Of a DNA stretch of 64,000 bases, positions 1 to 64,000 are shown in pieces. Positions within the stretch are counted from its first letter, which is position 1. Each line of letters starts with the position of its first letter. The notes below the pieces were generated by a model. The model saw nothing but the letters and a program-made list of their open reading frames with translations. It made no database searches and was not told the origin of the DNA. Source of the DNA: Clusia tigrina (taxonomy: Eukaryota; Arthropoda; Insecta; Diptera; Clusiidae); NCBI GenBank assembly GCA_920105625.2, contig OV050030.1, positions 70,221,611-70,285,610 of the forward strand. Reading direction: 5' to 3'. The position numbers and the translations under genes were made by a program.

Positions 1-413
1 TATAGAATAGAATTGTGTCATTGTTTAGATATTTGTAGATACGCCAATGAGAAAAGAGTCAATGAAAGACCAAATTATAAAAAGGGGAATTTAAAAAAAA
101 AATAATGATGGATAAAAATAAAAAAAAAAAAAATAATAAAAAAAACAAACAAACAAAAACAAAAACAAAGTAACGAAAAAAATAAAAATAAAAGAAAGAA
201 AACTACAAAAGAAAATAAAAGCTAAAAAAAAAAATATATATATGGAAAAGAAAAGAATAAAAAAGGAAGAAAAAAACCGTGATAGAACCCAAATAAGGCG
301 ATTTTAAAAAAAAAAAAGATGTAAATAAAAACAAGTCATATGTATGTACTATAGAGTTAAATAAGTGCACATAATTGTTTACAGTGCAAGAAAATTATTG
401 TAGAGATTTTATG

Positions 414-434
414 GAAGTTAGTTGCACTAACTTC
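414..434 (+). other. hairpin just upstream of polypurine tract
   Basis: A perfect inverted repeat with 9-nt arms (GAAGTTAGT and ACTAACTTC) around a TGC loop, ending 6 nt before the polypurine tract. The same perfect hairpin sits at the same place in the copies at 35190-35210 and 39659-39679, and one with a mismatch at 60103-60123. Confidence 0.7.
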
Positions 435-440
435 TTTTAG

Positions 441-454
441 AAAGAGGGGAGGGA
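441..454 (+). promoter_or_regulatory. polypurine tract (plus-strand primer)
   Basis: An uninterrupted purine run (AAAGAGGGGAGGGA) ends exactly where the LTR begins with TGTTG. This is the expected position for the primer of plus-strand DNA synthesis in LTR retroelements. Confidence 0.85.
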
Positions 455-931
455 TGTTGTGAGTTAGAATCAAGCTACTTACGCGTAGTTGACTCACAGC
501 ACCGGCTCCTATTAAATTCATTAAGAACGCACATATTTTTAGGGTGCAAATATTGTAAATGAACAGTATTTATGTATTAATTATGATGTAAACTTCTAGG
601 GTGTTACAGTTCCGCAGTCAAGCTGACGAGGGGCATTTAGAATGCACCGACGACATTTTACTTTCAGTAGGTCAGTTGGCTTGAGCCACTGACACCAAAT
701 AACAATTGCGTAACTGGAACACCAGAAAAGTGAAGACGTAGACTGTAATGTTTATTTGTAAATAGTATATAAGAACTAGCATTTTAAGAATAAAGCTCTC
801 TTGTGTTTTTAAAACTGAAAGGTGAAAAGTGTTTGTACTTTACGTTAGGGTTCTTGATTTGCAGCCACGCGCTCGGAAGAACTGCGACAGGACGTCGCTC
901 TCGCCGACAAGCAGACACGAGGACCCCAACA
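455..931 (+). repeat. 3' LTR of copy 1
   Basis: The LTR starts TGTTGTGAG and ends CCCCAACA, so its ends are the short inverted repeat TGTTG/CAACA. It is a diverged version of the LTRs at 34697-35169, 39134-39638 and 49652-50124 (those on the minus strand). It contains a TATA box and a poly(A) signal. The matching 5' LTR would lie outside the window. Confidence 0.85.
766..794 (+). promoter_or_regulatory. LTR TATA box and poly(A) signal
   Basis: TATATAAG at 766-773 and AATAAA at 789-794. Both elements are also present in the other full LTRs of this family, which supports use as core promoter and 3'-end signal. In a 3' LTR only the poly(A) function matters for the element itself. Confidence 0.6.
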
Positions 932-1427
932 CCACCCAACGAATGGCGATTGTGAAGGATCACCGAGGTCCACCCGGACTCAGACGGTAGGGTGCGAGTC
1001 GCGAAAGTGCGGACAGCACGCGAAGTCGTTACAAGGCCCATCACCAAGATGGTTCTACTCCCTCGAGTGGGAGTGCAGGCTGAGTAACCCCGGCATCCGG
1101 TCTTTTGGCCATTTCTGTAGCAAGTTCCACTCTCCGTAGCTTCTATTTTTAGTTCGTAGTCTTTCGTCTTCGTAGTCTTTATACTTTTTAAATATCATTC
1201 CTCGTTTCTTCTATATTGAGTCCTTAGTCTTCCTCGCTAAACTGTAGACGTAGATCTCGCATGGCTCTGCCACGGGATAAAATTGTGGTACTCCACGTAG
1301 TCCTGTAGCAGCTACTTCTCCTATTATTAGCGTTCAATAAGCCCATCAAACGTATTATATTTCCTCCTATAATTGATGACTAATAATAATTTGAATTTTC
1401 CACAGACTTTCCCATCTTGCCGTGCTG
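932..1427. other. unassigned sequence after LTR
   Basis: I see no coding motif or repeat here. The part to about 1090 has balanced composition. The rest is pyrimidine-rich on the plus strand. Confidence 0.4.
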
Positions 1428-1727
1428 ACTGGCGGGGCAAACGCTATATCGGGCCCTGTCCCAGTTGTGCTCCTAAGGTTCAGCTAGTGTTCCCAGCTCC
1501 CGTGATGTTGCAGGGGTCGACGCCATTTCGCAACCTGGGGGCAGCGCCGTCTCGCGCCCACGATGCAGCGACCACATTCAGCGCCACAGCGGCAGCTACG
1601 CCATCGCGCACACGCGCCCGACCTGCGCCACCTGTAGCGCGTTCGCCACCAGTAGAGCCGAGGAGTTTCCATCCCCCCATAACCAGGGGCCAACGCCATT
1701 GCGCGTCCGCACCACAGCTGCGCCACC
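1428..1727. other. GC-rich block of unknown origin
   Basis: About 300 bp of markedly GC-rich DNA in an AT-rich setting, with many irregular GCGCCAC or TGGCG-type words. Both strands stay open (a plus ORF 1373-1783, a minus ORF through to 1480), as expected of GC-rich DNA, so openness is weak evidence for coding. It ends exactly at the palindrome that starts at 1728. Confidence 0.4.
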
Positions 1728-1972
1728 TACTGCACAAAAATGGCTTTATGGAACAATCAATGATGAAGACAGACAAGAAATAGAAGGACACCTTAACGTA
1801 ATAGATACAAACAATCACAATGCTATACAAAACCTTAACAGTCAGATAAAAATTATTTTCCTTAAGGTTTTGTATAGCATTGTGATTGTTTGTATCTATT
1901 ACGTTAAGGTGTCCTTCTATTTCTTGTCTGTCTTCATCATTGATTGTTCCATAAAGCCATTTTTGTGCAGTA
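1728..1972. repeat. perfect palindrome with 111-bp arms
   Basis: Arms 1728-1838 and 1862-1972 are reverse complements across their whole length, with a 23-bp spacer. The right arm is the native envelope coding sequence of element E1 (minus strand). The left arm is an inverted copy of it. Confidence 0.85.
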
Positions 1973-2289
1973 CCCATGAAATTAAATAGTCCACGTTTTT
2001 CTCTGTGTGGAATTAATGTATAAATTTTGTTTCGGGTGTTATTTAATTGTATTTCTAAAGCAATCGATTTTTCTTGTGGGTTTGATTTTCTTATATTATT
2101 TTGTAAGTTGTCGACTATATCTAAGATTTCGTATGGATTTATAAAATATAGTATTGTATCGTAGTTTTTAACGAGAGCGACGTTGTCTATTGTTAGTTCG
2201 GTGTAGCCCAGGTTGGTATTTATCTTCTCCATTAGCAGATGGGTGTGGCTTACGTTCGGTGTCCACAGTATCAGGAATAATATTAACAT
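1862..2289 (-). pseudogene. env: envelope glycoprotein N-terminal fragment (E1)
   Basis: The first in-frame ATG is at 2289 and is followed by a hydrophobic signal-peptide-like stretch. About 90 residues further on is a furin-type site (REKRG), then a fusion-peptide-like region and the start of the membrane-fusion domain, as in the F-type envelope proteins of errantiviruses. AG-type splice-acceptor sequence (TTTGCAG) lies just upstream of the ATG, fitting expression from a spliced mRNA. The gene is lost after about 140 codons at the palindrome, so the rest of the fusion domain and the membrane anchor are absent. Confidence 0.75.
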
Positions 2290-2447
2290 CCATTTTACCT
2301 GCAAATTTAGTTTCTCTTTTAATATTGGATGTATGTATATTTCCTAATGCTTTCTTAGTATATTTTGGTTCTTCCTTATTTTATAATTTTTGATGTAGCC
2401 TTCTGATCTATTTTCTGAATAGTGTTCTCTGTTTGTGTTGTGTTTAA

Positions 2448-3767
2448 TTATGTACCTAGTTTTTCTTTAATGGAATTTGTATAAATCTGACTTTTGTCAC
2501 ACTTCCCTTGTTGTACATTAATTGGTATTTCCTTTATTGTTGAGTGGTAACTATTATTATACGAGTACCATTCTATTGCCCTACACATTTTCTCTTTTAT
2601 GCTAAGTTGCTTGTTTTCGATATTTAGAATTCTTATTCTCTCTGCTAATGTATTGTGTAGCCGTTCGATATCAGAGTTTCCTGTGTGGTTGTTTGCTTTT
2701 ACTAAATGAAGTTCTATGTTCTCGTTTCGTAAGTAGTCTTTTACATGCATACTTTTAAATTCATTATCTGTGATTAGTTTCTTAAAATGACCCTTTTGTG
2801 ATCTGAGATCTCTTAGTTTTTCAATAATCGTTCTGTGATTTCTATCTTCAAGGTAATATGCGGTGGCGAACTTAGAGAAGCTATCGATAAATGTCAAAAA
2901 ATTAGCTTTTGAGTTTGTGTATACGTCCATATGTACTATTTGGTTAATGTCTGTTGGAGTCTCTGTCATTTTCAAATTTTCCTTGATAGGATTTCTATCA
3001 TATTTTACGCGGTTGCAAGTATCGCAATTGTTTATGTATTTCTGAATCATATTTTTTAGGTTAGGGTAATATATATATTTTTTGAGGCCTTCATAATTTT
3101 CATTAATTCCAGTATGTCCTGTTTCGTATTTGTGGTATTTTTGTATTTGTTTGTAGGTTTCATCTTCATTGTCCATATCTTTTGCATAGTAGGCACATCT
3201 TACGAATTTTAAGTTATTTTCGGAAAGCTCTTTTGCTTTATGTTCAAATGTTTTAAAATCGTTGTCAGTTAACTCTGAGTAAACTCCTATTTTTCCATTT
3301 CCTGCGTGGTGCTTTAAAATAAGAGATATGTTACGTTGTAGGTCAGCTGCGCTTAAAAAAATTTTCTTATTGCAATGTTTGATACTAAAGTCCTGTGTTT
3401 TGTCATTTGTAAGTATGATTTGTGTTTTAAATCTATTCACTACAGTATCTAATGTTGGTATATGGTTGTTAGGGTATTGTGTATCTGGATGTTCAATACC
3501 AGGTTCTTGACTGTGAACTTCTATTGTGTTGATTTCATTTGTGTCTGCATTAACTCGGCTTAAAAAATCTGCTACTTTATTATCGCCTCCTTTGATGTAA
3601 TCCATGTTTATATTATATTCTCCTAGTTTCAAAAGCCATCTTTGCAATCGAGGATTAATATCTTTGCCTTTTGTTTTAGCATGTAACCATTTTAAGGGTT
3701 GGTGTTCTGTTGCCAGTTCAAAATTTACTCCATAAATGTATGGTCTGAAGTAATTGGTGGCCCACAC
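2448..3767 (-). CDS. pol: RNase H end and integrase of E1 pol
   Basis: An open stretch of 439 codons. The N-terminal 90 residues are the end of an RNase H-like domain (HQPLKWL, then DNKVADFLSR). The integrase follows: an HHCC zinc-binding region (H...H, CDTC) near residues 205-245, then the catalytic core with Asp in VHMDVY, Asp in ITDNEF and Glu in DIERLH. All three catalytic residues are present. It makes and joins the cDNA ends during integration. The reading frame is cut off from RT by a damaged stretch (3768-4095), so no full polyprotein could be made. Confidence 0.85.
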   Translation of the reverse strand: MWATNYFRPYIYGVNFELATEHQPLKWLHAKTKGKDINPRLQRWLLKLGEYNINMDYIKGGDNKVADFLSRVNADTNEINTIEVHSQEPGIEHPDTQYPNNHIPTLDTVVNRFKTQIILTNDKTQDFSIKHCNKKIFLSAADLQRNISLILKHHAGNGKIGVYSELTDNDFKTFEHKAKELSENNLKFVRCAYYAKDMDNEDETYKQIQKYHKYETGHTGINENYEGLKKYIYYPNLKNMIQKYINNCDTCNRVKYDRNPIKENLKMTETPTDINQIVHMDVYTNSKANFLTFIDSFSKFATAYYLEDRNHRTIIEKLRDLRSQKGHFKKLITDNEFKSMHVKDYLRNENIELHLVKANNHTGNSDIERLHNTLAERIRILNIENKQLSIKEKMCRAIEWYSYNNSYHSTIKEIPINVQQGKCDKSQIYTNSIKEKLGT

Positions 3768-4095
3768 GATTGCTAGTAATTCCTTTTCTATGGTTGAGTA
3801 GTTTCGTTCATGATCGTTTAATGTTCTGCTAGCGTAGCAAATAGGGTGATTATTCTGTTTTAGAATAGTTCCTATAGCATGCTAGCATCGGTAACTACTT
3901 AAAATTTTTTGTTAATGTCAGGATATTTTCATATGGGTGCTTCCGTCAATATTAGTTTTAGTTTTTCAAAGGCATTTATATAGTTTGAGTCGTTTATGTT
4001 TATTTTGCTGTTTTTTTGAGGTATTGAGTCATTGGTTTAGGTTTTTTGGAATAATCTCATATGAATTTGCGATAGTAGCCAGTTATTCCCAAAAA
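3768..4095 (-). pseudogene. pol: damaged RT-RNase H junction of E1
   Basis: Minus-strand translation shows RNase H pieces (for example NRIITLFATLAEH-like in shifted frames and an AIVWATNYF-type motif), broken by stops and frame changes. It joins the RT ORF to the integrase ORF. Confidence 0.6.
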
Positions 4096-5331
4096 TTATT
4101 TTATTTGTTTTGTTGTTCGAGGCAATCTAAGGTTTAAAATAGTTTCGATTTTCCTTGGATTAGATTTGACGCCTTCGGGTGTCAGAACGTGTCCCAAATA
4201 TTCGGTCTCTTTTGAAAAGAATTTGCATTTATCAAATTGAATTTTTAGGTTATGCGAACGTAATTTCTCGAATATTTTCTTAATACTACTTACATGTTCG
4301 CCTATGGTTGTGCTAAACACCAATATGTCGTCCATATATACTACGCAGATCTTGTTTATGAATTCCTGTAATACCGAATTCATAAGGCGTTGAAAAGTTG
4401 ATGGGGCATTTTTCAGACCAAACGGCATTCGTACGTACTCATAATGTCCTAAAGGCGTGGAAAAAGCAGTTTTCTTCCTGTCCTCCTCTTTTACTAAAAT
4501 TTGGTGGAAACCTTTTGCCAAGTCAAGGGATGTGAAATACTGAGCCCTGCCTAATTTATCCAAAATGTGGTCAATGTTGGGAATAGGAAACTTGTCATCG
4601 GTTGTTATTTCGTTCAGTTTCCTATAGTCGATCACTATGCGCCATTTTTTCTTTTCAGAGTAGTCAGTCTTCTTAGGTACAATCCATAGGGGACTATTAT
4701 AAGGTGAATTACTTTCCTTTATAATACCTTGTTTGAGCATATCTGCAATTTGAGTAGATATCTCTTGCTTGTGGATTTGCGGGTACCTATATATTTTTGA
4801 ATATATTGGCTGCTCATTTTTCGTGTTAATTTCGTATTCGATTCCTGTAGTGTTTGTTAGATTGTCACCGTCTTTATAAAATAGGTCATTATAAGAGTTT
4901 ATTAACTTCTTCAAATGCATTGATTCTTCAGAATTCAAAGATTTGGTAAGTTGTGACATATCTTCGTCTCCGAAGCTGTTAGAATCTAATTGATGTATTT
5001 CTTCAAATTGAAATGGACAAGCACTTATAAATTTTATTTTGTTGTTATTGCTTAACAGAACTTCCTCTCTCATATCTACAACTGCTCCTAATGGTCTCAG
5101 TAGATTTTGGCCTAATATTGCGTCGAATTGTTTATTAAAAAATTTTGTAGTTTTCCAAACCATATTTGCATCTTCATTAAATTCACTAGGTAAAGCAGTT
5201 GTAATTTGCGTGTCAATCAGCGTTTGGTTGTTGAGTGAATTGAATTTTATTGATGCTGTTAGTTTTTCCCTCCTATATTGTGGTAATTTTCTGTCATCGA
5301 GTAAGGATGTTGATGATCCTGAATTAGACAC
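4096..5331 (-). CDS. pol: protease end and reverse transcriptase of E1 pol
   Basis: 411 open codons. The first about 90 residues are retropepsin-like, starting at an NSGSS motif where DTG/DSG is expected and ending with ILGQNLLRPLGA. The catalytic Asp may therefore be mutated to Asn. Reverse transcriptase follows, with SPYNSPLWIVPKK, the first catalytic Asp in TSLDLAKGFHQI, and YMDD. It copies element RNA to DNA. The ORF ends where the thumb and connection regions begin, through a frameshift. RT motifs agree with the 17.6/297/gypsy group. Confidence 0.85.
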   Translation of the reverse strand: MSNSGSSTSLLDDRKLPQYRREKLTASIKFNSLNNQTLIDTQITTALPSEFNEDANMVWKTTKFFNKQFDAILGQNLLRPLGAVVDMREEVLLSNNNKIKFISACPFQFEEIHQLDSNSFGDEDMSQLTKSLNSEESMHLKKLINSYNDLFYKDGDNLTNTTGIEYEINTKNEQPIYSKIYRYPQIHKQEISTQIADMLKQGIIKESNSPYNSPLWIVPKKTDYSEKKKWRIVIDYRKLNEITTDDKFPIPNIDHILDKLGRAQYFTSLDLAKGFHQILVKEEDRKKTAFSTPLGHYEYVRMPFGLKNAPSTFQRLMNSVLQEFINKICVVYMDDILVFSTTIGEHVSSIKKIFEKLRSHNLKIQFDKCKFFSKETEYLGHVLTPEGVKSNPRKIETILNLRLPRTTKQIK

Positions 5332-6101
5332 CTAATTGTGTCGTTGCCTATCGACAAGATTACTATAGGTAAGTTTGTGAGGCGTTGAGGGAAAATTTAC
5401 TTCATGATCCATGTGGTTTACGTTAGTGAACCTTGATTCTCTCCGATTATTGTAACCCTGTCTAGGATTATTTTGTTGTCTGTTTTGGCCATTATATTGT
5501 CTTTCATCGTGCTGTCGCATTTGTCTTTGGTTATTTTGTACTTAGTTGTATTGTCTGTATTGTCCTGGATTATTTTGTCCGTGGTTGTATTGTGTGTATT
5601 GTCCTGGATTATTTTGGCCGTGGTTGTATTGTGTGTATTGTCCTGGATTATTTTGTCCGTGGTTGTATTGTCTGTAGCTAGTGCTACTATGTTTGAAATT
5701 ATTGTGTACTGTGGAAGTATGACTATTGCATCCCTAATCATTCCTGAACTTTCTAGCAAGTCGAATGCACTCCGTAAGTTTGTTATATTTTTGTTAACTA
5801 TTAGTGTTGCTAAGTTAATGTTAATGTTATTTATAAAGGTTCTTAATATTATGCCCTCATTATTTGCTGGGCTAAATTCTATGGGCTTATTTATGTCGTA
5901 TTCATACTTTTCATTAAGTTTACTTAAAATATTTCTTAGCTCTAAATAATAGGATCTTACTTGAAAGTTTTTTGTTGCGATGGCTCGCTGGTACAGCTGG
6001 TGGTACGTCTCCTTCACTCCAAAGTTGGTTATAAGTGCGTCCTTTATGTCGTCCCAAGAGGCGTTAGATCCCAAGGTTCTGACAACATCTAAGGCAGGAC
6101 C
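5332..6101 (-). pseudogene. gag: gag middle and C-terminal part (E1)
   Basis: This continues the gag that begins at 12157, after the inserted LINE. Residues such as GSNASWDDIKDALITNFG and an LYQRA-type capsid segment are typical of errantivirus Gag. The frame then changes near 5700: the last part (5332-5700) reads as a Gln/Asn/Gly/Tyr-rich tail in another frame from the capsid part, so at least one indel is present. The tail carries a 13-residue repeat. Confidence 0.7.
5532..5678 (-). repeat. 39-bp tandem repeat in gag tail
   Basis: Repeat units start at 5532, 5571, 5610 and 5649 (39-bp period, about 3.8 copies). In the gag frame each encodes a 13-residue unit of the form QNNPGQYTQYNHG. A multiple-of-three period keeps the frame, so copy number could vary without disrupting Gag. 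Confidence 0.8.
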
Positions 6102-6668
6102 CCTACGATGGGTAGTCACCTTGTTGCGGTGTAGGGGCTTACTGTGTGCTGGAACATGGCACATGAAAGACGGTGACATGGTCCAGTTACGCAAACTAAG
6201 AACTACCTTCAACGCACAGGTTGAAAGTAGTTTTCTACGATTCCTGCTCAGTCGTTAACGTCTCGAACGTCTCACTGAGACAGCCGGATCGCCTAGACAC
6301 TAACAATTGGTCAGCCCTTCGGGAAAGTGCGGCAATTCCTTTATAGACCAATGGCCCACTTTCAGTACGGTCATGTCTCTGCTGGACTTGGGTCGCCGAT
6401 TTGCCGGGCGGGGGAGAGAGAAAACTCCCTGGGGCAGGGTTCACCAGACCTATTGACCCAAAAAAAAACACCCTAAATTCACGGTGGAACAGCTATGCCA
6501 GTGAGCTTGCTTGACGGGGTAGAGTCAAGCTTAATAGCGAACTCCGTACGAGGTCCGGCGAACCTACGGTTTTAATTAGCCTTACCACGGGGGCGCCCGT
6601 GTTTGACCAAAACGCAAAAGAAAATTAAAGAAAAATATATGGAAAACTTAAGCCTATATGAAAAAAAA
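6102..6668 (+). promoter_or_regulatory. 5' UTR of LINE L1
   Basis: 567 bp between the target duplication and the first ORF1 ATG (6669). It is GC-balanced and has no long ORF. LINE 5' UTRs normally hold an internal promoter, but I cannot point to a specific element here. Confidence 0.5.
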
Positions 6669-7148
6669 TGGACTGCACACCTTCAAATGTGCATAGTGTG
6701 GCTACAATGAGCCAACAGCCATCATTGGCCGAGGGGGCATCTGGTCCCATCGACAATGAAAGCATGGAGCACGACCTGTTGGGGGGGGGCACCCGGTCCC
6801 TTAACCGACAGGCCGGAGGAGATGGACATCCCACTTAGCCAGGAATCGGCTGGGGTGTCTATCTCCTCGGAACAGGAGAGAAATCTTCTTGAACCTGCTC
6901 CAGAGAAGATTCCAAAACTTAGGGTGAAGCTGTCCGGAGCTGGACGTAAACGTTTTAAGGCTTTGCTTGCCAGGGGCATATCGCTGGAAACAGCTCGGTC
7001 CTTGGCGGCAAATCCAGCCAACGTGTCTGCGCGATGGACCCCTAAAAGATCCCGTTCAGATGGCTCCACGCCGACATCGAACTCCACGCTCGAAGGCCAA
7101 AGCGGTTTGCACAAGAGGGCAACAAAAACATTGATAAAATGTCAATAG
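6669..7148 (+). pseudogene. LINE L1 ORF1, N-terminal part
   Basis: The ORF begins at ATG 6669 (MDCTPSNVHSVATM). After a run of nine G (6781-6789) the sensible frame switches to the one that stays open to 7148. That frame contains a basic segment (KLRVKLSGAGRKRFKALL) as in RNA-binding ORF1 proteins, and ends shortly before the main ORF1 frame opens at 7139. At least two frame changes therefore separate the ORF1 pieces. No CCHC knuckle is visible. Confidence 0.6.
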
Positions 7149-8113
7149 TGGCCCCAGCGGACCCGCCGGTGTGTGGTGAGATGAAGGAGGCGGAGACCTT
7201 ACTTGGGGGCGAACCTGGTCCCAGTAAGAGGGTGGTGAGTGTCTCTGAAAGACATGGCGTACAGGGCGCCTCCTTGGGGGTCCCCTGCTCAAAGCTTACT
7301 CTAGCGGAGACAGTCTGCTCCAAAAATATAGGGGTTATACCTAGCAATTTCCCGGAGGGCATATGGTCCACTGAAGAAATTGGGAAGGTACAACGGTGTA
7401 TTCTCGACAAGATGTTCGAGACTCGTGGGGGCCCAGTAAAGCCACACTTCGCAGGCTTTAGTTTCAAGCCTGGATGGTTGACGATCAACTGTCTGGACGA
7501 CGAAACCGTAGCCTGGGCTGAAGAAAGGATACCAGCCATGAAGCCATGGGAGGGGGCTGAATTGAAGGTGGTGGACGAGGCAAAAGTGCCAAAGGCCAAG
7601 ATCTTCGTTGGCTACTTTCCCGGCTCGGTATCTTGGCAAAATGACCGAATTTTGGGGCAAGTGGAGTCGCAGAATTCGGGCATTAGTGTCAGCGAGTGGC
7701 GGGTGCTCCATCGCCTACAAAAAGGTGACCAGGTCGAGCTGGCAATTGCTCTGGACCCCATCTCGTCTGAAAGGGTTGACACACTGGGTAACAAGGTCTA
7801 CTATGGCTTTGGCAGTGCCCAGGTCCGACCTAGACTGAAGGGGAACAGGGCAAAATCTGCTGTAGGTGTTGAAGAGCAACCAACAATATCTGTTGCAGCG
7901 CGGGCAAAGCAGAGTAGCCAGAAGCCGAAAACGGGGCCCATTTTCACAAAGCCAGTACCGAGAGCGGAGAGAGGCAACACACGTGTCCAACGTCCAAAAC
8001 CATCTGCTCTCTCTGGTAGGCTCAGGAAATGGGAGAGAAAAGACCCGGAGGCTGCGGAGACTTTGCGGAGCACAAAGGGTGGTAAGATCCGCAAGGATCG
8101 GTCTGGGAAATAA
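7139..8113 (+). CDS. LINE L1 ORF1, main part (RNA-binding ORF1 protein)
   Basis: 324 codons. Residues about 85-220 (IWSTEEIGKVQRCI through KIFVGYFPG and QVELAIALDP) resemble the DUF4780-type domain found in ORF1 of LOA-like insect LINEs. The C-terminal 90 residues are basic and low in complexity. ORF1 proteins coat the element RNA. The stop codon overlaps the ORF2 start as TAATG (8111-8115), a stop-start arrangement known to support termination-reinitiation in the LINE SART1. The assignment of the domain is from memory of its pattern and was not searched. Confidence 0.65.
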   Translation: MSIVAPADPPVCGEMKEAETLLGGEPGPSKRVVSVSERHGVQGASLGVPCSKLTLAETVCSKNIGVIPSNFPEGIWSTEEIGKVQRCILDKMFETRGGPVKPHFAGFSFKPGWLTINCLDDETVAWAEERIPAMKPWEGAELKVVDEAKVPKAKIFVGYFPGSVSWQNDRILGQVESQNSGISVSEWRVLHRLQKGDQVELAIALDPISSERVDTLGNKVYYGFGSAQVRPRLKGNRAKSAVGVEEQPTISVAARAKQSSQKPKTGPIFTKPVPRAERGNTRVQRPKPSALSGRLRKWERKDPEAAETLRSTKGGKIRKDRSGK

Positions 8114-9156
8114 TGTCCCAGGCCCCATCACGAACGCAAAACTCTTGGAAGCAGCTTCACTGTCTCCAAATAAATCTCCACAGGGCTATAGCAGCCTCTT
8201 ACAGGCTCAGTGCCTTGGTGGAACACCAGAGTCTGGACTTCGTAGCCATTCAAGAACCATGGGCCACAAATGGGCGCATAAATGGTCTGCAGACAAAAAC
8301 ATGTAAGTTGATCTATGATAATAATGTTGACCGACCGAGGGCAGCGATCATGATCAACAAAAATATTAAATTCCTCCCAATTTCAGAGCTTCTACAACGC
8401 GATCTGGTGGCAGTACAGGCAGAAGTGCCTAGTGCCAAAGGGAGGAGAACGGTAGTCCTGGCCTCCATGTACTTACCTGGCGACACAGAGGACGCGGTAT
8501 CGCGCGAGCTCCAGCAGCTTACGGAGTACTGTCGCACTCGCAGTCTACAGTGGGTGGTGTGCTGCGACGCAAACGCGCACCACATGGTATGGGGAAGCAC
8601 GGACACGAACGGGCGAGGTGAGTCACTTCTTGATTTTATTACGACAAACAATCTGGTGGTGGTAAATAGAGGTGACGAGCCTACCTTTATGAATGCGATA
8701 AGGGGGGAGGTGTTAGATCTCACCCTAACTAGCGCATTCATATCAAATAACATTTCTAATTGGAGGGTGCTTAATGAGGTCTCCTTGTCGGACCATAGAT
8801 ACATTTGCTTTGATCTGGGGGGGGAGATTGGAGGCACCTTCGAAATGAGAAATGTTAGGAAGACCAACTGGTCGATATATAACTTTTACTTAGAGCAAAA
8901 TATTGCGTGCCTTAGTGAAAAAATAAGTAACTCTCAGGAACTAGATCTTGAAGTTAACAAATTAAATAATATAATAATCGAGGCTTTTGAAAGTAGCTGC
9001 AATTTAGTTGTGAAGAAACGTTCTAGGAACGTACCCTGGTGGAGCGGGGAGCTAAATGTTTTGCGCAAAAAAGCCCGTCAACTCTTTAATAGAGCCAAGT
9101 CTAATGGTGACTGGGCATCTTATAGAAGTGCCTTAACGGCCTATAATAATGGGTAA
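8113..9156 (+). CDS. LINE L1 ORF2, endonuclease domain
   Basis: 347 codons starting at the ATG that overlaps the ORF1 stop. It reads as an apurinic/apyrimidinic-like endonuclease: QINLHRA, IQEPW (catalytic Glu), CCDANAHHMVWGS (catalytic Asp, Asn), TTNNLVVVNRGDEPTF, LDLTL and SDHRYI (catalytic Asp, His). All main active-site residues are present. It nicks target DNA to prime reverse transcription. The frame is lost just after residue 345 (near 9150), before the RT domain. Confidence 0.85.
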   Translation: MSQAPSRTQNSWKQLHCLQINLHRAIAASYRLSALVEHQSLDFVAIQEPWATNGRINGLQTKTCKLIYDNNVDRPRAAIMINKNIKFLPISELLQRDLVAVQAEVPSAKGRRTVVLASMYLPGDTEDAVSRELQQLTEYCRTRSLQWVVCCDANAHHMVWGSTDTNGRGESLLDFITTNNLVVVNRGDEPTFMNAIRGEVLDLTLTSAFISNNISNWRVLNEVSLSDHRYICFDLGGEIGGTFEMRNVRKTNWSIYNFYLEQNIACLSEKISNSQELDLEVNKLNNIIIEAFESSCNLVVKKRSRNVPWWSGELNVLRKKARQLFNRAKSNGDWASYRSALTAYNNG

Positions 9157-9918
9157 GAAGATCTAAGAGAGACTCATGGAAAAAGTACTGTGAGGAGATT
9201 GAAACCCTCCCAGCAGCTACCCGACTCCAGAAATCACTCAATAAAGATCAGTCAAACGGACTTTCTACACTCAAGAAGCCTGACGGAAATTTTACGGAGA
9301 GCCTGGAAGAGACGGGACAGCTTTTGTTGGACACTCACTTTCCAGGCTGTGCCACTAGCGGAGAGGATAGTGAAATCATCGAGAATACTCGTTTCTTGAT
9401 GCCTACACGGAGGAACTCTCACTGGCTCGCAGAATCTTCACCGTCAATAAAACCAAATGGGCTATCTCCACTTTTAGACCATTCAAATCGCCAGGTGTCG
9501 ATAATATACAACCGTGCCTACTTCGGCAAGGTGTTGATGTATTAGCACCTGTGCTAACAAACATTTTCAGGATAAGCCCGGAACTAGGCATAGTGCCTAA
9601 ACCTTGGACGAAGGCTAGGGTGGCTTTCATACCGAAAGCAGGCAAAAAGGCGGACCACACGCCAAAAGCCTATCGGCCCATTAGCCTGACGTCATTCCTG
9701 CTAAAAGTTATGGAAAAAATTCTGGACCAATATATCAGGGAAACTTATCTTAAAGATTCCCCTCTTCATATTGAACAATACGCTTACCAATCAGGCAAAT
9801 CGACTGAGACAGCCATACATAGCCAACAAGCAAAATTGAAAAGGCGTTTGAGGGTAAAGAAATAGCTCTCTGTACATCGGTTGACATTACGGGGGCTTTC
9901 ATATCAATTGAGGAGGGG
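9157..9918 (+). pseudogene. LINE L1 ORF2, broken EN-RT linker and first RT blocks
   Basis: Pieces in different frames carry recognisable ORF2 sequence: a THFPG motif near 9330, FKSPGVD-like wording near 9485, then FIPKAGKKADHTPKAYRPISLTSF-type RT block 1 (9551-9865) and SVDITGAF near 9880. At least three frameshifts or stops lie in this 760-bp stretch, so ORF2 is dead. Confidence 0.7.
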
Positions 9919-11307
9919 ATGAACAGGAAAGGTATACAAAGACTGATCATAACATGGGTTCTCAATATGCTGAAAAACAGAACGACAATCTTTGAAACAG
10001 GGACAGCAAAGCAAATTGTCAGGTCAACCAAAGGATGTCCCCAGGGGGGCGTCCTATCGCCACTCCTATGGTTATTGGTTATCGACGAGCTCTTCCAAAC
10101 TCTCAATGACCTCGGATACGAAGTTCAGGGCTTTGCGGATGATTTGGTAATTATGGTCAAAGGCAAGTTTGACTCTACCATAACAGATCGCATGCAACTG
10201 GCTCTTGACATCACTCAAAACTGGTGTCAGGAGAAAGGCCTATCGATAAATCCGAATAAAACAAACGTGGTACCCTTCACCAAAAGAAGGAAACTGAATC
10301 TGGCGACCTTATGTTTAGTGACCACAAACTTAACAATGTCCAATGAAATGAAATATCTGGGAGTAATCCTCGACAAAACTCTAACTTGGAAAAACCACTT
10401 ATCATACATAACTAGTAAAGCCTTAAGAGCAACCTATGCTTGCCAGAGGTTGTACGGTAAAACATGGGGACTACGGCCAAAAATGATGGCGTGGTCATAT
10501 AAAACAATAATAGTACCAATGATTACTTATGCGTTGTTGGTATGGTGGCCAAAAGTAAACCAAACAGGAGCTCAGATGACTCGTAACAAGATTCACCGTA
10601 TAGCCTGTTTGAGTGTGACGGGAGCAATGAGAACGTGCCCCACACTAGCTTTGGGAGTGATCACTGGACTGACTCCTCTACACCTTGTAGTTAAAAGGAT
10701 GGCGGCCAGCGCGGCCCTAAGGCTACCTAATCTAGCCCATCTTAAAGAAGGCAACCTTTCGGGGCACGCAAAGATTCTGGACACTGTCTGGAATTCTCCG
10801 TGCCTCATGGTCTTCGACAAAATGGACAGAAAATTAGACTTCTCAAAGCAATTCAAAGTGGTCATCAGTGACCGTTCAGCTTGGAGAAACAAGGAAATAA
10901 TAATAAAACAGGACTCTCAGTTGTGGTATACAGATGGGTCCAAAATGGAAGATGGCAGTGCAGGAGCTGGAATTGTAGGGCCAAATTTCCAAAAAGCAAT
11001 TGCAATGGGAAAAACAGCTTCCATTTTTCAGGCGGAGGTCCACGCTTTAGAGTTATGTGCTAGAGAATGTCTACGCAGGGGTACACGCAACACCAAAATA
11101 TGCATACTCTCAGATAGCCAGGCAGCTCTAAAATCATTAATAAACTTCTCATTCCAATCAAAGCTGGTCTGGGAATGTTGTAAACTTCTCAATACCCTAG
11201 CAGCGAGAAACTCTGTTACGCTAATGTGGGTACCGGAACACGAGGGACATGAGGGCAACGAAATGGCAGATTCTTTAGCAAAAAGGGTGCAGACACTGCC
11301 TTTATAG
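9919..11307 (+). CDS. LINE L1 ORF2, RT catalytic part and RNase H
   Basis: 462 codons. It has RT blocks CPQGGVLSPLLW and FADDLVIM (the two catalytic Asp), the thumb region (KYLGVILDKTLTW), a connection, and an RNase H domain starting at YTDGSKMEDG with QAEVHALE and LSDSQAAL (catalytic D, E, D). Its end reads WVPEHEGHEGNE, where Gly is usual at the fourth position. RNase H removes the RNA strand of the hybrid. The frame breaks after MADSLAKRV. Confidence 0.85.
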   Translation: MNRKGIQRLIITWVLNMLKNRTTIFETGTAKQIVRSTKGCPQGGVLSPLLWLLVIDELFQTLNDLGYEVQGFADDLVIMVKGKFDSTITDRMQLALDITQNWCQEKGLSINPNKTNVVPFTKRRKLNLATLCLVTTNLTMSNEMKYLGVILDKTLTWKNHLSYITSKALRATYACQRLYGKTWGLRPKMMAWSYKTIIVPMITYALLVWWPKVNQTGAQMTRNKIHRIACLSVTGAMRTCPTLALGVITGLTPLHLVVKRMAASAALRLPNLAHLKEGNLSGHAKILDTVWNSPCLMVFDKMDRKLDFSKQFKVVISDRSAWRNKEIIIKQDSQLWYTDGSKMEDGSAGAGIVGPNFQKAIAMGKTASIFQAEVHALELCARECLRRGTRNTKICILSDSQAALKSLINFSFQSKLVWECCKLLNTLAARNSVTLMWVPEHEGHEGNEMADSLAKRVQTLPL

Positions 11308-11351
11308 GCCCAGAACCCTTCTGTGGGGTAAACAGTAGCTTCACAAATAAC

Positions 11352-11741
11352 TTGTTGTGCGAACAGGAAAAACGAAGTCTGCTAAACTACTGGAGAGCCC
11401 AAAAAGGCATGCGGCAGTCGAGACTACTCATTGATCCTGAACACATCAGGGTAGATGCTTCTTTAAACCTCAGCAGAAATGACATCAAACTCTACACTGA
11501 ACTTTTAACAGGACACTGTAAACTAAATTACCACCTGAAGAAAATAGGCGTGGTAGAAGACGATTCTTGTCGACTCTGTCAAGAGGAGCAGGAAACGGCA
11601 GAACACATTCTATGCACTTGCCCAGCGGTGGCAAGACGCAGACATAAGTGCCTAGGCAGTGGGTTCATATCTCCAAATCACCTAGTTAAAATTAAGCCCA
11701 CAGCAGTTACGAGATTTATAAACAGTCTAGGACTGTTTTAG
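11352..11741 (+). CDS. LINE L1 ORF2, C-terminal Cys/His region
   Basis: 129 open codons encoding the end of ORF2. The motif CRLCQEEQETAEHILCTCP gives the C-C-H-C zinc-binding pattern found near the end of ORF2 in R1/I/LOA-type LINEs. A frameshift separates it from the RNase H part. A short 3' UTR follows, ending in TAATAATAAGTAA (to 11809), the TAA-repeat type of tail known from the I factor. Confidence 0.75.
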   Translation: MLCEQEKRSLLNYWRAQKGMRQSRLLIDPEHIRVDASLNLSRNDIKLYTELLTGHCKLNYHLKKIGVVEDDSCRLCQEEQETAEHILCTCPAVARRRHKCLGSGFISPNHLVKIKPTAVTRFINSLGLF

Positions 11742-11809
11742 TTGGATACGAGGCTGCACAATAGATCTTTTAGGTCGAGGTGTTCTTTTAGCCTGTTAAT
11801 AATAAGTAA

Positions 11810-12157
11810 TAAGGCAGGTCCTTTTATTTTATTTATGATGGTCCTCGAGAAAATGTACGCCTTCATTTGCTGGTTACCGTCCAGTAATTGTAACAACGTA
11901 TCCACTTCTCGTAGAAATGAAGAAAGTGCATAATGTCCAGTCCCCGTGAACTCGTGTATCCTTTGCGCATCCTTCAGAAGGTCGTTCGGTGTTATGGTTT
12001 TTGGCAACGGTGGTGCTGGTCTCACTGCTGGTATTGTTTGTTGCATTGTTTGTACAGATTCCTCCTGCGACATCTCTAATCTGGTGTTGGCCTCTGCTTG
12101 TATGTCTTCTTCCTTGGACGGGAGTTCGAATTTTCTGGATATAGTTTCTATTGGCAT
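11810..12157 (-). pseudogene. gag: gag N-terminal part (E1), cut by LINE L1
   Basis: ATG at 12157. The first 116 residues carry the Gag capsid start (HEFTGTGHYALSSFLREVD, MKAYIFSRTIINKIKGPAL). At 11810-11821 the reading hits the LINE target duplication and then runs 24 codons into LINE sequence. The protein resumes at 6101 on the other side of the LINE. Gag forms the particle of the element. Confidence 0.8.
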
Positions 12158-12408
12158 CGGTTTTGTTGCGTTTGCTGTGCCTCGGTTTAGCCTTGATGAT
12201 TCACTTGGTATTGACTTGAGAGTTTTTTATGTTAATTCTTGTTCACTGCACTTTCTTTAATGTAACACGATAATAAATTTATTTTGTGCGTTTGGTCTTA
12301 ATAGATTTGTTTTTTTTCTGTTCTACAATATTTCTTAAGAAATGTTTTTCACAGTTAATTATTTTTTTTATTTTTGGTTCTTAATTATTTCTTCAGAAAT
12401 AATTTCCA
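12158..12408 (-). other. E1 leader between primer site and gag
   Basis: AT-rich leader of the Gypsy element with no ORF. I see no other feature in it. Confidence 0.5.
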
Positions 12409-12419
12409 CGACTGCGCCA
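12409..12419 (-). promoter_or_regulatory. primer binding site of E1 (tRNA-Ser type)
   Basis: On the minus strand TGGCGCAGTCG directly follows the LTR end. It matches the 3' end of tRNA-Ser (with CCA), the primer type known for the 17.6/297 group. Confidence 0.65.
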
Positions 12420-13005
12420 GTTACGTTAATAAAACGGGGAGAGAACTTCGGTTCAACGTTGCTTTTATTAGGGAGTTTATCTAAAAACTAAACTAACAAT
12501 TTTTAATTACTTATGCCGAAACCTTATAGTAATTTACTCACATCGATTATTTGTTATCGCTGCTGTAGGCACAAAAGTATTTTCCAAAATTATGTAGGAG
12601 GGTAGAAAGAGAGGTAAACGTCTATAACAACCAATAAGCAGAGTGCAAAGCCGTAGCTGAACAAGTGCTAATGCACTGAGAATTGCAGACGTTGCATTTG
12701 GGGGTTGTTTATGTCATTGCACTTCAGTTAATTTATGTCATTGTACTGATCGTACTGACTTTGCTTTTTGTATTGTTTATGTCATTGCACTTCAGCTGAT
12801 TTATGTCATTGTACTGATCGTGCTGACTCTGCTCTTTGGGAGGTTTGTGTCGTTGCACTTGAGAATGGTCTCGAAATATGAAAGGGAATTGGAAAATACA
12901 TAAACAGCTTTGGTGGTCATTTGTGAGATTCATACTTGATAAGAATGATATCTCAGCTGACGTTTGGTGTTAGATTTAGGGTTCGTAGCAACTGCTGGCG
13001 TAACT
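12419..13005 (-). repeat. 5' LTR of E1
   Basis: The boundaries are set by the 7-bp inverted ends AGTTACG (12419) and CGTAACT (13005) and by the adjacent primer site. The AGTTA/TAACT ends match gypsy-type LTRs. There is no second copy in the window because the 3' end of E1 is lost. Confidence 0.65.
12705..12840 (-). repeat. 68-bp direct repeat inside E1 LTR
   Basis: Two copies starting at 12705 and 12773 (period 68), with only a few differences. Each contains TTTATGTCATTG twice. Duplicated blocks in U3 often act as enhancers. That role is inference here. Confidence 0.7.
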
Positions 13006-13280
13006 CTCATAGTTTTCACTCGTTTCTCGGTGAGACATGAAAGGGGGAACTCTCCCACTCTCCGCCATGGTGCCGCGAGCACCGGGTCGCAGCCACATTT
13101 AGGAAAGGGTTCACGGCATGAACAGATAGGAATACGAATTTTTTAGTAACAATTTATAGGTTTCATGTCAAATAAAATGTAGATTCATAAGAAGAGTAGT
13201 ATAAGACCTATATGTATATACCTTTATGAATGAACGTCAAACTGCAAGAGTAATAAAATAATGTGCGCATATTCGTAAAT
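13006..13280. other. short flank between E1 and microsatellite
   Basis: I see no coding or repeat feature. If E1 is intact here, this is the DNA flanking its 5' LTR. Confidence 0.4.
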
Positions 13281-13434
<154 letters not shown>

Positions 13435-13759
13435 TTATTTTTTTATTTTTTATTTTTTTTTTTTTTGTTCTTTAAGAAATTAGAGCATGGATTGTGGAAA
13501 ATAGCAAAAATTTTTTTCAGAAATTAAAGTACAGATGGTGGGAAATAAATATGTTCAGTTTAATTGAGGAAAATAACTATAGCAATTAATTATAAGCAAT
13601 TAAAAGTACCTGAAATGTGGTTATATACGAGCAAGTTACAGGGTTTAGGTTATCTAATTCATTAGCAATGAAATAGCTGATATTTTAAGTACTAATTTCA
13701 TTTAATTAAATAGTTTTTATGCTAGTTCTGTCTCGTTTGTGTGTTCGCGGTTGGCAGTG

Positions 13760-13998
13760 TTAGTCTCCGCGAGAATCCCTAGAACCATAAACTCGCGGTG
13801 CTGTCTGGGGGTACGTCTTATTCTCCACGAGAATCGGTAGAACCATAAACTAGTGGGGCGGTCTTGGGCGTTGGTCTTAGTCTCCACGAGAATCGGTAGA
13901 ATCATAAACTCGTGGGGCGGTCTTAGCATTGGTCTTAGTCTCCACGAGAATCGATAGAACCATAAACTCGTGGGGCGGTCTTTGCGTTACTCTTAGTC
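13760..13998. repeat. 58-bp tandem repeat with a hairpin in each unit
   Basis: Four units with starts of the shared word at 13767, 13825, 13884 and 13942 (period 58-59). Each holds a 7-bp inverted repeat around a 19-nt loop: CCACGAG...CTCGTGG in units 3 and 4, and CCGCGAG...CTCGCGG in unit 1, where both arms have changed together. Unit 2 has one mismatch. The minus strand is open across it (13717-13929), but the predicted peptide looks like repeat translation. Confidence 0.85.
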
Positions 13999-15279
13999 AA
14001 ACTCTTGTACTAATAGTATACTATACCTTGGTGCTTTGTGGCGCTGGAGTCTTGCCGTGGTGTGTTGATACGCCGATCCCGCTGTATGTCGATATCGAAA
14101 TCGCTGTGCGTCTTCGCTGTCTGTTGCTAGATCAGAGACTGACCCTATCATCCAGAACCATCTGCTTATATACCGCCCTCAGTCATGGGTCCTTACATTG
14201 CTCTTATTTCTGCTGCACCGTACACCGTTGGCCTCCTTCGCCTGTTGTCAAGCCCGCATGTTGTCATTGTAGCGCAGTTGACCTTGGGCCACCTTGAGCT
14301 GACGGTGGTCAATCACCTGGCTGCCATGGTTCCTATTGACACGAAGTGTTGGTACCTGTAGTCAGCGCTGCCTGACCAATTGCTGGCGGCCGTAGTGTTG
14401 TTGTTGCCTCTTTACAATTGTTGTTGTTACACGCTTAGTAAAAGTTCACACTACTACTGCATCCAATCATTAGAATTCGCATTTCTTCTTTATGCTATTT
14501 CCGCACTAACGGCACATGTGGTAGCCGCTCTGCTGTCGAACCGTTGTGTGTTAGCTCCTGTCATTGTATCGCTGTTGTTGTCTGCGGTTCTTATCATTAT
14601 TCGTAATGCTGTTTGTTAGTGTACTAGGTCGGCTTTAGTCTTTGCCGATCGTTCCTTGTCGGGCAATCACCTGTGAAGCATGAATAGGTTTTGTTCTGAT
14701 GTGTTTCTTCTTCTGCGGTGCGTTGTGTTTGTTGCAATATTTTATAATTGCAGCACTTAGCTTTACTTATTACAATTAATTGGCTTAGCCAATCATTGTA
14801 ACATTGCATGTTTTCATTTTGGCGTTTACATTTTGTTAATTGTCAAATCTCGAGGGATCTTGTGGATGATTGTACGCTGTATATTTTGTTAATACTAATG
14901 TGTGTGTAGCCATTTGCTTATTCATAGTAGGAGGAGTCGGTCTATGTGTGTACGGAGAATACCTGGAACAATTTCTGTCCTTACAATACATACCAGGCGA
15001 TAAATTTTAATAATATAATTTAATTAAATGCAATGAAAGACTTAGTCATGCAAAGGAGAATGTTTTCACATGAACCTGTTTATCTTTTATATTGTCGCTT
15101 ATGGCAGATGGGCAAATAGTTTTGCCAAGTTTTGAGCGAAAAAAAGGTAATTTATAAAATAACCAGTTGTCGGTATGTAAATTATAATAGTGTACAATGA
15201 CGATTAATAGCTGTGATTGACTACGATTTTATTTAGAGTTTATATTTTTAAAGTCTTTTTTACCTAACGCAAGAACTGG
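13999..15279. other. unassigned region between tandem repeat and E3
   Basis: The first part (to about 14880) is of mixed composition with small open frames on both strands (for example 13929-14297 plus) that show no domain. The last 400 bp are AT-rich. I cannot tell whether it is an LTR of an unmatched element or ordinary intergenic DNA. Confidence 0.35.
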
Positions 15280-15362
15280 TGTACACAGTTGTCAAAAAGA
15301 AAAAGGAAAAAAATAACAACAAAAAAAGGGGTCAAAGATAAAGATTAAAGTTTGCTGCGTTT
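15280..15362 (-). repeat. LTR remnant of E3, left
   Basis: About 80 bp starting TGTACACAGTTGTCAAAAA that match 33248-33330 in the same orientation. On the minus strand this ends in ACA next to the expected primer side. The repeat is too short for a complete LTR. Confidence 0.45.
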
Positions 15363-15479
15363 ACATTGAAAGGTGTTGCCACACTTTACATACTTTAAAG
15401 TTAAATCACTTATGTACTAATATGTAAGATACGGTACACTACTTATACTTAAAATATATTACAGTACGGCGCAATCTGA

Positions 15480-16182
15480 CAAACGGCGTCTTTTGAACTT
15501 ACTATGACTGGTCACTTTCTTGTTCCTCTTCCAAAATTTTATAACTAGTACATTTATCACTGGATATTTCATCAAGAGAGTATAAATCTGTATTGCCTTC
15601 TGAGTCCATTACATCTGAATTCTCTTTAATTTTTAACCACTTTCTCATTCTAGTTGAATCAATTACACTATTGTATGGTATTTAGGTTACAACATCTGTT
15701 ACTACATAACGATCTTGATCTAATTGTTTACAGACTACATATGGTCCCTTAAAAACGTTTTTTTTCCTACCGTTGTCTCGACATTCTTTATTACCACGTC
15801 GCCCGGTTCGAATTGTCTTGCAGGCTTATGGCTTTCATCAAAATATTTTTGGTTGCGCTATTGAGATTTTTTGATTGCATTCTCGGCTTTTTCTCTCTTT
15901 CATTTGATTCTTCACGCTATTTTCAATAAATGTTCGGTTAGTTCATCAATTACCTTACCACATTGTTGATTGCATTCTCGGCTTTTTCTCTCTTTCTTTT
16001 GATTCTTCACGCTCTTTTGAATAAATGTTCGGTTAGTTCATCAATTACCTTACCACGTTGTTCAACACCAAATTTCAATCAGTAGGATTTATAGGCTCAG
16101 TTATGTAAATATCTGAAGACACGGTTTACCCTTTCAACCTGACTATTCGACTGGAGCGATGCAACAGCGTTTAGTATATGTA
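15480..16182 (-). pseudogene. pol: integrase C-terminal part of E3
   Basis: Minus-strand reading gives SNSQVERVNRVFRYL (end of the catalytic core, including the catalytic Glu in QVERVN), then a chromodomain-free tail with GDVVIKNVET, FKGPYVVCKQLD and RYVVTDVV, followed by an acidic end. Stops and a 95-bp duplication break it. It continues on the far side of E2 at 22899; both sides carry TGTA. Confidence 0.65.
15871..16061 (-). repeat. 95-bp tandem duplication in E3 pol
   Basis: Copies start at 15871 and 15966 and are nearly identical. Since 95 is not a multiple of three, the duplication shifts the frame. Confidence 0.85.
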
Positions 16183-16541
16183 AGTTAAGTGATCATACGT
16201 TATGATATAAAAAAAAAACGAATTTTTATTAATTTTATAACCGTTTATTCCCACATTATTTTATCAACTAAGTACAATATGAAAATGTTAATATTAATAT
16301 ACCTAATTATTGCTTACTACTATGATTTACAATTTTATTATTTCTTATTCTTAATGTTTGGCTTGCGTAACACAATTCTGATAACTAGTTGTCAGCATTA
16401 TAAGTTTACTGACTTGTTGCGTTTAGGCCGAGAGGTGATTGACCAGACGCAACGTCAGCAGAGTGCCAACTTTATTGTTGTTAACTGAGGTGACTGACCA
16501 GGCGCAACGTCAGCAGAGTGGCAACTTTATTGTTGTTAACT
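16183..16541 (-). repeat. 3' LTR of E2
   Basis: Starts AGTTAAGT and ends GTTAACT. It is nearly identical to 22541-22898. The minus-strand sequence just before it is purine-rich (ATGGAGG), as expected of a polypurine tract. It holds a second, shorter repeat of the CAACGTCAGCAGAGTG word at its right end. Confidence 0.9.
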
Positions 16542-16609
16542 CCTCCATGTTTAAAATCAATTGTCCTCAATTGATCAAAAAAATGGTAGGTTGTCCAAAT
16601 TTAAATACG

Positions 16610-18004
16610 TCACTGGTTCTGTTGGGTTTGATTTTTCCTTCGATGTTTCTGGTACAAGGTTTGTTTGTAGGATGATTTGTTTTTTCCTATGAAAAACAGC
16701 TTTGAAAAAATTACCAGAGATAGCATGGCGATAGTCACTACTGAAATTTGATTGATATCTGCGTTATTTTGAATGTAGTCCAAACGTTTTATGTTATTAA
16801 TAGATAACTCGTGAATTGATTTCAGTGATAAGAGATTTATTCTTTCTTTTTCTGCTGGAGCAAATTGGGTTTTGACTGGTAATGCCCCAGTTAAAATCGT
16901 TTCGCCGTTGTAAAAAGAATCGTTATTTATTTTTATAGTAAGTGTGCTGAATTTTACTACAAATGTGCCTGCAATAGACATTTCCTCTAAACTATTAATT
17001 ATGGTTCCATTGAAGTCATTCAATAGAATTAGTCCAGGTTGTAGCATTTCTGTTGGTTTAATATGATGTGCATTGCTATATTGACAACTCGGAATTTGTT
17101 TACCATTCAGGAGTTTTGTTACGCAAGTTTCGTTTATTAAGCTTACCGTTTGGTCTTTCTCACAAATAGATATTGAATTTATTGTTTTACATTCGTTAAT
17201 TAATCCAAAAATATTATATTCATTTTTAATTACGTTACTGTAAGCAAAATTAACAACAGTATTATTTCTTTTAACTGGTTTGATCAAAATATTCATATAT
17301 GTTTTTATTTCTGTAATAGGGATTTTTACTATATACGCTAGCATTGTTGAATTATAAGAACACTTGTTTCTGCAAAGTTTAAAGCCTCTTCGGTTGAAGA
17401 AAAAGGCATCTTTTCGCCTTCTAGCGTTTTAAGAGCTAATTCCAATTCTTTTTTGTTTAAGATAATGCTATTTACTAGTTTTAATTTCGCCCATTTAGAC
17501 GTAATCTATTTTGAATACTTATAACTTATTCATCGTTGAAGTAACTGTTTTTTGTTATTGCATTTTTTAATTGATCTGTGAGTAATGTGAGATTGTTCAT
17601 TCGGTCTGTAAGTGCTTGGTTTATCAAAAGTTGTTTGTTGTTATTGTCGTTTAACTTGTGTCGTATTCTAATGCTGCGAAATCGTCGTGGTCTGGAGTTC
17701 CTGCTAAGTATTTCCAAGCATTACCTTAGCTATTTATGGATCTGCGAGATTTTCTGCTTGTTGGTTTAATAGATTTAATTGCTTCTTCCGTCTGTTCTAT
17801 TTTTTGTTTCAAAGTTGGGTAAAATATACTGTTTGTCTTTAGGTTTTTCGTCGTAAATTACTTTACTTCTGCCAAGAATCGCTCATACAGATCAAAGTCG
17901 ACGAAGTGTATTAACTTAAACGTCCCATCTTGTATTTTAGCTAGTCCTTTGTTTATTGTAATTATGTGGGCTGTCGAGTAGTCGGTAATTTGAAATTCAG
18001 CCAT
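16610..18004 (-). pseudogene. env: envelope protein of E2, broken
   Basis: The C-terminal 244 residues (16610-17344) are open. They include several Asn-glycosylation-like sites, Cys pairs (CEKDQ, CVTKLL, CQYS) and a hydrophobic membrane segment near residues 200-220, followed by a basic tail. The N-terminal part (17345-18004) reads in pieces: AHIITINKGLAKIQDGTFKL near the start, then an SRRS-type cleavage site and AWKYLAGTPDHDD. Stops and frame changes separate the parts. This is the gypsy-type envelope that could mediate fusion with cell membranes in an intact copy. Confidence 0.75.
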
Positions 18005-18079
18005 CGTCATTGTTGTTGCTGTAAGCGTTAGTCTGAAGAAATTTTTTAAAAAAGTGTTTGTTTTACGTAATGTTAATTC

Positions 18080-19024
18080 TTAGTTTTTAATATTGCTCTT
18101 ATGAACTACCCTATTCGATTCTGTCAAAACTGTAGTTGACTTATTTTCCTTAACTACCTCTTTTTTATACCTAGGCGAGATTTTAGTTCCTAGCCTCTTG
18201 TGGATCCTAACATAAATGGTTACACCTTGCTTAAAGTCTATTATTGGTTGCAATTTGCTGTTGTGGTTTTTAAGGTCTTGTTGCTGTTTATCTTTTAATC
18301 TCTGAATGTTATCTATCCTTGCTTTCTCGAAATGTTCAGGATCTGTACTCACTGTGCGACCGAAGAACATTTCTATTGGCCTGTTGTTAAATGTGCTGTG
18401 AATTTTATAATTATATTCATAGACAGCTCTGTCTAAAAGTTGTATGAATGATTGATCTTTATTTTCTGCTTTTAAACAGCGCATAATTCCTGAGAGAGTT
18501 GAATGAAATCTCTCGATTTAGCCATTTACTGCACTTTTGTAAGGCGGAGATTTGAAAATTTCGATTTTTAATATGTCTTCAATCATGAAAGTAATGAATG
18601 CTGAATTAAATGCCTTTTCGTTATCAAAAACGATAATTTTAGGAACCCCAAACAGAAAGAGAAGTTCCCTAAGACGTTCTTTTATATCTTGAGTAGCTTT
18701 AGATTTTATTAGTTTAACTTGAACATATTTCGAAAATTTATCAATAGCAGTGAGCACAAGATGACCTTCCGTTTTATAGATATCCATGTGCACTATAAGC
18801 CCTGAATACAACGGAATATGTGTTTCTTTTAGGATAGGCTTATTTGGATGTCTATCGTACTTATTCGTCTTGCATATATTGCATTGTTTAATTATTTTCT
18901 TTATTTTATTATTCAGGCGTGGAAAAAAGAATTTTTTTAGTATATGAGCTTTATTTTCCTTGCCGTTACGATGTGCTCTCCTGTGAGTTTCTATAATTAT
19001 TTCCTCCTGTCTTTGTTCGTCCAA
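18080..19024 (-). pseudogene. pol: integrase of E2 with nonsense codon
   Basis: The zinc-binding region (HRRAHRNGKENKAH, CNICKTNKY) and core (VHMDIYKTEG with the first Asp, IIVFDNEKAF with the second) are open from 19024 to 18518. The frame then hits TAA right before the catalytic Glu (IERFH) and continues open from 18484 to 18080 with the C-terminal domain (RLGTKISPRYKKEVV). A second stop at about 19040 separates it from RNase H. Each lesion is a single codon, so decay is mild. Confidence 0.85.
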
Positions 19025-19042
19025 TACGTCTTCTATTTTTCG

Positions 19043-20305
19043 TCATGCAAATTTAATACGGTATTTTTTAAAGTGATTTGGGAAGATTTCCTGGATTATC
19101 CCCATTATTGGCTCAGGAGCACTGATTCCATTAATCACTGAGGGGTTCAAATGTTTTTTCAACAATGCGATAACGTTTCTCTCGGAAAATTCTATTTCTG
19201 TTATAATATGGCGGTGAAAGGTAGGGAAAATGGTCTGAAAATTGTAACTTGACTCTGACGACCAATTCATAAATATTTGATTTTTAAAAACGTTGATCGG
19301 TACCTCTACGGATTGAATTAAATCCTGACCTGAGCTATTATCACAATGCGTCATAATTGACATTGAATTGATTTGTTGTTGTTGGGCTGGAATTCTCGAT
19401 AATGCATCGGATACGACGTTGGTTCGACCGGTATTATAAAATATTTCGTGGTTGTATTCTTCTAACTCCGCTTTCCAGCGCTTCATCTTTATGTTTGTAT
19501 TCTTGTTGCTCAGGGCAAAAGTCAAGGGCTGATGGTCAGTATAAATTTTTACCTTAGCATACCCATACAAAAAATTTCGAAGAGAGGATAGTGCCCACAC
19601 AATGGCGAGCATCTCTTTCTCATTGGCAGCATAGGGCTCCTCTGTTTGATTCAGTGTTCGAGAAATAAAGGAAATGGGTTTGCCGTTTTGAGATAGGACG
19701 GCACCAAGTGCGAAATTTGAGGCATCGAGTGTGAGCTCAAAATCATTGTTGCAATTTGGAAAATATAGTATTACCTCATCTGAGACCAACGTGTTTTTAA
19801 GTTTTAGGAATGCTTCTTTCGCTTGTTCATTGAATTCGACCGGTATTTTTGCGGATTTGCTCTTTGAGATTCGGCCTTCTTCGCCTCTTAATAAAACTGT
19901 TAGCGGTTTTGCTAGTTTCGCATAATCGCGAATAAACCTACTATAATAGCCGGAAAGGCCTAAAAATGAACGCAGCTCTTTGTAGGGGAATCTGGATGGT
20001 CTAATGATACCATCTTCTAATAATTTTTCATCCTGATATTCCACTTCGCCTCTAAACGATGCAGGATATGGGTGGAATTTGCTATATACCGGAGAATCGG
20101 TTGTAGTTCTCACCTCTCCCACTACATTGGTGGTGTATGTCAACCGTTCGTCTGGTTCTGAGAATAAATTAGGGTGTTCTATTATTAATTGCTGTAAAAC
20201 TTGTTTTTGATTTAGACTAATATTATCATCGTGTATTTTTATAGCATTAACCGATTCTGTTTCTAGTTGTTTAATTAATATTCTTGAATTATTCTGAATT
20301 GACAA
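19043..20305 (-). pseudogene. pol: pol of E2 with RT core deleted
   Basis: 420 open codons. After the PR-RT linker (LTYTTNVVGEVRTTTD, SPVYSKFHPYP) the sequence goes from GIIRPSR straight to FPYKELRSFLGL. The RT fingers and palm, including the YxDD motif, are missing, yet the frame is kept. The RT connection and RNase H follow (LTLDASNFALGAVL, ISRTLNQTE, ATNEKE-like, TDHQPLTF). The product could not copy RNA. In-frame deletion in a protein that is otherwise open is unusual for random decay. Confidence 0.85.
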
Positions 20306-20771
20306 AAACCCTTCTTTAATGTTAATTACAGCATCTAGCTGTTTTAAACTGTCATAGCCTAAAAGGAGTAATAAAAAAAATTTTATAGGTTCTGCTTGAT
20401 TAAAATGTGTGGTGTTTGATTTCTATGTCACCAGCTATAGTTTTTGCTAAAAATACATCTTCATTTACTAATCCTTTTTTTTGCTAAGCTTGGCTGAATA
20501 TAATTCTGACTTGAGCCAGTATCAATAAGAAATTTGAATGATTCGCCGCTCTTCATGCGATATTCAAAATAAGGCAGCGAAGAGCGTTTTAGGCTAAAAA
20601 ATGAACATCACTATATTCATAATATTTTCCTTCCTCTTGTGTGTTCTCAGTCACTACACTAAGATATTCATTGAGATGTTCATCTTCTACGGGGTTGGAG
20701 CTAGTGTTTGGAGAGTTATTTATATGAAAATTACGTTGCATCTTTTGTGGTTTGACATTCTGCACAGACGC
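20306..20771 (-). pseudogene. pol: protease region of E2
   Basis: Minus-strand DTGSS (codons at 20509-20523), preceded by GESFKFLI, marks the retropepsin active site. The frame is interrupted after it. The part nearest gag holds mixed frames. Confidence 0.65.
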
Positions 20772-21926
20772 TCATTGTGGCCTTTTACCGAAGATTTGAT
20801 TGTTTTGAGGACGGTTCATATAGTCAATACGACGTGAACGCAAAGTTTCGTCTATCTCCATATGTACCAGTGGTTTTGAGGCCTGTGGGCGCATGGGCGG
20901 TTGGTTGGTCAGTGTTTGTACGTTCGGATTATTGTTTAATGTCTGACTTGGAAAGTTTTGTCGCGAAATAAATTGTGGTTGTGGTTGTGGCAAGTGTGCG
21001 ATTTGTGGATAGAATAGCTGTTGATTTACTTTCCTACGAAAGTTTCTTGGTGGTGAAGATGGTGCGGTGTTTCTTTGCATCCCTCTACGATCAGAATTGG
21101 TATTGTGAGCGTATCGTGTGCGGTATCCTTGATTCTCCAGTTTGAGACGCAAGTGCAGAGCTTGTGGCAGATCTATTGGTTCTTTCATACCCAAGAGCCT
21201 AGGTAGATCGCCGTGAAGGCCTCGCACAAAGGTGTCTAAAGCCTTGTTTCTGTATGTGTGTGTTAGAAGATTGAGAGCTTCACTACCTACGTCCATACTT
21301 CCAAGTTTATTAAGTATCAACGATAAATTGGAATAGACAGCCTGATAAAATTCCTCTACTGACATGTTTGACTGGACCAATGAGGTCATTTGATATTCGA
21401 GGGTAGACACATCGCGTTTATCCGCGTAATGTAGAGTTAAACTCTTGCAAATAGCGCCCCAATCTAGGGGTGTGTTATAAGACTCCAACACGACGTCTGC
21501 ATTGCCGACGATTTTGTTTCTAAGAACATTAAGGATCCCATAGTATTTTGGGGTACCTTTACTTGGTTCGTAAATTGTTAAGATATGATCTACACTCTTT
21601 TTCCAGGAGTTGAATTCTCCTGGTTTGCCCGAAAATTCACGCAAGCATTTTACCACATCGGGTATTTTTTCGAGGTCTGCAAGATTATTTGCATGTTCTA
21701 AATTGATCGTTTGATCTGAAATGTCTGATAAATATGCGTTTGGGTTGAGTGTGGATCTTACTATACTGGGACCTTGCCTATTTACCACTTCTAATGCTAC
21801 TCTACTTATCAAATTTACCAGTTCGTTTTCGTTTATCGTCCTCATATTTGGTCCCGTGTTATGTGTGGCGCTAATCGCGGTGTTGCTATTTATAGCTGGG
21901 CGTATAAGATTACTAGGATTCGACAT
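20772..21926 (-). CDS. gag: Gag protein of E2
   Basis: 384 codons from ATG 21926, intact. Gypsy-group Gag: an N-terminal low-complexity part, then a capsid region (FSGKPGEFNSWKKSVDHIL, LRNKIVGNADVVLESY, SVEEFYQAVYSNLSLIL, VRGLHGDLPRLL), then an Arg/Asn/Gln/Pro-rich tail without a clear CCHC knuckle, as is usual for errantiviruses. It forms the particle and binds RNA. It is the only intact ORF of E2, close to the expected family length. Confidence 0.9.
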   Translation of the reverse strand: MSNPSNLIRPAINSNTAISATHNTGPNMRTINENELVNLISRVALEVVNRQGPSIVRSTLNPNAYLSDISDQTINLEHANNLADLEKIPDVVKCLREFSGKPGEFNSWKKSVDHILTIYEPSKGTPKYYGILNVLRNKIVGNADVVLESYNTPLDWGAICKSLTLHYADKRDVSTLEYQMTSLVQSNMSVEEFYQAVYSNLSLILNKLGSMDVGSEALNLLTHTYRNKALDTFVRGLHGDLPRLLGMKEPIDLPQALHLRLKLENQGYRTRYAHNTNSDRRGMQRNTAPSSPPRNFRRKVNQQLFYPQIAHLPQPQPQFISRQNFPSQTLNNNPNVQTLTNQPPMRPQASKPLVHMEIDETLRSRRIDYMNRPQNNQIFGKRPQ

Positions 21927-22540
21927 ATTTTGTTTGTATTAGTTTGAGTTTATTAAATTATTTTATGTTATCCTTTCGGTAAAAGGATTTGCCCTGGAGG
22001 GTCCTTTTAAATGGAATCGCAGGAATGAATATATTTTATACTGACGGGAATCAGTTAAAGTTTTTGTTATCTTTTTACTCTATTTTATAATTTTGTTACT
22101 TCGATGATTTTCACAATTTAAAATATTTTGTAATATAAATTTAATACTTTTAAGATTTATGGTAGAATATATAACTTTTTTAATTACCAATTATTTTTCT
22201 TCGCTTACACTAAACAAGCAGCAACATTCATTTCGGTTGTTGATGCGGTTCTCGGGTGTCGATGTGGCGGCTTGCGTTCAACGCGTCCTGTTTGGTTCAC
22301 TACTAAGGGGCCGTTTCACATACGCTAATACTGTCCTCCTGTGTAATTCTTCTGTTGCAGGACTTCTTGACTACTTGAGGCCTTTTTGATTCCTGGAATT
22401 ACAGCTTCGATTTGTTACTTCTCCACACGTTTCCTACGACCGGACTTCAGGACTACTAAAGGCCTTTTTTAATCCTTCAGATGCAGCTTCGAGCGCAAAC
22501 TGTTTTGTCGCGCCGTGAGAGCTTACTTTGCTCGGGCGCC
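21927..22540 (-). other. leader and primer site of E2
   Basis: Minus-strand TGGCGCCCGAGC directly follows the 5' LTR (22530-22541) and resembles a tRNA-Lys-type primer site. The leader contains an imperfect 85-90-bp duplication (about 22360-22500) in which GACTACT...AGGCCTTTTT and GCAGCTTCGA-like words recur. I see no row of Su(Hw)-type binding words like those in the Drosophila gypsy leader. Confidence 0.55.
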
Positions 22541-22898
22541 AGTTAAGTTTTCATACGTTATGATATAAAAAAAAACGAATTTTTATTAATTTTATAACCG
22601 TTTATTCCCACATTATTTTATCAACTAAGTACAATATGAAAATGTTAATATTAATATACCTAATTATTGCTTACTACTATGATTTACAATTTTATTATTT
22701 CTTATTCTTAATGTTTGGCTTGCGTAACACAATTCTGATAGCTAGTTGTCAGCATTATAAGTTTACTGACTTGTTGCGTTTAGGCCGAGAGGTGATTGAC
22801 CAGACGCAACGTCAGCAGAGTGCCAACTTTATTGTTGTTAACTGAGGTGACTGACCAGGCGCAACGTCAGCAGAGTGCAAACTTTATTGTTGTTAACT
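22541..22898 (-). repeat. 5' LTR of E2
   Basis: 358 bp, AGTTAAGT to TTAACT. It matches 16183-16541 with few differences. Flanked by TGTA at 22899. Confidence 0.9.
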
Positions 22899-23500
22899 TG
22901 TATAATGTTTTTATCCTCACAAAATCCGTTAAATTCTGACGATGTAAGACAGGAGCCTCGACCGCTTACATTTCTTCTGGGTCTGTTGTAAACAATGAAA
23001 TATTTCTTTAAAGCACAAATCTTTTTTTTTAACTAGTGTTCACGGCTACAACTAAACAAATTTCGTAAACGCATCAATTGCTGCCAATATATGTTTCAAG
23101 TTAACAATTTCGAAAGAGCCAAAATGGTCAATATACACTGTATCTTGGGAATGTTGTATAAATTTCGTTCCTTATTTCTAGGCGATGCTGAGAAACAAAT
23201 GCACTTCAAACAATTTTTTATAAATTTATTCACTTTTTCAACCATCGAAGGAAACCAGTAATGTTTTTTAATTTTATTAACAAACTTGTCTATACTTAAG
23301 AGGCCATAATTTTCATGCACCATTCTTATGATATTTTCTTCCATGCCATCGGGAACGAAACACTGCTTATATATAACGCGAAAGACCGAGCCATTATCTA
23401 ATTCATACCCAACACTTCTTCATGTTCAAGCTTCATTTGTAACTCCCGGGTAAAAGGATCACTTATCTGAGCGATTTGAACAATAATAAAAATTTAGCTT
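22899..23500 (-). pseudogene. pol: integrase N-terminal and core relic of E3
   Basis: 82 codons (23096-23344) carry an HHCC-type zinc region: HENYG, then HYWFPSMVEKVNKFI and CLKC. The core that should follow is broken by stops. It joins the C-terminal part at 16182 across E2. Confidence 0.6.
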
Positions 23501-23559
23501 TAGTTTGCCCAATGGTCGACACTGCGACCTAAAAGATCTTTTGTGTCATACTGCATTTG

Positions 23560-24620
23560 TCCTTAATGATCCATGTGATCACAACTCTCCGATCTACTAT
23601 GCCCTATAGGTTTAGTACCGGCGTGTCTTCCGTAATGCTATAGCATTTCGTCCGTTTTGTGATGTAAAATCGTCACAATAATTTATCAGGTTCTTTCCTG
23701 CCTAGATGTTCCTTCTCTAGAGAAAACAAGTTGCTGAAAGTCATGTTCCTTCATTATCTTTGCCGCTTTATGTATGAATTTGAGAATGTCCATACCAGGA
23801 GTATTCTTTATTTCTTCCAGAGCCAGGTGGTCGCGGTGGAATATATTCATTCTGGTTCTTGCCAACGTAATGCAGTCGCACAGTATGTGTTCCGTGGTTT
23901 CCTCTTCTTCTAGGCAGAGCCGGCACTCCGTATTCTCAAGAATGTGGATTCTACTCAGTTGATATTTCAGGTAATAATGACCTGATAGAAATCCTACTAT
24001 TTTCCCTATGTCTGCTTTGCACATATTGCGCAATTCTTTATTGTAGGTGAATGGCCTTACCAGTCTTTTGGCTTGGCGAAGCCTCTCTATCCCTTCCCAG
24101 TGTGACATTCTGAGACTATGTTCCCAGCTATCTACCCTGGATTTAGCCGCCGCCCAGTTGATAACACAATATGGCTCCGGACCTATAAGGCTTGCTGCGG
24201 AACCGGCCCTAGCCAGGTCATCAGCAATTTCATTGCCTTCCATACCCGAGTGACCCGAGATCCAGCAAATTGCAACCTTATTTGTTGCACCTATAGATTG
24301 TAGGTTGTGAAGCATTCTTCCACCAGTTTTGATTCTAAAGAATATGAAGCTAATACCTGTAATGCAGCATGACTATCTGAGTAGATAGCTATGTGTGCGC
24401 CCTTGATACCCGTTTTCAAATTTGTCCTCGCACAGATTGAGATTGCTTGATTGCCTGCCCATTGGCTCTGAGATTTTGGTATTTGGTCCAAAGACCCCTG
24501 CATCGACTCCGGAGTTTGCTTTTGAACCGTCTGTGAACCATTCTAGATTTCTAGGGTCGGTCCCATTCATCACGGTCTGAGATAATAATCTCAAAATTGC
24601 GATCAAACTGTCGTTTTTGG
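23560..24620 (-). mobile_element. 5'-truncated LOA/I-type LINE fragment (L5)
   Basis: The 3' end of a LINE inserted in E3 pol. It holds the RNase H domain and the C-terminal Cys/His region only. Edges are approximate because I could not find target duplications. It is a different family from L1, though of the same general type. Confidence 0.65.
23686..24606 (-). pseudogene. RNase H and C-terminal Cys/His region of LINE L5
   Basis: 24606-24373 has the RNase H start (WFTDGSKANSGV). The frame shifts, then YSDSHAALQVL (24503-24291) and finally CWISGHSGMEGNEIADDLARAG (24315-23686, the RNase H end) run into CRLCLEEEETTEHILCDC, the zinc motif. Two frameshifts lie within RNase H. Confidence 0.75.
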
Positions 24621-25467
24621 ATCATATAGTCCGTTATTGAGCAGATTATGTTTTGATCTGGTATGTTTAGCGATTTGAATATTTAAATCAACTTCATTCT
24701 CTTGTACTGTTCATACAACTGGCAGCCAACTTAATGCATCGACATGTAGCATCCGGTCACCCTTACGGTGTCGAACTTTGATTCAAAATCCCTAAGACAA
24801 ATACATCTTATTAATTTTTTCTGAAGCATCAATACCAAGGAATTGCAATCAGTTAAAATAACAAATGGAATTCCGTCCAATATCATTTTAAACTTTCCAA
24901 AGCAATTACGATAGCCAAGGTTTCGAGTTCAAAGCTACGATAACGTGATTCAGCATCTGTTGTTGTTTTAGAATAATAAGCCACTGGATGAAATTTTTTA
25001 TCAGCTTGCCTCTGTAGTAATATGACACCATAGCCTTTAGAACTAGCATCTGTATGCAATTTGATTTTCGCTTCGGGTCGAATTCACTTAACATAGGGTG
25101 CTCTATCAATTTGAACTTCAGAATCTCAAATGCGATCATGCATTCCTCTGACCAATCAAATTTAGCATCTTTCAAAGTAAACTTATGGAGATGTCGCGCA
25201 ATTGACAAACATTTTACAGTTTCCGCTAAAATATCAATATTATGTTCTTCAATAATTTTTGATATCATCAAAATACACAACAATTTTCTTTGCATCATTC
25301 AATGGTCTTAACACTAAATTGATAGATCGTTGAAATACTTGATGAGCATTAGTTAAACCAAATAGCAGATAACAATACACATATTGTCCCATTGGAGTGA
25401 CAAATATAATTAAAGGAATAGTTTTTTCATGCATCCGCTCCTGATGAAATCCATTTCTCAAATCCAC
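24621..25467 (-). pseudogene. pol: RT palm, connection and RNase H relics of E3
   Basis: 25467-25249: DLRNGFHQ, FVTPMGQYVY, LFGLTNAHQVFQRSIN and VVYFDD (RT active site). 25298-24906: FTLKDAKFDWSEECMIAFEILK and then a degraded RNase H. Beyond 24906 only scattered stops remain. Confidence 0.7.
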
Positions 25468-26017
25468 CTAGGTAGTCAATACAATCCTCAGTAATTAGCC
25501 AGGGATAGTGGTCCCTTACAATTAGTTTATTTAGAGCACGATAATCCACACACATTCTTAATTCACCATTTTTTTCCGCACTAACATAATAGTCGACCCA
25601 TAAAGGGAGGCGCTTGGACGAATAATTACCCTGAGCCAACAAATCTTTAATTTTTTTTTTAACTTCTGTGTTTTCTCTATATGACAATCGACGTGGACTA
25701 CTGTACACTGGCGTATTACTTGTAAATTTAATCTTCATGAAAAACCTGTTTATCTTCTGTTTGTTATTGATGTTTACACAGTAATTTCTAATAATACACC
25801 TTAAAGAATCTGCTTCTGCGTTGTTCAATTTTACATCAATATCGATTAATTTTTCAATTTCATCCTCTTCCATATTGCTAACCAACATAATTACCTCATC
25901 ATAAAGCTTTAATTGTTCTGCTTTCACTAAATTTACCGCTGCAATGCATGATTCAAACCTAGTCCCCATTTTACAAAAATCATAGATTAAATTTATTTCA
26001 GTTTCAGGTGGATTCAA
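25427..26017 (-). pseudogene. pol: PR-RT linker and first RT blocks of E3
   Basis: 196 open codons. The linker is acidic (NMEEDEIEKLIDIDV). TPVYSSPRRLSYRE and GELRMCVDYRALNKLIVRDHYP are RT blocks 1 and 2. The frame ends at a stop before the catalytic Asp block, where the next piece takes over. Confidence 0.7.
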
Positions 26018-26198
26018 ATTAGTTTTTCTTACATTTATGACTTAATTCTACAAAATTATCTGTGGTTGATATCTCTGTCTCTTTAGCTATTGGACTCTTA
26101 AACAAATCAAACGGCTTATGTCAGAATATCTGTTGGGGGCATTTGGGCATCTGCACATTGTATCAATTTAAACAACTAATTGATACTATATCTGGTTT

Positions 26199-26390
26199 CT
26201 AAATTTTAAATTTTTTTAATAAATCTCGTCCAGCTAGGAATGGCACCACTGCATCTTCATCTTGTAAAATAAAAATGTTGTGAATTATTTCTTGTTCCCT
26301 AAAAATAAATTTTATCTTAACTAATCCAAACGTACTCAATCTTTCATTGCCCATGCCACGAAATACTATCAATGTCTGGACATCGTCCAT
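26199..26390 (-). pseudogene. pol: protease C-terminal piece of E3
   Basis: 63 codons ending VPFLAGRDLLKKFKI, the usual retropepsin end (a hydrophobic-Gly-Arg-Asp-Leu-Leu pattern). The active-site half is not open. Confidence 0.5.
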
Positions 26391-26479
26391 GTTAAACGGT
26401 ATAAGAGATTTTTTTACAGTGCTAATGAAACTGCGTATCGAAAAGACAAAACATGGAGATTACTTCAGGGCACTTATTT

Positions 26480-26683
26480 CGAGTTTAGAAAGCAACACTT
26501 ACCAAATTTGTGGCATATAACTGTTTAGCCAGGCGTTCTGCGTCTATTCCATCAATGGCGGCAGCTGCTTCTGCAAATTTGTTCTTCTTTGGGCAGTAAT
26601 GACCTGTATGGCCCACTTCATGGCACACGAAACAAGAATTTGGCGGGTATCGAGGGGCTGAACAAGCACTTTGATAATGGCTG
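26480..26683 (-). pseudogene. gag: gag zinc knuckle of E3
   Basis: Minus-strand codons at 26591-26634 read CFVCHEVGHTGHYCP, a perfect CX2CX4HX4C knuckle. The nearby C-terminal gag segment is AEAAAAIDGID. E4 is inserted right upstream at 26684, and the rest of gag resumes at 32156. Confidence 0.75.
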
Positions 26684-26888
26684 TGTTGCGGTTTGAGACG
26701 CTTGCGGGTGTGTCTGGTAGCGTGAATTCACTCGATTAAATTCGATTGAATAAAAACACGTCTGATTTGCTTGAATATGTTTATTTAATAAAAAGGAAGC
26801 AAGAGAGGAGTCGAGTTTGACAACTGGAAAAACAGTGCTGCCAGCTCAAACATTTAGTTGCAACAATGCTACCAGTTAGGCGCGAACA
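26684..26888 (-). repeat. 3' LTR of E4
   Basis: 205 bp, TGTTGCGGTTTGAG to GCGAACA. It has the same ends as the 5' LTR at 31993 but is 42 bp longer; the extra block lies after GATTGAA. Confidence 0.85.
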
Positions 26889-26999
26889 TGCCGGCCGCCT
26901 TGAACGACTGTTTAAAACTTACATCAAAATTATATTAATTTTATTTGAATATTTAAATAGCGAAGATCTTCGTTGGTAAAAGCGATAACTTGTCGATGG

Positions 27000-27345
27000 A
27001 TCGCAATAGCTCTCCTTCGGATGTCCTTAAGTTGACGACCCGAACACGATCATCAGCACCGGAGTGACTGGCAAGAACACGGCCAAACTTCCATTTGGTG
27101 GGTGGTGCGTTGTCGTCGTGGACAATCACCACATCGTCCCTTTATAAATTTTGCGTTGGACGTAACCGCTTCGTGAGTGGCTGAAGGTTCGCGAGATACT
27201 CGTATCGCCAACGCTTCCACAAATGTTGCCTTATCGCTGTGATTACTTGCCACCGTTGCTGAAGCGTTCCTTTAAAAACTTCCAAGTCAGGATCCGGTAG
27301 ACCGTTTAATGATTCGCCAACCATAAAATGCCCTGGTATTAGCAC
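27000..27345 (-). pseudogene. pol: integrase C-terminal domain of E4
   Basis: Minus-strand IPGHFMVGESLNGLPDPDL and RWQVITAIRQHLWKRWRYEYLANLQ, followed in another frame by NAPPTKWKFGRVL and VRVVNLRTSEG. This is the DUF5641-type tail of BEL/Pao integrases. One frameshift (near 27140) splits it. Confidence 0.75.
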
Positions 27346-27465
27346 TTCAAAATCGTTGACGTCGGAGGGTATCCACCAAATAGGTCCAGAGTTTACGCAG
27401 GCTTCAACCTCTGTTAGAATTGTTGCGAATTCTTCGTACGCATCAAGAGTAGAGTCTAAGGCACG

Positions 27466-27768
27466 CTAGAGGTGGTATTTAATGCGCTTTATACCAGCCT
27501 CCCAATGACCACCCATATTCGGGGCGCTTGGTGGGTTAAAGTGCCAAGTAGTTTGAGCGTCAGCGAAGTGAGACGTCAGCTTGATGTTACCGATGCAGCG
27601 TTCAAATGCAGCACGCAACTGCCTTTTGGCTCCGACAAAATTAATGCCATTGTCGGAATAAATGTTTTGGCAATATCCTCTTCGTTTAGTGAAACGCTTG
27701 AAAGCGGCGATAAAACTAACTGAGGAGAGATCTCCTGCCAATGCCAAGTGCATTGCGCCTTTACTCAT
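27466..27768 (-). pseudogene. pol: integrase catalytic core of E4
   Basis: 100 open codons with AIHLALAGDLS-like start, FTKRRGYCQNIYSDNGINFVG (second catalytic Asp) and PNMGGHWEAGIKRIK (catalytic Glu). The segment with the first Asp (27769-27836) is broken. Confidence 0.75.
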
Positions 27769-27836
27769 GCATATGAAGGAACATTGACTTCACGCCTCCT
27801 CCATGTGTAAATTTTATCCTGTACGGACCAGCAAAG

Positions 27837-28826
27837 TCAACTGCACTTTGAAGGAAACATCTGTTGTTGCAGCGGTTTGCGATTCAGTCGTTTACATCGT
27901 ACGTAATTCGGGTATATCGCTCGAACGAGGCTTCGGATACCAGGGACCCAGAATCGGCGTTGAATTGCTGCTTGCATCATTTGCGGCCCGGCGTGCAACA
28001 TAGCAACGTGGATTTCAAAGGCGATAACTTTGGCGAGTGACGAATTCTTCGGCAATATCATCGGGTGTTTGATATCGTTTGAGCAAGGTGCGTTTTTAAT
28101 ACGCCCACCTACTCGAAGAATGCCTTCGGCATCTAGAAATGGCTGAAGGCGAACAAGACTGCTGCGCATGGGTATTGGCTTCTTCAATCTGCAACTAGAA
28201 ATTTCTTGCACGAAAATGTTAGATTGGGAATACCTTACCAATACGAACTCAGCTTTGCAAATTTCCGGGCCGGTTAAAGGCCCCAATAGCCATGCGGTTG
28301 CATAGGACTGACGAGCAAATATGCGGGAGTTGTTGACAAAGCGAATCAAATATGCGGTAATTGGTTTGAGTTTATTGTAAGAGTGAAATCGGGTTAGCAA
28401 ATCCCACTCTTCGGCGGTTTGTGTTAAATGCGACATAGCCTTGCTGGATTTTTGCTCCAGCTCCGTAGTGTGTTGCGTGGAAGGTTGAAACCAGAACCGA
28501 TTACCTTCTCGAAGCCAGCTTGGACCAATCCACCACAAGGGGTGAGTGAGTAGTTGCGAAGGCGGGAGACCCCTTGAGGCACAATCTGCGGGGTTGTGCT
28601 CTGAGGTGACATGTATCCAATGTTGTGATGGTAAAACCTCTAGTACATCCACGACGCGATTTGCGACAAACACTGACCAACGACTTGGGATACCTTGCAG
28701 CCAAGCCAACGTTACCATGGCGTCGGTCCAAGCATACAGCCTTTCGAGCTTGCGGCCGAAACTTGTTTGTATTGGGCGAACTAGTTTTGCGCCTAGATGA
28801 GCTGCACAGAGTTCCAATCGGGGCAA
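27837..28826 (-). CDS. pol: RNase H region and integrase zinc domain of E4
   Basis: 329 open codons. PRLELCAAHLGAKL, YAWTDAMVTLAWLQG, WIHVTSEHNPADCASRG and WWIGPSWL are the RNase H and A17-type region of BEL/Pao pol. Then come FLDAEGILRVGGRI, HVAMLHAGPQMMQAAIQRRFWVPG and a zinc region where one Cys is replaced (YPNYVRCKR instead of C-x-x-C). The protein ends soon afterwards. The lost Cys and the stop suggest decay. Confidence 0.85.
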   Translation of the reverse strand: MPRLELCAAHLGAKLVRPIQTSFGRKLERLYAWTDAMVTLAWLQGIPSRWSVFVANRVVDVLEVLPSQHWIHVTSEHNPADCASRGLPPSQLLTHPLWWIGPSWLREGNRFWFQPSTQHTTELEQKSSKAMSHLTQTAEEWDLLTRFHSYNKLKPITAYLIRFVNNSRIFARQSYATAWLLGPLTGPEICKAEFVLVRYSQSNIFVQEISSCRLKKPIPMRSSLVRLQPFLDAEGILRVGGRIKNAPCSNDIKHPMILPKNSSLAKVIAFEIHVAMLHAGPQMMQAAIQRRFWVPGIRSLVRAIYPNYVRCKRLNRKPLQQQMFPSKCS

Positions 28827-29376
28827 GGAAGTAGTTAGTCTTCAGAGGCCCTACCCTAGTTTTCGCAGCGATCAGCACAACTTTCGCCTCGTCGTCCGGA
28901 GCTTGGGTGCGGCAATAAATAGCGACAGCATAAGGAGCTTACGAAGCGTCAGTGAAAATATGGAACTCAGCGTCTACAATTGAACTAATACCTAGCCAGC
29001 GACTTAGCTTGAGCGATGAAAACGCTGCCAGCTCACGTCTATGTTTCAACCAGTCTGCAGCTACGTTAGTTGGTACCAACTCGACCCAGTCTACATTCGA
29101 GCGCCAAATTTTCTGCAACCATACTCTTTAGCGGATGGTACAAGGGGCGATGAGTCCAAGCGGGTCGAAAATCTTGCTCGAATCGAAGAGGAAAATGCGC
29201 TTCGTAAGCTTCATCGGCAGCAATTCCAAATTGAATACAATCGAAAGCGAGTCGTCGTCTGTATTCTATATACAGCCCAGAGTTCGAATATCGCTTCCAT
29301 CAGCCAAAGGGTGTGACACCTGTTTGGATACATGCGGTATCTGTTCTCTTAATGGTTAGCAGTTTGTCGCCCAATT
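28827..29376 (-). pseudogene. pol: RT-RNase H junction of E4, broken
   Basis: Minus-strand frames between the RT ORF and the RNase H ORF contain LAAKTRVGPLK-type and HIFTDAS-type pieces in different frames, with stops. No open frame longer than 90 codons fits the pol order. Confidence 0.55.
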
Positions 29377-30756
29377 TCAGAGCTCTAAACCACTCTGAGA
29401 AAGTTCGTGTGAAATGTCTCGTTGAACTACTGCTAGTTCTTGAAGAGAGTCTGAGCCGGTCAGCAAATCGTCCATATAAAAGTCTGACATAATGACCTTA
29501 GCGACGTTTTGGCAGGCATCGCCTGCTTGCTGTGCTGCGCGATGTAGCGATTTCACGGCGAGGTGTGAAGCAGAGGCCACCCCATAAGTGACCCTCAAAA
29601 GGCGATTGTCAAGCAATTCTTCTGATGAATGCTCACGCCATACGAGGCGCTGATAGTCAACATCCTGTTTAGCGACGTAGACCTGCCGATACATAATCTC
29701 AATGTCACCAATAAGACCGTAGCGATGAGTGCGAAAGCGAACCAAAATTGAGAAGAGGTCTTGTTGCAGCTGAGGGCCTACCATTAAAGCGTCATTCAAT
29801 GAATGTCCGGATGCTGTCTTCATAGACGCGTTGAACACCACCCTAAGCTTTGTGGTAGCACTTGTTTCTTTCAACACTGCGTGATGCGGCATGTAGTGAG
29901 CGGTTTGCGTTGCTGGACCAGCCGACTGCATATGGCCCAAGTCGATAAGCTCTTTCATGAACTTTCTGTACTCCTCGTGAAGACGTTTGTTCGTAGCGAA
30001 CCTCCTTTCCATGCTTAGTAATGCCCGTACTGCTGCGTTTCGCGATTCACCAATCGGAACCTCCTTTTTGAGCGGCAAACGTACTATGAAGCGACCGTCG
30101 TCAGCGCGCTGGGTTGTATTGTCGAATAACCTCTCACAATAAAGCTTTTCAGCGGTGTAAAACTTTCTCGGCGGTGGCTCTTCAATTTCCCAAAACTTGG
30201 TGAGAAGTTCAGTTAGCTGGATGTCACAATGCAGCGCTGAGATTGAACCAGGTTGTCTTTGTGAAGGAGTGGCGTTTCCGAACAACACCCAACCAAACGC
30301 GGTATTCTGCGCCATCGGAGTGCCGCTTTGCCCCTTCCTCAGGCCATCCAGCAAGAACTTGTCCATCTCATCCATGCCAATCAAAACATCTATTGACCCA
30401 GGCTTAGAAAAGTTTGGATCAGCTAGCGGCAAATCACAAATATGCGCCCACGGTGATTCGGGTACAGCGGTAGTTGGAAGGTCATTTGTAATTTTGGGTA
30501 GAATAAGCGTACCCACGTGAAAAGTTGAGTCTAATGACCTCGGCGACAAACATACCTTGAGTTCTCCCTTGGTACGACCTCCTTGAATCGATCCAATACC
30601 TGTGACACAAGCTGACGATGAACTTCTAGGTAGACGAAGGCGTTGGACGCAGGATTCAGTGATGAACGAAGCATGTGAACCATAGTCCAGAAGCTCCCGA
30701 GCGGGTTGCCAGCGACCAGCGTGGTCTTGCAAATAAACCTCAGCAGTAGCCAGCAA
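29377..30756 (-). CDS. pol: protease and reverse transcriptase of E4
   Basis: 459 open codons. The protease has a DYGSH active site near residue 25 (LLDYGSHASFITE), with IDVLIGMDEM and NTAFGWVLFG as the typical DUF1758 pattern. RT follows: YMPHHAVLKETS, LRVVFNAS, DIEIMYRQV (first Asp block) and FYMDDLLTG (catalytic Asp pair). It is open but starts inside the polyprotein; the first codon shown is not ATG. Frame shifts on both sides separate it from gag and RNase H. Confidence 0.85.
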   Translation of the reverse strand: MLATAEVYLQDHAGRWQPARELLDYGSHASFITESCVQRLRLPRSSSSACVTGIGSIQGGRTKGELKVCLSPRSLDSTFHVGTLILPKITNDLPTTAVPESPWAHICDLPLADPNFSKPGSIDVLIGMDEMDKFLLDGLRKGQSGTPMAQNTAFGWVLFGNATPSQRQPGSISALHCDIQLTELLTKFWEIEEPPPRKFYTAEKLYCERLFDNTTQRADDGRFIVRLPLKKEVPIGESRNAAVRALLSMERRFATNKRLHEEYRKFMKELIDLGHMQSAGPATQTAHYMPHHAVLKETSATTKLRVVFNASMKTASGHSLNDALMVGPQLQQDLFSILVRFRTHRYGLIGDIEIMYRQVYVAKQDVDYQRLVWREHSSEELLDNRLLRVTYGVASASHLAVKSLHRAAQQAGDACQNVAKVIMSDFYMDDLLTGSDSLQELAVVQRDISHELSQSGLEL

Positions 30757-30891
30757 AATGACGCGTTCAACATCAGCATAGTGCGACGTAACATTGATTG
30801 TTTGGCCGGTCTTGTTGTAAGAAGGTGCAGCCTGTTGGTCGTTGAGGCTAGCGTGGAGTAGCGTGTGATGACGTCGTTGGCATATGCGACA

Positions 30892-31848
30892 CTATGATGA
30901 ACTGTGACATTTCGCGATGACATGCCTCTTACTAAGGCAGTTCAAGCAGGCACCCTGAGCTTTGATGGTTGTTAGCTTGGCCTTTGCGTCGAGCTGGCTG
31001 AATTTGGAACACGTGTATATTCTGTGCTCACCTTTGCAGTACGTACAGGCTGCAGTTTTAGCGTTATCTGACGATGCATGACTCTGTGATTCGGGCTGGG
31101 TACACGTTGTATGAAGAACGTTCTTCGTGGTTGCCCTTGCGTTGTGAGAAACTGCTGGCACCATCTCCAAAGACCGCGCTCGTGTTTCGAGAAAGTCACG
31201 AAGCGCACCGAATATCGGCAAATCGTCGGCTACTAGCGATAATTCCCATTGCTTGCGAGTCTCGTAGGCTAATTTCGACACGGTTAGATGGATAAGCCAA
31301 TCATCCAAAAACTCAACCGGCCGCCCGAGTACATGTAGCGCTCCAACATGTTGCAAGGTTAGGTTAACCACATGTTTGATCTCCTTAAAAGAGTCTTTTG
31401 TTGCTTTTTCAATCGACATAAAAGCTCTCATATGGCTGTCGACTATGACTCGCATGACCTTGTAGCGTGATGTCAGCAAGTCCCAGGCCTTAATATAGTT
31501 GCTGTCAATCACTGCATCATGGAAAGTGAGCCATTCGGTGGGATCGCCACTAAATGATGGTAGCTGCAGCTTTGGAAGCGGCACAGGTGCATGCTTAATT
31601 TCAGTGGCTTGAGGAGTAGGTACCCTGAGCGGGGCAATAAGGCGTTTGAAATTTGCCTTAGCGATGGTGTACCACTCCTCACCTTGAATGCGTGATTGCT
31701 CCTCCACCTCGGCGCTCTCTTTGCCGCACGAGATCTCTACCTGTTGTTGAGCTTCACAAAAGCGTACCCATTGTTCCTCCAACAACTGTAAATACGTAGA
31801 TGCAGCCTCTACGTCGACCAAAGGCTCAACGGATTTGCTCGATTCCAA
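30892..31848 (-). CDS. gag: Gag-like N-terminal region of E4
   Basis: 318 open codons (no ATG at the start, and the frame is open upstream). LPKLQLPSFSGDPTEWLTFHDAVID is the DUF1759-type start. It jumps from there directly to NYIKAWDLLTSRYK, which in relatives is much further on, so an internal in-frame deletion of the gag middle is likely. It ends with two knuckles, CTYCKGEHRIYTCSKF and CLNCLSKRHVIAKCHS. Gag packages the RNA. Confidence 0.8.
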   Translation of the reverse strand: MESSKSVEPLVDVEAASTYLQLLEEQWVRFCEAQQQVEISCGKESAEVEEQSRIQGEEWYTIAKANFKRLIAPLRVPTPQATEIKHAPVPLPKLQLPSFSGDPTEWLTFHDAVIDSNYIKAWDLLTSRYKVMRVIVDSHMRAFMSIEKATKDSFKEIKHVVNLTLQHVGALHVLGRPVEFLDDWLIHLTVSKLAYETRKQWELSLVADDLPIFGALRDFLETRARSLEMVPAVSHNARATTKNVLHTTCTQPESQSHASSDNAKTAACTYCKGEHRIYTCSKFSQLDAKAKLTTIKAQGACLNCLSKRHVIAKCHSSS

Positions 31849-31992
31849 ATAGCGTTTTATGGCTCTTAATGCGGAATCGCGAAATTTAAGCGACGATAAT
31901 TTGCGGGTGCGGTAAAATTTTGTTATATTAAATAACGCGGTGTGGACTGTTGCAAAGAAATATATAGCGGTATCCGGCTCGAATGACCAAAA

Positions 31993-32155
31993 TGTTGCGG
32001 TTTGAGACGCTTGCGGGTGTGTCTGGTAGCGTGAATTTACTCGATTAAATTCGATTGAAGAAAAGCAAGACAGGATGTCGAGTTTGACAACTGGAAAAAC
32101 AGTGCTGCCAGCTCAGACATTTAGTTGCAAGAATGCTACCAATTACGTGCGAACA
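31993..32155 (-). repeat. 5' LTR of E4
   Basis: 163 bp, TGTTGCGGTTTGAG to GCGAACA, with a 42-bp internal deletion relative to the other LTR. Confidence 0.8.
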
Positions 32156-32751
32156 ATTGAAAATAATTATAGCAACGTATGGCCGATACATCTGAAACAT
32201 TAGTAAGAGCACCTAATTTTTTTTAATTTTACGCCCAATCTTGAGGTCACTGGTGTTGACATACTCGTACATCGCTTCTTCTCGTATCGTTCCATTTGCT
32301 TTTTCAATTCGTTAAACCCATAACCATAACCATAAAACTTTGAGTCACATGCAGTTCTATCATTCAGACCCTCAATAATGCTGTCGATCAGATCAGCTTC
32401 AGGAATGCTTGCACGGTTAGGAATATAGTACATTTCGACTACATATTGGCGCGTTGTCTCATCTGCTTATGTGAAACGGACAGCCTCGATCTAAAATGTG
32501 CGTCTAAATTCACATAGAAGCGCATGCTTTAGATCTTCAAACGTTCGCACTGTCACTATATCAATAAAGCACTTTGCATGACCTCTCAACAAATGTTGAG
32601 CTGATACTAGTTTGTTTATCTCACTATAGTAAAACAATGCGAAAACCTTTTCTAGATCGGCGATGCACTTAGTGACATCCTGCAAGATTGAACCATCAAA
32701 CTTAGTAACCATGGCATCAAGGACACCCAAATCAATGCGATGATTATCCAC
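32156..32751 (-). pseudogene. gag: gag middle part of E3
   Basis: 32751-32491 reads TKFDGSILQDVTKCIADLEKV, HLLRGHAKCFID and FEDLKHALLCEF, and 32433-32200 reads YYIPNRASIPEADLIDSIIEGL. Together these are the capsid pattern of mdg1/mdg3-like Gag. A frameshift lies between them. The zinc knuckle is on the far side of E4. Confidence 0.7.
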
Positions 32752-32929
32752 TGGAGATAATGTAGCTTGTAACTGTATCAGCTGACGTTTTTTACCAGCG
32801 ATACTTAACTACAAATCAATTTCTGCCCGATATTGTTTTGCACTTCCGCAGCTTCGAGTAATACTTCTGATGAAACATATGACAGGCTCGAGGGAATAAT
32901 TGGCACATTTGGAACACTCGAGGAGACCG

Positions 32930-33169
32930 CTAATACATCTGGAACAATACATATACATTTACTTCTGGCACGCTTGCTTCTGACACATTTCCTATAGCTT
33001 TTGCCACAGATACGACCACTTTCAGGTCATTGTCACCATTATTGAAACGATATGCAACTACTTGCTCATATAATGCTCGCAATTGTACCATTGTGGCGCC
33101 TTGCTGAAATTCGACACCAGCTGCGGTCAAAATAAACATAACCGCACTACGAATAAGCATGTTCGCCAT
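32930..33169 (-). pseudogene. gag: gag N-terminal part of E3
   Basis: 79 codons from ATG 33169, containing ATMVQLRALYEQ. It stops before the capsid part. Position at the start of E3 is the main reason for the call. Confidence 0.5.
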
Positions 33170-33247
33170 GACTGCTTTTCAAAATCAACAGGAGAAAGAA
33201 AACAAAAAAAAATGTTCGCATGAAACAATAGATTGATACTTGTGTCG

Positions 33248-33330
33248 TGTACACAGTTGTCAAAAAAAAAAAAGAAAAAACAACAAAAGAGGAAGAACCC
33301 AAGATCAAGATTAAAGTTGGCATCGTTTAT
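33248..33330 (-). repeat. LTR remnant of E3, right
   Basis: Matches 15280-15362 from TGTACACAGTTGTC onwards. The match ends at about CATCGTTTA. Confidence 0.45.
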
Positions 33331-33735
33331 ATATATAAATCAATTATTGTAAAATGGTCTCAAATTTTAATGTAAATGCCACTAATGACTTTAGGAAAAA
33401 ATTGTACAATAGTTAATTAATAAAAATTGTAAAGAAAAAAATTTGGTATTACATAATGTATAGAGAGTTGTAAAATGAATATAACAATGTATATCCAATA
33501 TACTCGTATGAGGAAAAAATAAATATGTATAATTATTGTAATTTATTGATTCTAAAAAATTTTGGCTTGATAACTAATTCATAAAAGAATTGCATATTAA
33601 TACATTTTAAGTATGGATAATTTATAAGTATAGATAATACATAAAATTTATATTTACAGTAAGGAAAATTTAAAAAATTATTCAATTGTGAGTTAGAAAA
33701 TTATAATTTATAATTAGAATGATTATGCAACATGA
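33331..33735. other. AT-rich spacer
   Basis: Very AT-rich DNA without ORFs or repeats that I can recognise. It may be the rest of the E3 LTR or its flank. Confidence 0.4.
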
Positions 33736-34696
33736 ACCTGAAAGGAACTTACTCCAGCGTCAAAGCCAGAGTGTGAGGCTAACCAACGTCCCTAAGAACG
33801 GTGAACTGTAGATGAAATGCAATAGCAACGAACAAAAAAGTTGACTGAAGAAGACGATGAAGTAAAGGTAGAAGAAGGAGAAGAACAGCAAATTCTGTCT
33901 GGGAATAAGTTTCTGTTAAAAGTTAAAGAGTGGAGGAGGTACTAACTTCCCATGCGGTATGGTACCAGAAGTATACTAACAAAGTCAAAGAAACTACGAG
34001 GCTAAGCTCAGGCTACCGTGGGGATCACAGGTGGCGGATAGTGAATGGCCTACCAGAGTAGGTTAGCTGAGAATAACCAATAAGTAGTCCCCGACCAAGA
34101 GCGGCAAGCGAGGAGAGTGCGACTGAAAAGGTCTGCTAACTCTGAGAAACGCATGTGACAAGACGAGTAGGCACCGTCTAAAGAAGTGCTCCCCATCCAT
34201 TCACAGATGGCATCGTGGGAGACACAAGTAAATGGAAACTGACGCGGTATGCCCCTAGGAAAACGATTTGAAAACATATATGAACTGTCTGCCTTGGGCT
34301 GGTAGCTGCAGTATTCCGTTACCTCAGTATACCCGAGAGATATCGGGTGGAAATGGCTTTCGGGCTAATGCTGTAGCTACCTCTGTCCCGTTAACACCGT
34401 GGCGGGTCTTCAAGTACGTTCGATGTTGCGTCACCATTAAGTTAGCGGTACAGGCTCAGTTGAGCATCAATCCTGACTAACGCTTATCCTGGCGCTGAGT
34501 ACAAGTTCTCATAAAGACTTGTGCCAACCCTCGGTGGAACTCCCTGCTTGCATAGACAATCACATATATATTTTCAAAGCGACTGTACATCCCTACCGCG
34601 AACCAAACGTCTCTGGGAGCAAAAGGGAACCAACAACAGCAGGAGTCTTCTTGAAATCCCACACTATTATTGAAGAAATATCCCGTCAGCTCACCC
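33736..34696 (+). other. left flank of the provirus, probably LINE L3 5' region
   Basis: Before the provirus inserted, this DNA was joined to 50125. It has higher GC than the AT-rich DNA to its left and no long ORF. Its position before an ORF1-like reading frame suggests a LINE 5' UTR or ORF1 start. That role is inferred only from context. Confidence 0.45.
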
Positions 34697-35169
34697 TGTT
34701 GGGGTCCTCGAGTCCTTGTTTGGCTGGGGACGTCCTGTCGCAGTTCTTTCGGGCGCGTGGCTGAAAAATCAAGAGCCCTATCGTAGAATTCCAAACACTA
34801 TAACTTTCAGTTTTTTTAAAACACAAGAGAGCTTTATTCTTAAAATACTAGTTCTTATATACTATTTACAAATGAACATTACCGCCTACGTCTTGACTTT
34901 TCTGGTGTTCCAGTTTCGCAATTGTTATTTGTCAGTTGCTCAAGCCAACCGACCTACTTCAGTAAAAGTGTCGTCGGTGCATTCTAAATGCCCCTCGTCA
35001 GCTTGACTGCGGAACTGTGACACCCTAAAAGTTTACATCATAATTAGTGCATAAATACTACTCATTTACAATATTTGCACCCTAAAAATATGTGCATTAT
35101 TAATGAGTTTAATAGGAGCCGGTGCTGTGAGTCAACTGCGCGTCAGTAGCTTGATTCTGACTCACAACA
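34697..35169 (-). repeat. outer 3' LTR of the compound provirus
   Basis: 473 bp, TGTTGGGG to ACTCACAACA on the plus strand. It is preceded on the minus strand by the polypurine tract (35170-35183) and the hairpin (35190-35210). Differences from the 5' LTR that I saw are at about 34921 and 35147. Confidence 0.95.
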
Positions 35170-35210
35170 TCCCTCCCCTCTTTCTAAAAGAAGTTAGTGC
35201 AACTAACTTC
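35170..35210 (-). promoter_or_regulatory. polypurine tract and upstream hairpin (outer 3' LTR)
   Basis: The minus-strand purine run abuts the LTR, and the perfect 9-bp hairpin occupies 35190-35210. The layout is identical to that at 414-454. Confidence 0.85.
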
Positions 35211-35600
35211 CATTAAATCTTTACAATATTTTTCTTGCACTGCAAACAAATATGTGCATCGTTTGAACTCTATAGTACATATATATAATTTGTTTTATTT
35301 TTTCCATGAAATCGCCTTATTTGGGTTCTATAACGGTTTTTTTTTTTTTTTTTTAATTCTTTTCTTTTCCATATATTTCTTTTTCGCTAGCTTTTATTTT
35401 CTTCTGTAGTTTTCTTTCTTTTATTTTTTTCTTTACTTTGTGTTTGTTTTTCTTTTTTCTTATTTTTATACATCATTATTTTTTTTTTATATTCCCCTTT
35501 TTATAATTTGGTCTTTCATTGACTCTTTTCTCATTGGCGTATATACAAACATCTAAACAATAATACAATGCTATTCTATACCTAAAACCTTATATTATAC
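35211..35600 (-). other. A-rich post-env segment with conserved block
   Basis: The sense strand is A-rich throughout. 35509-35545 holds the block that is nearly identical in all copies (CGCCAATGAGAAAAGAGTC, then AATGAAAGACCAAA). Confidence 0.7.
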
Positions 35601-35690
35601 TGCGCCCTCTGCTACCTGCTGGTCCAGTTGACGACCGTCGTTGTCCGAGTGAAGTCCCTCGATGAACTCTGCATACCCTTCCCTTCTTTC
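35601..35690 (-). pseudogene. env: tail of an envelope ORF (outer copy)
   Basis: Minus-strand EGLHSDNDGRQLDQQVAEGAV then stop. It is clearly related to the last residues of the intact env at 40087 (SRQPDNQLAEVIT) and to the relic at 59729. The fusion and membrane parts of this env are absent. Confidence 0.6.
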
Positions 35691-35923
35691 TGGATCGGTA
35701 CGTACAAAGATGTTATAGGTTGGCGATCTGGTTTGCCATTAAAACTTTGCTTTTAGTGGCCTTCTTCTTTCCATTTATAGTGTGCCCCACGGCTGTAGGT
35801 GGTACTGCCTCTGCTTATAGTATTCAACCAGTAAAAATCTTTTGGAATACCTGAGAGATTACAATACACCTTCTTACTTTGCAGCAATGCGTTTTATGGT
35901 GGAAGTGTTTCTCTTGAGCTTCC

Positions 35924-36277
35924 TCATAATGGTATTTGACATCGTTTGGCTTTGATATGGAGATAATCGGTATTGTTCTGAGATACACGTTCAATTATGT
36001 AATTTGTGTACTCTGGTCGGTTACCAGTCTCTGTGTCCTCTTGTATTAAATCATATTTCATATGTAAATCACATATCATATGTTCATACTCTAGATTGGA
36101 CATATACTTCAATGAAGCAATTAACTTCCGTGAGCCAAATTTCCTCTGCTTATTATATTTGGTGGTGGTTTCAGTCACCCTCCTTAAGCTTTTACCCATC
36201 TTCAACTTATTTAAAATCGATTCTGTTGAGATCGTGATACACTGGGTGGACATGACATGCAAAATATGACTCCGCAA
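35924..36277 (-). CDS. unrecognised ORF replacing env in the outer copy
   Basis: 117 codons on the minus strand, charged and Lys/Thr/Tyr-rich, with no signal peptide, membrane segment or motif that I know. The frame is preceded and followed by stops, but peptide-like stretches continue downstream (VYCNLSGIPKDFYWLN near 35850). It lies where env should be in the outer copy. It may be a captured fragment or a piece of another transposon. Confidence 0.35.
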   Translation of the reverse strand: MRSHILHVMSTQCITISTESILNKLKMGKSLRRVTETTTKYNKQRKFGSRKLIASLKYMSNLEYEHMICDLHMKYDLIQEDTETGNRPEYTNYIIERVSQNNTDYLHIKAKRCQIPL

Positions 36278-36960
36278 GGAAACTTGTTTATTTTTGGTTC
36301 TTTGTCAATAACTCATCCACAACGCGTTCAAATGCTGCGGCCATATGCCGTTTCGCAAAATTAAAATTACATCCGTCGCCATTCATCCCCAATCTAATAT
36401 GTTGGCATCCTTGGGGTCACAAACCTTAGATAACTGCCAAAAATGTCTGTTTTTCAAAAACGCATCCTTCCGAATACTATGTTGCTCCTTTAGTCCGCAC
36501 CGTCTTCCGATATCCGCTGTTCCCGGAACTTCCTGCTTCGCTTCACATCATCAGAGCTATTTAGAGAACACCTATAATAATTTTCTTAATTTTCTAATAT
36601 ACATTTTAGTTTGATATTTCTTCTATGTTTAATTTTTGTCAAACATTTCATAAGTCAATTTAATAAATGAATTTCAAAATTATATAATATTTAAATAAAT
36701 ACACTATATGTACTATATATACTTTTGGGTATAATTTTCTATTTAGTATGATTTGTATTTTTTTTTTTATTATAACACTTATTTCATTATTAAGTTAGAT
36801 TTTAAATAATTAATTTTTGTAACTCTAATTATTTTCAACTACATTTAATTTTAATCTGTAATCTTACACAGATTATAATCTTTTTAAATTTATAACTTTT
36901 CCTAAATATACGCTATTCCTGACTATATAAAAAAAAACAATATTTCTACAACATGCTTTT
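36278..36960. other. unassigned AT-rich stretch in outer copy
   Basis: A plus-strand open frame (36345-36614) shows no domain. The rest is AT-rich without visible features. Confidence 0.35.
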
Positions 36961-36966
36961 TCCATA

Positions 36967-37061
36967 ATTGAATGCTATATCATTCAATTTGCCGTCCAGT
37001 CGTCTTCTCCCCTTACATTATCGGATTCGCTACCGTATCCTGGAGGAAAAGAGGACTGGAC
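36967..37061 (-). other. conserved foldable element in pol-env spacer (outer copy)
   Basis: Two nested-in-line inverted repeats: ATTGAATG/CATTCAAT (36967-36988) and GTCCAGTC/GACTGGAC (36994-37001 with 37054-37061). The same arrangement is at 42015-42108, where the second stem has one mismatch. The spacers differ more elsewhere. Confidence 0.55.
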
Positions 37062-37924
37062 TAAGTGTTTTCATAGCCATATAGGGCAATATAGGACAAT
37101 AGACAAATAATCTCATTTGTGTCAAAACTTTGTCCATTGCACGACTATATCTTTCATCGCATACAATTACTTTTTATTTAAATTCACTTCTAGCCTGATA
37201 TGTATATATCCATTAACGTTTCTATCTTCCATCCTGTAATTAGCTCGTATATGGCTACATACATACATTCGAGGAGCTTTAAATTACCTACAATTAATTG
37301 CTTATTTTCCCAATCAACCTATACATTTTTTCAAATTTTCATACGTTAATTTCCTAAACAATATACAGTTAAAACCTATGTACGAGTATATCTACATATA
37401 GCCTGCTGCAGTATCTGCAAATTCCCAATTCCTAATCATATGTCCCTACATACTTACTTATATGGCCATACCCATTCCTATAATTAGAATACTTCTTTAA
37501 ATATTCCCTTGTACATTCATTTTGTACATTATACAGTTACATACATACTCGTATATATTTACTTCACCAACGGTGCCGGCGCTACTGCTTTCATTTCATT
37601 AACCGCCGTATGTATGTATGTACATATTTGAAGTTAAGTTTTATATTACTTGCCCACGACTGTCTTACTATTTTATTTTATTTTTTAAATACGTGCAATA
37701 TTTATCAAAAAAAAAATATTTTTCCCTACTGTGCTTCGTTCGACCATAGTGCATAATAAGCACATTTTTATTACGTAAATTTTACTTGCTCGAGTTTAAT
37801 TGGCACACTTCTGCTGGCCTTGACTTTGAAACTCGGAGCTGTGTGTGTTATTTAATACACACACGTACATGTTTACGTTGTTATTCTTGTGTTTACACTT
37901 GTAAAACACTGCTAACACATGTCT
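37062..37924 (-). other. pol-env spacer of the outer copy
   Basis: Homologous to the spacer at 42109-42630 and 43330-43620 but without the antisense gene found there. I see no ORF in it. Confidence 0.6.
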
Positions 37925-39058
37925 TTAGTTGCGTGGTCTAATGTGGAATAATTTCAACAAATTATTATGTAGCTTTTTATTTTTTCCCTTAATCGTTACG
38001 ACTGTTGTAACTGGGCTTCGAGTCTCTGCTACTACATACGGACCTATCCACATAGGTGAGAATTTGTTTCTCCTAGCCTGATTCTTCATTAGTACCTGGT
38101 CACCCACATGAAAAACTACTGGGTTTAGTACCTTGTTATAGGCTTCCCTGGCCACTCGTTTAGCACATTCCTGGTTTTCTCTAACCAATTCGTGCGCTCG
38201 CTGCAACTGATATTTTTGTACTTTATTGGGGTCATCAGCATTGTATACAGGCGCACATTTGCGCTTCAAATTCGCTGGCATGTTGAAATCAAACCTGTAG
38301 AGTCTTCTAAACGGAGTTTGCTTCGTTGATACATGCACAGTATTGTTGTGTACATGCATTGCAGTGGTTAACCATTGATCCCAATTCGAGCCGTCTTCTT
38401 TGGCAAAACTGCGCAAGTACTCGGCCAGAGATCGATGACTACGTTCCAATGAGCCATTCACCTGTGGATGATATGGTGGTATATGCAACTTCTTGATTCC
38501 CAGCATTTTACATGTTTCCGAGAACAGCTTCGATACAAAATTAGAACCATTATCGGTTATCAAAACCTTAGGTATGTTGTATCGTGCTATAATTTCATCA
38601 AAGAATGCTTTGGCCACCGTACTTGCTTCAGCATCGGGTATAGCCACGCACGCCATATACTTTGAGAAATCGTCTTGGAATGTCAATATGTATTTATTGC
38701 CCGAAACAGTCTCAGGTAAAATACCTACGATATCCATATGAACTTTATCAAATGGTTGTTTTGGTGTGTCAGTTAACACCATTGGCATCTTTGTCGGCCT
38801 TGAACTTTTGTTGGCCTGACATTTTGGACAACTCTTTATATATTTCTTAATATCCTTGAGCATACCCTTCCATCCGAATACTCGCCTAATTCTGTCATGG
38901 GTTTTCCAGAATCCCTGGTGACCTCCTAGAGGCGAATCATGGAAACCCTTTAACACAGCCTGGATATCCTTTATATCCTCCAGCCATTCCACATTGCTGG
39001 TTGCATCTTCACCCGTTTTGCTAACATCTGTTGTAGCATCAACTTTATCCTTTTGCAT
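37925..39058 (-). CDS. pol: integrase of the outer copy, truncated pol
   Basis: 377 open codons, almost the same protein as the C-terminal part of the pol at 43625. It has a zinc region (HDSPLGGHQGFWKTHDRIRR, CPKCQANK), the catalytic core with VHMDIVG (Asp), ITDNGSNF (Asp) and GSLERSH (Glu), and a C-terminal GPY-type domain (WIGPYVVAE). The frame is open to its normal end. Upstream it extends to 39133 and is then cut by the inner LTR, which is the insertion point of the second element. Confidence 0.9.
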   Translation of the reverse strand: MQKDKVDATTDVSKTGEDATSNVEWLEDIKDIQAVLKGFHDSPLGGHQGFWKTHDRIRRVFGWKGMLKDIKKYIKSCPKCQANKSSRPTKMPMVLTDTPKQPFDKVHMDIVGILPETVSGNKYILTFQDDFSKYMACVAIPDAEASTVAKAFFDEIIARYNIPKVLITDNGSNFVSKLFSETCKMLGIKKLHIPPYHPQVNGSLERSHRSLAEYLRSFAKEDGSNWDQWLTTAMHVHNNTVHVSTKQTPFRRLYRFDFNMPANLKRKCAPVYNADDPNKVQKYQLQRAHELVRENQECAKRVAREAYNKVLNPVVFHVGDQVLMKNQARRNKFSPMWIGPYVVAETRSPVTTVVTIKGKNKKLHNNLLKLFHIRPRN

Positions 39059-39133
39059 TCTCTCGGCATTCTTCTTATCTCAGCGTGCTTTGGACCTCGT
39101 TTGCACTACTGATACTTTCTGTACCTGCGGTAC

Positions 39134-39638
39134 TGTTGGGGATCTCGAGTCCTTGCTTGACTGGGGACGTCCTGTCGCAGTTCTTTCGGGCGCGTGGCTG
39201 AAAACTTAAGAGCCCTAACGTTGAATTCAAACACTTATTGCTTTTCAGTTTCAAAACACAAGAAGAGATTTATTATTACGAAACCTAATACTTATATACT
39301 ATTTTTTAAACATCTATCTCAGTCTGTGAACTGACCTTTCTGGTGTTCCAGTTCTGCACCTGCTAATTGGTGTCAGTTGGTCAAGCCAACTGACCCACTT
39401 CAAAAGTGGCGACGGTGCACTACGCTGCCCTCGTCGACTCGACTGCGGAACTGTAACACCCTAAAAGCTTACATAATAACGTTGCACAGATCACATTAAC
39501 TTGAAATACTTAAACCCTAGAAGTATGCCTTATGATAACACCGTTTTAGCACATGCTAATTCAACATAGTGTGGCATCTATTAGGAGTCGGTGCTGTGAG
39601 TAAACTACACGTAGGTAGTAAGGTTCTAACTCACAACA
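39134..39638 (-). repeat. inner 3' LTR (second element)
   Basis: 505 bp with the family ends, but clearly diverged from the outer LTRs. It carries a TATA box (39291-39298) and a poly(A) signal (39269-39274) in minus sense, and is preceded by its own polypurine tract. No partner 5' LTR of this type is in the window. Confidence 0.9.
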
Positions 39639-39679
39639 TCCCTCCCCTCTTTCTAAAAGAAGTTAGTGCAACTAACTTC
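39639..39679 (-). promoter_or_regulatory. polypurine tract and hairpin (inner 3' LTR)
   Basis: Minus-strand purine run 39639-39652 and perfect 9-bp hairpin 39659-39679, as in the other copies. Confidence 0.85.
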
Positions 39680-40086
39680 TAATGAAAGTTTACATTTATT
39701 TCTGCACTTCAAACAGTCAGTACATTTTCTTAAATCAATATACAATTTTTCTTCTTTCTTTTCTTTTTTTTTTAAATTCGCCTTATTTTATACTTCGGGT
39801 TTTTTTTATTTCTTTTTTTTCATATTCTTTTCCTTTTGTTTTTTCTTTTCTTTATGTTTTTTTTTCCTTTTTTGTTTTTGAATCTTGTTTTTTTTTTCTT
39901 TGTTTCTTTTTCTTTTTCTTTTCTTTACTTCGACTTTTTTTCAGTTTTTTGTTTTTCTCTTTTGTTCTATTATACTTTCCCCTTTTTATTTTTGGTCTTT
40001 CATCGACTCTTTTCTCACTGGCGTACAATACATTTTATTCTCATACTTAAATCTTATCTTCCGCTATGATATTTAAATCTAAAATC
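39680..40086 (-). other. A-rich post-env segment (inner copy)
   Basis: About 250 bp of almost pure A/G-biased sense strand (T/C on the plus strand), then the conserved block at 39990-40024. Plus-strand ORFs here are Phe-rich artefacts of the T tract. Confidence 0.75.
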
Positions 40087-41919
40087 TTACGTTATAACCT
40101 CCGCTAACTGATTATCCGGTTGTCGGCTGCCGTTGTCGGTATGGTTGTTGTGTTGCGCCGTTGGTGTGGTTGATTCGAGTCTTTGAAGGGCCGCCACTAT
40201 CTTGCACCATTTTTTCGAAATGAGCGTCGTCACCATCACTACCACCAGGATGAGGCCAGCTATACTGACTACCCCTCCCTTCATCCAGGTGTGCACTATC
40301 TCACAGAAATTGGTGAGGTGTGACACCCTTTCCACATCTTCTGCCCCCTTAACCAACTCGTTGATTGCTCTGCTGTTTGTTGTGAGAGTTTTTCGTAGAT
40401 TCTTGAAATGCATGAGTGAGACCGTGTTCGGTGTTGTGCGCGTGTGGCCAGAATCACCTCGTTTATAATTTTCCAGCAGCTCCTGCAGCTTCGTCTTTAA
40501 ACGGTTTGTTCCCATGACAGACGTTGAAAACTTAAATCGTGACTCTTCTTGACTTTTATGGACCAACATTATCCCTTTGCCAATCACCCTGCAGCCAGCT
40601 TCGATGGTCATAAACCCGGTGTTTACCAATTCCAACCGTGTGGTTTCGTCTGAGCACACCGCCGTGAAAATCACCTGGTCGTCAAAATGGTAGAGCCATT
40701 TGTTTACAGTCCTGGTAGCTACCAGAATTCCTCCCGTAGCTGGAATGGCTACGTGATCGCATTGGTCTTGCTCATGTTTCAAGACTTCTATCTCGCAGTA
40801 ATCGCTTGCTCGCGTAATTACTTTTCCGGGATGGTAGCATAAACGTCTTGTTGTGCCCACCTCTCGACATTTCCCTTCGTCCTCTATTGATAGGCCAATG
40901 TAGTGTTCTTGAGCCTGGCTTGCCGCTGTAATCATATCTTGTCTGTAATCATATCTTGTCTTCGGCAGCACGCACCAATCTGGGTTTAGTCTCTTGGGTA
41001 TTGGGTACACTTTGTGCATTGTAAATACCTCCAGTAACGGCACTGGAATCTTTATGACTATTTTTAACCCGTTCTCCGCCTCTTCTGTTCGGACCTCGGC
41101 TAGTTCATAGAACCGCTCCGGTGCCTCGCTGTACCATGAAATTCCTTTCATTGACATTGGTGCTGCCTTGAGCAATTCATCAGACGTCAGGAACAATGGG
41201 TGTAGTTTGCCATGTAATAAATCATCGAGCACCACTATTTCCGTTTGCTGTTGGTCCTGGAACCTCATCATTTCTTCAGAAACAACTTTTCCCAACATGA
41301 AAGATTCTGCCAAGTTCACCTCTGCTTCCTCTTGTCTCTTTCCAATGCCTTCCAATGCCAAGTGCATCTCTTCCAGCTCTTGGAAAGTCTTATTTACTGC
41401 TTCGTGAAGGCCCTGGTAACCTGCTCTCATCACAGTCACCTCTTTTCCCAGCAATGACAACGTCTTTGACTGCTTTCTCTCAAGGACCCGCAAGTGACCA
41501 TAAATCCGATCTGAATCTTGGTGGTCCATCGTACCGATTGCCCATTTGAGCACTTCACCGCCAACATCTATTAGCGACCGGCGTTTCCTTCCTTTCAGAG
41601 ACAATGTCTTCTCCTTTTCCAAGAATCTTCTCGTTATAGCTTCTATCTCCAAAATCGAAGAATCGCATCTTCGTTTCAGCTCGGTCCCGCTGGCCGCTGC
41701 ATGCCTCTCACACAACCTTCTGGTTGTCTCCTGTATTCCTTTGAATTGCTCAACAATAATTTTCAGCTCCGTTCGTGGAAACTCTGTTACAACCACCCAA
41801 AAATCCTTGGCGAACCATACATCTCCAGTCTTCTCCATTAATACATCTGTCTCCGGTAGTTTATCCAACCGCACCTCCGCATGTACCCTGTCGGTGACCG
41901 CCATCAACAGCACTAACAT
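40087..41919 (-). CDS. env: fusion-type envelope glycoprotein, intact
   Basis: 610 codons from ATG 41919. Residues 1-15 form a short hydrophobic leader. A furin-type site (KGRKRRS) lies at about residue 136, followed by a fusion-peptide-like segment (LIDVGGEVLKWAIG) and heptad-rich helices. Cys-rich ectodomain residues follow, and a single membrane span (VSIAGLILVVVMVTTLI) near residues 540-560 with a basic cytoplasmic start (SKKWCK). This layout matches the F-type envelope proteins shared by baculoviruses and insect errantiviruses, which drive low-pH membrane fusion. The length is normal for the family. It is the best preserved env in the window. Confidence 0.9.
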   Translation of the reverse strand: MLVLLMAVTDRVHAEVRLDKLPETDVLMEKTGDVWFAKDFWVVVTEFPRTELKIIVEQFKGIQETTRRLCERHAAASGTELKRRCDSSILEIEAITRRFLEKEKTLSLKGRKRRSLIDVGGEVLKWAIGTMDHQDSDRIYGHLRVLERKQSKTLSLLGKEVTVMRAGYQGLHEAVNKTFQELEEMHLALEGIGKRQEEAEVNLAESFMLGKVVSEEMMRFQDQQQTEIVVLDDLLHGKLHPLFLTSDELLKAAPMSMKGISWYSEAPERFYELAEVRTEEAENGLKIVIKIPVPLLEVFTMHKVYPIPKRLNPDWCVLPKTRYDYRQDMITAASQAQEHYIGLSIEDEGKCREVGTTRRLCYHPGKVITRASDYCEIEVLKHEQDQCDHVAIPATGGILVATRTVNKWLYHFDDQVIFTAVCSDETTRLELVNTGFMTIEAGCRVIGKGIMLVHKSQEESRFKFSTSVMGTNRLKTKLQELLENYKRGDSGHTRTTPNTVSLMHFKNLRKTLTTNSRAINELVKGAEDVERVSHLTNFCEIVHTWMKGGVVSIAGLILVVVMVTTLISKKWCKIVAALQRLESTTPTAQHNNHTDNGSRQPDNQLAEVIT

Positions 41920-41921
41920 AA

Positions 41922-41936
41922 TCTACAAAATGATAA
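41922..41936 (-). promoter_or_regulatory. possible splice acceptor for env mRNA
   Basis: Minus-strand TTTTATCATTTTGTAG ends 3 nt before the env ATG. Env of errantiviruses is made from a spliced subgenomic mRNA, so an acceptor here is expected. No matching donor was identified. Confidence 0.4.
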
Positions 41937-42014
41937 AATTTTACACTAAATATGACATATCTCAGACTAAAGAACATATATACAATATTCTCCTTATAAA
42001 TTGCTTAGCTTACA

Positions 42015-42108
42015 ATTGAATGCTACATCATTCAATTCTCCGTCCACTCGTCTTCCCCCCTTACATTCTCGGATTACTATCGTATCCCAGAGGAAAAGAG
42101 GACTGGAC
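42015..42108 (-). other. conserved foldable element in pol-env spacer (inner copy)
   Basis: Stems ATTGAATG/CATTCAAT (42015-42036) and GTCCACTC/GACTGGAC (42042-42049 with 42101-42108, one mismatch). Counterpart of 36967-37061. Confidence 0.55.
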
Positions 42109-42638
42109 TATGTTTATTGCCATATATTGCATTAGTTCCGCTTTGACTAATTTTTCAAGCTCTTTTCAATACGTGAGTTATCACTCATTCTAGCTTCGAA
42201 CCAAATTATTAATCCTCCGACAAAATTAGATTATAAAAAATAATCCCATTTGTGTCAAAACTTTGTCCATTGCATGACTATATCTTTCAAAGCAAACAAT
42301 TTTTATTTAAATTTACTTCTAGCCTGATATGTATATATCCATTAACGATCGTCTCTTCCTAGATCGCATATGGCTACATACACATATTCAAAGCAATATC
42401 TTATTCACTATCTTATACTATTTTCCTAAATTATGCCTTTCTTCATTTATCTATACAATAAATTCCTAACTAATAACTTTCTATATCTATCTAACCCGCT
42501 GCAAAGTCTGCAACCTCCTAAATTCTAATTACCCGTCTTCATATACTTGACCACATCATAAAAATATCTGCTTGTTCAAATATATATCCGAACACCTACT
42601 CAATACCTAGTACCCCATACCTGAAATTTGGTCGTAGG
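42109..42638. other. pol-env spacer, left part (inner copy)
   Basis: AT-rich DNA homologous to the outer spacer up to about 42390, then unmatched. No ORF. Confidence 0.5.
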
Positions 42639-42868
42639 GTGCTCATCTTTCTCTTAGCCGAACCTGCCCACTACATTATGACCCGATTATCGCTGGCCGA
42701 TTTGAGAACATGTCTCGGCAATTTAGTTCAGCTATTTTTGGTTAACTTTTTACGTTACTCTGTTGAAATATCGGTATTTATTCTGTCCGCTAACTCGGTA
42801 TTTTGTTTTATTTTGTTGAAATGTGCCTTCTTAGCACATTTCCGAAAACAGACCGTTTATTGGTTTAC

Positions 42869-42900
42869 TATAAAACCGTGCTTCTGCACTGAATTTCAGC
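42869..42900 (+). promoter_or_regulatory. antisense core promoter (TATA and initiator)
   Basis: TATAAAA at 42869-42875 and TTCAGCA-type initiator with its A at 42898, a spacing of 29 bp, which is the canonical insect TATA-to-start distance. It lies 55 bp upstream of the ATG of the plus-strand ORF and points against the retroelement's own genes. Confidence 0.6.
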
Positions 42901-42923
42901 ACAGTCAAACTTCACCAACTACC

Positions 42924-43310
42924 ATGAATTTCAAACTTGGACAAAGTATGTTGGACTTCAAGCAGGTGACCAAAACCCTGCTAGAAGAGTCGGCGCCCCT
43001 GGTACACCCCGCTTGCTCTGCACTAAGCATTGCAGAACACCGCCGCCTAATGGATCTAACCCCCGGCTCCTACATGCCCACCTACGCCATCCTCTACAAC
43101 TATCTAAAGGAGATTGACAGCCAATGGGATTATCCTGAGGCAGTGGACGCCTGCTGGAAACTCCTGCTTACGTCAAGACTCAAACCAGGCGAACCAGGAG
43201 TCGAGAGAGTGCTCGGGCAACTCCTAGTTGTGCTGCACCGGGCGCACGAAATGACCGTGCCCGGATTCCCACCCGGGAATCCAATCGTAATCAACAAATT
43301 TTTCCCTTAA
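42924..43310 (+). CDS. antisense accessory ORF of the provirus, unknown function
   Basis: 128 codons on the strand opposite to gag-pol-env, in the spacer between pol and env. The ATG has a good context (ACCATGA). The third codon positions are strongly C/G-rich, unlike the AT-rich spacer, and the ORF covers nearly the whole GC-rich island, which argues for real coding. The predicted protein is about 14 kDa, soluble, mostly helix-friendly, with several Trp/Tyr (QWDYPEAVDACWKLLL) and a Pro/Gly-rich end. It has no signal peptide, membrane span or zinc motif. I do not recognise the family. A TATA box and initiator precede it, and AATAAA signals overlap and follow the stop. It could be a captured host or viral gene. 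Confidence 0.65.
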   Translation: MNFKLGQSMLDFKQVTKTLLEESAPLVHPACSALSIAEHRRLMDLTPGSYMPTYAILYNYLKEIDSQWDYPEAVDACWKLLLTSRLKPGEPGVERVLGQLLVVLHRAHEMTVPGFPPGNPIVINKFFP

Positions 43311-43328
43311 TAAAATAAACTGAATAAA
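43309..43328 (+). terminator. poly(A) signals of the antisense gene
   Basis: AATAAA occurs at 43309-43314 (overlapping the stop codon), 43314-43319 and 43323-43328 on the plus strand. Confidence 0.55.
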
Positions 43329-43624
43329 AAATAAAAATCATATAAAAAAAACTGTCTTACTATCTTATTTTATTTTTTAATTACGTGCAATATTTATCAT
43401 TTAATATTTTAAAAAAAATATTTTTCCCTACTGTGCTTCGTTCGACCATAGTGCATAATAAGCATTTTTATTACGTCAACTTTAATCGCTCGATTTTAAG
43501 TGGCACACTTCTACTGGCCTTGACTTTGAAAATCGGAGCTATGTGTGTTATTTGATACACACACGTACATGTTTACGTTGTTATTCTTGTGTTTACACTT
43601 GTAAAACACTGCTGACACATGTCT

Positions 43625-46162
43625 TTAGTTGTGTGGTCTAATGTGGAATAATTTCAACAAATTATTATGTAGCTTTTTATTTTTGCCCTTAATCGTTACG
43701 ACCGTTGTAACTGGGCTTTTGATCTCTGCTACTACATAGGGACCTATCCACACAGGTGAGAATTTGTTTCTCCTAGCCTGATTCTTCATTAGTACTTGAT
43801 CACCCACATGAAAAACTACTGGGTTTAGTACCTTGTTATAGGCTTCCCTGGCCACTCGCTTAGCATATTCCTGGTTTTCTCTAACCAATTCGTGCGCTCT
43901 TTGTAACTGATACTTTTGCACTTTATTCGGGTCATCAGCATTGTATACAGGCCCACATTTGCGCTTCAAATTCGCTGGCATGTTGAAGTCAAACCCGTAG
44001 AGTGTTCTAAACGGAGTTTGCTTCGTTGATACATGCACAGTATTGTTGTGTACATGCATTGCAGTGGTTAACCATTGATCCCAATTCGAGCCGTCTTCTT
44101 TGGCAAAACTGCGCAAGTACTCGGCCAGAGGTCGATGACTACGTTCCAATGAGCCATTCGCCTGTGGATGATATGGTGTTATGTGTAACTTCTTGATTCC
44201 CAGCATTTTACACGTTTCTGAGAATAGTTTTGATACGAAATTTGAACCATTGTCGGTTATCAAAACCTTAGGTATGTTGTAACGTGCTATAATTTCATCA
44301 AAGAATGCTTTGGCTACCGTACCTGCTTCCGCATCAGGTATAGCCACGCACGCCATATACTTTGAGAAATCATCTTGGAACGTCAAGATGTATTTATTGC
44401 CCGAAACAGTCTCCGGTAAAATACCTACAATATCCATATGAACCTTATCAAATGGTTGCTTTAGTGTGTCCGTTAACACCATGGGCATCTTTGTTAGCCT
44501 TGAACTTTTGTTGGCCTGGCACTTTGGGCAACTTCTTACATATTTTTTTATGTCCTTGAGCATACCTTTCCATCCGTATACTCGCCTAATTCTGTCATGG
44601 GTTTTCCAGAATCCCTGGTGTCCACCTAGAGGTGAATCATGGAAACCCTTTAACACAGCCTGTATATCTTTTCTATCCTCCAGCCATTCCACATTACTGG
44701 CTGTTTGTTCATTAGCAGCGTCACCTGCATTGCTAACATTTCTTGTTGCATCAGTTTTACCTTCTAGAATTCTCTCGGCCTTCTCCTTATCTGACCGAGC
44801 CTTGGCCCTCGTTTGCACTACTGATACCTTCAGTGCCTGAGGTACTCTGCTGAGTGCATCCGCATTCAGATTCTTTTTCCCAGGTTTGTATATGATTTCA
44901 AAATCATACTCAGACAATTTGTGTCTGAACCTAGCTAGCCTAGACGTTTGGTCTTTCAAATTGGCTATGCCTCTCAACGGCTGGTGATCAGTGTATATCC
45001 TGAATGGGCGTCCTAGCAGATATGCCCTAAAATTCTTGGTAGCCCATACTATGGCTAGAAATTCCTTTTCTATTGTGGAGTATCTCTTCTCCGTGTCGCT
45101 AAGCGCTCTGCTTGCGAATGCTATTGGTCGGTCATTCCCGACTTCCCCTTGTGACAATACTGCCACTAATGCTTCATTGCTAGCATCAGTGGTCAACAAA
45201 AAAGTTTGCTCAAAGTCGGGGTATGCCAAAATTGGTGGCGAGCTAATTATTTCTTTTAGCCTCTCGAATGCTTGCTGACATCTCTCTGTCCATTCGAACT
45301 TTGCATCTTTTAGTAGCAACTTATTAATGGGCAAAGCAATTCCGGCTAGTCCTTCCACGAACTTTCTATAATAGTTCACTAGTCCTAGGAATGCTTGCAC
45401 TTCTTTTCTGTTTCTTGGAACCGCTAAATTTCTAACGCATTCCACCTTCTGCGGGTCAGGCAGTGCTCCTGCTTCTGAGCAACGATGCCACCCTAAATAA
45501 ACCACCTCTCTTCGTAAAAATTGACACTTCTCCGTGTTCAATTTCAAGTTGTGTTCTCGTAATTTCTGGAGCACCTTGCGCAAGCGTTGCGAGTGCTGCT
45601 GCAAGTTCTTCCCATAAACTACAATATCATCGAGATACACGAAACAATCTAACCCTTGTAAGCCTGTTAGCACATGGTTCATTAGCCGTTGGAAAGTAGC
45701 CGGTGCTCCTGTTAATACAAACGGCATTCTATTGAACTCGTAATGGCCTAAACCGGTGCTGAACGCGGTTTTCTGCTTATCTTGGGTATCCACCAGAACT
45801 TGGTGGTAGCCACTCGCTAAATCAAGTGTAGAAAAATATCTACTGTGTCCCAATTGATCCAGAATCTCTTCTATCCTTGGTATCGGGAACACCTGCTTGA
45901 TAGTGGCGTCGTTAAATTTCCTAAAATCGACGACCATTCTCCACTTCTTCTGACCCTGCGCACCTCCCTTCTTTGGTACCAAAATTATTGGTGAGTTCCC
46001 AAGCGAGATACTCGGTGAAATGATGTTATCTTTTAACATTCCCTGCACTTGCCTATTTACCTCATCTTTGTGAGCCTGTGGCAACCTGTATTGCTTCTGG
46101 TTAATCGGTGCTTGATCCACCCTAGTAGGTATTTCACGCTCTACCTCTGGTGTATATGTCAA
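43625..46162 (-). CDS. pol: Pol polyprotein: RT, RNase H, integrase
   Basis: 845 open codons, cut from the upstream linker by a single TAG (46163-46165). The codon after it is TTG, so this is not an independent start. RT: SPIILVPKK, FSTLDLASGYHQ, GAPATFQRLMN, VYLDDIVVYG. RNase H: TTDASNEALVAVL, ASRALSDTE, IYTDHQPL. Integrase: GGHQGFWKTH and CPKCQ zinc ligands, VHMDIVG, ITDNGSNF and GSLERSH for the catalytic triad, and a GPY-type C-terminus. All catalytic residues are present. Apart from the TAG this is a complete Ty3/Gypsy pol. Confidence 0.9.
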   Translation of the reverse strand: MTYTPEVEREIPTRVDQAPINQKQYRLPQAHKDEVNRQVQGMLKDNIISPSISLGNSPIILVPKKGGAQGQKKWRMVVDFRKFNDATIKQVFPIPRIEEILDQLGHSRYFSTLDLASGYHQVLVDTQDKQKTAFSTGLGHYEFNRMPFVLTGAPATFQRLMNHVLTGLQGLDCFVYLDDIVVYGKNLQQHSQRLRKVLQKLREHNLKLNTEKCQFLRREVVYLGWHRCSEAGALPDPQKVECVRNLAVPRNRKEVQAFLGLVNYYRKFVEGLAGIALPINKLLLKDAKFEWTERCQQAFERLKEIISSPPILAYPDFEQTFLLTTDASNEALVAVLSQGEVGNDRPIAFASRALSDTEKRYSTIEKEFLAIVWATKNFRAYLLGRPFRIYTDHQPLRGIANLKDQTSRLARFRHKLSEYDFEIIYKPGKKNLNADALSRVPQALKVSVVQTRAKARSDKEKAERILEGKTDATRNVSNAGDAANEQTASNVEWLEDRKDIQAVLKGFHDSPLGGHQGFWKTHDRIRRVYGWKGMLKDIKKYVRSCPKCQANKSSRLTKMPMVLTDTLKQPFDKVHMDIVGILPETVSGNKYILTFQDDFSKYMACVAIPDAEAGTVAKAFFDEIIARYNIPKVLITDNGSNFVSKLFSETCKMLGIKKLHITPYHPQANGSLERSHRPLAEYLRSFAKEDGSNWDQWLTTAMHVHNNTVHVSTKQTPFRTLYGFDFNMPANLKRKCGPVYNADDPNKVQKYQLQRAHELVRENQEYAKRVAREAYNKVLNPVVFHVGDQVLMKNQARRNKFSPVWIGPYVVAEIKSPVTTVVTIKGKNKKLHNNLLKLFHIRPHN

Positions 46163-46564
46163 CTAGTCTCCTTCCAGCAAAAATATGCCATGGAATGACG
46201 TACAAATGGCTTCTATTGATGCCTTCTCTTCTGAGTTTACGCTTGGCTCTAACTTCAATGATTCTAGCACTCTCTCCATTCTTTTCCTTATATCTACCTG
46301 CTTAATCTGATTAACCGTTCCATAATTCGGTTCCTTAAAATTATCGTAACTAGTGCACTTAGGTCTAAAATCCTCATCCATCAGGTAGTCCTTTTCTGAT
46401 GCGTTGAGTACGCAAGCGTACACCTTACCCTTGTCAACGTGCGTTATGGTTTCTCCCATATAGACGCCCTCCGCTCGCTGCTGTTTGTGCAAACCGTCCG
46501 AAGATTCGTGTTTACATCCATAGTAACTACTCTGGTTGACCTTGCGTTCACTACCTCTACACAA
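46163..46564 (-). CDS. pol: PR-RT linker of pol, ending in a TAG
   Basis: In the pol frame. EGVYMGETITHVDKGKVYACV is the usual linker after the protease in this group. The frame runs to GIFLLEGD and then the stop at 46163-46165, directly before LTYTPEVERE of the RT part. Its upstream end overlaps the protease ORF in another frame. Confidence 0.75.
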   Translation of the reverse strand: MCRGSERKVNQSSYYGCKHESSDGLHKQQRAEGVYMGETITHVDKGKVYACVLNASEKDYLMDEDFRPKCTSYDNFKEPNYGTVNQIKQVDIRKRMERVLESLKLEPSVNSEEKASIEAICTSFHGIFLLEGD

Positions 46565-47352
46565 TTCTTAACCCTATTCACGGTTCCTTCCTGCCATGAC
46601 TTTAATGGGAGAGTAAGGATTCTATTCTTATTATCATCATAAAATGATAACTGTTTTTCTAACGCATCCAGTATGGTGCGGCCCCAGAGATTATCGCGGC
46701 CAATTATCCCATCGGCCGGGATACCTTCCCTATCCAACTCAACTGCGTGCACTCTAAAACTCATTCCCTTAACTTTACTGTGCCCTATATTAAGTGACCC
46801 CAGTGTTCTGATGCAACCCCCAAACGCTCCATTAAGCGTTCTTACATCCTTTGGATCAACAACTAGTCCTTTCCGTAAAGCACTAGATTTTACGAGGCTA
46901 GTATCCGCCCCTGAATCTACCAAAAGCATTAGCTTTCCACTAACTGCCTCCTTGCAGGGTATCTCGATGAAAGCATCTCCTACCCTGCTTACAACGAAAC
47001 AACGACCTTTGGACGCGTATCTACCTCCTAACTCTTCCAATTTTCTCCTCCATGCACCGCAGTTATCCCTTACAATCCTATACTCCCTCAATATCACCGT
47101 TAATATCTTAACTACACATTCTCGTACCACGTACGCGGCGATTGGCTTATACTCTCTAACCTTATTAAAACTTAGTCTAAGTACTAGAATCATCACAGTT
47201 ACCCAAATCAATACGCAATCAACAATTTTCTCTCGGAGAGGCTCTTGCTCCTCCGTAACTTGAACCATTGTTCTTACGTTACTTGGTACGTGGTATTGGA
47301 GAGCCTCTTGCTCCTCCTTTTCCTGGACTGTACATCCTACATTACCAGTCAC
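46444..47352 (-). CDS. pol: aspartic protease of the provirus
   Basis: 302 open codons. The active site LLVDSGADTSLV is near residue 145, and the domain ends with DGIIGRDNLWG. It cleaves Gag and Pol. The frame differs by one nucleotide both from gag upstream and from pol downstream, and there is no ATG at its start (GTG), so it is expected to be made by frameshifting or to be joined to pol by a lost or gained base near 46480. The first 110 residues include a hydrophobic stretch (VLIWVTVMILVLRL). Confidence 0.8.
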   Translation of the reverse strand: MTGNVGCTVQEKEEQEALQYHVPSNVRTMVQVTEEQEPLREKIVDCVLIWVTVMILVLRLSFNKVREYKPIAAYVVRECVVKILTVILREYRIVRDNCGAWRRKLEELGGRYASKGRCFVVSRVGDAFIEIPCKEAVSGKLMLLVDSGADTSLVKSSALRKGLVVDPKDVRTLNGAFGGCIRTLGSLNIGHSKVKGMSFRVHAVELDREGIPADGIIGRDNLWGRTILDALEKQLSFYDDNKNRILTLPLKSWQEGTVNRVKNCVEVVNARSTRVVTMDVNTNLRTVCTNSSERRASIWEKP

Positions 47353-47365
47353 ACGTACCTCCGGC

Positions 47366-48610
47366 CTAACTGTTGCTTCCTTTCTTTTGGCTCAGATCAT
47401 ACAACTCGACTCCTGAGAACATGGGCACCACCTTCTCCACCGCATGAGCTACTTCCAGAATGCCCATTTTACTTCTATTTGCTTGCTTAAGTTTTGATGA
47501 TAAACTAGCGTTAACCTCTGTGGGGGTTTCCAGATTTTCTTCTCCCGAATCTGAGAGGTACTTAACCAGTGACGGACTCAAACTTATTAGTCTTCGACCG
47601 TTTGTTCCTATCGGCGAAATACTGTCCACTGTAATAGGACTTTCCTGTACCGTTACTGCTTCTGGCTCTTTTGGCGTATATCCCTTATTTTTATTAGTTA
47701 CCGGACGTTCTGGAGAAAGAGGCTCGACCCCGATTTCAGATGCTCCAAACAAAAATCCCGCTTCACTTTCTCCAGTCAATACTAATCTAGGCTTTACCAC
47801 ACGACCTATCCCTTCCGGAGTTAAATACTCCGGCCAGCGAACTTCAGGAGGCAATGTCAACACTGTCTGTGTAAATCCAGCCGATGCTGATTTTGATCTC
47901 TCCTTTCTATGTGGGTTGCTATTGGTCGCCCGTCCTCTTTTCAATCCTGCACACTCCTTCTCCAACAGCGCTGCTGCTTCCTCTGTTTCCGACAATCTCT
48001 GAGAAAGTTCCTTTACCTTATTCTCAAGATACTCTTTTTGTGCTCTCAAATCTTCTGTTTTCTCATGAAATTTGAACAACTTTTCTTCTGTCCTTTTTTG
48101 GATTGCCGTCAAGGCTTGATCCGCTACTTCTAATGGTGACACAGCGCCTCCGGCGTTCGCCTGCCTCCACAATTCCTGAGCTTCTTCCCTGCTCGTACTT
48201 GCTTCGAACTGGTCAACTATTTTCCCAGTAAACAGTTTCACCTCTGACTGTATTGATTTTAATCTGTTCCTTACTTCCTCGTCTGGCGAAACCAACCTCA
48301 CTGTTTGTTGCCCTAGTCCTTCTAATTCAGAACTAAATGTATCTGCCCATTCGTTGACCAGACTATTTATGTAGTCTGCGTATTTTTCCGCAAAATATTT
48401 TCCCTTGCCGTACTCAACTTCGTGAGGCAACAACAGTCCGTGATTATTGTTGAACTCTCTCCCCAGATCTTGCAACTGTGTTATTCGCTTGCGGTAATAC
48501 ACGTTGTCCTTACGTAACCTGCCGTCTTTCTTAAAGTTACGGACCAGCTTTTCAATTGTTTCGCCAATTTGTTCCTGTCTCAGCAGTAATCCTTGCGCTT
48601 CCTTCGTCAT
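47366..48610 (-). CDS. gag: Gag protein of the provirus
   Basis: 414 codons from the first ATG at 48610; a stop lies 12 codons upstream. The N-terminal half is helical and charged. Residues about 170-235 form a coiled coil rich in Glu/Lys/Leu heptads (EKTEDLRAQKEYLENKVKEL). The C-terminal part is Ser/Pro/Thr-rich without any CCHC knuckle, so RNA binding may rely on the basic segment KRGRATNSNPHRKERSK. The position next to protease and the length support Gag, although I see no strong sequence signature. Confidence 0.75.
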   Translation of the reverse strand: MTKEAQGLLLRQEQIGETIEKLVRNFKKDGRLRKDNVYYRKRITQLQDLGREFNNNHGLLLPHEVEYGKGKYFAEKYADYINSLVNEWADTFSSELEGLGQQTVRLVSPDEEVRNRLKSIQSEVKLFTGKIVDQFEASTSREEAQELWRQANAGGAVSPLEVADQALTAIQKRTEEKLFKFHEKTEDLRAQKEYLENKVKELSQRLSETEEAAALLEKECAGLKRGRATNSNPHRKERSKSASAGFTQTVLTLPPEVRWPEYLTPEGIGRVVKPRLVLTGESEAGFLFGASEIGVEPLSPERPVTNKNKGYTPKEPEAVTVQESPITVDSISPIGTNGRRLISLSPSLVKYLSDSGEENLETPTEVNASLSSKLKQANRSKMGILEVAHAVEKVVPMFSGVELYDLSQKKGSNS

Positions 48611-49636
48611 ATCCCAAATGCCAGAACAGATGTCGTATCCCAATTACAAATAAAAATCCAATAATTGGTAAAACTTGTTATTAACTTATCCCAATATTTT
48701 ATTCCATCCTACTTATTGATAAATACAAATTTATTTAAAAAGAAAAACATTCCACCGTAAATTCTATATTTATATACATATTCTGCTATACTTGTTTTCC
48801 ATCACAAAGTTCCGCTGTCTACCGGCGTCCATTAAGTCCTTCCATCAATGCAAATTGGTCCTTGGCTTCCTCACTGATACTCCTTGATTTCCTCTCACCA
48901 TCTTTAATACTCCCAAAAATACATAGGAAAGGCCATATGTTTGTAAAAACCGAAATTTGATTTACCGGCAAAAGTGACTTGATTCATTCCTGGAAATTTG
49001 AATCCATATTTAAAAATAAACCCGTAGCGTATGCGCCACATAATAATAGAATTTAACTGTTATCTTCAACATTGCTACGCAAATTGTAGTTTCCGAACTA
49101 CAAAAAACTTTGATGCAACAACACGTGTTGTCTGCACCTCTTCACCTAATACCCTAAACTCAGAATGCCAAATATTTAAATCAATTTTGATTTCAAAACA
49201 ACATAAATTCACAAAATCTGAATTTAAACAATAAAATAACTTAATTATTTCCAAAGTAGATGGCATGGCTCAATAGACAATACAAATGTCCCTCACGACA
49301 AACAAACTCAAAACCCCTACCAAAAAAATCCTCACAGCTAGGATGAACATACATAGACCGTCCGATCATACTGACGGTTTATGGTTGCCATACAAAGCTG
49401 CGTGCAACAGCGCAAACGCGCCTATAGGTTGCGACTTCTTTGACCAGCGCTACGGCGCCTTCAGGGTCGCAGAAGTATCTACTTATTCTACGCTACTATA
49501 CACTCTACTCACCATTATTTTCCCCGATGACATCCTTTCCCACAGGGTCCTTAAATGAGATCCTTCAAATTCGTTGCAGGATGCCTCTCTGCTTCAGGGT
49601 TCCGTGCCCTGGGATTGCTCCAATAGGTCCTTAAGA
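48611..49636 (-). other. provirus leader between primer site and gag
   Basis: About 1 kb of AT-rich leader with only short open frames. It should contain packaging and splice-donor sequences, which I cannot identify. Confidence 0.6.
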
Positions 49637-49648
49637 CCGGCTGCGCCA
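49637..49648 (-). promoter_or_regulatory. primer binding site (tRNA-Ser type)
   Basis: Minus-strand TGGCGCAGCCGG, three bases after the 5' LTR. It resembles the tRNA-Ser-type site of 17.6/297-like elements, with one or two differences. Confidence 0.65.
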
Positions 49649-49651
49649 AAA

Positions 49652-50124
49652 TGTTGGGGTCCTCGAGTCCTTGTTTGGCTGGGGACGTCCTGTCGCAGTT
49701 CTTTCGGGCGCGTGGCTGAAAAATCAAGAGCCCTATCGTAGAATTCCAAACACTATAACTTTCAGTTTTTTTAAAACACAAGAGAGCTTTATTCTTAAAA
49801 TACTAGTTCTTATATACTATTTACAAATGAACATTACCGCCTACGTCTTGACTTTTCTGGTGTTCCAGTTTCGCAACTGTTATTTGTCAGTTGCTCAAGC
49901 CAACCGACCTACTTCAGTAAAAGTGTCGTCGGTGCATTCTAAATGCCCCTCGTCAGCTTGACTGCGGAACTGTGACACCCTAAAAGTTTACATCATAATT
50001 AGTGCATAAATACTACTCATTTACAATATTTGCACCCTAAAAATATGTGCATTATTAATGAGTTTAATAGGAGCCGGTGCTGTGAGTCAACTGCGCGTAA
50101 GTAGCTTGATTCTGACTCACAACA
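49652..50124 (-). repeat. outer 5' LTR of the compound provirus
   Basis: 473 bp, nearly identical to 34697-35169. In minus sense it holds TATATAAG (49809-49816) and AATAAA (49788-49793), the expected promoter and poly(A) signal. Confidence 0.95.
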
Positions 50125-50720
50125 ACCCAGACAGGAATTCATCATACAGATGAGAACGGCAGAAGAAGAAGCTCTCTCGAAATGTCGGAAAGTCTTGACG
50201 AACATGAAGCAAGCCATGATCAAGCAGAAGAACGTGATCATGGATGTAAAGACCGGAGTTTCCGGGCTAGACGAGCTTTTCGACGTAATGGAAAGCTATA
50301 GGCGAAACTGGACGGAAAACGAGAACGAATGCAAACTTGTTACGGCACCGAAACCGAGGCACACGGCCCTGACAAGCGCCTCAGCAACACCGACGATGGC
50401 TACACCCAAACGAGCAGCTTCTAGCCCAGCAGAACCAGAAGATGGGGAAAAAATTCTGCGAAAGTAAGGCCGATGGGTGGCAAACTGCCACAAGGAGTAG
50501 ACGTGTGGCAACACGAAGTCAAACACAGGAAAATTCAGCAGCAAAGAATTTCGTGGGCGACAGCGATAAGTCACGAACAACAATGCAAGGGAGACATAGG
50601 ACAAAGGAGACAAAACCAAAGTCCGAAGCCGTCCTTATCAAACCAGCAGAGGGTTTCAAATATGGCTTGCAGATACGAGCGGAACGGCGGCCATATGGTT
50701 ACCTGTAGGCAGTAATTTTA
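50125..50720 (+). pseudogene. LINE L3 ORF1 remainder
   Basis: The frame from 50150 encodes a helical, Lys/Glu-rich segment (EEEALSKCRKVLTNMKQA, GVSGLDELFDVMESYRR) like the N-terminal coiled-coil part of R1-type ORF1. It stops at 50467. The pieces after that shift frame, and no CCHC knuckles are seen, so the ORF1 end and the start of ORF2 appear deleted. Confidence 0.55.
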
Positions 50721-51093
50721 GAATAACCGGAGATGGAAAAGACGATGGTTTCGTTTGGGACCATGATCGATACTTTACTTTGATAAGCTGCTACTTGACT
50801 CCAAGTGGCTGCGCAGAAGTATTCCAGAAAAAGATCGATGACATCAAAGATAAAGCACAAGAGTTTGGAGGAGCACTCATCATCGCTGGCGATTTTAACT
50901 CCAAAGCAGCCGAATGGGGAATGCAAGCAACCAATTCAAGGGGCCGGCAGGTACTGGACATGGTCGCGAGACTGGGAATGGTAATCATAAACAAGGGGAC
51001 CACTGCCACTTTTAGAAGACCAGGATGCGTGGGTACAATTCCAGATATTGCACTAGCTTCTGAGAGCATTGCTCACAGAGTAAGTACATGGAA
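50680..51093 (+). pseudogene. LINE L3 endonuclease, first part
   Basis: AIWLPVGSNFRITGDGKDD begins inside the endonuclease; the first about 70 residues are missing. IIAGDFNSKAAEWG (catalytic Asp/Asn) and PDIALAS follow. LINE L2 is inserted at 51094 and the frame resumes after 56535. Confidence 0.75.
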
Positions 51094-51100
51094 TAGGGAG

Positions 51101-51153
51101 GTTGAAGCGTCAGTTTTCGTTGAAGCGTAAGTTTCGTTGAAACGTAAATTTTC
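51101..51153 (+). repeat. three 17-18-bp tandem units at the 5' end of LINE L2
   Basis: Units of the form GTTGAAGCGTAAGTTTTC start at 51101, 51119 and 51136. They begin 7 nt inside the element, where LINE promoters reside. Confidence 0.75.
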
Positions 51154-51530
51154 GCAGGATGGGAATATGCGATTATAGTTCTAGGAACATTAGCCTCTAT
51201 TCCATCTAGACCGATAGTGCGTGGCGAAGAGTCACATCCTGCCCGAGGTAACCCTGCTATTTATAACAGAACACTGCGGATCTAGACTGAGGAGTCAATA
51301 AACACCTCCCCGGATACAGGGTGTGGAGGAGCAAACCTCTATAAAAAACCTCTGGGTTGGAATAAGATGTCATACGACCCGTGTCGATGCTCAGCCTGGC
51401 TGGGGACCCAGGTCAAAAAATAGCCCAGTCTCTAACGGAGTTCTCCGGATACTTGGCGTCCTCCGGTTCTATCTAGCCTTACTCGCGCACACGGACCTCT
51501 GCGCGAGCGGACCTCTCTTGTCCGATACTC

Positions 51531-52577
51531 GTGGGACCACATATGTCTTTAAATTTAAAACCAAATCCAAAACCAAAGGAGGGCGGTCCTCCCAAAAAAC
51601 CGACAGAGGCGATCCTGTCTACCGCTAATATAAGGGTGGCAGACAGATCGATAACAGCAGGAGGCAGAAGGGGCTTAAGCGTTAGGGCTGGTCCCAGCAC
51701 GAGTGCTGGTAGTAGGGGACGGGGAGGCTTGGGAAAACCGGTCTCTCGTCTCTTTCAAAGGGGTGCTGAAGAAAGAAACCCGGAGGAGGTGGTAGAAACC
51801 CAAACGCTGACTGCGGTCAGGTGGCGGGGGGCTACCCCGGGGATCTTTCGGCAGCAGATAGTAGAGGGGCCCAGCAGCTCAAAGAAGGTTGCTGGGGTAG
51901 GCCAGGGGGGGGGCGTTTAAACCCGTCCGTCCGTCTAAGCGGGCCTATTATGATAGGAAGGCGGCCATGAGGGTCATGGCCAAACATGAGGCTCTACCCA
52001 CAGACCAGCTCACTGAGGAGCAGGCCAAATCGGTAGAGTGGGCAAGGGGGGTGCTATCCGGCATGGGCAAACCGGGGGGTACAGTCCCGAAGGGACAACG
52101 CTCGGCTGAAGAGGCGGGTGATGTCGCTAAAAGACAAAAAGGCGGCGGCCAGAAATACCCATCCTACAGCGACGTTGTCAAAGGTGGGGGCGAGATGCTG
52201 GCCATCATTGACCGGAAGGAGGAGGAAGGGGTCATACCCAAAGAGAAGTGGAGGTGGGTGGAGCAACCGATTGCCGAAGTCTACCTCCAAGTCTTAGAGG
52301 AAAACCCTGGACCCCCCCTTTCTGTCACGATGCTGGCTGGTATCAGGGCAGGGCCAAACTTATCGCATGCGATGACAGCAGGTCAGCCAACCTTTACAAG
52401 ATCGCGGTAAGCAAGGTTGGCGAGATCTGGCCGGGAGCCAAGCTAGAAGCCGTCAGCAGGGAAGAAGTTCCCAGCAGACCCAGAGCCCTGGTCTGGATCC
52501 CGGCTAAGCCAGCTGAACCGGAGAGAATAGAGGCGATCTTTAGATCGTGCAACAGGGAGCTGCCAACCCATAACTAG
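51531..52577 (+). pseudogene. LINE L2 ORF1, in three frames
   Basis: 51531-51920 is Gly/Arg/Pro-rich and basic. 51967-52410 holds SYSDVVKGGGEMLAI and RWRWVEQPIAEVYLQVL. 52248-52577 continues in another frame with KLIACDDSRSANLYKIAVSKVG and RALVWIPAKPAEPERI, a DUF4780-like domain end. Together they form an ORF1 of the LOA type without CCHC knuckles. Two frame changes are needed. Confidence 0.6.
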
Positions 52578-52740
52578 AAGGTAGCGAAGCTCGAGGAGCC
52601 AGTGGAAGGAAGGAGGCAGGTGTTGCTGATACTCAACGCTGAGTCCCTTGCTGAGTCCCCCACTGGCAGAGAGAAACGGGGCAGTCAGGTTCGGGTTCGT
52701 TGACGCGACCGTCCGGATCTAATGCAGCGACGAGCAAGTT

Positions 52741-52977
52741 TTGGAGCCGGAGGAGATAGAGGGTGACAAGGCTAGCGAGGGTGGCGGTGGTGAAGAAGGG
52801 TTGTCCAGCAGCCAAAGGTCGACCGACTCAGAGCAGCTGACCGGGGTCGGGCAGCTCTTTGAGGGGGACGACCTCCTTGACTACACCGAAGAAGAGGAGG
52901 ACGTGGACGTTACGATGGTGGAGGTAAGAAGGACAGATTCTTATGAAGCTGATCCAAATCAACCTCCACCATTGTAA
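52741..52977 (+). CDS. LINE L2 ORF1, acidic C-terminal end
   Basis: 78 open codons, very acidic (DYTEEEEDVDV). It overlaps the ORF2 start (52943) by 35 nt in another frame, as is common for ORF1-ORF2 junctions of LINEs. Confidence 0.45.
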   Translation: MEPEEIEGDKASEGGGGEEGLSSSQRSTDSEQLTGVGQLFEGDDLLDYTEEEEDVDVTMVEVRRTDSYEADPNQPPPL

Positions 52978-53734
52978 ACTCGCCTCTGCGAACTTGATGG
53001 TCCGCCTGGGTTCCGGTGGTTTTGACGTGGCCCTCATCCAAGAGCCGTGGATATGCGGCAACAAAATCTGCGGTATGAAGATGATAGGCTTCAAGATGAT
53101 AGCCGCTCAGAGCACAGGTAAGCCTCGTGCTTGTATAGTTGCAAAGGATAACATTAACATCTTTTTGCTCCCACAGTTAAGTAATGGCGATACGGTGGCG
53201 GCAAGCATTGAGCTGCAAAATAGCAGTCTCTGGGTAGCCTCCGCATATATGCCTCACGACAAGGTCGCTCCACCAGAGGAGGTTCGGACATTGGTCATGG
53301 AGGCAGCCGCAGCCAAAAGGAACTTGGTTGTCTCCAGTGACGTAAACGCACACAACACTTTGTGGGGAAGTTCAAACACTAACGCAAGAGGTGAGTCAGT
53401 TTTAGACTTCATTATAGAGAATAAGCTTAGTGTGGTAAATTTAGGCTCAGAGCCGACGTTTATAACACAAAATAGAAGGGAAGTGTTAGATATTACCCTG
53501 ACCTTCGATAACTTCGCTAACAATATAAAAATATGGAGAGTGTCGAATGAAAATTCCTACTCTGACTATCGCTATATAGAATACGAAGTGAACTTCCCAC
53601 GAGCTCCAGTTAAGACCTTTAGAAATATACGGAGAACGGACTCTGTGGAATTAGACGGGCTGATCAATCAGGTAACCACGGCCCTGAATAGTTCACTGAC
53701 AGCCGGATACCACCTTGGTGGTCAATGGATCTAG
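52943..53734 (+). CDS. LINE L2 ORF2, endonuclease domain
   Basis: 263 codons from ATG 52943: IQINLHHCK, LIQEPW (catalytic Glu), SSDVNAHNTLWGSSN (Asp, Asn), NLGSEPTF and VLDITLT. The last block reads SDYRYI where SDHRYI is expected: the catalytic His is a Tyr. With that change the enzyme should not cut DNA. The frame ends shortly after and RT continues in another frame. Confidence 0.85.
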   Translation: MKLIQINLHHCKLASANLMVRLGSGGFDVALIQEPWICGNKICGMKMIGFKMIAAQSTGKPRACIVAKDNINIFLLPQLSNGDTVAASIELQNSSLWVASAYMPHDKVAPPEEVRTLVMEAAAAKRNLVVSSDVNAHNTLWGSSNTNARGESVLDFIIENKLSVVNLGSEPTFITQNRREVLDITLTFDNFANNIKIWRVSNENSYSDYRYIEYEVNFPRAPVKTFRNIRRTDSVELDGLINQVTTALNSSLTAGYHLGGQWI

Positions 53735-54810
53735 ACCTTCTCCGGAAGTCCAACAGGCGGCTATTTAACAGGGCTAAAACTTTGGGTCTGCCCGCGGACT
53801 GGGAAGCCTACAAGGCTGAGCTAAAAATATACAAAAAAGCAATCAGAATTGCGCAGCGACAGTCCTGGCAAAACTATTGTAGGGATGTGGAAGAAACATC
53901 GGAAGCAGCTAGACTAAGAAGAATCCTAGCGAGGACACCACACAACCTGGGCTACCTTAAAGGTCCGGGTGATGTGTGGAGTGAATCAAGCGAGGAATCT
54001 TTGGCTCTTCTCTTAGATACGCATTTTCCAGGCAGTAACACAGTGGAGGGTGATAACCCAACACCTAGGGGCAGGCAGTCTGAGATAGGGAATGCGATAG
54101 TTACAGTCGAGAAAGTTCAGTGGGCCATTAACACCTTTGGTCCATATAAATCTCCGGGTCCGAATGGAATCTTTCCAGCTGAACTGCAACAATCACGGGA
54201 CATAATTACGCCCTGGGTTGTGACTGTAATTAGAAGCTGTCTAAACATGGGCTATACTCCGCTGAGATGGAGAGAAACGAAGGTTTCCTTCATACCCAAG
54301 GCAGGCAGGTCCTCTCATGTAAATCCTAAAGACTTCAGACCAATCAGTCTCACATCTTTCCTCCTAAAAACACTGGAGAGAGTGATAGATGCACACTTAC
54401 GGGAAGCTATACCAACTGGTAGAATCTCCTCGGCACAACATGCATACACGAAGGGCAAATCGACAGAGACGGCGTTACACGTACTTATTGTTATAGTGGA
54501 AAAAGCCATCCAGCAGAAAGATTTCGCACTAGCGGCGTTCATTGACATAGAAGGCGCTTTCAACAACATAAATGCGAACGCCATTACGGGAGCGTTAGAA
54601 GCTCTGGGCGTCGATCCTAATATGGTAGCGATGGTAGAAATGATACTCGTCAGTAGAAGGGTAACTGCCAGCTTAGGTTCCCACACCTTAAGCAGACAGG
54701 TCTGCAAAGGCACTCCTCAGGGAGGAGTCCTCTCCCCCCTGCTCTGGAATTTGGTGGTAAATTCAGTTACTGCTAGCCTTAGAGAGGGAGGGTTGCCATG
54801 CCTACGCTGA
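53725..54810 (+). CDS. LINE L2 ORF2, linker and RT up to block with QGG
   Basis: 361 codons: NRRLFNRAK, LLLDTHFPGS, PYKSPGPNGIFP, VSFIPKAGR, FRPISLTSFLLK, STETALH, AFIDIEGAFNN (first catalytic Asp) and GTPQGGVLSPLLWNL. The frame is lost at about 54790, just before YADD. Confidence 0.85.
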   Translation: MDLDLLRKSNRRLFNRAKTLGLPADWEAYKAELKIYKKAIRIAQRQSWQNYCRDVEETSEAARLRRILARTPHNLGYLKGPGDVWSESSEESLALLLDTHFPGSNTVEGDNPTPRGRQSEIGNAIVTVEKVQWAINTFGPYKSPGPNGIFPAELQQSRDIITPWVVTVIRSCLNMGYTPLRWRETKVSFIPKAGRSSHVNPKDFRPISLTSFLLKTLERVIDAHLREAIPTGRISSAQHAYTKGKSTETALHVLIVIVEKAIQQKDFALAAFIDIEGAFNNINANAITGALEALGVDPNMVAMVEMILVSRRVTASLGSHTLSRQVCKGTPQGGVLSPLLWNLVVNSVTASLREGGLPCLR

Positions 54811-55029
54811 TGACTTGGCAATTGTGATCAGAGGGAAATATCCAAACACTCTTATGGATATTTTGCGCTCTAGCATGGCCACGCTTACTGGTTGGACGGG
54901 AAGAAGGGGATAAGGGTTAAACCCTGAGAAAATGGAATTAATCCTCTTTTCTAAGAAAAATAGATCTCCTGAGGTCTCCCCGCTAACATACAAAGGCGTG
55001 GAAATTCCGATGAAGGATGAAGGAAATAT
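54811..55029 (+). pseudogene. LINE L2 RT active-site stretch in shifted frame
   Basis: HAYADDLAIVIRGKYPN is readable near 54795-54845 in a frame one base off. A stop and another shift follow before the next ORF at 55030. Confidence 0.7.
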
Positions 55030-56424
55030 TTGGGACTAGTACTAGATAGAAAACTTACCTGGAAACCCAATATTGAAGAAAGAGTCAGGAAGGCCAATAT
55101 TGCTTTGTACACATGTAAAAACGCGGTCGGAATCAGGTGGTGGCTATCCCCACGAATTATGCACTGGCTATACATTTCGGTGGTCAGACCCATATTGCTA
55201 TATGGAATACTGGTATGGTGGCCAGCCACTCAGAAACAAAGCTATTTGAAGCTTCTGAGCAAGGTCCAAAGAACGGCTTTTTTATGTATCTCTGGTGCCT
55301 TAAGGACCACGCCTACTAAAGCTTTAAAAGTAATACTCAACCTACCTACATTAGAGCTGGTAGGGAAACAAGTGGCCGCCACATCAGCACTAAGGCTGAA
55401 ATGTGCGGCGTTATGGCATGATCGGCAGATTGGTCACTCGACTATTGCGCATACCTGGAGTAGTTCTATCCAACAAACTGACCACTCTATACCTAATCTC
55501 AACTTCGATAGGCACTTCCAGACATATATTCCGTCTAGAAGAGAGTGGCAAACACCAATGCCATGGAGAAGGGGGGAACTTAATTTCTACACTGACGGAT
55601 CCAAACTTGACGATAGAGTCGGTTTTGGAGTTTTCTCACAAGAATTGGGACTGGAACTTTCTTTCCGGCTCCCCGACCACTGCAATGTTTATCAAGCAGA
55701 GGTCCTAGCCATAAAGGAGGTAGCCGTCTACTTAAATAGACATGCCGTAACAAGAAATATTATAAATATCTACTCGGATAGCCAGGCGGCCATCTTGTCA
55801 ATGAATTCGGTGGCACTGAAATCAAAGGTTGCTCAGGACTGCCGAGCAGCCCTAAATGATATCACTACCGCTTTCAAGGTACGCCTTATATGGGTTCCGG
55901 GGCATAGAGATATTGCGGGAAACTGTAGGGCTGATGACTTAGCCAGACGGTGTACCAACCTTCCTTTAGGCATGGACAGATGTGAAATTGGAATACCTAT
56001 TGCCACCTGTAAACTGATGCTGAAGGATAGGGTCGTGCGTGAGACCAATGGGTCTTGGGCACAAGAGGGCACTTGCTCAACGACTAGGCTAATGTTTCCG
56101 GAACTTAATAGTAGGAAAACTAGAGACTTGCTTGCCCTGCCGAGAGAGAATATCTCTAAGGTCGTGGCATGTATAACTGGTCACTGGCTTTTCGGCAGAC
56201 ATGCTCTCAGGCTGGGAGTATTCTCTCATGAATACTGCAGAAGCTGTGGGGATGAGGAGGAGGAGGAGACTGTGGAACATCTCTTCTGTAGTTGCCCCGC
56301 TCTGGCCAGAAGCAGAGCGGGCTCTTTAAGCAAATACGCTTTTAGCTCTCTTACAGAGGTGTCTAGAGCGAAGATCAAACAAATCCTGCGCTTTATTAGG
56401 GCTTCAAAATGGTTCGACGAGTGA
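55030..56424 (+). CDS. LINE L2 ORF2, RT thumb, RNase H and Cys/His end
   Basis: 464 codons: LGLVLDRKLTWKPN-type RT end, LLYGILVWWPA, KVQRTAFLCISGAL, then RNase H (FYTDGSKLDDRVG, QAEVLAIKE, IYSDSQAAI, WVPGHRDIAGNCRADDLAR; all catalytic residues present) and the zinc motif CRSCGDEEEEETVEHLFCSCP. The stop TGA is followed by a 98-bp 3' UTR. Confidence 0.9.
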   Translation: MGLVLDRKLTWKPNIEERVRKANIALYTCKNAVGIRWWLSPRIMHWLYISVVRPILLYGILVWWPATQKQSYLKLLSKVQRTAFLCISGALRTTPTKALKVILNLPTLELVGKQVAATSALRLKCAALWHDRQIGHSTIAHTWSSSIQQTDHSIPNLNFDRHFQTYIPSRREWQTPMPWRRGELNFYTDGSKLDDRVGFGVFSQELGLELSFRLPDHCNVYQAEVLAIKEVAVYLNRHAVTRNIINIYSDSQAAILSMNSVALKSKVAQDCRAALNDITTAFKVRLIWVPGHRDIAGNCRADDLARRCTNLPLGMDRCEIGIPIATCKLMLKDRVVRETNGSWAQEGTCSTTRLMFPELNSRKTRDLLALPRENISKVVACITGHWLFGRHALRLGVFSHEYCRSCGDEEEEETVEHLFCSCPALARSRAGSLSKYAFSSLTEVSRAKIKQILRFIRASKWFDE

Positions 56425-56522
56425 ATAGCAGGTGCGTTGTGTCGCGGTGGTATCACAATGGACCCATGGTGGTCTGAGTGAGCTGGTCCTTGGACTGGCT
56501 GCCACATTAACCTAACCTAACC
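56425..56522 (+). other. 3' UTR and CCTAA-type tail of LINE L2
   Basis: The UTR ends ATTAACCTAACCTAACC before the target duplication. It is a short pentamer-repeat tail instead of poly(A). Confidence 0.75.
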
Positions 56523-56535
56523 TAAGTACATGGAA

Positions 56536-57133
56536 AGTCTTATAAGACTATAATGGAAGCGATCACCAATACATTACGTTTTCCATTAAAAAAGTGCGAA
56601 GCAACCATGGCCACAACATAAGTGAACGCGGTACTCGCAAGTGGAATGTATCAAAGTTAAATCTGGAAGTGCTACTTGCTGAGCTGGAGGCAAACATTCC
56701 ATTAGATAGCCACGCCAGCGATGCAAATAGCAAGGTGAAGCAGACCATGCAGTGTATAGAGAGAGCCTGTACCAAAGCGATGCCGAAAATAAGACCAAAT
56801 ATACACAAGAAGGCCGTTTACTGGTGGACAGAGGAAATAGCTCAACTCAGACAGGTCTGTCTGCGGTGTAGAAGAAAATACACTAGGGTCAGGCGTGTGG
56901 GATCCGTGATTGCCGAAAGAGAAGATATCCAAGCTGCTAGGAAAACCCTCAAAACTGCTATTCGCACCAGCAAGGAGAAGAAATGGGAGGAGCTCCGAAA
57001 CGACATAAACAACAATCCATGGCGACTGGGATATAAAGTCGTAATGAAAAAGCTTGGAGCAAGAGCATCGGTACCCCAACTAGAAGACCATGCTATGGAA
57101 AACATAGTAAACGCTCTATTTCCTGAAGCATAG
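56536..57133 (+). pseudogene. LINE L3 endonuclease end and EN-RT linker
   Basis: The endonuclease motif SDHQYITFSI resumes after LINE L2. The linker that follows (56594-57133) includes KAVYWWTEEIAQLRQVCLRC and FKTA-like segments typical of R1-type ORF2, ending at a stop after LFPEA. Confidence 0.7.
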
Positions 57134-57650
57134 AAGCGCTGGTCAAGGAAGTATCACCTCCTTTCACGGAAGACGAACTTAAAGCAGCCGCCATAACCCT
57201 ACAGAGTATCGACAGTATTCCAGCAGAAGTCCTAAAAATAGTGTCAAATGGCCATGCCCAAGTACTCCTCGATATGTACAATGCCCGCCTGACAGAAGGA
57301 ATATACCCAAACGTATGGAAAAGACAGCGGTTAGTGCTAATCAGCAAGGGAAAAGGAAGCCCTGAATCACCGTCAGCATATACACTACTGTGTATGCTAG
57401 ACACCGCGGGCAAACTTTTGGAGCGACCACTCAAATCCCGAATAGCAGCAGCCATTGAAAACGGTAGGGGATTATCCACTCGGATTATCCACGGTTTTCG
57501 ACCAGGAAAGTCTACAATTGGCGCCGTAGAAGACGTCATAGAAAGTGTGCTAGCCGCACAGCAAGGAAATCACTTCTCCAGGCGAGTGGTTCTCCTTGTT
57601 ACATTAGACGTCAGAAACGCTCTAGGTGGATATGATCGAGGCACTTGAAA
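57134..57650 (+). pseudogene. LINE L3 RT, first blocks
   Basis: VSPPFTEDELKAAA near 57155, IYPNVWKRQRLVLISKGKG and TLLCMLDTAGKLLER (57241-57648), GFRPGKSTIGAV and LVTLDVRNAL (first Asp block). A frame change near 57630 moves to the next ORF. Confidence 0.75.
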
Positions 57651-58150
57651 ATCGTTTCCAGAAACCAGATTATCTGAAGAAGATAATCAGGAGCTACCTT
57701 AAAGATAGAATGTTGATATACGAGACTAACAATGGCACACGAAGCAAAAGCATCACGTTAGGGGCAGCGCAAGGGTCCATCCTCGGACCGCACCTTTGGA
57801 ATATAAGCTACGACGGCATTTTGCGCATAGAGATGCCATGTGACACTCATCTAGTCGGATACGCAGACGACATTGCGGCTGTCATCACCGCACGCGACTC
57901 GGAAGACGCCCAAAGAAAGCTGAACCAGGTCATGATCAGAACCCAGAGGTGGCTCGATTCACATGGCTTGAAGTTGGCCACGGAAAAGACGGAACTGCTA
58001 TTCCTAACGAGAAAGCACATTCCAATAGAAATCGACTTGAGAGTTTGCTCCGAGACCATCAGGACACAAAAGGTGATAAAGTACCTGGGAATTCAGCTTG
58101 ACTCCAAGCGAATGAAAACGAAAACACCTACGAGAAGCCAAGATGGGTAA
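57626..58150 (+). CDS. LINE L3 RT, catalytic palm
   Basis: 174 codons: LGAAQGSILGPHLWN, VGYADDIAAVI (catalytic Asp pair), QRWLDSHGLKLATEKTELL and KYLGIQLDS, all typical R1-group RT blocks. It ends in a frame change before the C-terminal region. Confidence 0.85.
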   Translation: MDMIEALENRFQKPDYLKKIIRSYLKDRMLIYETNNGTRSKSITLGAAQGSILGPHLWNISYDGILRIEMPCDTHLVGYADDIAAVITARDSEDAQRKLNQVMIRTQRWLDSHGLKLATEKTELLFLTRKHIPIEIDLRVCSETIRTQKVIKYLGIQLDSKRMKTKTPTRSQDG

Positions 58151-58618
58151 GAATACCAGAGGAACCGCGCAGCATATAAAGCAACAAACCGTGCACCATT
58201 GGCAGGAACGATGGGCCGCCAAGAGTCGCGCAAGATGGACAGCGAGACTCATACCCGACATAGCGAACTGGATAGGAGGAACAGCCGGAACCGTCAATTT
58301 CTACCTCACGCAGTTACTATCTGGTCACGGATACTTCTGCAAGTATCTACACCGAATGGGAAAATTGGAGGGACTGAGTGCATATACGGCGACAGCAATG
58401 TGGATGATGCAGAGCACACCTTTCTCAAATGCGCAAGGTGGCAAACAGAGCGCACCGTGCTCGAAATGGAAATCGGGGAAACCTTAGCCACCGAGAACAT
58501 TGTGGAGGTTATGCTAAGCAGCAAAGAAAACTGGAACCACGTAGATAATTTTGTGGAAAATGTGCTCCGACAGAAAAAGCGGGACCTGGACGCAGGAATA
58601 ATGTTGAGAGTGCAATAG
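58143..58618 (+). CDS. LINE L3 ORF2 C-terminal region
   Basis: Two overlapping frames share this stretch. 58143-58487 gives SRARWTARLIPDIANWI and FYLTQLLSGHGYFCKYLHRMG, a hallmark of R1-type ORF2 ends. After a shift, 58199-58618 gives DDAEHTFLKCARW (His/Cys) to the stop. There is no RNase H between RT and this region. Confidence 0.8.
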
Positions 58619-58800
58619 GGACTAAGTGAGAATCTCCACCTTGAAGGAAGTATAAAAAGGGTTCAAGGGTGGGGAGATGTTCTCAGCGAGGGGAGGGGGA
58701 TGTTTTAGTGGGTGCAATTCTCACATCCCAAATCTGTGACGGCAGTTTTGATGATGCGGCAGGAATTTTTACCCTCTCTACCCAAAAAAAAAAAAGATTT
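58619..58800 (+). other. 3' UTR and poly(A) of LINE L3
   Basis: About 165 bp after the stop, then an A12 run at about 58786. The boundary with flanking DNA is uncertain because a second A-rich stretch follows. Confidence 0.55.
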
Positions 58801-59404
58801 AAAAAAAAAGTCAAAGAAACAAAACTCAAGGCGGTCATAAATAAATTAACCTATTACGAAGCTGCTGAGGATGATTATTATTATGGTGACGATACCGACA
58901 ATACTTGATATTAATTGTATAGCTGAAAACATCAACATTTGAGTTTTCAGTATAGAAAATCCAGCGTATCTGCCGTGATTTACATATGTCATATTTTCTG
59001 AAGAGGGAACGATATTGATAGCCAAAATCCAAGGTTAGTCCCTAATTTTAGTGAGAAACGGCTACATCAAAAATAACAGCCCCAATTTCCATCGTTCATT
59101 TAGATTCGCAGACAGATTAATCTCCTGGCGCAAAATTCAATCTAAACACGAAACGATCCAGCACTACATAGCCAAGCTTTATCAGCTAACTTCGTAACAT
59201 TTTCTCCAATTAAAAAATCTACACATTCACTTACTAAGCGAATATTTATTTTAACTTCATCAGAAGCGCAACTACTCGCATAAGCTTGCATATTTTTACA
59301 CGTACCGTTCCAGAAAGAAGATTATTTCACCCCAACAACGCATCCTGAAATAACAGCTGCGGAAAATGCAGTTTATAGTAGCGTAGAATTAGTTCAATTT
59401 AATT
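58801..59404. other. unassigned AT-rich flank
   Basis: No ORF above 80 codons and no motif recognised. Confidence 0.4.
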
Positions 59405-59468
59405 TTTGATGATATATATATATAAATATATATGTATATATATGCACATACTCGTATATATATACATA

Positions 59469-59557
<89 letters not shown>

Positions 59558-59571
59558 GAGTATATATATAT
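59405..59571. repeat. (AT)n microsatellite
   Basis: Nearly uninterrupted TA dinucleotides from about 59470 to 59556, with ATGTATAT and ACGAGTAT interruptions at both ends. Confidence 0.95.
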
Positions 59572-59728
59572 GTTAAAAAAGGAATACAAAAAAATAAAAA
59601 CAAAAACAAAAAATACAACATACATATGGGAAAACTAAAAATAAATGTAGAACATTAAGAATTATTTGCTATAAAGTAGTTGCACTACCTTTTTGTAGAA
59701 AGAGTGGAGAAATATTGTGATATAATTA

Positions 59729-59807
59729 TGTTCGCCGAGGGACTTCAACCCAACAATGACGGCCGTCAACAGAACCTGCAGGTAGCAGAGGTCGCGTTTA
59801 TAGTAGC
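59729..59807 (+). pseudogene. env: env tail relic
   Basis: Plus-strand AEGLQPNNDGRQQNLQVAEVA then a stop, related to the tails at 35601 and 40087. Confidence 0.55.
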
Positions 59808-60102
59808 GTAGCATAAGTAATTTGAAATTTTGTTTGTAATTTTGTTTGTATACACGCCAGTGAGAAAAGAGATCAAAAAATATACAGATATAAAAAAAGA
59901 AAAATGCAAAAGAAAACAGAAATATAAATATATAAGAAAAAAAGGAAAAGAATGTGGAAAATAAAAAAACTTATAAAGAGAACAAAACAAAACAAATAAT
60001 AAAACCCAAAATATGGCGATTTAAAAGAATATGTATTATAGGATTTATTCAATGCACAAAGTTGCTCATGGTGCAAGAAAAATGTTATTGAACTATTCAC
60101 TA

Positions 60103-60142
60103 GAAGTTAGTTGCACTACCTTCTCCAGAAAGAGGGGAGAGA
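60103..60142 (+). promoter_or_regulatory. hairpin (one mismatch) and polypurine tract
   Basis: Hairpin at 60103-60123 with CTACC instead of CTAAC in the right arm. Purine run AGAAAGAGGGGAGAGA up to the LTR. Confidence 0.65.
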
Positions 60143-60412
60143 TGTTCTGAGACAAAATCACAGCACCAACTCCTAATAGACACTACATCTTTGGGGTAGT
60201 TAGCTTTTAAGAAGTAGTGTTAAGTAAGCACTTATATTTTAGATTGTGAGCATTATTAGTAAATAGTGATCTATGAATAATCTTTATGCGACCTTTTAGG
60301 GTGTTACGCAATCGAGTTGGCGACGGGCCGTGGCGTGTAGAATGCGTAGTCGGCATTCTTATATTAAATAGGTCAGTGGATTAAGGAGTATGTTTTTAAG
60401 AAATAAAGGTCA
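60143..60412 (+). repeat. deleted LTR (copy 4)
   Basis: TGTTCTGAG start, GGGTGTTACG in the middle, and a TTTTAAGAAATAAAG poly(A)-signal stretch near its end. The TATA box region and the U5 end are missing. Confidence 0.6.
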
Positions 60413-60620
60413 AAGGCCATCACCAAGTTGAAGGCAATCAGAAGCTTTACTCTGCTCTAATAAAAGCTGGGCCAACCTAAATATTTCATTATATTTAATA
60501 ATCCTGCGTACGATTTTGTTTCATGTACTCTGGGTTATTATGTCCCAGAAACGTTTCATTTCATAAAACACTATGACTTTCTTTTAAAAAAATCCTTGTC
60601 TGCATCCAGGTGTATTTTGC
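60413..60620. other. short unassigned flank
   Basis: No feature seen. Confidence 0.4.
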
Positions 60621-60624
60621 AAAT

Positions 60625-60655
60625 ATATTTATTTTTATTTATTTATTTATTTCAG
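60625..60655 (-). repeat. (AAAT)n tail of LINE L4
   Basis: On the plus strand ATTT repeats. On the element's strand this is a tetramer tail directly following the RT remainder, so the 3' part of ORF2 is short or deleted. Confidence 0.7.
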
Positions 60656-60699
60656 TCTACTGATAATTAAATCTTACAGACTATATACTGATCTGGTGT

Positions 60700-61677
60700 A
60701 AGTAACTACACAGCATTTATTAATATTCAGCTTCAAATTGTTCGATTTGCACCACCTATGAAAATTTTATAGGTCATCTTCTAGCTTATAACAATCTGAT
60801 AACTGTGAAACTTCTAGAAAGACCTTAACATCATCAGCGAACATTAAACATTTTGAAAATTTATATTTATAAAAATTAAAAATAAAAGAGGACCACAATG
60901 TGTCCCCTATGGTTTACCAGAGAAAGCGTCTACCGCAATGTCAGATAAAAAAGAGACGATTTTAACGAATAATTTTCTATTTGTTAGGCAACTTTTAAAG
61001 AATTTTAACAGATTTCCTGAAAAGCCAATTTTTTTTAATTTACAAAGAAGAATGCTGTGATCAACGTTATCAAATGCTTTTGCAAAGTCTGTATAGACAA
61101 CATCTAATTGATTGTTATTATTCAATACATCAACAATATTTCTCGAAAACAATGTCAAGTTTGAGCACGTGGATCTACCAGGCAGAAAAACATGCTGGCA
61201 ATCTAAAATTAGGTCTTTAACATGGTTTAATAATTTAATTTGAATAACATGATCAAGTAGCTTAGCAAAACTACTTTGTTTTACAGTTGCTCTATAGTTC
61301 CTTATATTGCTTCGATCACCTGATTTTAAAATAGGAACAATAGAGCATGTCTTCCAAGATTGAAGGAAAGTTCCATCTTTAACACAAGAATTAAATAAGA
61401 AAGCTATTGGTTTAGCTACGTTATCAGTGGTGTATTTAAAAAATATAGGTGGGAAATCTCCTTGCTCATAAAAGTAACTTGGTTTTATATCCGACACAGC
61501 AAACAGTACATCTTCCTCTGTTATAACAAATTCATCCAAAGAGCCAAGAACAAATAATCCAAAATTATCCATACCATTCGAAACCTCATCATAATCCTGA
61601 TAAACAGTTTGGAAGAACTTAGCAAAGAGATTGCAAGATTCTACTGTATTATTAGACTTCTCTCCATCCAACTCCAA
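60700..61677 (-). pseudogene. reverse transcriptase of LINE L4
   Basis: 61677-60907 is open for 256 codons: FPPIFFKYTTDNVAKPIAFL, KTCSIVPILKSGD, FLPGRSTCSNLTLF, VVYTDFAKAFDNVDHSIL (first catalytic Asp). After a stop the frame continues as GTHCGPLLF and MFADDVKVF (near 60840, catalytic Asp pair), then WCKSNNLKLNINKC before the end. Confidence 0.8.
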
Positions 61678-62259
61678 AGTTGATGGAAAACCATTTGAAT
61701 TTCGTTTAAATTCACATATTTCCAGAACGAAGACGGATTTACTTTTAAGTTGGCTTCAATCCTTTTATTATATTGGTTATATAACAATTTATGAAGGGAA
61801 TCGAATTCATTACGTATTTGCAAGAATCACGATCGATCGGATTCTAGACCGGTAATTCTAAACTTTTTAAAAGCTTTATTCTTAACATTTTTCATATTGG
61901 CTAATTTGGCATTAAACCAAGGCTTGTCTTGCCTAATATTTGATTTTTTTTTTTTGGAATGTATTTTGAAATCGCATTATAAAATGTTTCGCAAATATAG
62001 TTATATACCTCATAAGGGCCTTTAAATGAATTCAAAACAGACCAGTCAACATTATTTAGTAACTCATTTATTTTGGTGAAATTACCTTTACGAATGTCAA
62101 ATTTTTCAGAAAAGCCCTCTGCTTTTTTATCAAATTTCTAAAACTCAAATCTGATAGTCAACGCCTTATGATGCATGCTGTTCTTCATTACCGGCGCTAT
62201 GTTATTTTCACAAATAGCTCTAACTTTTATGGTTGCGAATACTGGGTCTAAAATCCGGT
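61678..62259 (-). pseudogene. EN-RT linker of LINE L4, broken
   Basis: Minus-strand pieces such as SSFWKYVNLN and AWFNAKLANMKNVKNKAFKKF-like stretches in several frames. These are the usual linker of CR1/Jockey ORF2. Confidence 0.5.
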
Positions 62260-62790
62260 TTAGATCGTTTTTACAAAGTTAATTTGTTGAAAATAATTTG
62301 ATAAAAAATAATTCATTACCATTGATTCAATAACTGTTTTAATGTTAAAAGGTAGTAAGCTATTATCATCGAAAGCCCATGATATATTACCTAAGTTAAA
62401 ATCACTTAAAACTATACAATGATGATTTAAATCTAGTGAATCTATTATATAACTTATATTGTTTAAATGACAAGAATATAAACTATTTGGTGGTATATAG
62501 AAGACAATAATAAATATTACAACGTCTTTGGAAATAGAAATTCTTACGCAAAGTTGTTCAAGTCGTTTGTCATTCACTGACTGTAATTGGAGAAGTTTAT
62601 TGGAAAGATTAGCTCTTACCGATATCAAAACCCCACCACAGCGTTCATAGCCACAGGATATTGGACATCGATCGCATCGATAAACACAATAATCATCATC
62701 AAAGAGTTCAGCTGCCTTCGTGAAGCCAAGTTTCTGTTAGCGTTATTATATCGTATTCATAGAGAGACATAGCAGCTGGAACTGGGATGT
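62260..62790 (-). pseudogene. endonuclease of LINE L4
   Basis: YDIITLTETWLHEGS (catalytic Glu) near 62740, then after a stop YCVYRCDRCPISCGYERCGGVLISVRANL, VFYIPPNS and CIVLSDFNLGNISW (catalytic Asp, Asn) in the frame 62628-62260. The last blocks (LDL, SDH) are broken. Confidence 0.7.
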
Positions 62791-62917
62791 TTTTGTTCTT
62801 ATTCCTCCAGCATTTTGATAATAAAGCGAAAAACCAAATTTTTGTTTTTGTAAGTTGGATCGAGCTTCATAAGTGTACTTTTGTTGCTTTCTCTCTTAGC
62901 TTGTGTTGGTTAAGCAA

Positions 62918-63286
62918 TTATAGGACCGTATGTTTTTCGGCGATTTTTGGAAAAAACTGAAAAGGACGCACTTTAACGTTAGCAGGCCACAGATCCAAAA
63001 CCAGCAGCTTTTCGTAGAATAAATCAGCTACAACCAATTTAAAGTTGACTCTCTTCAGGGAATCCAGTGAAACCTCCTTCTTCACTAGTTTATAGCATGA
63101 GAGAAGATGTTTCTCAATCCCAGCATGATTTGAAACATAACCAATTATATTCTCAGCTGTTACAGAAGGAGAAAATGATGCCAGGTGTACCCACTTCATT
63201 TGAACAGCTACATCAAGTTCAGAGTTAGCATCAGAACCAACAACAAGAGGTTTTTTCTCTTGTTGTTTTTCTTCACCCTGATCCAA
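62918..63286 (-). CDS. ORF1 C-terminal domain of LINE L4
   Basis: 122 open codons: WVHLASFSPSVTAENIIGYV, LLSCYKLVKKEVSLDSLKRVNFKLVV, LWPANVKVRPFQFF. The fold pattern looks like the small RRM-like or C-terminal domain of CR1/Jockey-type ORF1 proteins, which bind RNA. Confidence 0.55.
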   Translation of the reverse strand: MDQGEEKQQEKKPLVVGSDANSELDVAVQMKWVHLASFSPSVTAENIIGYVSNHAGIEKHLLSCYKLVKKEVSLDSLKRVNFKLVVADLFYEKLLVLDLWPANVKVRPFQFFPKIAEKHTVL

Positions 63287-63405
63287 TCTGAGTTACGCTG
63301 AGAAGTCAGTAAAGGAGAAGGTGTAGGCAGAAGAATTGGCATACTGTGTTTCTTTAATAGCAGCATTAAGAGTGCGCGAAGCAGTTAGAAGCATTAGAAG
63401 TAGCT

Positions 63406-63937
63406 TCAGCTGGAGAAATAGAAGCTGCAGCTGCGGCTGCGGCAGCGTAATGCACCTTCGGGAGTAGCGGAGAGAGTATCAAATATCAGCAACGGTGACA
63501 CAGGGGCAGCACATTCATTAGCTTTATTGTATTGCTTAATTCGATGAACAGTTTTATTTTTATCACTTTTAACAAAAAAGTCACGAACATTTGATTGTAG
63601 GCCCTTGACATCGTTGCTAAGACGAGATATTGCAGAAATCATATTCGCATAAATTTCTCTGCACGGTATGAAGTTCTGATTTCATATCTTCAATTTTTTG
63701 TACTAATAGTTCCTTATCCGCTTGCAATGATTTAATTACAGAGAAAGCATTCGAATTTTCTGATCTCAATGCTAAAATTTCGTTAAACAGCAAAGTAATT
63801 TTTGACTTATTGCACTTCTCTTGCTGTCCTAAAACCGGTTTAGATTGCTGTTGTTGTTTTTGTATAGCGGCACAAGCGCTTTGACTTTGAATTTGCTGCG
63901 ATAATTGTGAGTCTTTAGAAGAGGTCAAAGAACACAA
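63406..63937 (-). pseudogene. ORF1 N-terminal part of LINE L4
   Basis: Two frames: 63937-63617 contains a coiled coil (ALRSENSNAFSVIKSLQADK, VQKIEDMKSELHTV), and 63642-63406 continues with ISRLSNDVKGLQSNVRDFFV. A coiled coil before the C-terminal domain is usual for trimeric ORF1 proteins. Confidence 0.5.
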
Positions 63938-64000
63938 ATTAATATTTGTTAATACATTTTTGGCTATGGTAGCAGATGGAGGCGGCGAACGAATGGAATT

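Follow-up and report, generated by a model that had tools for sequence, protein, structure and literature searches.

Protein-coding antisense genes are found in a few vertebrate retroviruses and in some plant retrotransposons; one of them, HBZ of HTLV-1, encodes a bZIP protein. The errantiviruses of Drosophila include gypsy, ZAM and the 17.6 group. APH-2 of HTLV-2 is an antisense gene of a deltaretrovirus (PMC11963269), and the HTLV antisense promoter is located in the 3′ LTR (PMC7264820). In plants, Ty3/gypsy elements carry antisense ORFs between pol and the 3′ LTR (‘aORF-3R’), described in the available portions of two papers for maize Grande gene23, rice RIRE2 and Silene Retand (PMC7264820, PMC11963269); Grande gene23 has its own promoter (PMC7264820). 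Optional extra genes that are exchanged between retroelements are described for the LTR retrotransposons of bdelloid rotifers (PMC5408684), and the introduction of an annelid survey mentions additional antisense ORFs (PMC8220671). Silencing by piRNAs acts on insect errantiviruses (PMC13172572, PMC12992720). Among the matches listed from the open-access literature, none was an antisense protein gene in an insect errantivirus.

The gene considered here, which we call AS, lies in a window of 64,000 nucleotides (C1:70221611-70285610) from a host assembly of 1.21 Gb in 666 contigs, the one genome from which all evidence on AS comes. Its closest known counterparts in kind are the antisense genes of the plant Grande and Retand elements, with which it shares an LTR-retrotransposon carrier, a position downstream of pol on the opposite strand and presence in many copies. 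Unlike those elements, the carrier of AS has an env of baculovirus F type and AS sits between pol and env; AS is also absent from many copies with near-identical integrases, and its alleles are deeply diverged. Antisense ORFs with TRP28 (PF04195) occur in 97% of Retand clusters, whereas AS, at 128-137 codons, has no Pfam match. Like HBZ and APH-2, AS is a protein gene opposite the gag-pol-env of a retrovirus; its conserved TATA box lies in the pol-env spacer, an internal position for the predicted promoter, and unlike HBZ it has no bZIP match. With the rotifer elements it has in common that an optional extra gene is exchanged in an animal retroelement, but theirs include env, a GDSL esterase and a DEDDy exonuclease, and the available text describes no antisense gene (PMC5408684). 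The gag-pol-env order and F-type env of the carrier are those of Drosophila errantiviruses, for which the accessible parts of two papers, in contrast, mention no antisense coding gene (PMC12992720, PMC13172572). On this comparison AS appears to be new for insect errantiviruses, antisense genes of retroelements as such being already known.

Carrier element and antisense frame

The window holds two related Ty3/gypsy proviruses, nested and on the minus strand. In the inner element, the carrier, pol (43625..46162, minus strand) encodes reverse transcriptase, RNase H and then integrase (Pfam RVT_1, RT_RNaseH, Integrase_H2C2, rve), with an in-frame stop directly upstream of the ORF. The protease region (46444..47352, minus) matches Asp_protease_2 at 24.0 bits, just under the cut-off of 24.3, and an ORF of 425 codons without a Pfam match (47366..48643, minus) is assigned to gag by position alone. 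The env gene (40087..41919, minus) is of baculovirus F type (Pfam Baculo_F, E 7.9e-22). The inner 3′ LTR (39134..39638, minus) adjoins a polypurine tract and is inserted in the pol of the outer copy, its start at 39134 corresponding to 44846. The outer element is bounded by a 3′ LTR (34697..35169, minus) and a 5′ LTR (49652..50124, minus) that are 99.4% identical and flanked by the target-site duplication ACCC (34693-34696 and 50125-50128); a polypurine tract lies beside both 3′ LTRs. Domain order, F-type env, and LTRs with polypurine tract and 4-bp target duplication are all errantiviral features, and we infer an insect errantivirus-like element, ‘insect’ following from the element type. The window yielded no 5′ LTR belonging to the inner element alone, which could be explained if the two gag-pol stretches had recombined.

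Further elements lie elsewhere in the window. Positions 1-931 match 34697-35580 in reverse at 85% and resemble the 3′ terminus, with its LTR, of one more family member, which lies on the plus strand and is cut at the window edge. At 16183-22898 there is another gypsy-type element, whose ends are 98% identical and which includes a fragment of a Gypsy-type env (PF07253). When viral contigs were scanned with pol, a single distant locus turned up (L001, 27% identity); it was left unused.

AS (42924..43310, plus strand) lies between pol and env on the strand opposite both, with its ATG at 42924, 128 codons, and a stop at 43308-43310; we assign it to an allele group termed AS1, with full-length homologues under purifying selection. 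The original prediction had named a TATAAAA, an ATG and 128 codons with GC-rich third positions, across which no sense-strand ORF runs, and all of this holds: G+C by codon position is 0.60/0.38/0.60, compared with 0.28-0.35 for the flanking parts of the spacer and 0.42 for the 55-bp leader, and the ORF list of the window contains no minus-strand ORF of 80 or more amino acids overlapping AS. The length of the frame is by itself only moderately unusual. An ORF of at least 128 amino acids on either strand arose in 5 of 1000 shuffles of 42880-43330, in 5 of 1000 of 42390-43350 and in 18 of 1000 of 42020-43624; length is therefore not decisive, and proof rests on other genomic copies. Codon usage leads to the same reliance on copies, since the score of the AS frame was reached by none of 2000 base shuffles but by 13% of 265 off-frame control pieces. 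Upstream of the ATG the frame of the window copy stays open (223 codons counted from a GTG), but 45 of 62 AS copies have a stop within 16 codons before the ATG, so that 42924 is most likely the true start.

Copies, transcription signals and selection

Searching the host assembly with the 128-residue protein gave 550 first-look candidates, of which the best 150 were scored (66-100% identity); 127 of these contain no stop and 23 do. We read 60 loci including that of the window (L003). The top 20 were taken with flanks of 1.5 kb and a further 40, picked from lower ranks, with flanks of 2.5 kb; 39 of these 40 came from matches listed without a stop. In 59 of the 60 loci AS runs against the pol or env next to it. 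Of the 58 loci with a pol within reach, 57 have it on the strand opposite AS, and the two loci where it is out of reach (L047 and L059) have env there. The exception in orientation is the rearranged locus L008, where two AS genes share the strand of pol and env; their identities to the AS of the window are 95% and 77%.

These loci contain 62 AS genes, and 60 of them have a full-length open frame, a share that overstates the proportion of open copies because searches were ranked by score and picks were largely stop-free. The gene of L049 is full length with CTG in place of ATG, and in L061 both copies are cut short by a stop after codon 53. The other five reading frames are interrupted in every one of the 62 copies, and the AS frame itself is open in 56 of 62 in a 127-codon scan, which counts the natural stops of shorter copies besides the two broken ones. 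Conservation of the frame in other copies, proposed as a check on the gene, is therefore found.

The signals around the frame are also kept. TATAAAA (42869..42875, plus strand) is present in 60 of 62 copies and begins 53-55 bp ahead of the ATG in 58 of 62 upstream regions; L049 and L060 have no TATA box in place. An initiator downstream of it had been predicted, and a candidate does exist, but TTTCAG, the motif of that prediction, is kept in 38 of 62 copies whereas CACAGT(C/T)A (42900..42907, plus; 31-38 bp past the TATA start) is kept in 54, making the latter the better candidate. A block just upstream of the TATA box (42822..42868, plus) is alike in many of the 62 aligned upstream regions and is possibly regulatory sequence. 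Poly(A) signals at and after the stop are present as predicted, though they number four rather than three (AATAAA at 43309, 43314, 43323 and 43330; 43309..43335, plus), and 59 of 60 full-length copies have an AATAAA within 60 nucleotides past the stop. These conserved signals suggest that AS is transcribed from its own internal promoter.

The AS frame is under purifying selection. A codon model fitted to 59 distinct full-length genes (128 codons) gave lnL -3762.23 with free omega and -3867.32 with omega fixed at 1, rejecting neutrality (2 delta lnL = 210). Pairwise NG86 estimates (1706 of 1711 pairs usable, 1691 in bins) gave median dN/dS of 0.49, 0.40, 0.32, 0.24 and 0.14 in bins of rising dS, the last being 0.138 over 816 pairs at dS 0.6-2. 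All binned pairs at dS 0.1-2 fall below 1, as do 89% of the 188 pairs at dS 0.02-0.1, the remaining 11% having dN/dS of 1 or more. The near-neutral ratio that would have marked a spurious frame is far from what we observe. Variable sites number 46, 37 and 94, each of 128, at codon positions 1, 2 and 3.

Measured against the copy in the window, AS has a median dN/dS of 0.32 (57 of 60 loci), compared with 0.09 for part of the integrase (51 of 53) and 0.145 for the env N-terminus (38 of 49). These medians cover pairs with dS above 0.02 and identity above 60%, a filter that removes, among others, six loci with a distant env. AS is constrained, though less than pol and env. Four pairs with the window copy have dN above dS (L020, L022, L023 and L025), none of them significantly (Fisher p 0.27-0.74), and positive selection was set aside.

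The conserved promoter would also yield RNA complementary to the spacer region, and Drosophila micropia makes antisense RNAs without coding capacity according to the available part of one source (PMC7264820). If this RNA rather than a protein mattered, by pairing with genomic RNA and feeding or blocking small-RNA pathways, one would not expect selection on the encoded amino acids, an AS frame that alone is open, or changes clustered at third positions. We regard this explanation as very improbable and disfavour antisense RNA as the sole function of AS.

The AS protein and its origin

No relative of AS was found at a meaningful score in Pfam, PHROGs, NCBIfam, PDB, IMG/VR or prokaryote contigs, and the statement that it has no known relative holds for those collections. 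AS itself contains no Pfam domain at any cut-off. Family scans of 44 and of 18 members gave no TRP28 match and no bZIP match; DUF3780 (E 0.22-0.29 in 3 of 18 members) and NinB (0.097 in 1 of 44) were set aside as chance, as were PDB matches at E 0.31-1. AlphaFold2 returned no confident fold (pLDDT 49.9 without an alignment, 52.6 with a 44-row alignment), and Foldseek with the first of these models, built without an alignment, gave matches at E 2.5 or worse. Neither relatives in the searched collections nor these models point to a silencing target. The protein is of about 14.5 kDa with pI 6.4 and has no membrane span, the highest 19-residue hydropathy being 0.94, that is, no hydrophobic segment; at low confidence it is predicted to be helical. 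The best-kept stretch lies around WDYP...W...LHRxHExTVPGFPxxNP.

A match marking AS as a random fragment of a host exon had been suggested as a test. The collections searched contain none, and AS occurs in high copy number beside pol and env of this element family. A functionless passenger, derived from a host gene or part of one that inserted into a single copy, would agree with the lack of a known relative, with G+C above the surroundings and with absence from many copies. Against such a passenger stands the deep divergence across which frame, signals and place have been kept; we consider it extremely improbable, and its recent, neutral form is refuted by dN/dS. An ancestral host gene is a possible source.

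Retroposition of a host mRNA was considered and rejected. The right border carries a short A-run (43344-43351), but the outer copy also has no equivalent of the roughly 285 bp that precede the TATA box. There is no clear duplication flanking the cassette, the longest shared word being 10 bp in AT-rich DNA.

Optional presence, exchange and proposed function

Alignment of the inner and outer spacers breaks off after 42583/37504 and resumes at 43351/37659; between these points lies a cassette (42584..43350, plus strand) that has no counterpart in the outer copy, as had been predicted for that spacer; the matching place there (37505..37658, no strand assigned) lacks the gene. A candidate remnant of AS in the outer spacer, an 11-bp match (ACTTCACCAAC), was reached by 43 of 300 shuffles and is at chance level.

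An integrase query gave 22438 candidates in the host assembly, of which the best 131, at 97-100% identity, were scored. Eight of these 131 copies were read for 1.65 kb past pol: seven have the spacer type of the outer copy and no AS there, and the eighth (L069) carries an AS allele 43% identical to that of the window (E 3e-31), again on the strand opposite pol. The view of AS as optional cargo is supported by these seven of eight sampled copies with near-identical integrases. At least 11 of the 131 scored integrase matches, the window's included, have an AS match no more than 4 kb away, in each case on the opposite strand; two lie near AS1 matches (one being the window) and nine near AS2 matches, as counted from the typed positions of 61 of 150 AS1 and 76 of 150 AS2 matches.

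AS2 denotes the allele of L069 (137 amino acids), for which 594 candidates were found and the best 150 scored, the tail of this list overlapping that of AS1. Six more diverged loci (L070-L075), chosen from matches without stops, all encode recognizable AS relatives; five have the start codon in place, and L075 has none in the stretch shown. Five of the diverged proteins (L069, L070, L071, L073 and L074) are 42-46% identical to that of the window. A TATA box is present in six of the seven loci (TATAAAACC in L069-L074, not seen in the stretch shown for L075), 54-66 bp ahead of the ATG in the same five alleles, and AATAAA follows the stop in five of six loci, the stretch for L072 being too short to tell. 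Against the window copy, diverged pairs are 81-84% identical from TATA to ATG and 68-79% in the coding part, figures on which we do not lean since they come from short alignments with free ends.

Divergence of AS is out of step with that of its neighbours. In eight loci (L039-L041, L044, L048, L051, L052 and L054) an AS dS of 0.8-1.2 stands beside an env dS of 0.08-0.14, and L025 and L050 have the reverse pattern (AS dS below 0.1, env dS 0.39 and 0.67). Carrier spacers are mosaics: in nine of 23 chosen loci the env-side spacer is mostly about 85-94% identical to that of the window, against 68-89% for AS. By these distances AS allele and backbone are decoupled, with AS behaving as a cassette that recombines between backbones. 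A protein that helps env or particles in structure or entry, and has no part in defence, would fit a gene that adjoins env and varies between lineages as env does. Such a helper role is at odds with the decoupling of AS and env alleles in several loci and with the lack of a hydrophobic segment, and we think it improbable.

The env gene itself differs between backbones. In six loci (L020, L022, L023, L030, L042 and L045) its N-terminus is 36-39% identical to that of the window while the integrase is 95-98% identical, and env likewise appears to have been swapped. At L002 (C1:70206571-70209954), 12-15 kb to the left of the window, AS and the env N-terminus are identical to those of the window copy, yet integrase dS is 0.17; one of the two copies is therefore probably a recombinant between pol and AS.

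We favour, as the somewhat more probable account, that AS is a genuine accessory gene of an errantivirus family and encodes a protein that acts in trans and gives its carrier an advantage in a conflict, most likely with host silencing and in second place with competing copies. Its own TATA promoter and poly(A) signals would allow its RNA to be made independently of the LTR, and integrated copies with a silent LTR could then still express AS. Copies with near-identical integrases but without AS exist in number, so that AS would not be needed in cis and its product would act in trans. A conflict is suggested because dN/dS exceeds that of integrase and env and because deep alleles are exchanged as cassettes; host small-RNA silencing would be the likeliest opponent, given that insect errantiviruses are piRNA targets, with self-regulation second. 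A narrower and more tentative proposal is that AS is a polymorphic, exchangeable counter-defence cassette, independent of the LTR and acting in trans, that shields its carriers and aids gene-less relatives in the same cell against small-RNA silencing, the alleles at 42-46% identity being products of an arms race.

The protein could instead control the transcription or copy number of its carrier, with copies lacking AS as targets or escapees. HBZ of HTLV-1 and the self-restriction protein of Ty1 are models of such self-regulators. Own promoter signals, the opposite strand and the coexistence of carrier and non-carrier copies agree with self-regulation, and there is a plant precedent in Grande gene23, which is nuclear and has its own promoter in the available account (PMC7264820). 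The lack of any Pfam domain in AS and its pI of 6.4 speak against it, and the relatively high dN/dS and deep alleles run contrary to expectation; we hold self-regulation to be rather unlikely.

AS combines the lack of a known relative in the searched collections with conserved promoter signals and clear selection. If the proposal of a counter-defence cassette is right, AS would to our knowledge be the first antisense gene encoding a protein in an insect retrovirus. Found on some and missing from others of a set of backbones with almost identical integrases, it offers a natural plus/minus comparison for the effect of an accessory gene on an endogenous retrovirus under piRNA control, and the case illustrates that annotating gag, pol and env alone can miss genes under selection.

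AS matches are clustered at two places in the assembly. Nine from both allele groups lie on both strands within about 78 kb at C3:37.06-37.14 Mb (a region containing L008 and L059), which looks like a graveyard of nested copies and is perhaps a piRNA-cluster-like locus. Eight matches on one strand, about 7-15 kb apart, lie at C1:112.25-112.31 Mb (containing L057), a spacing that suggests a tandem array of whole elements.
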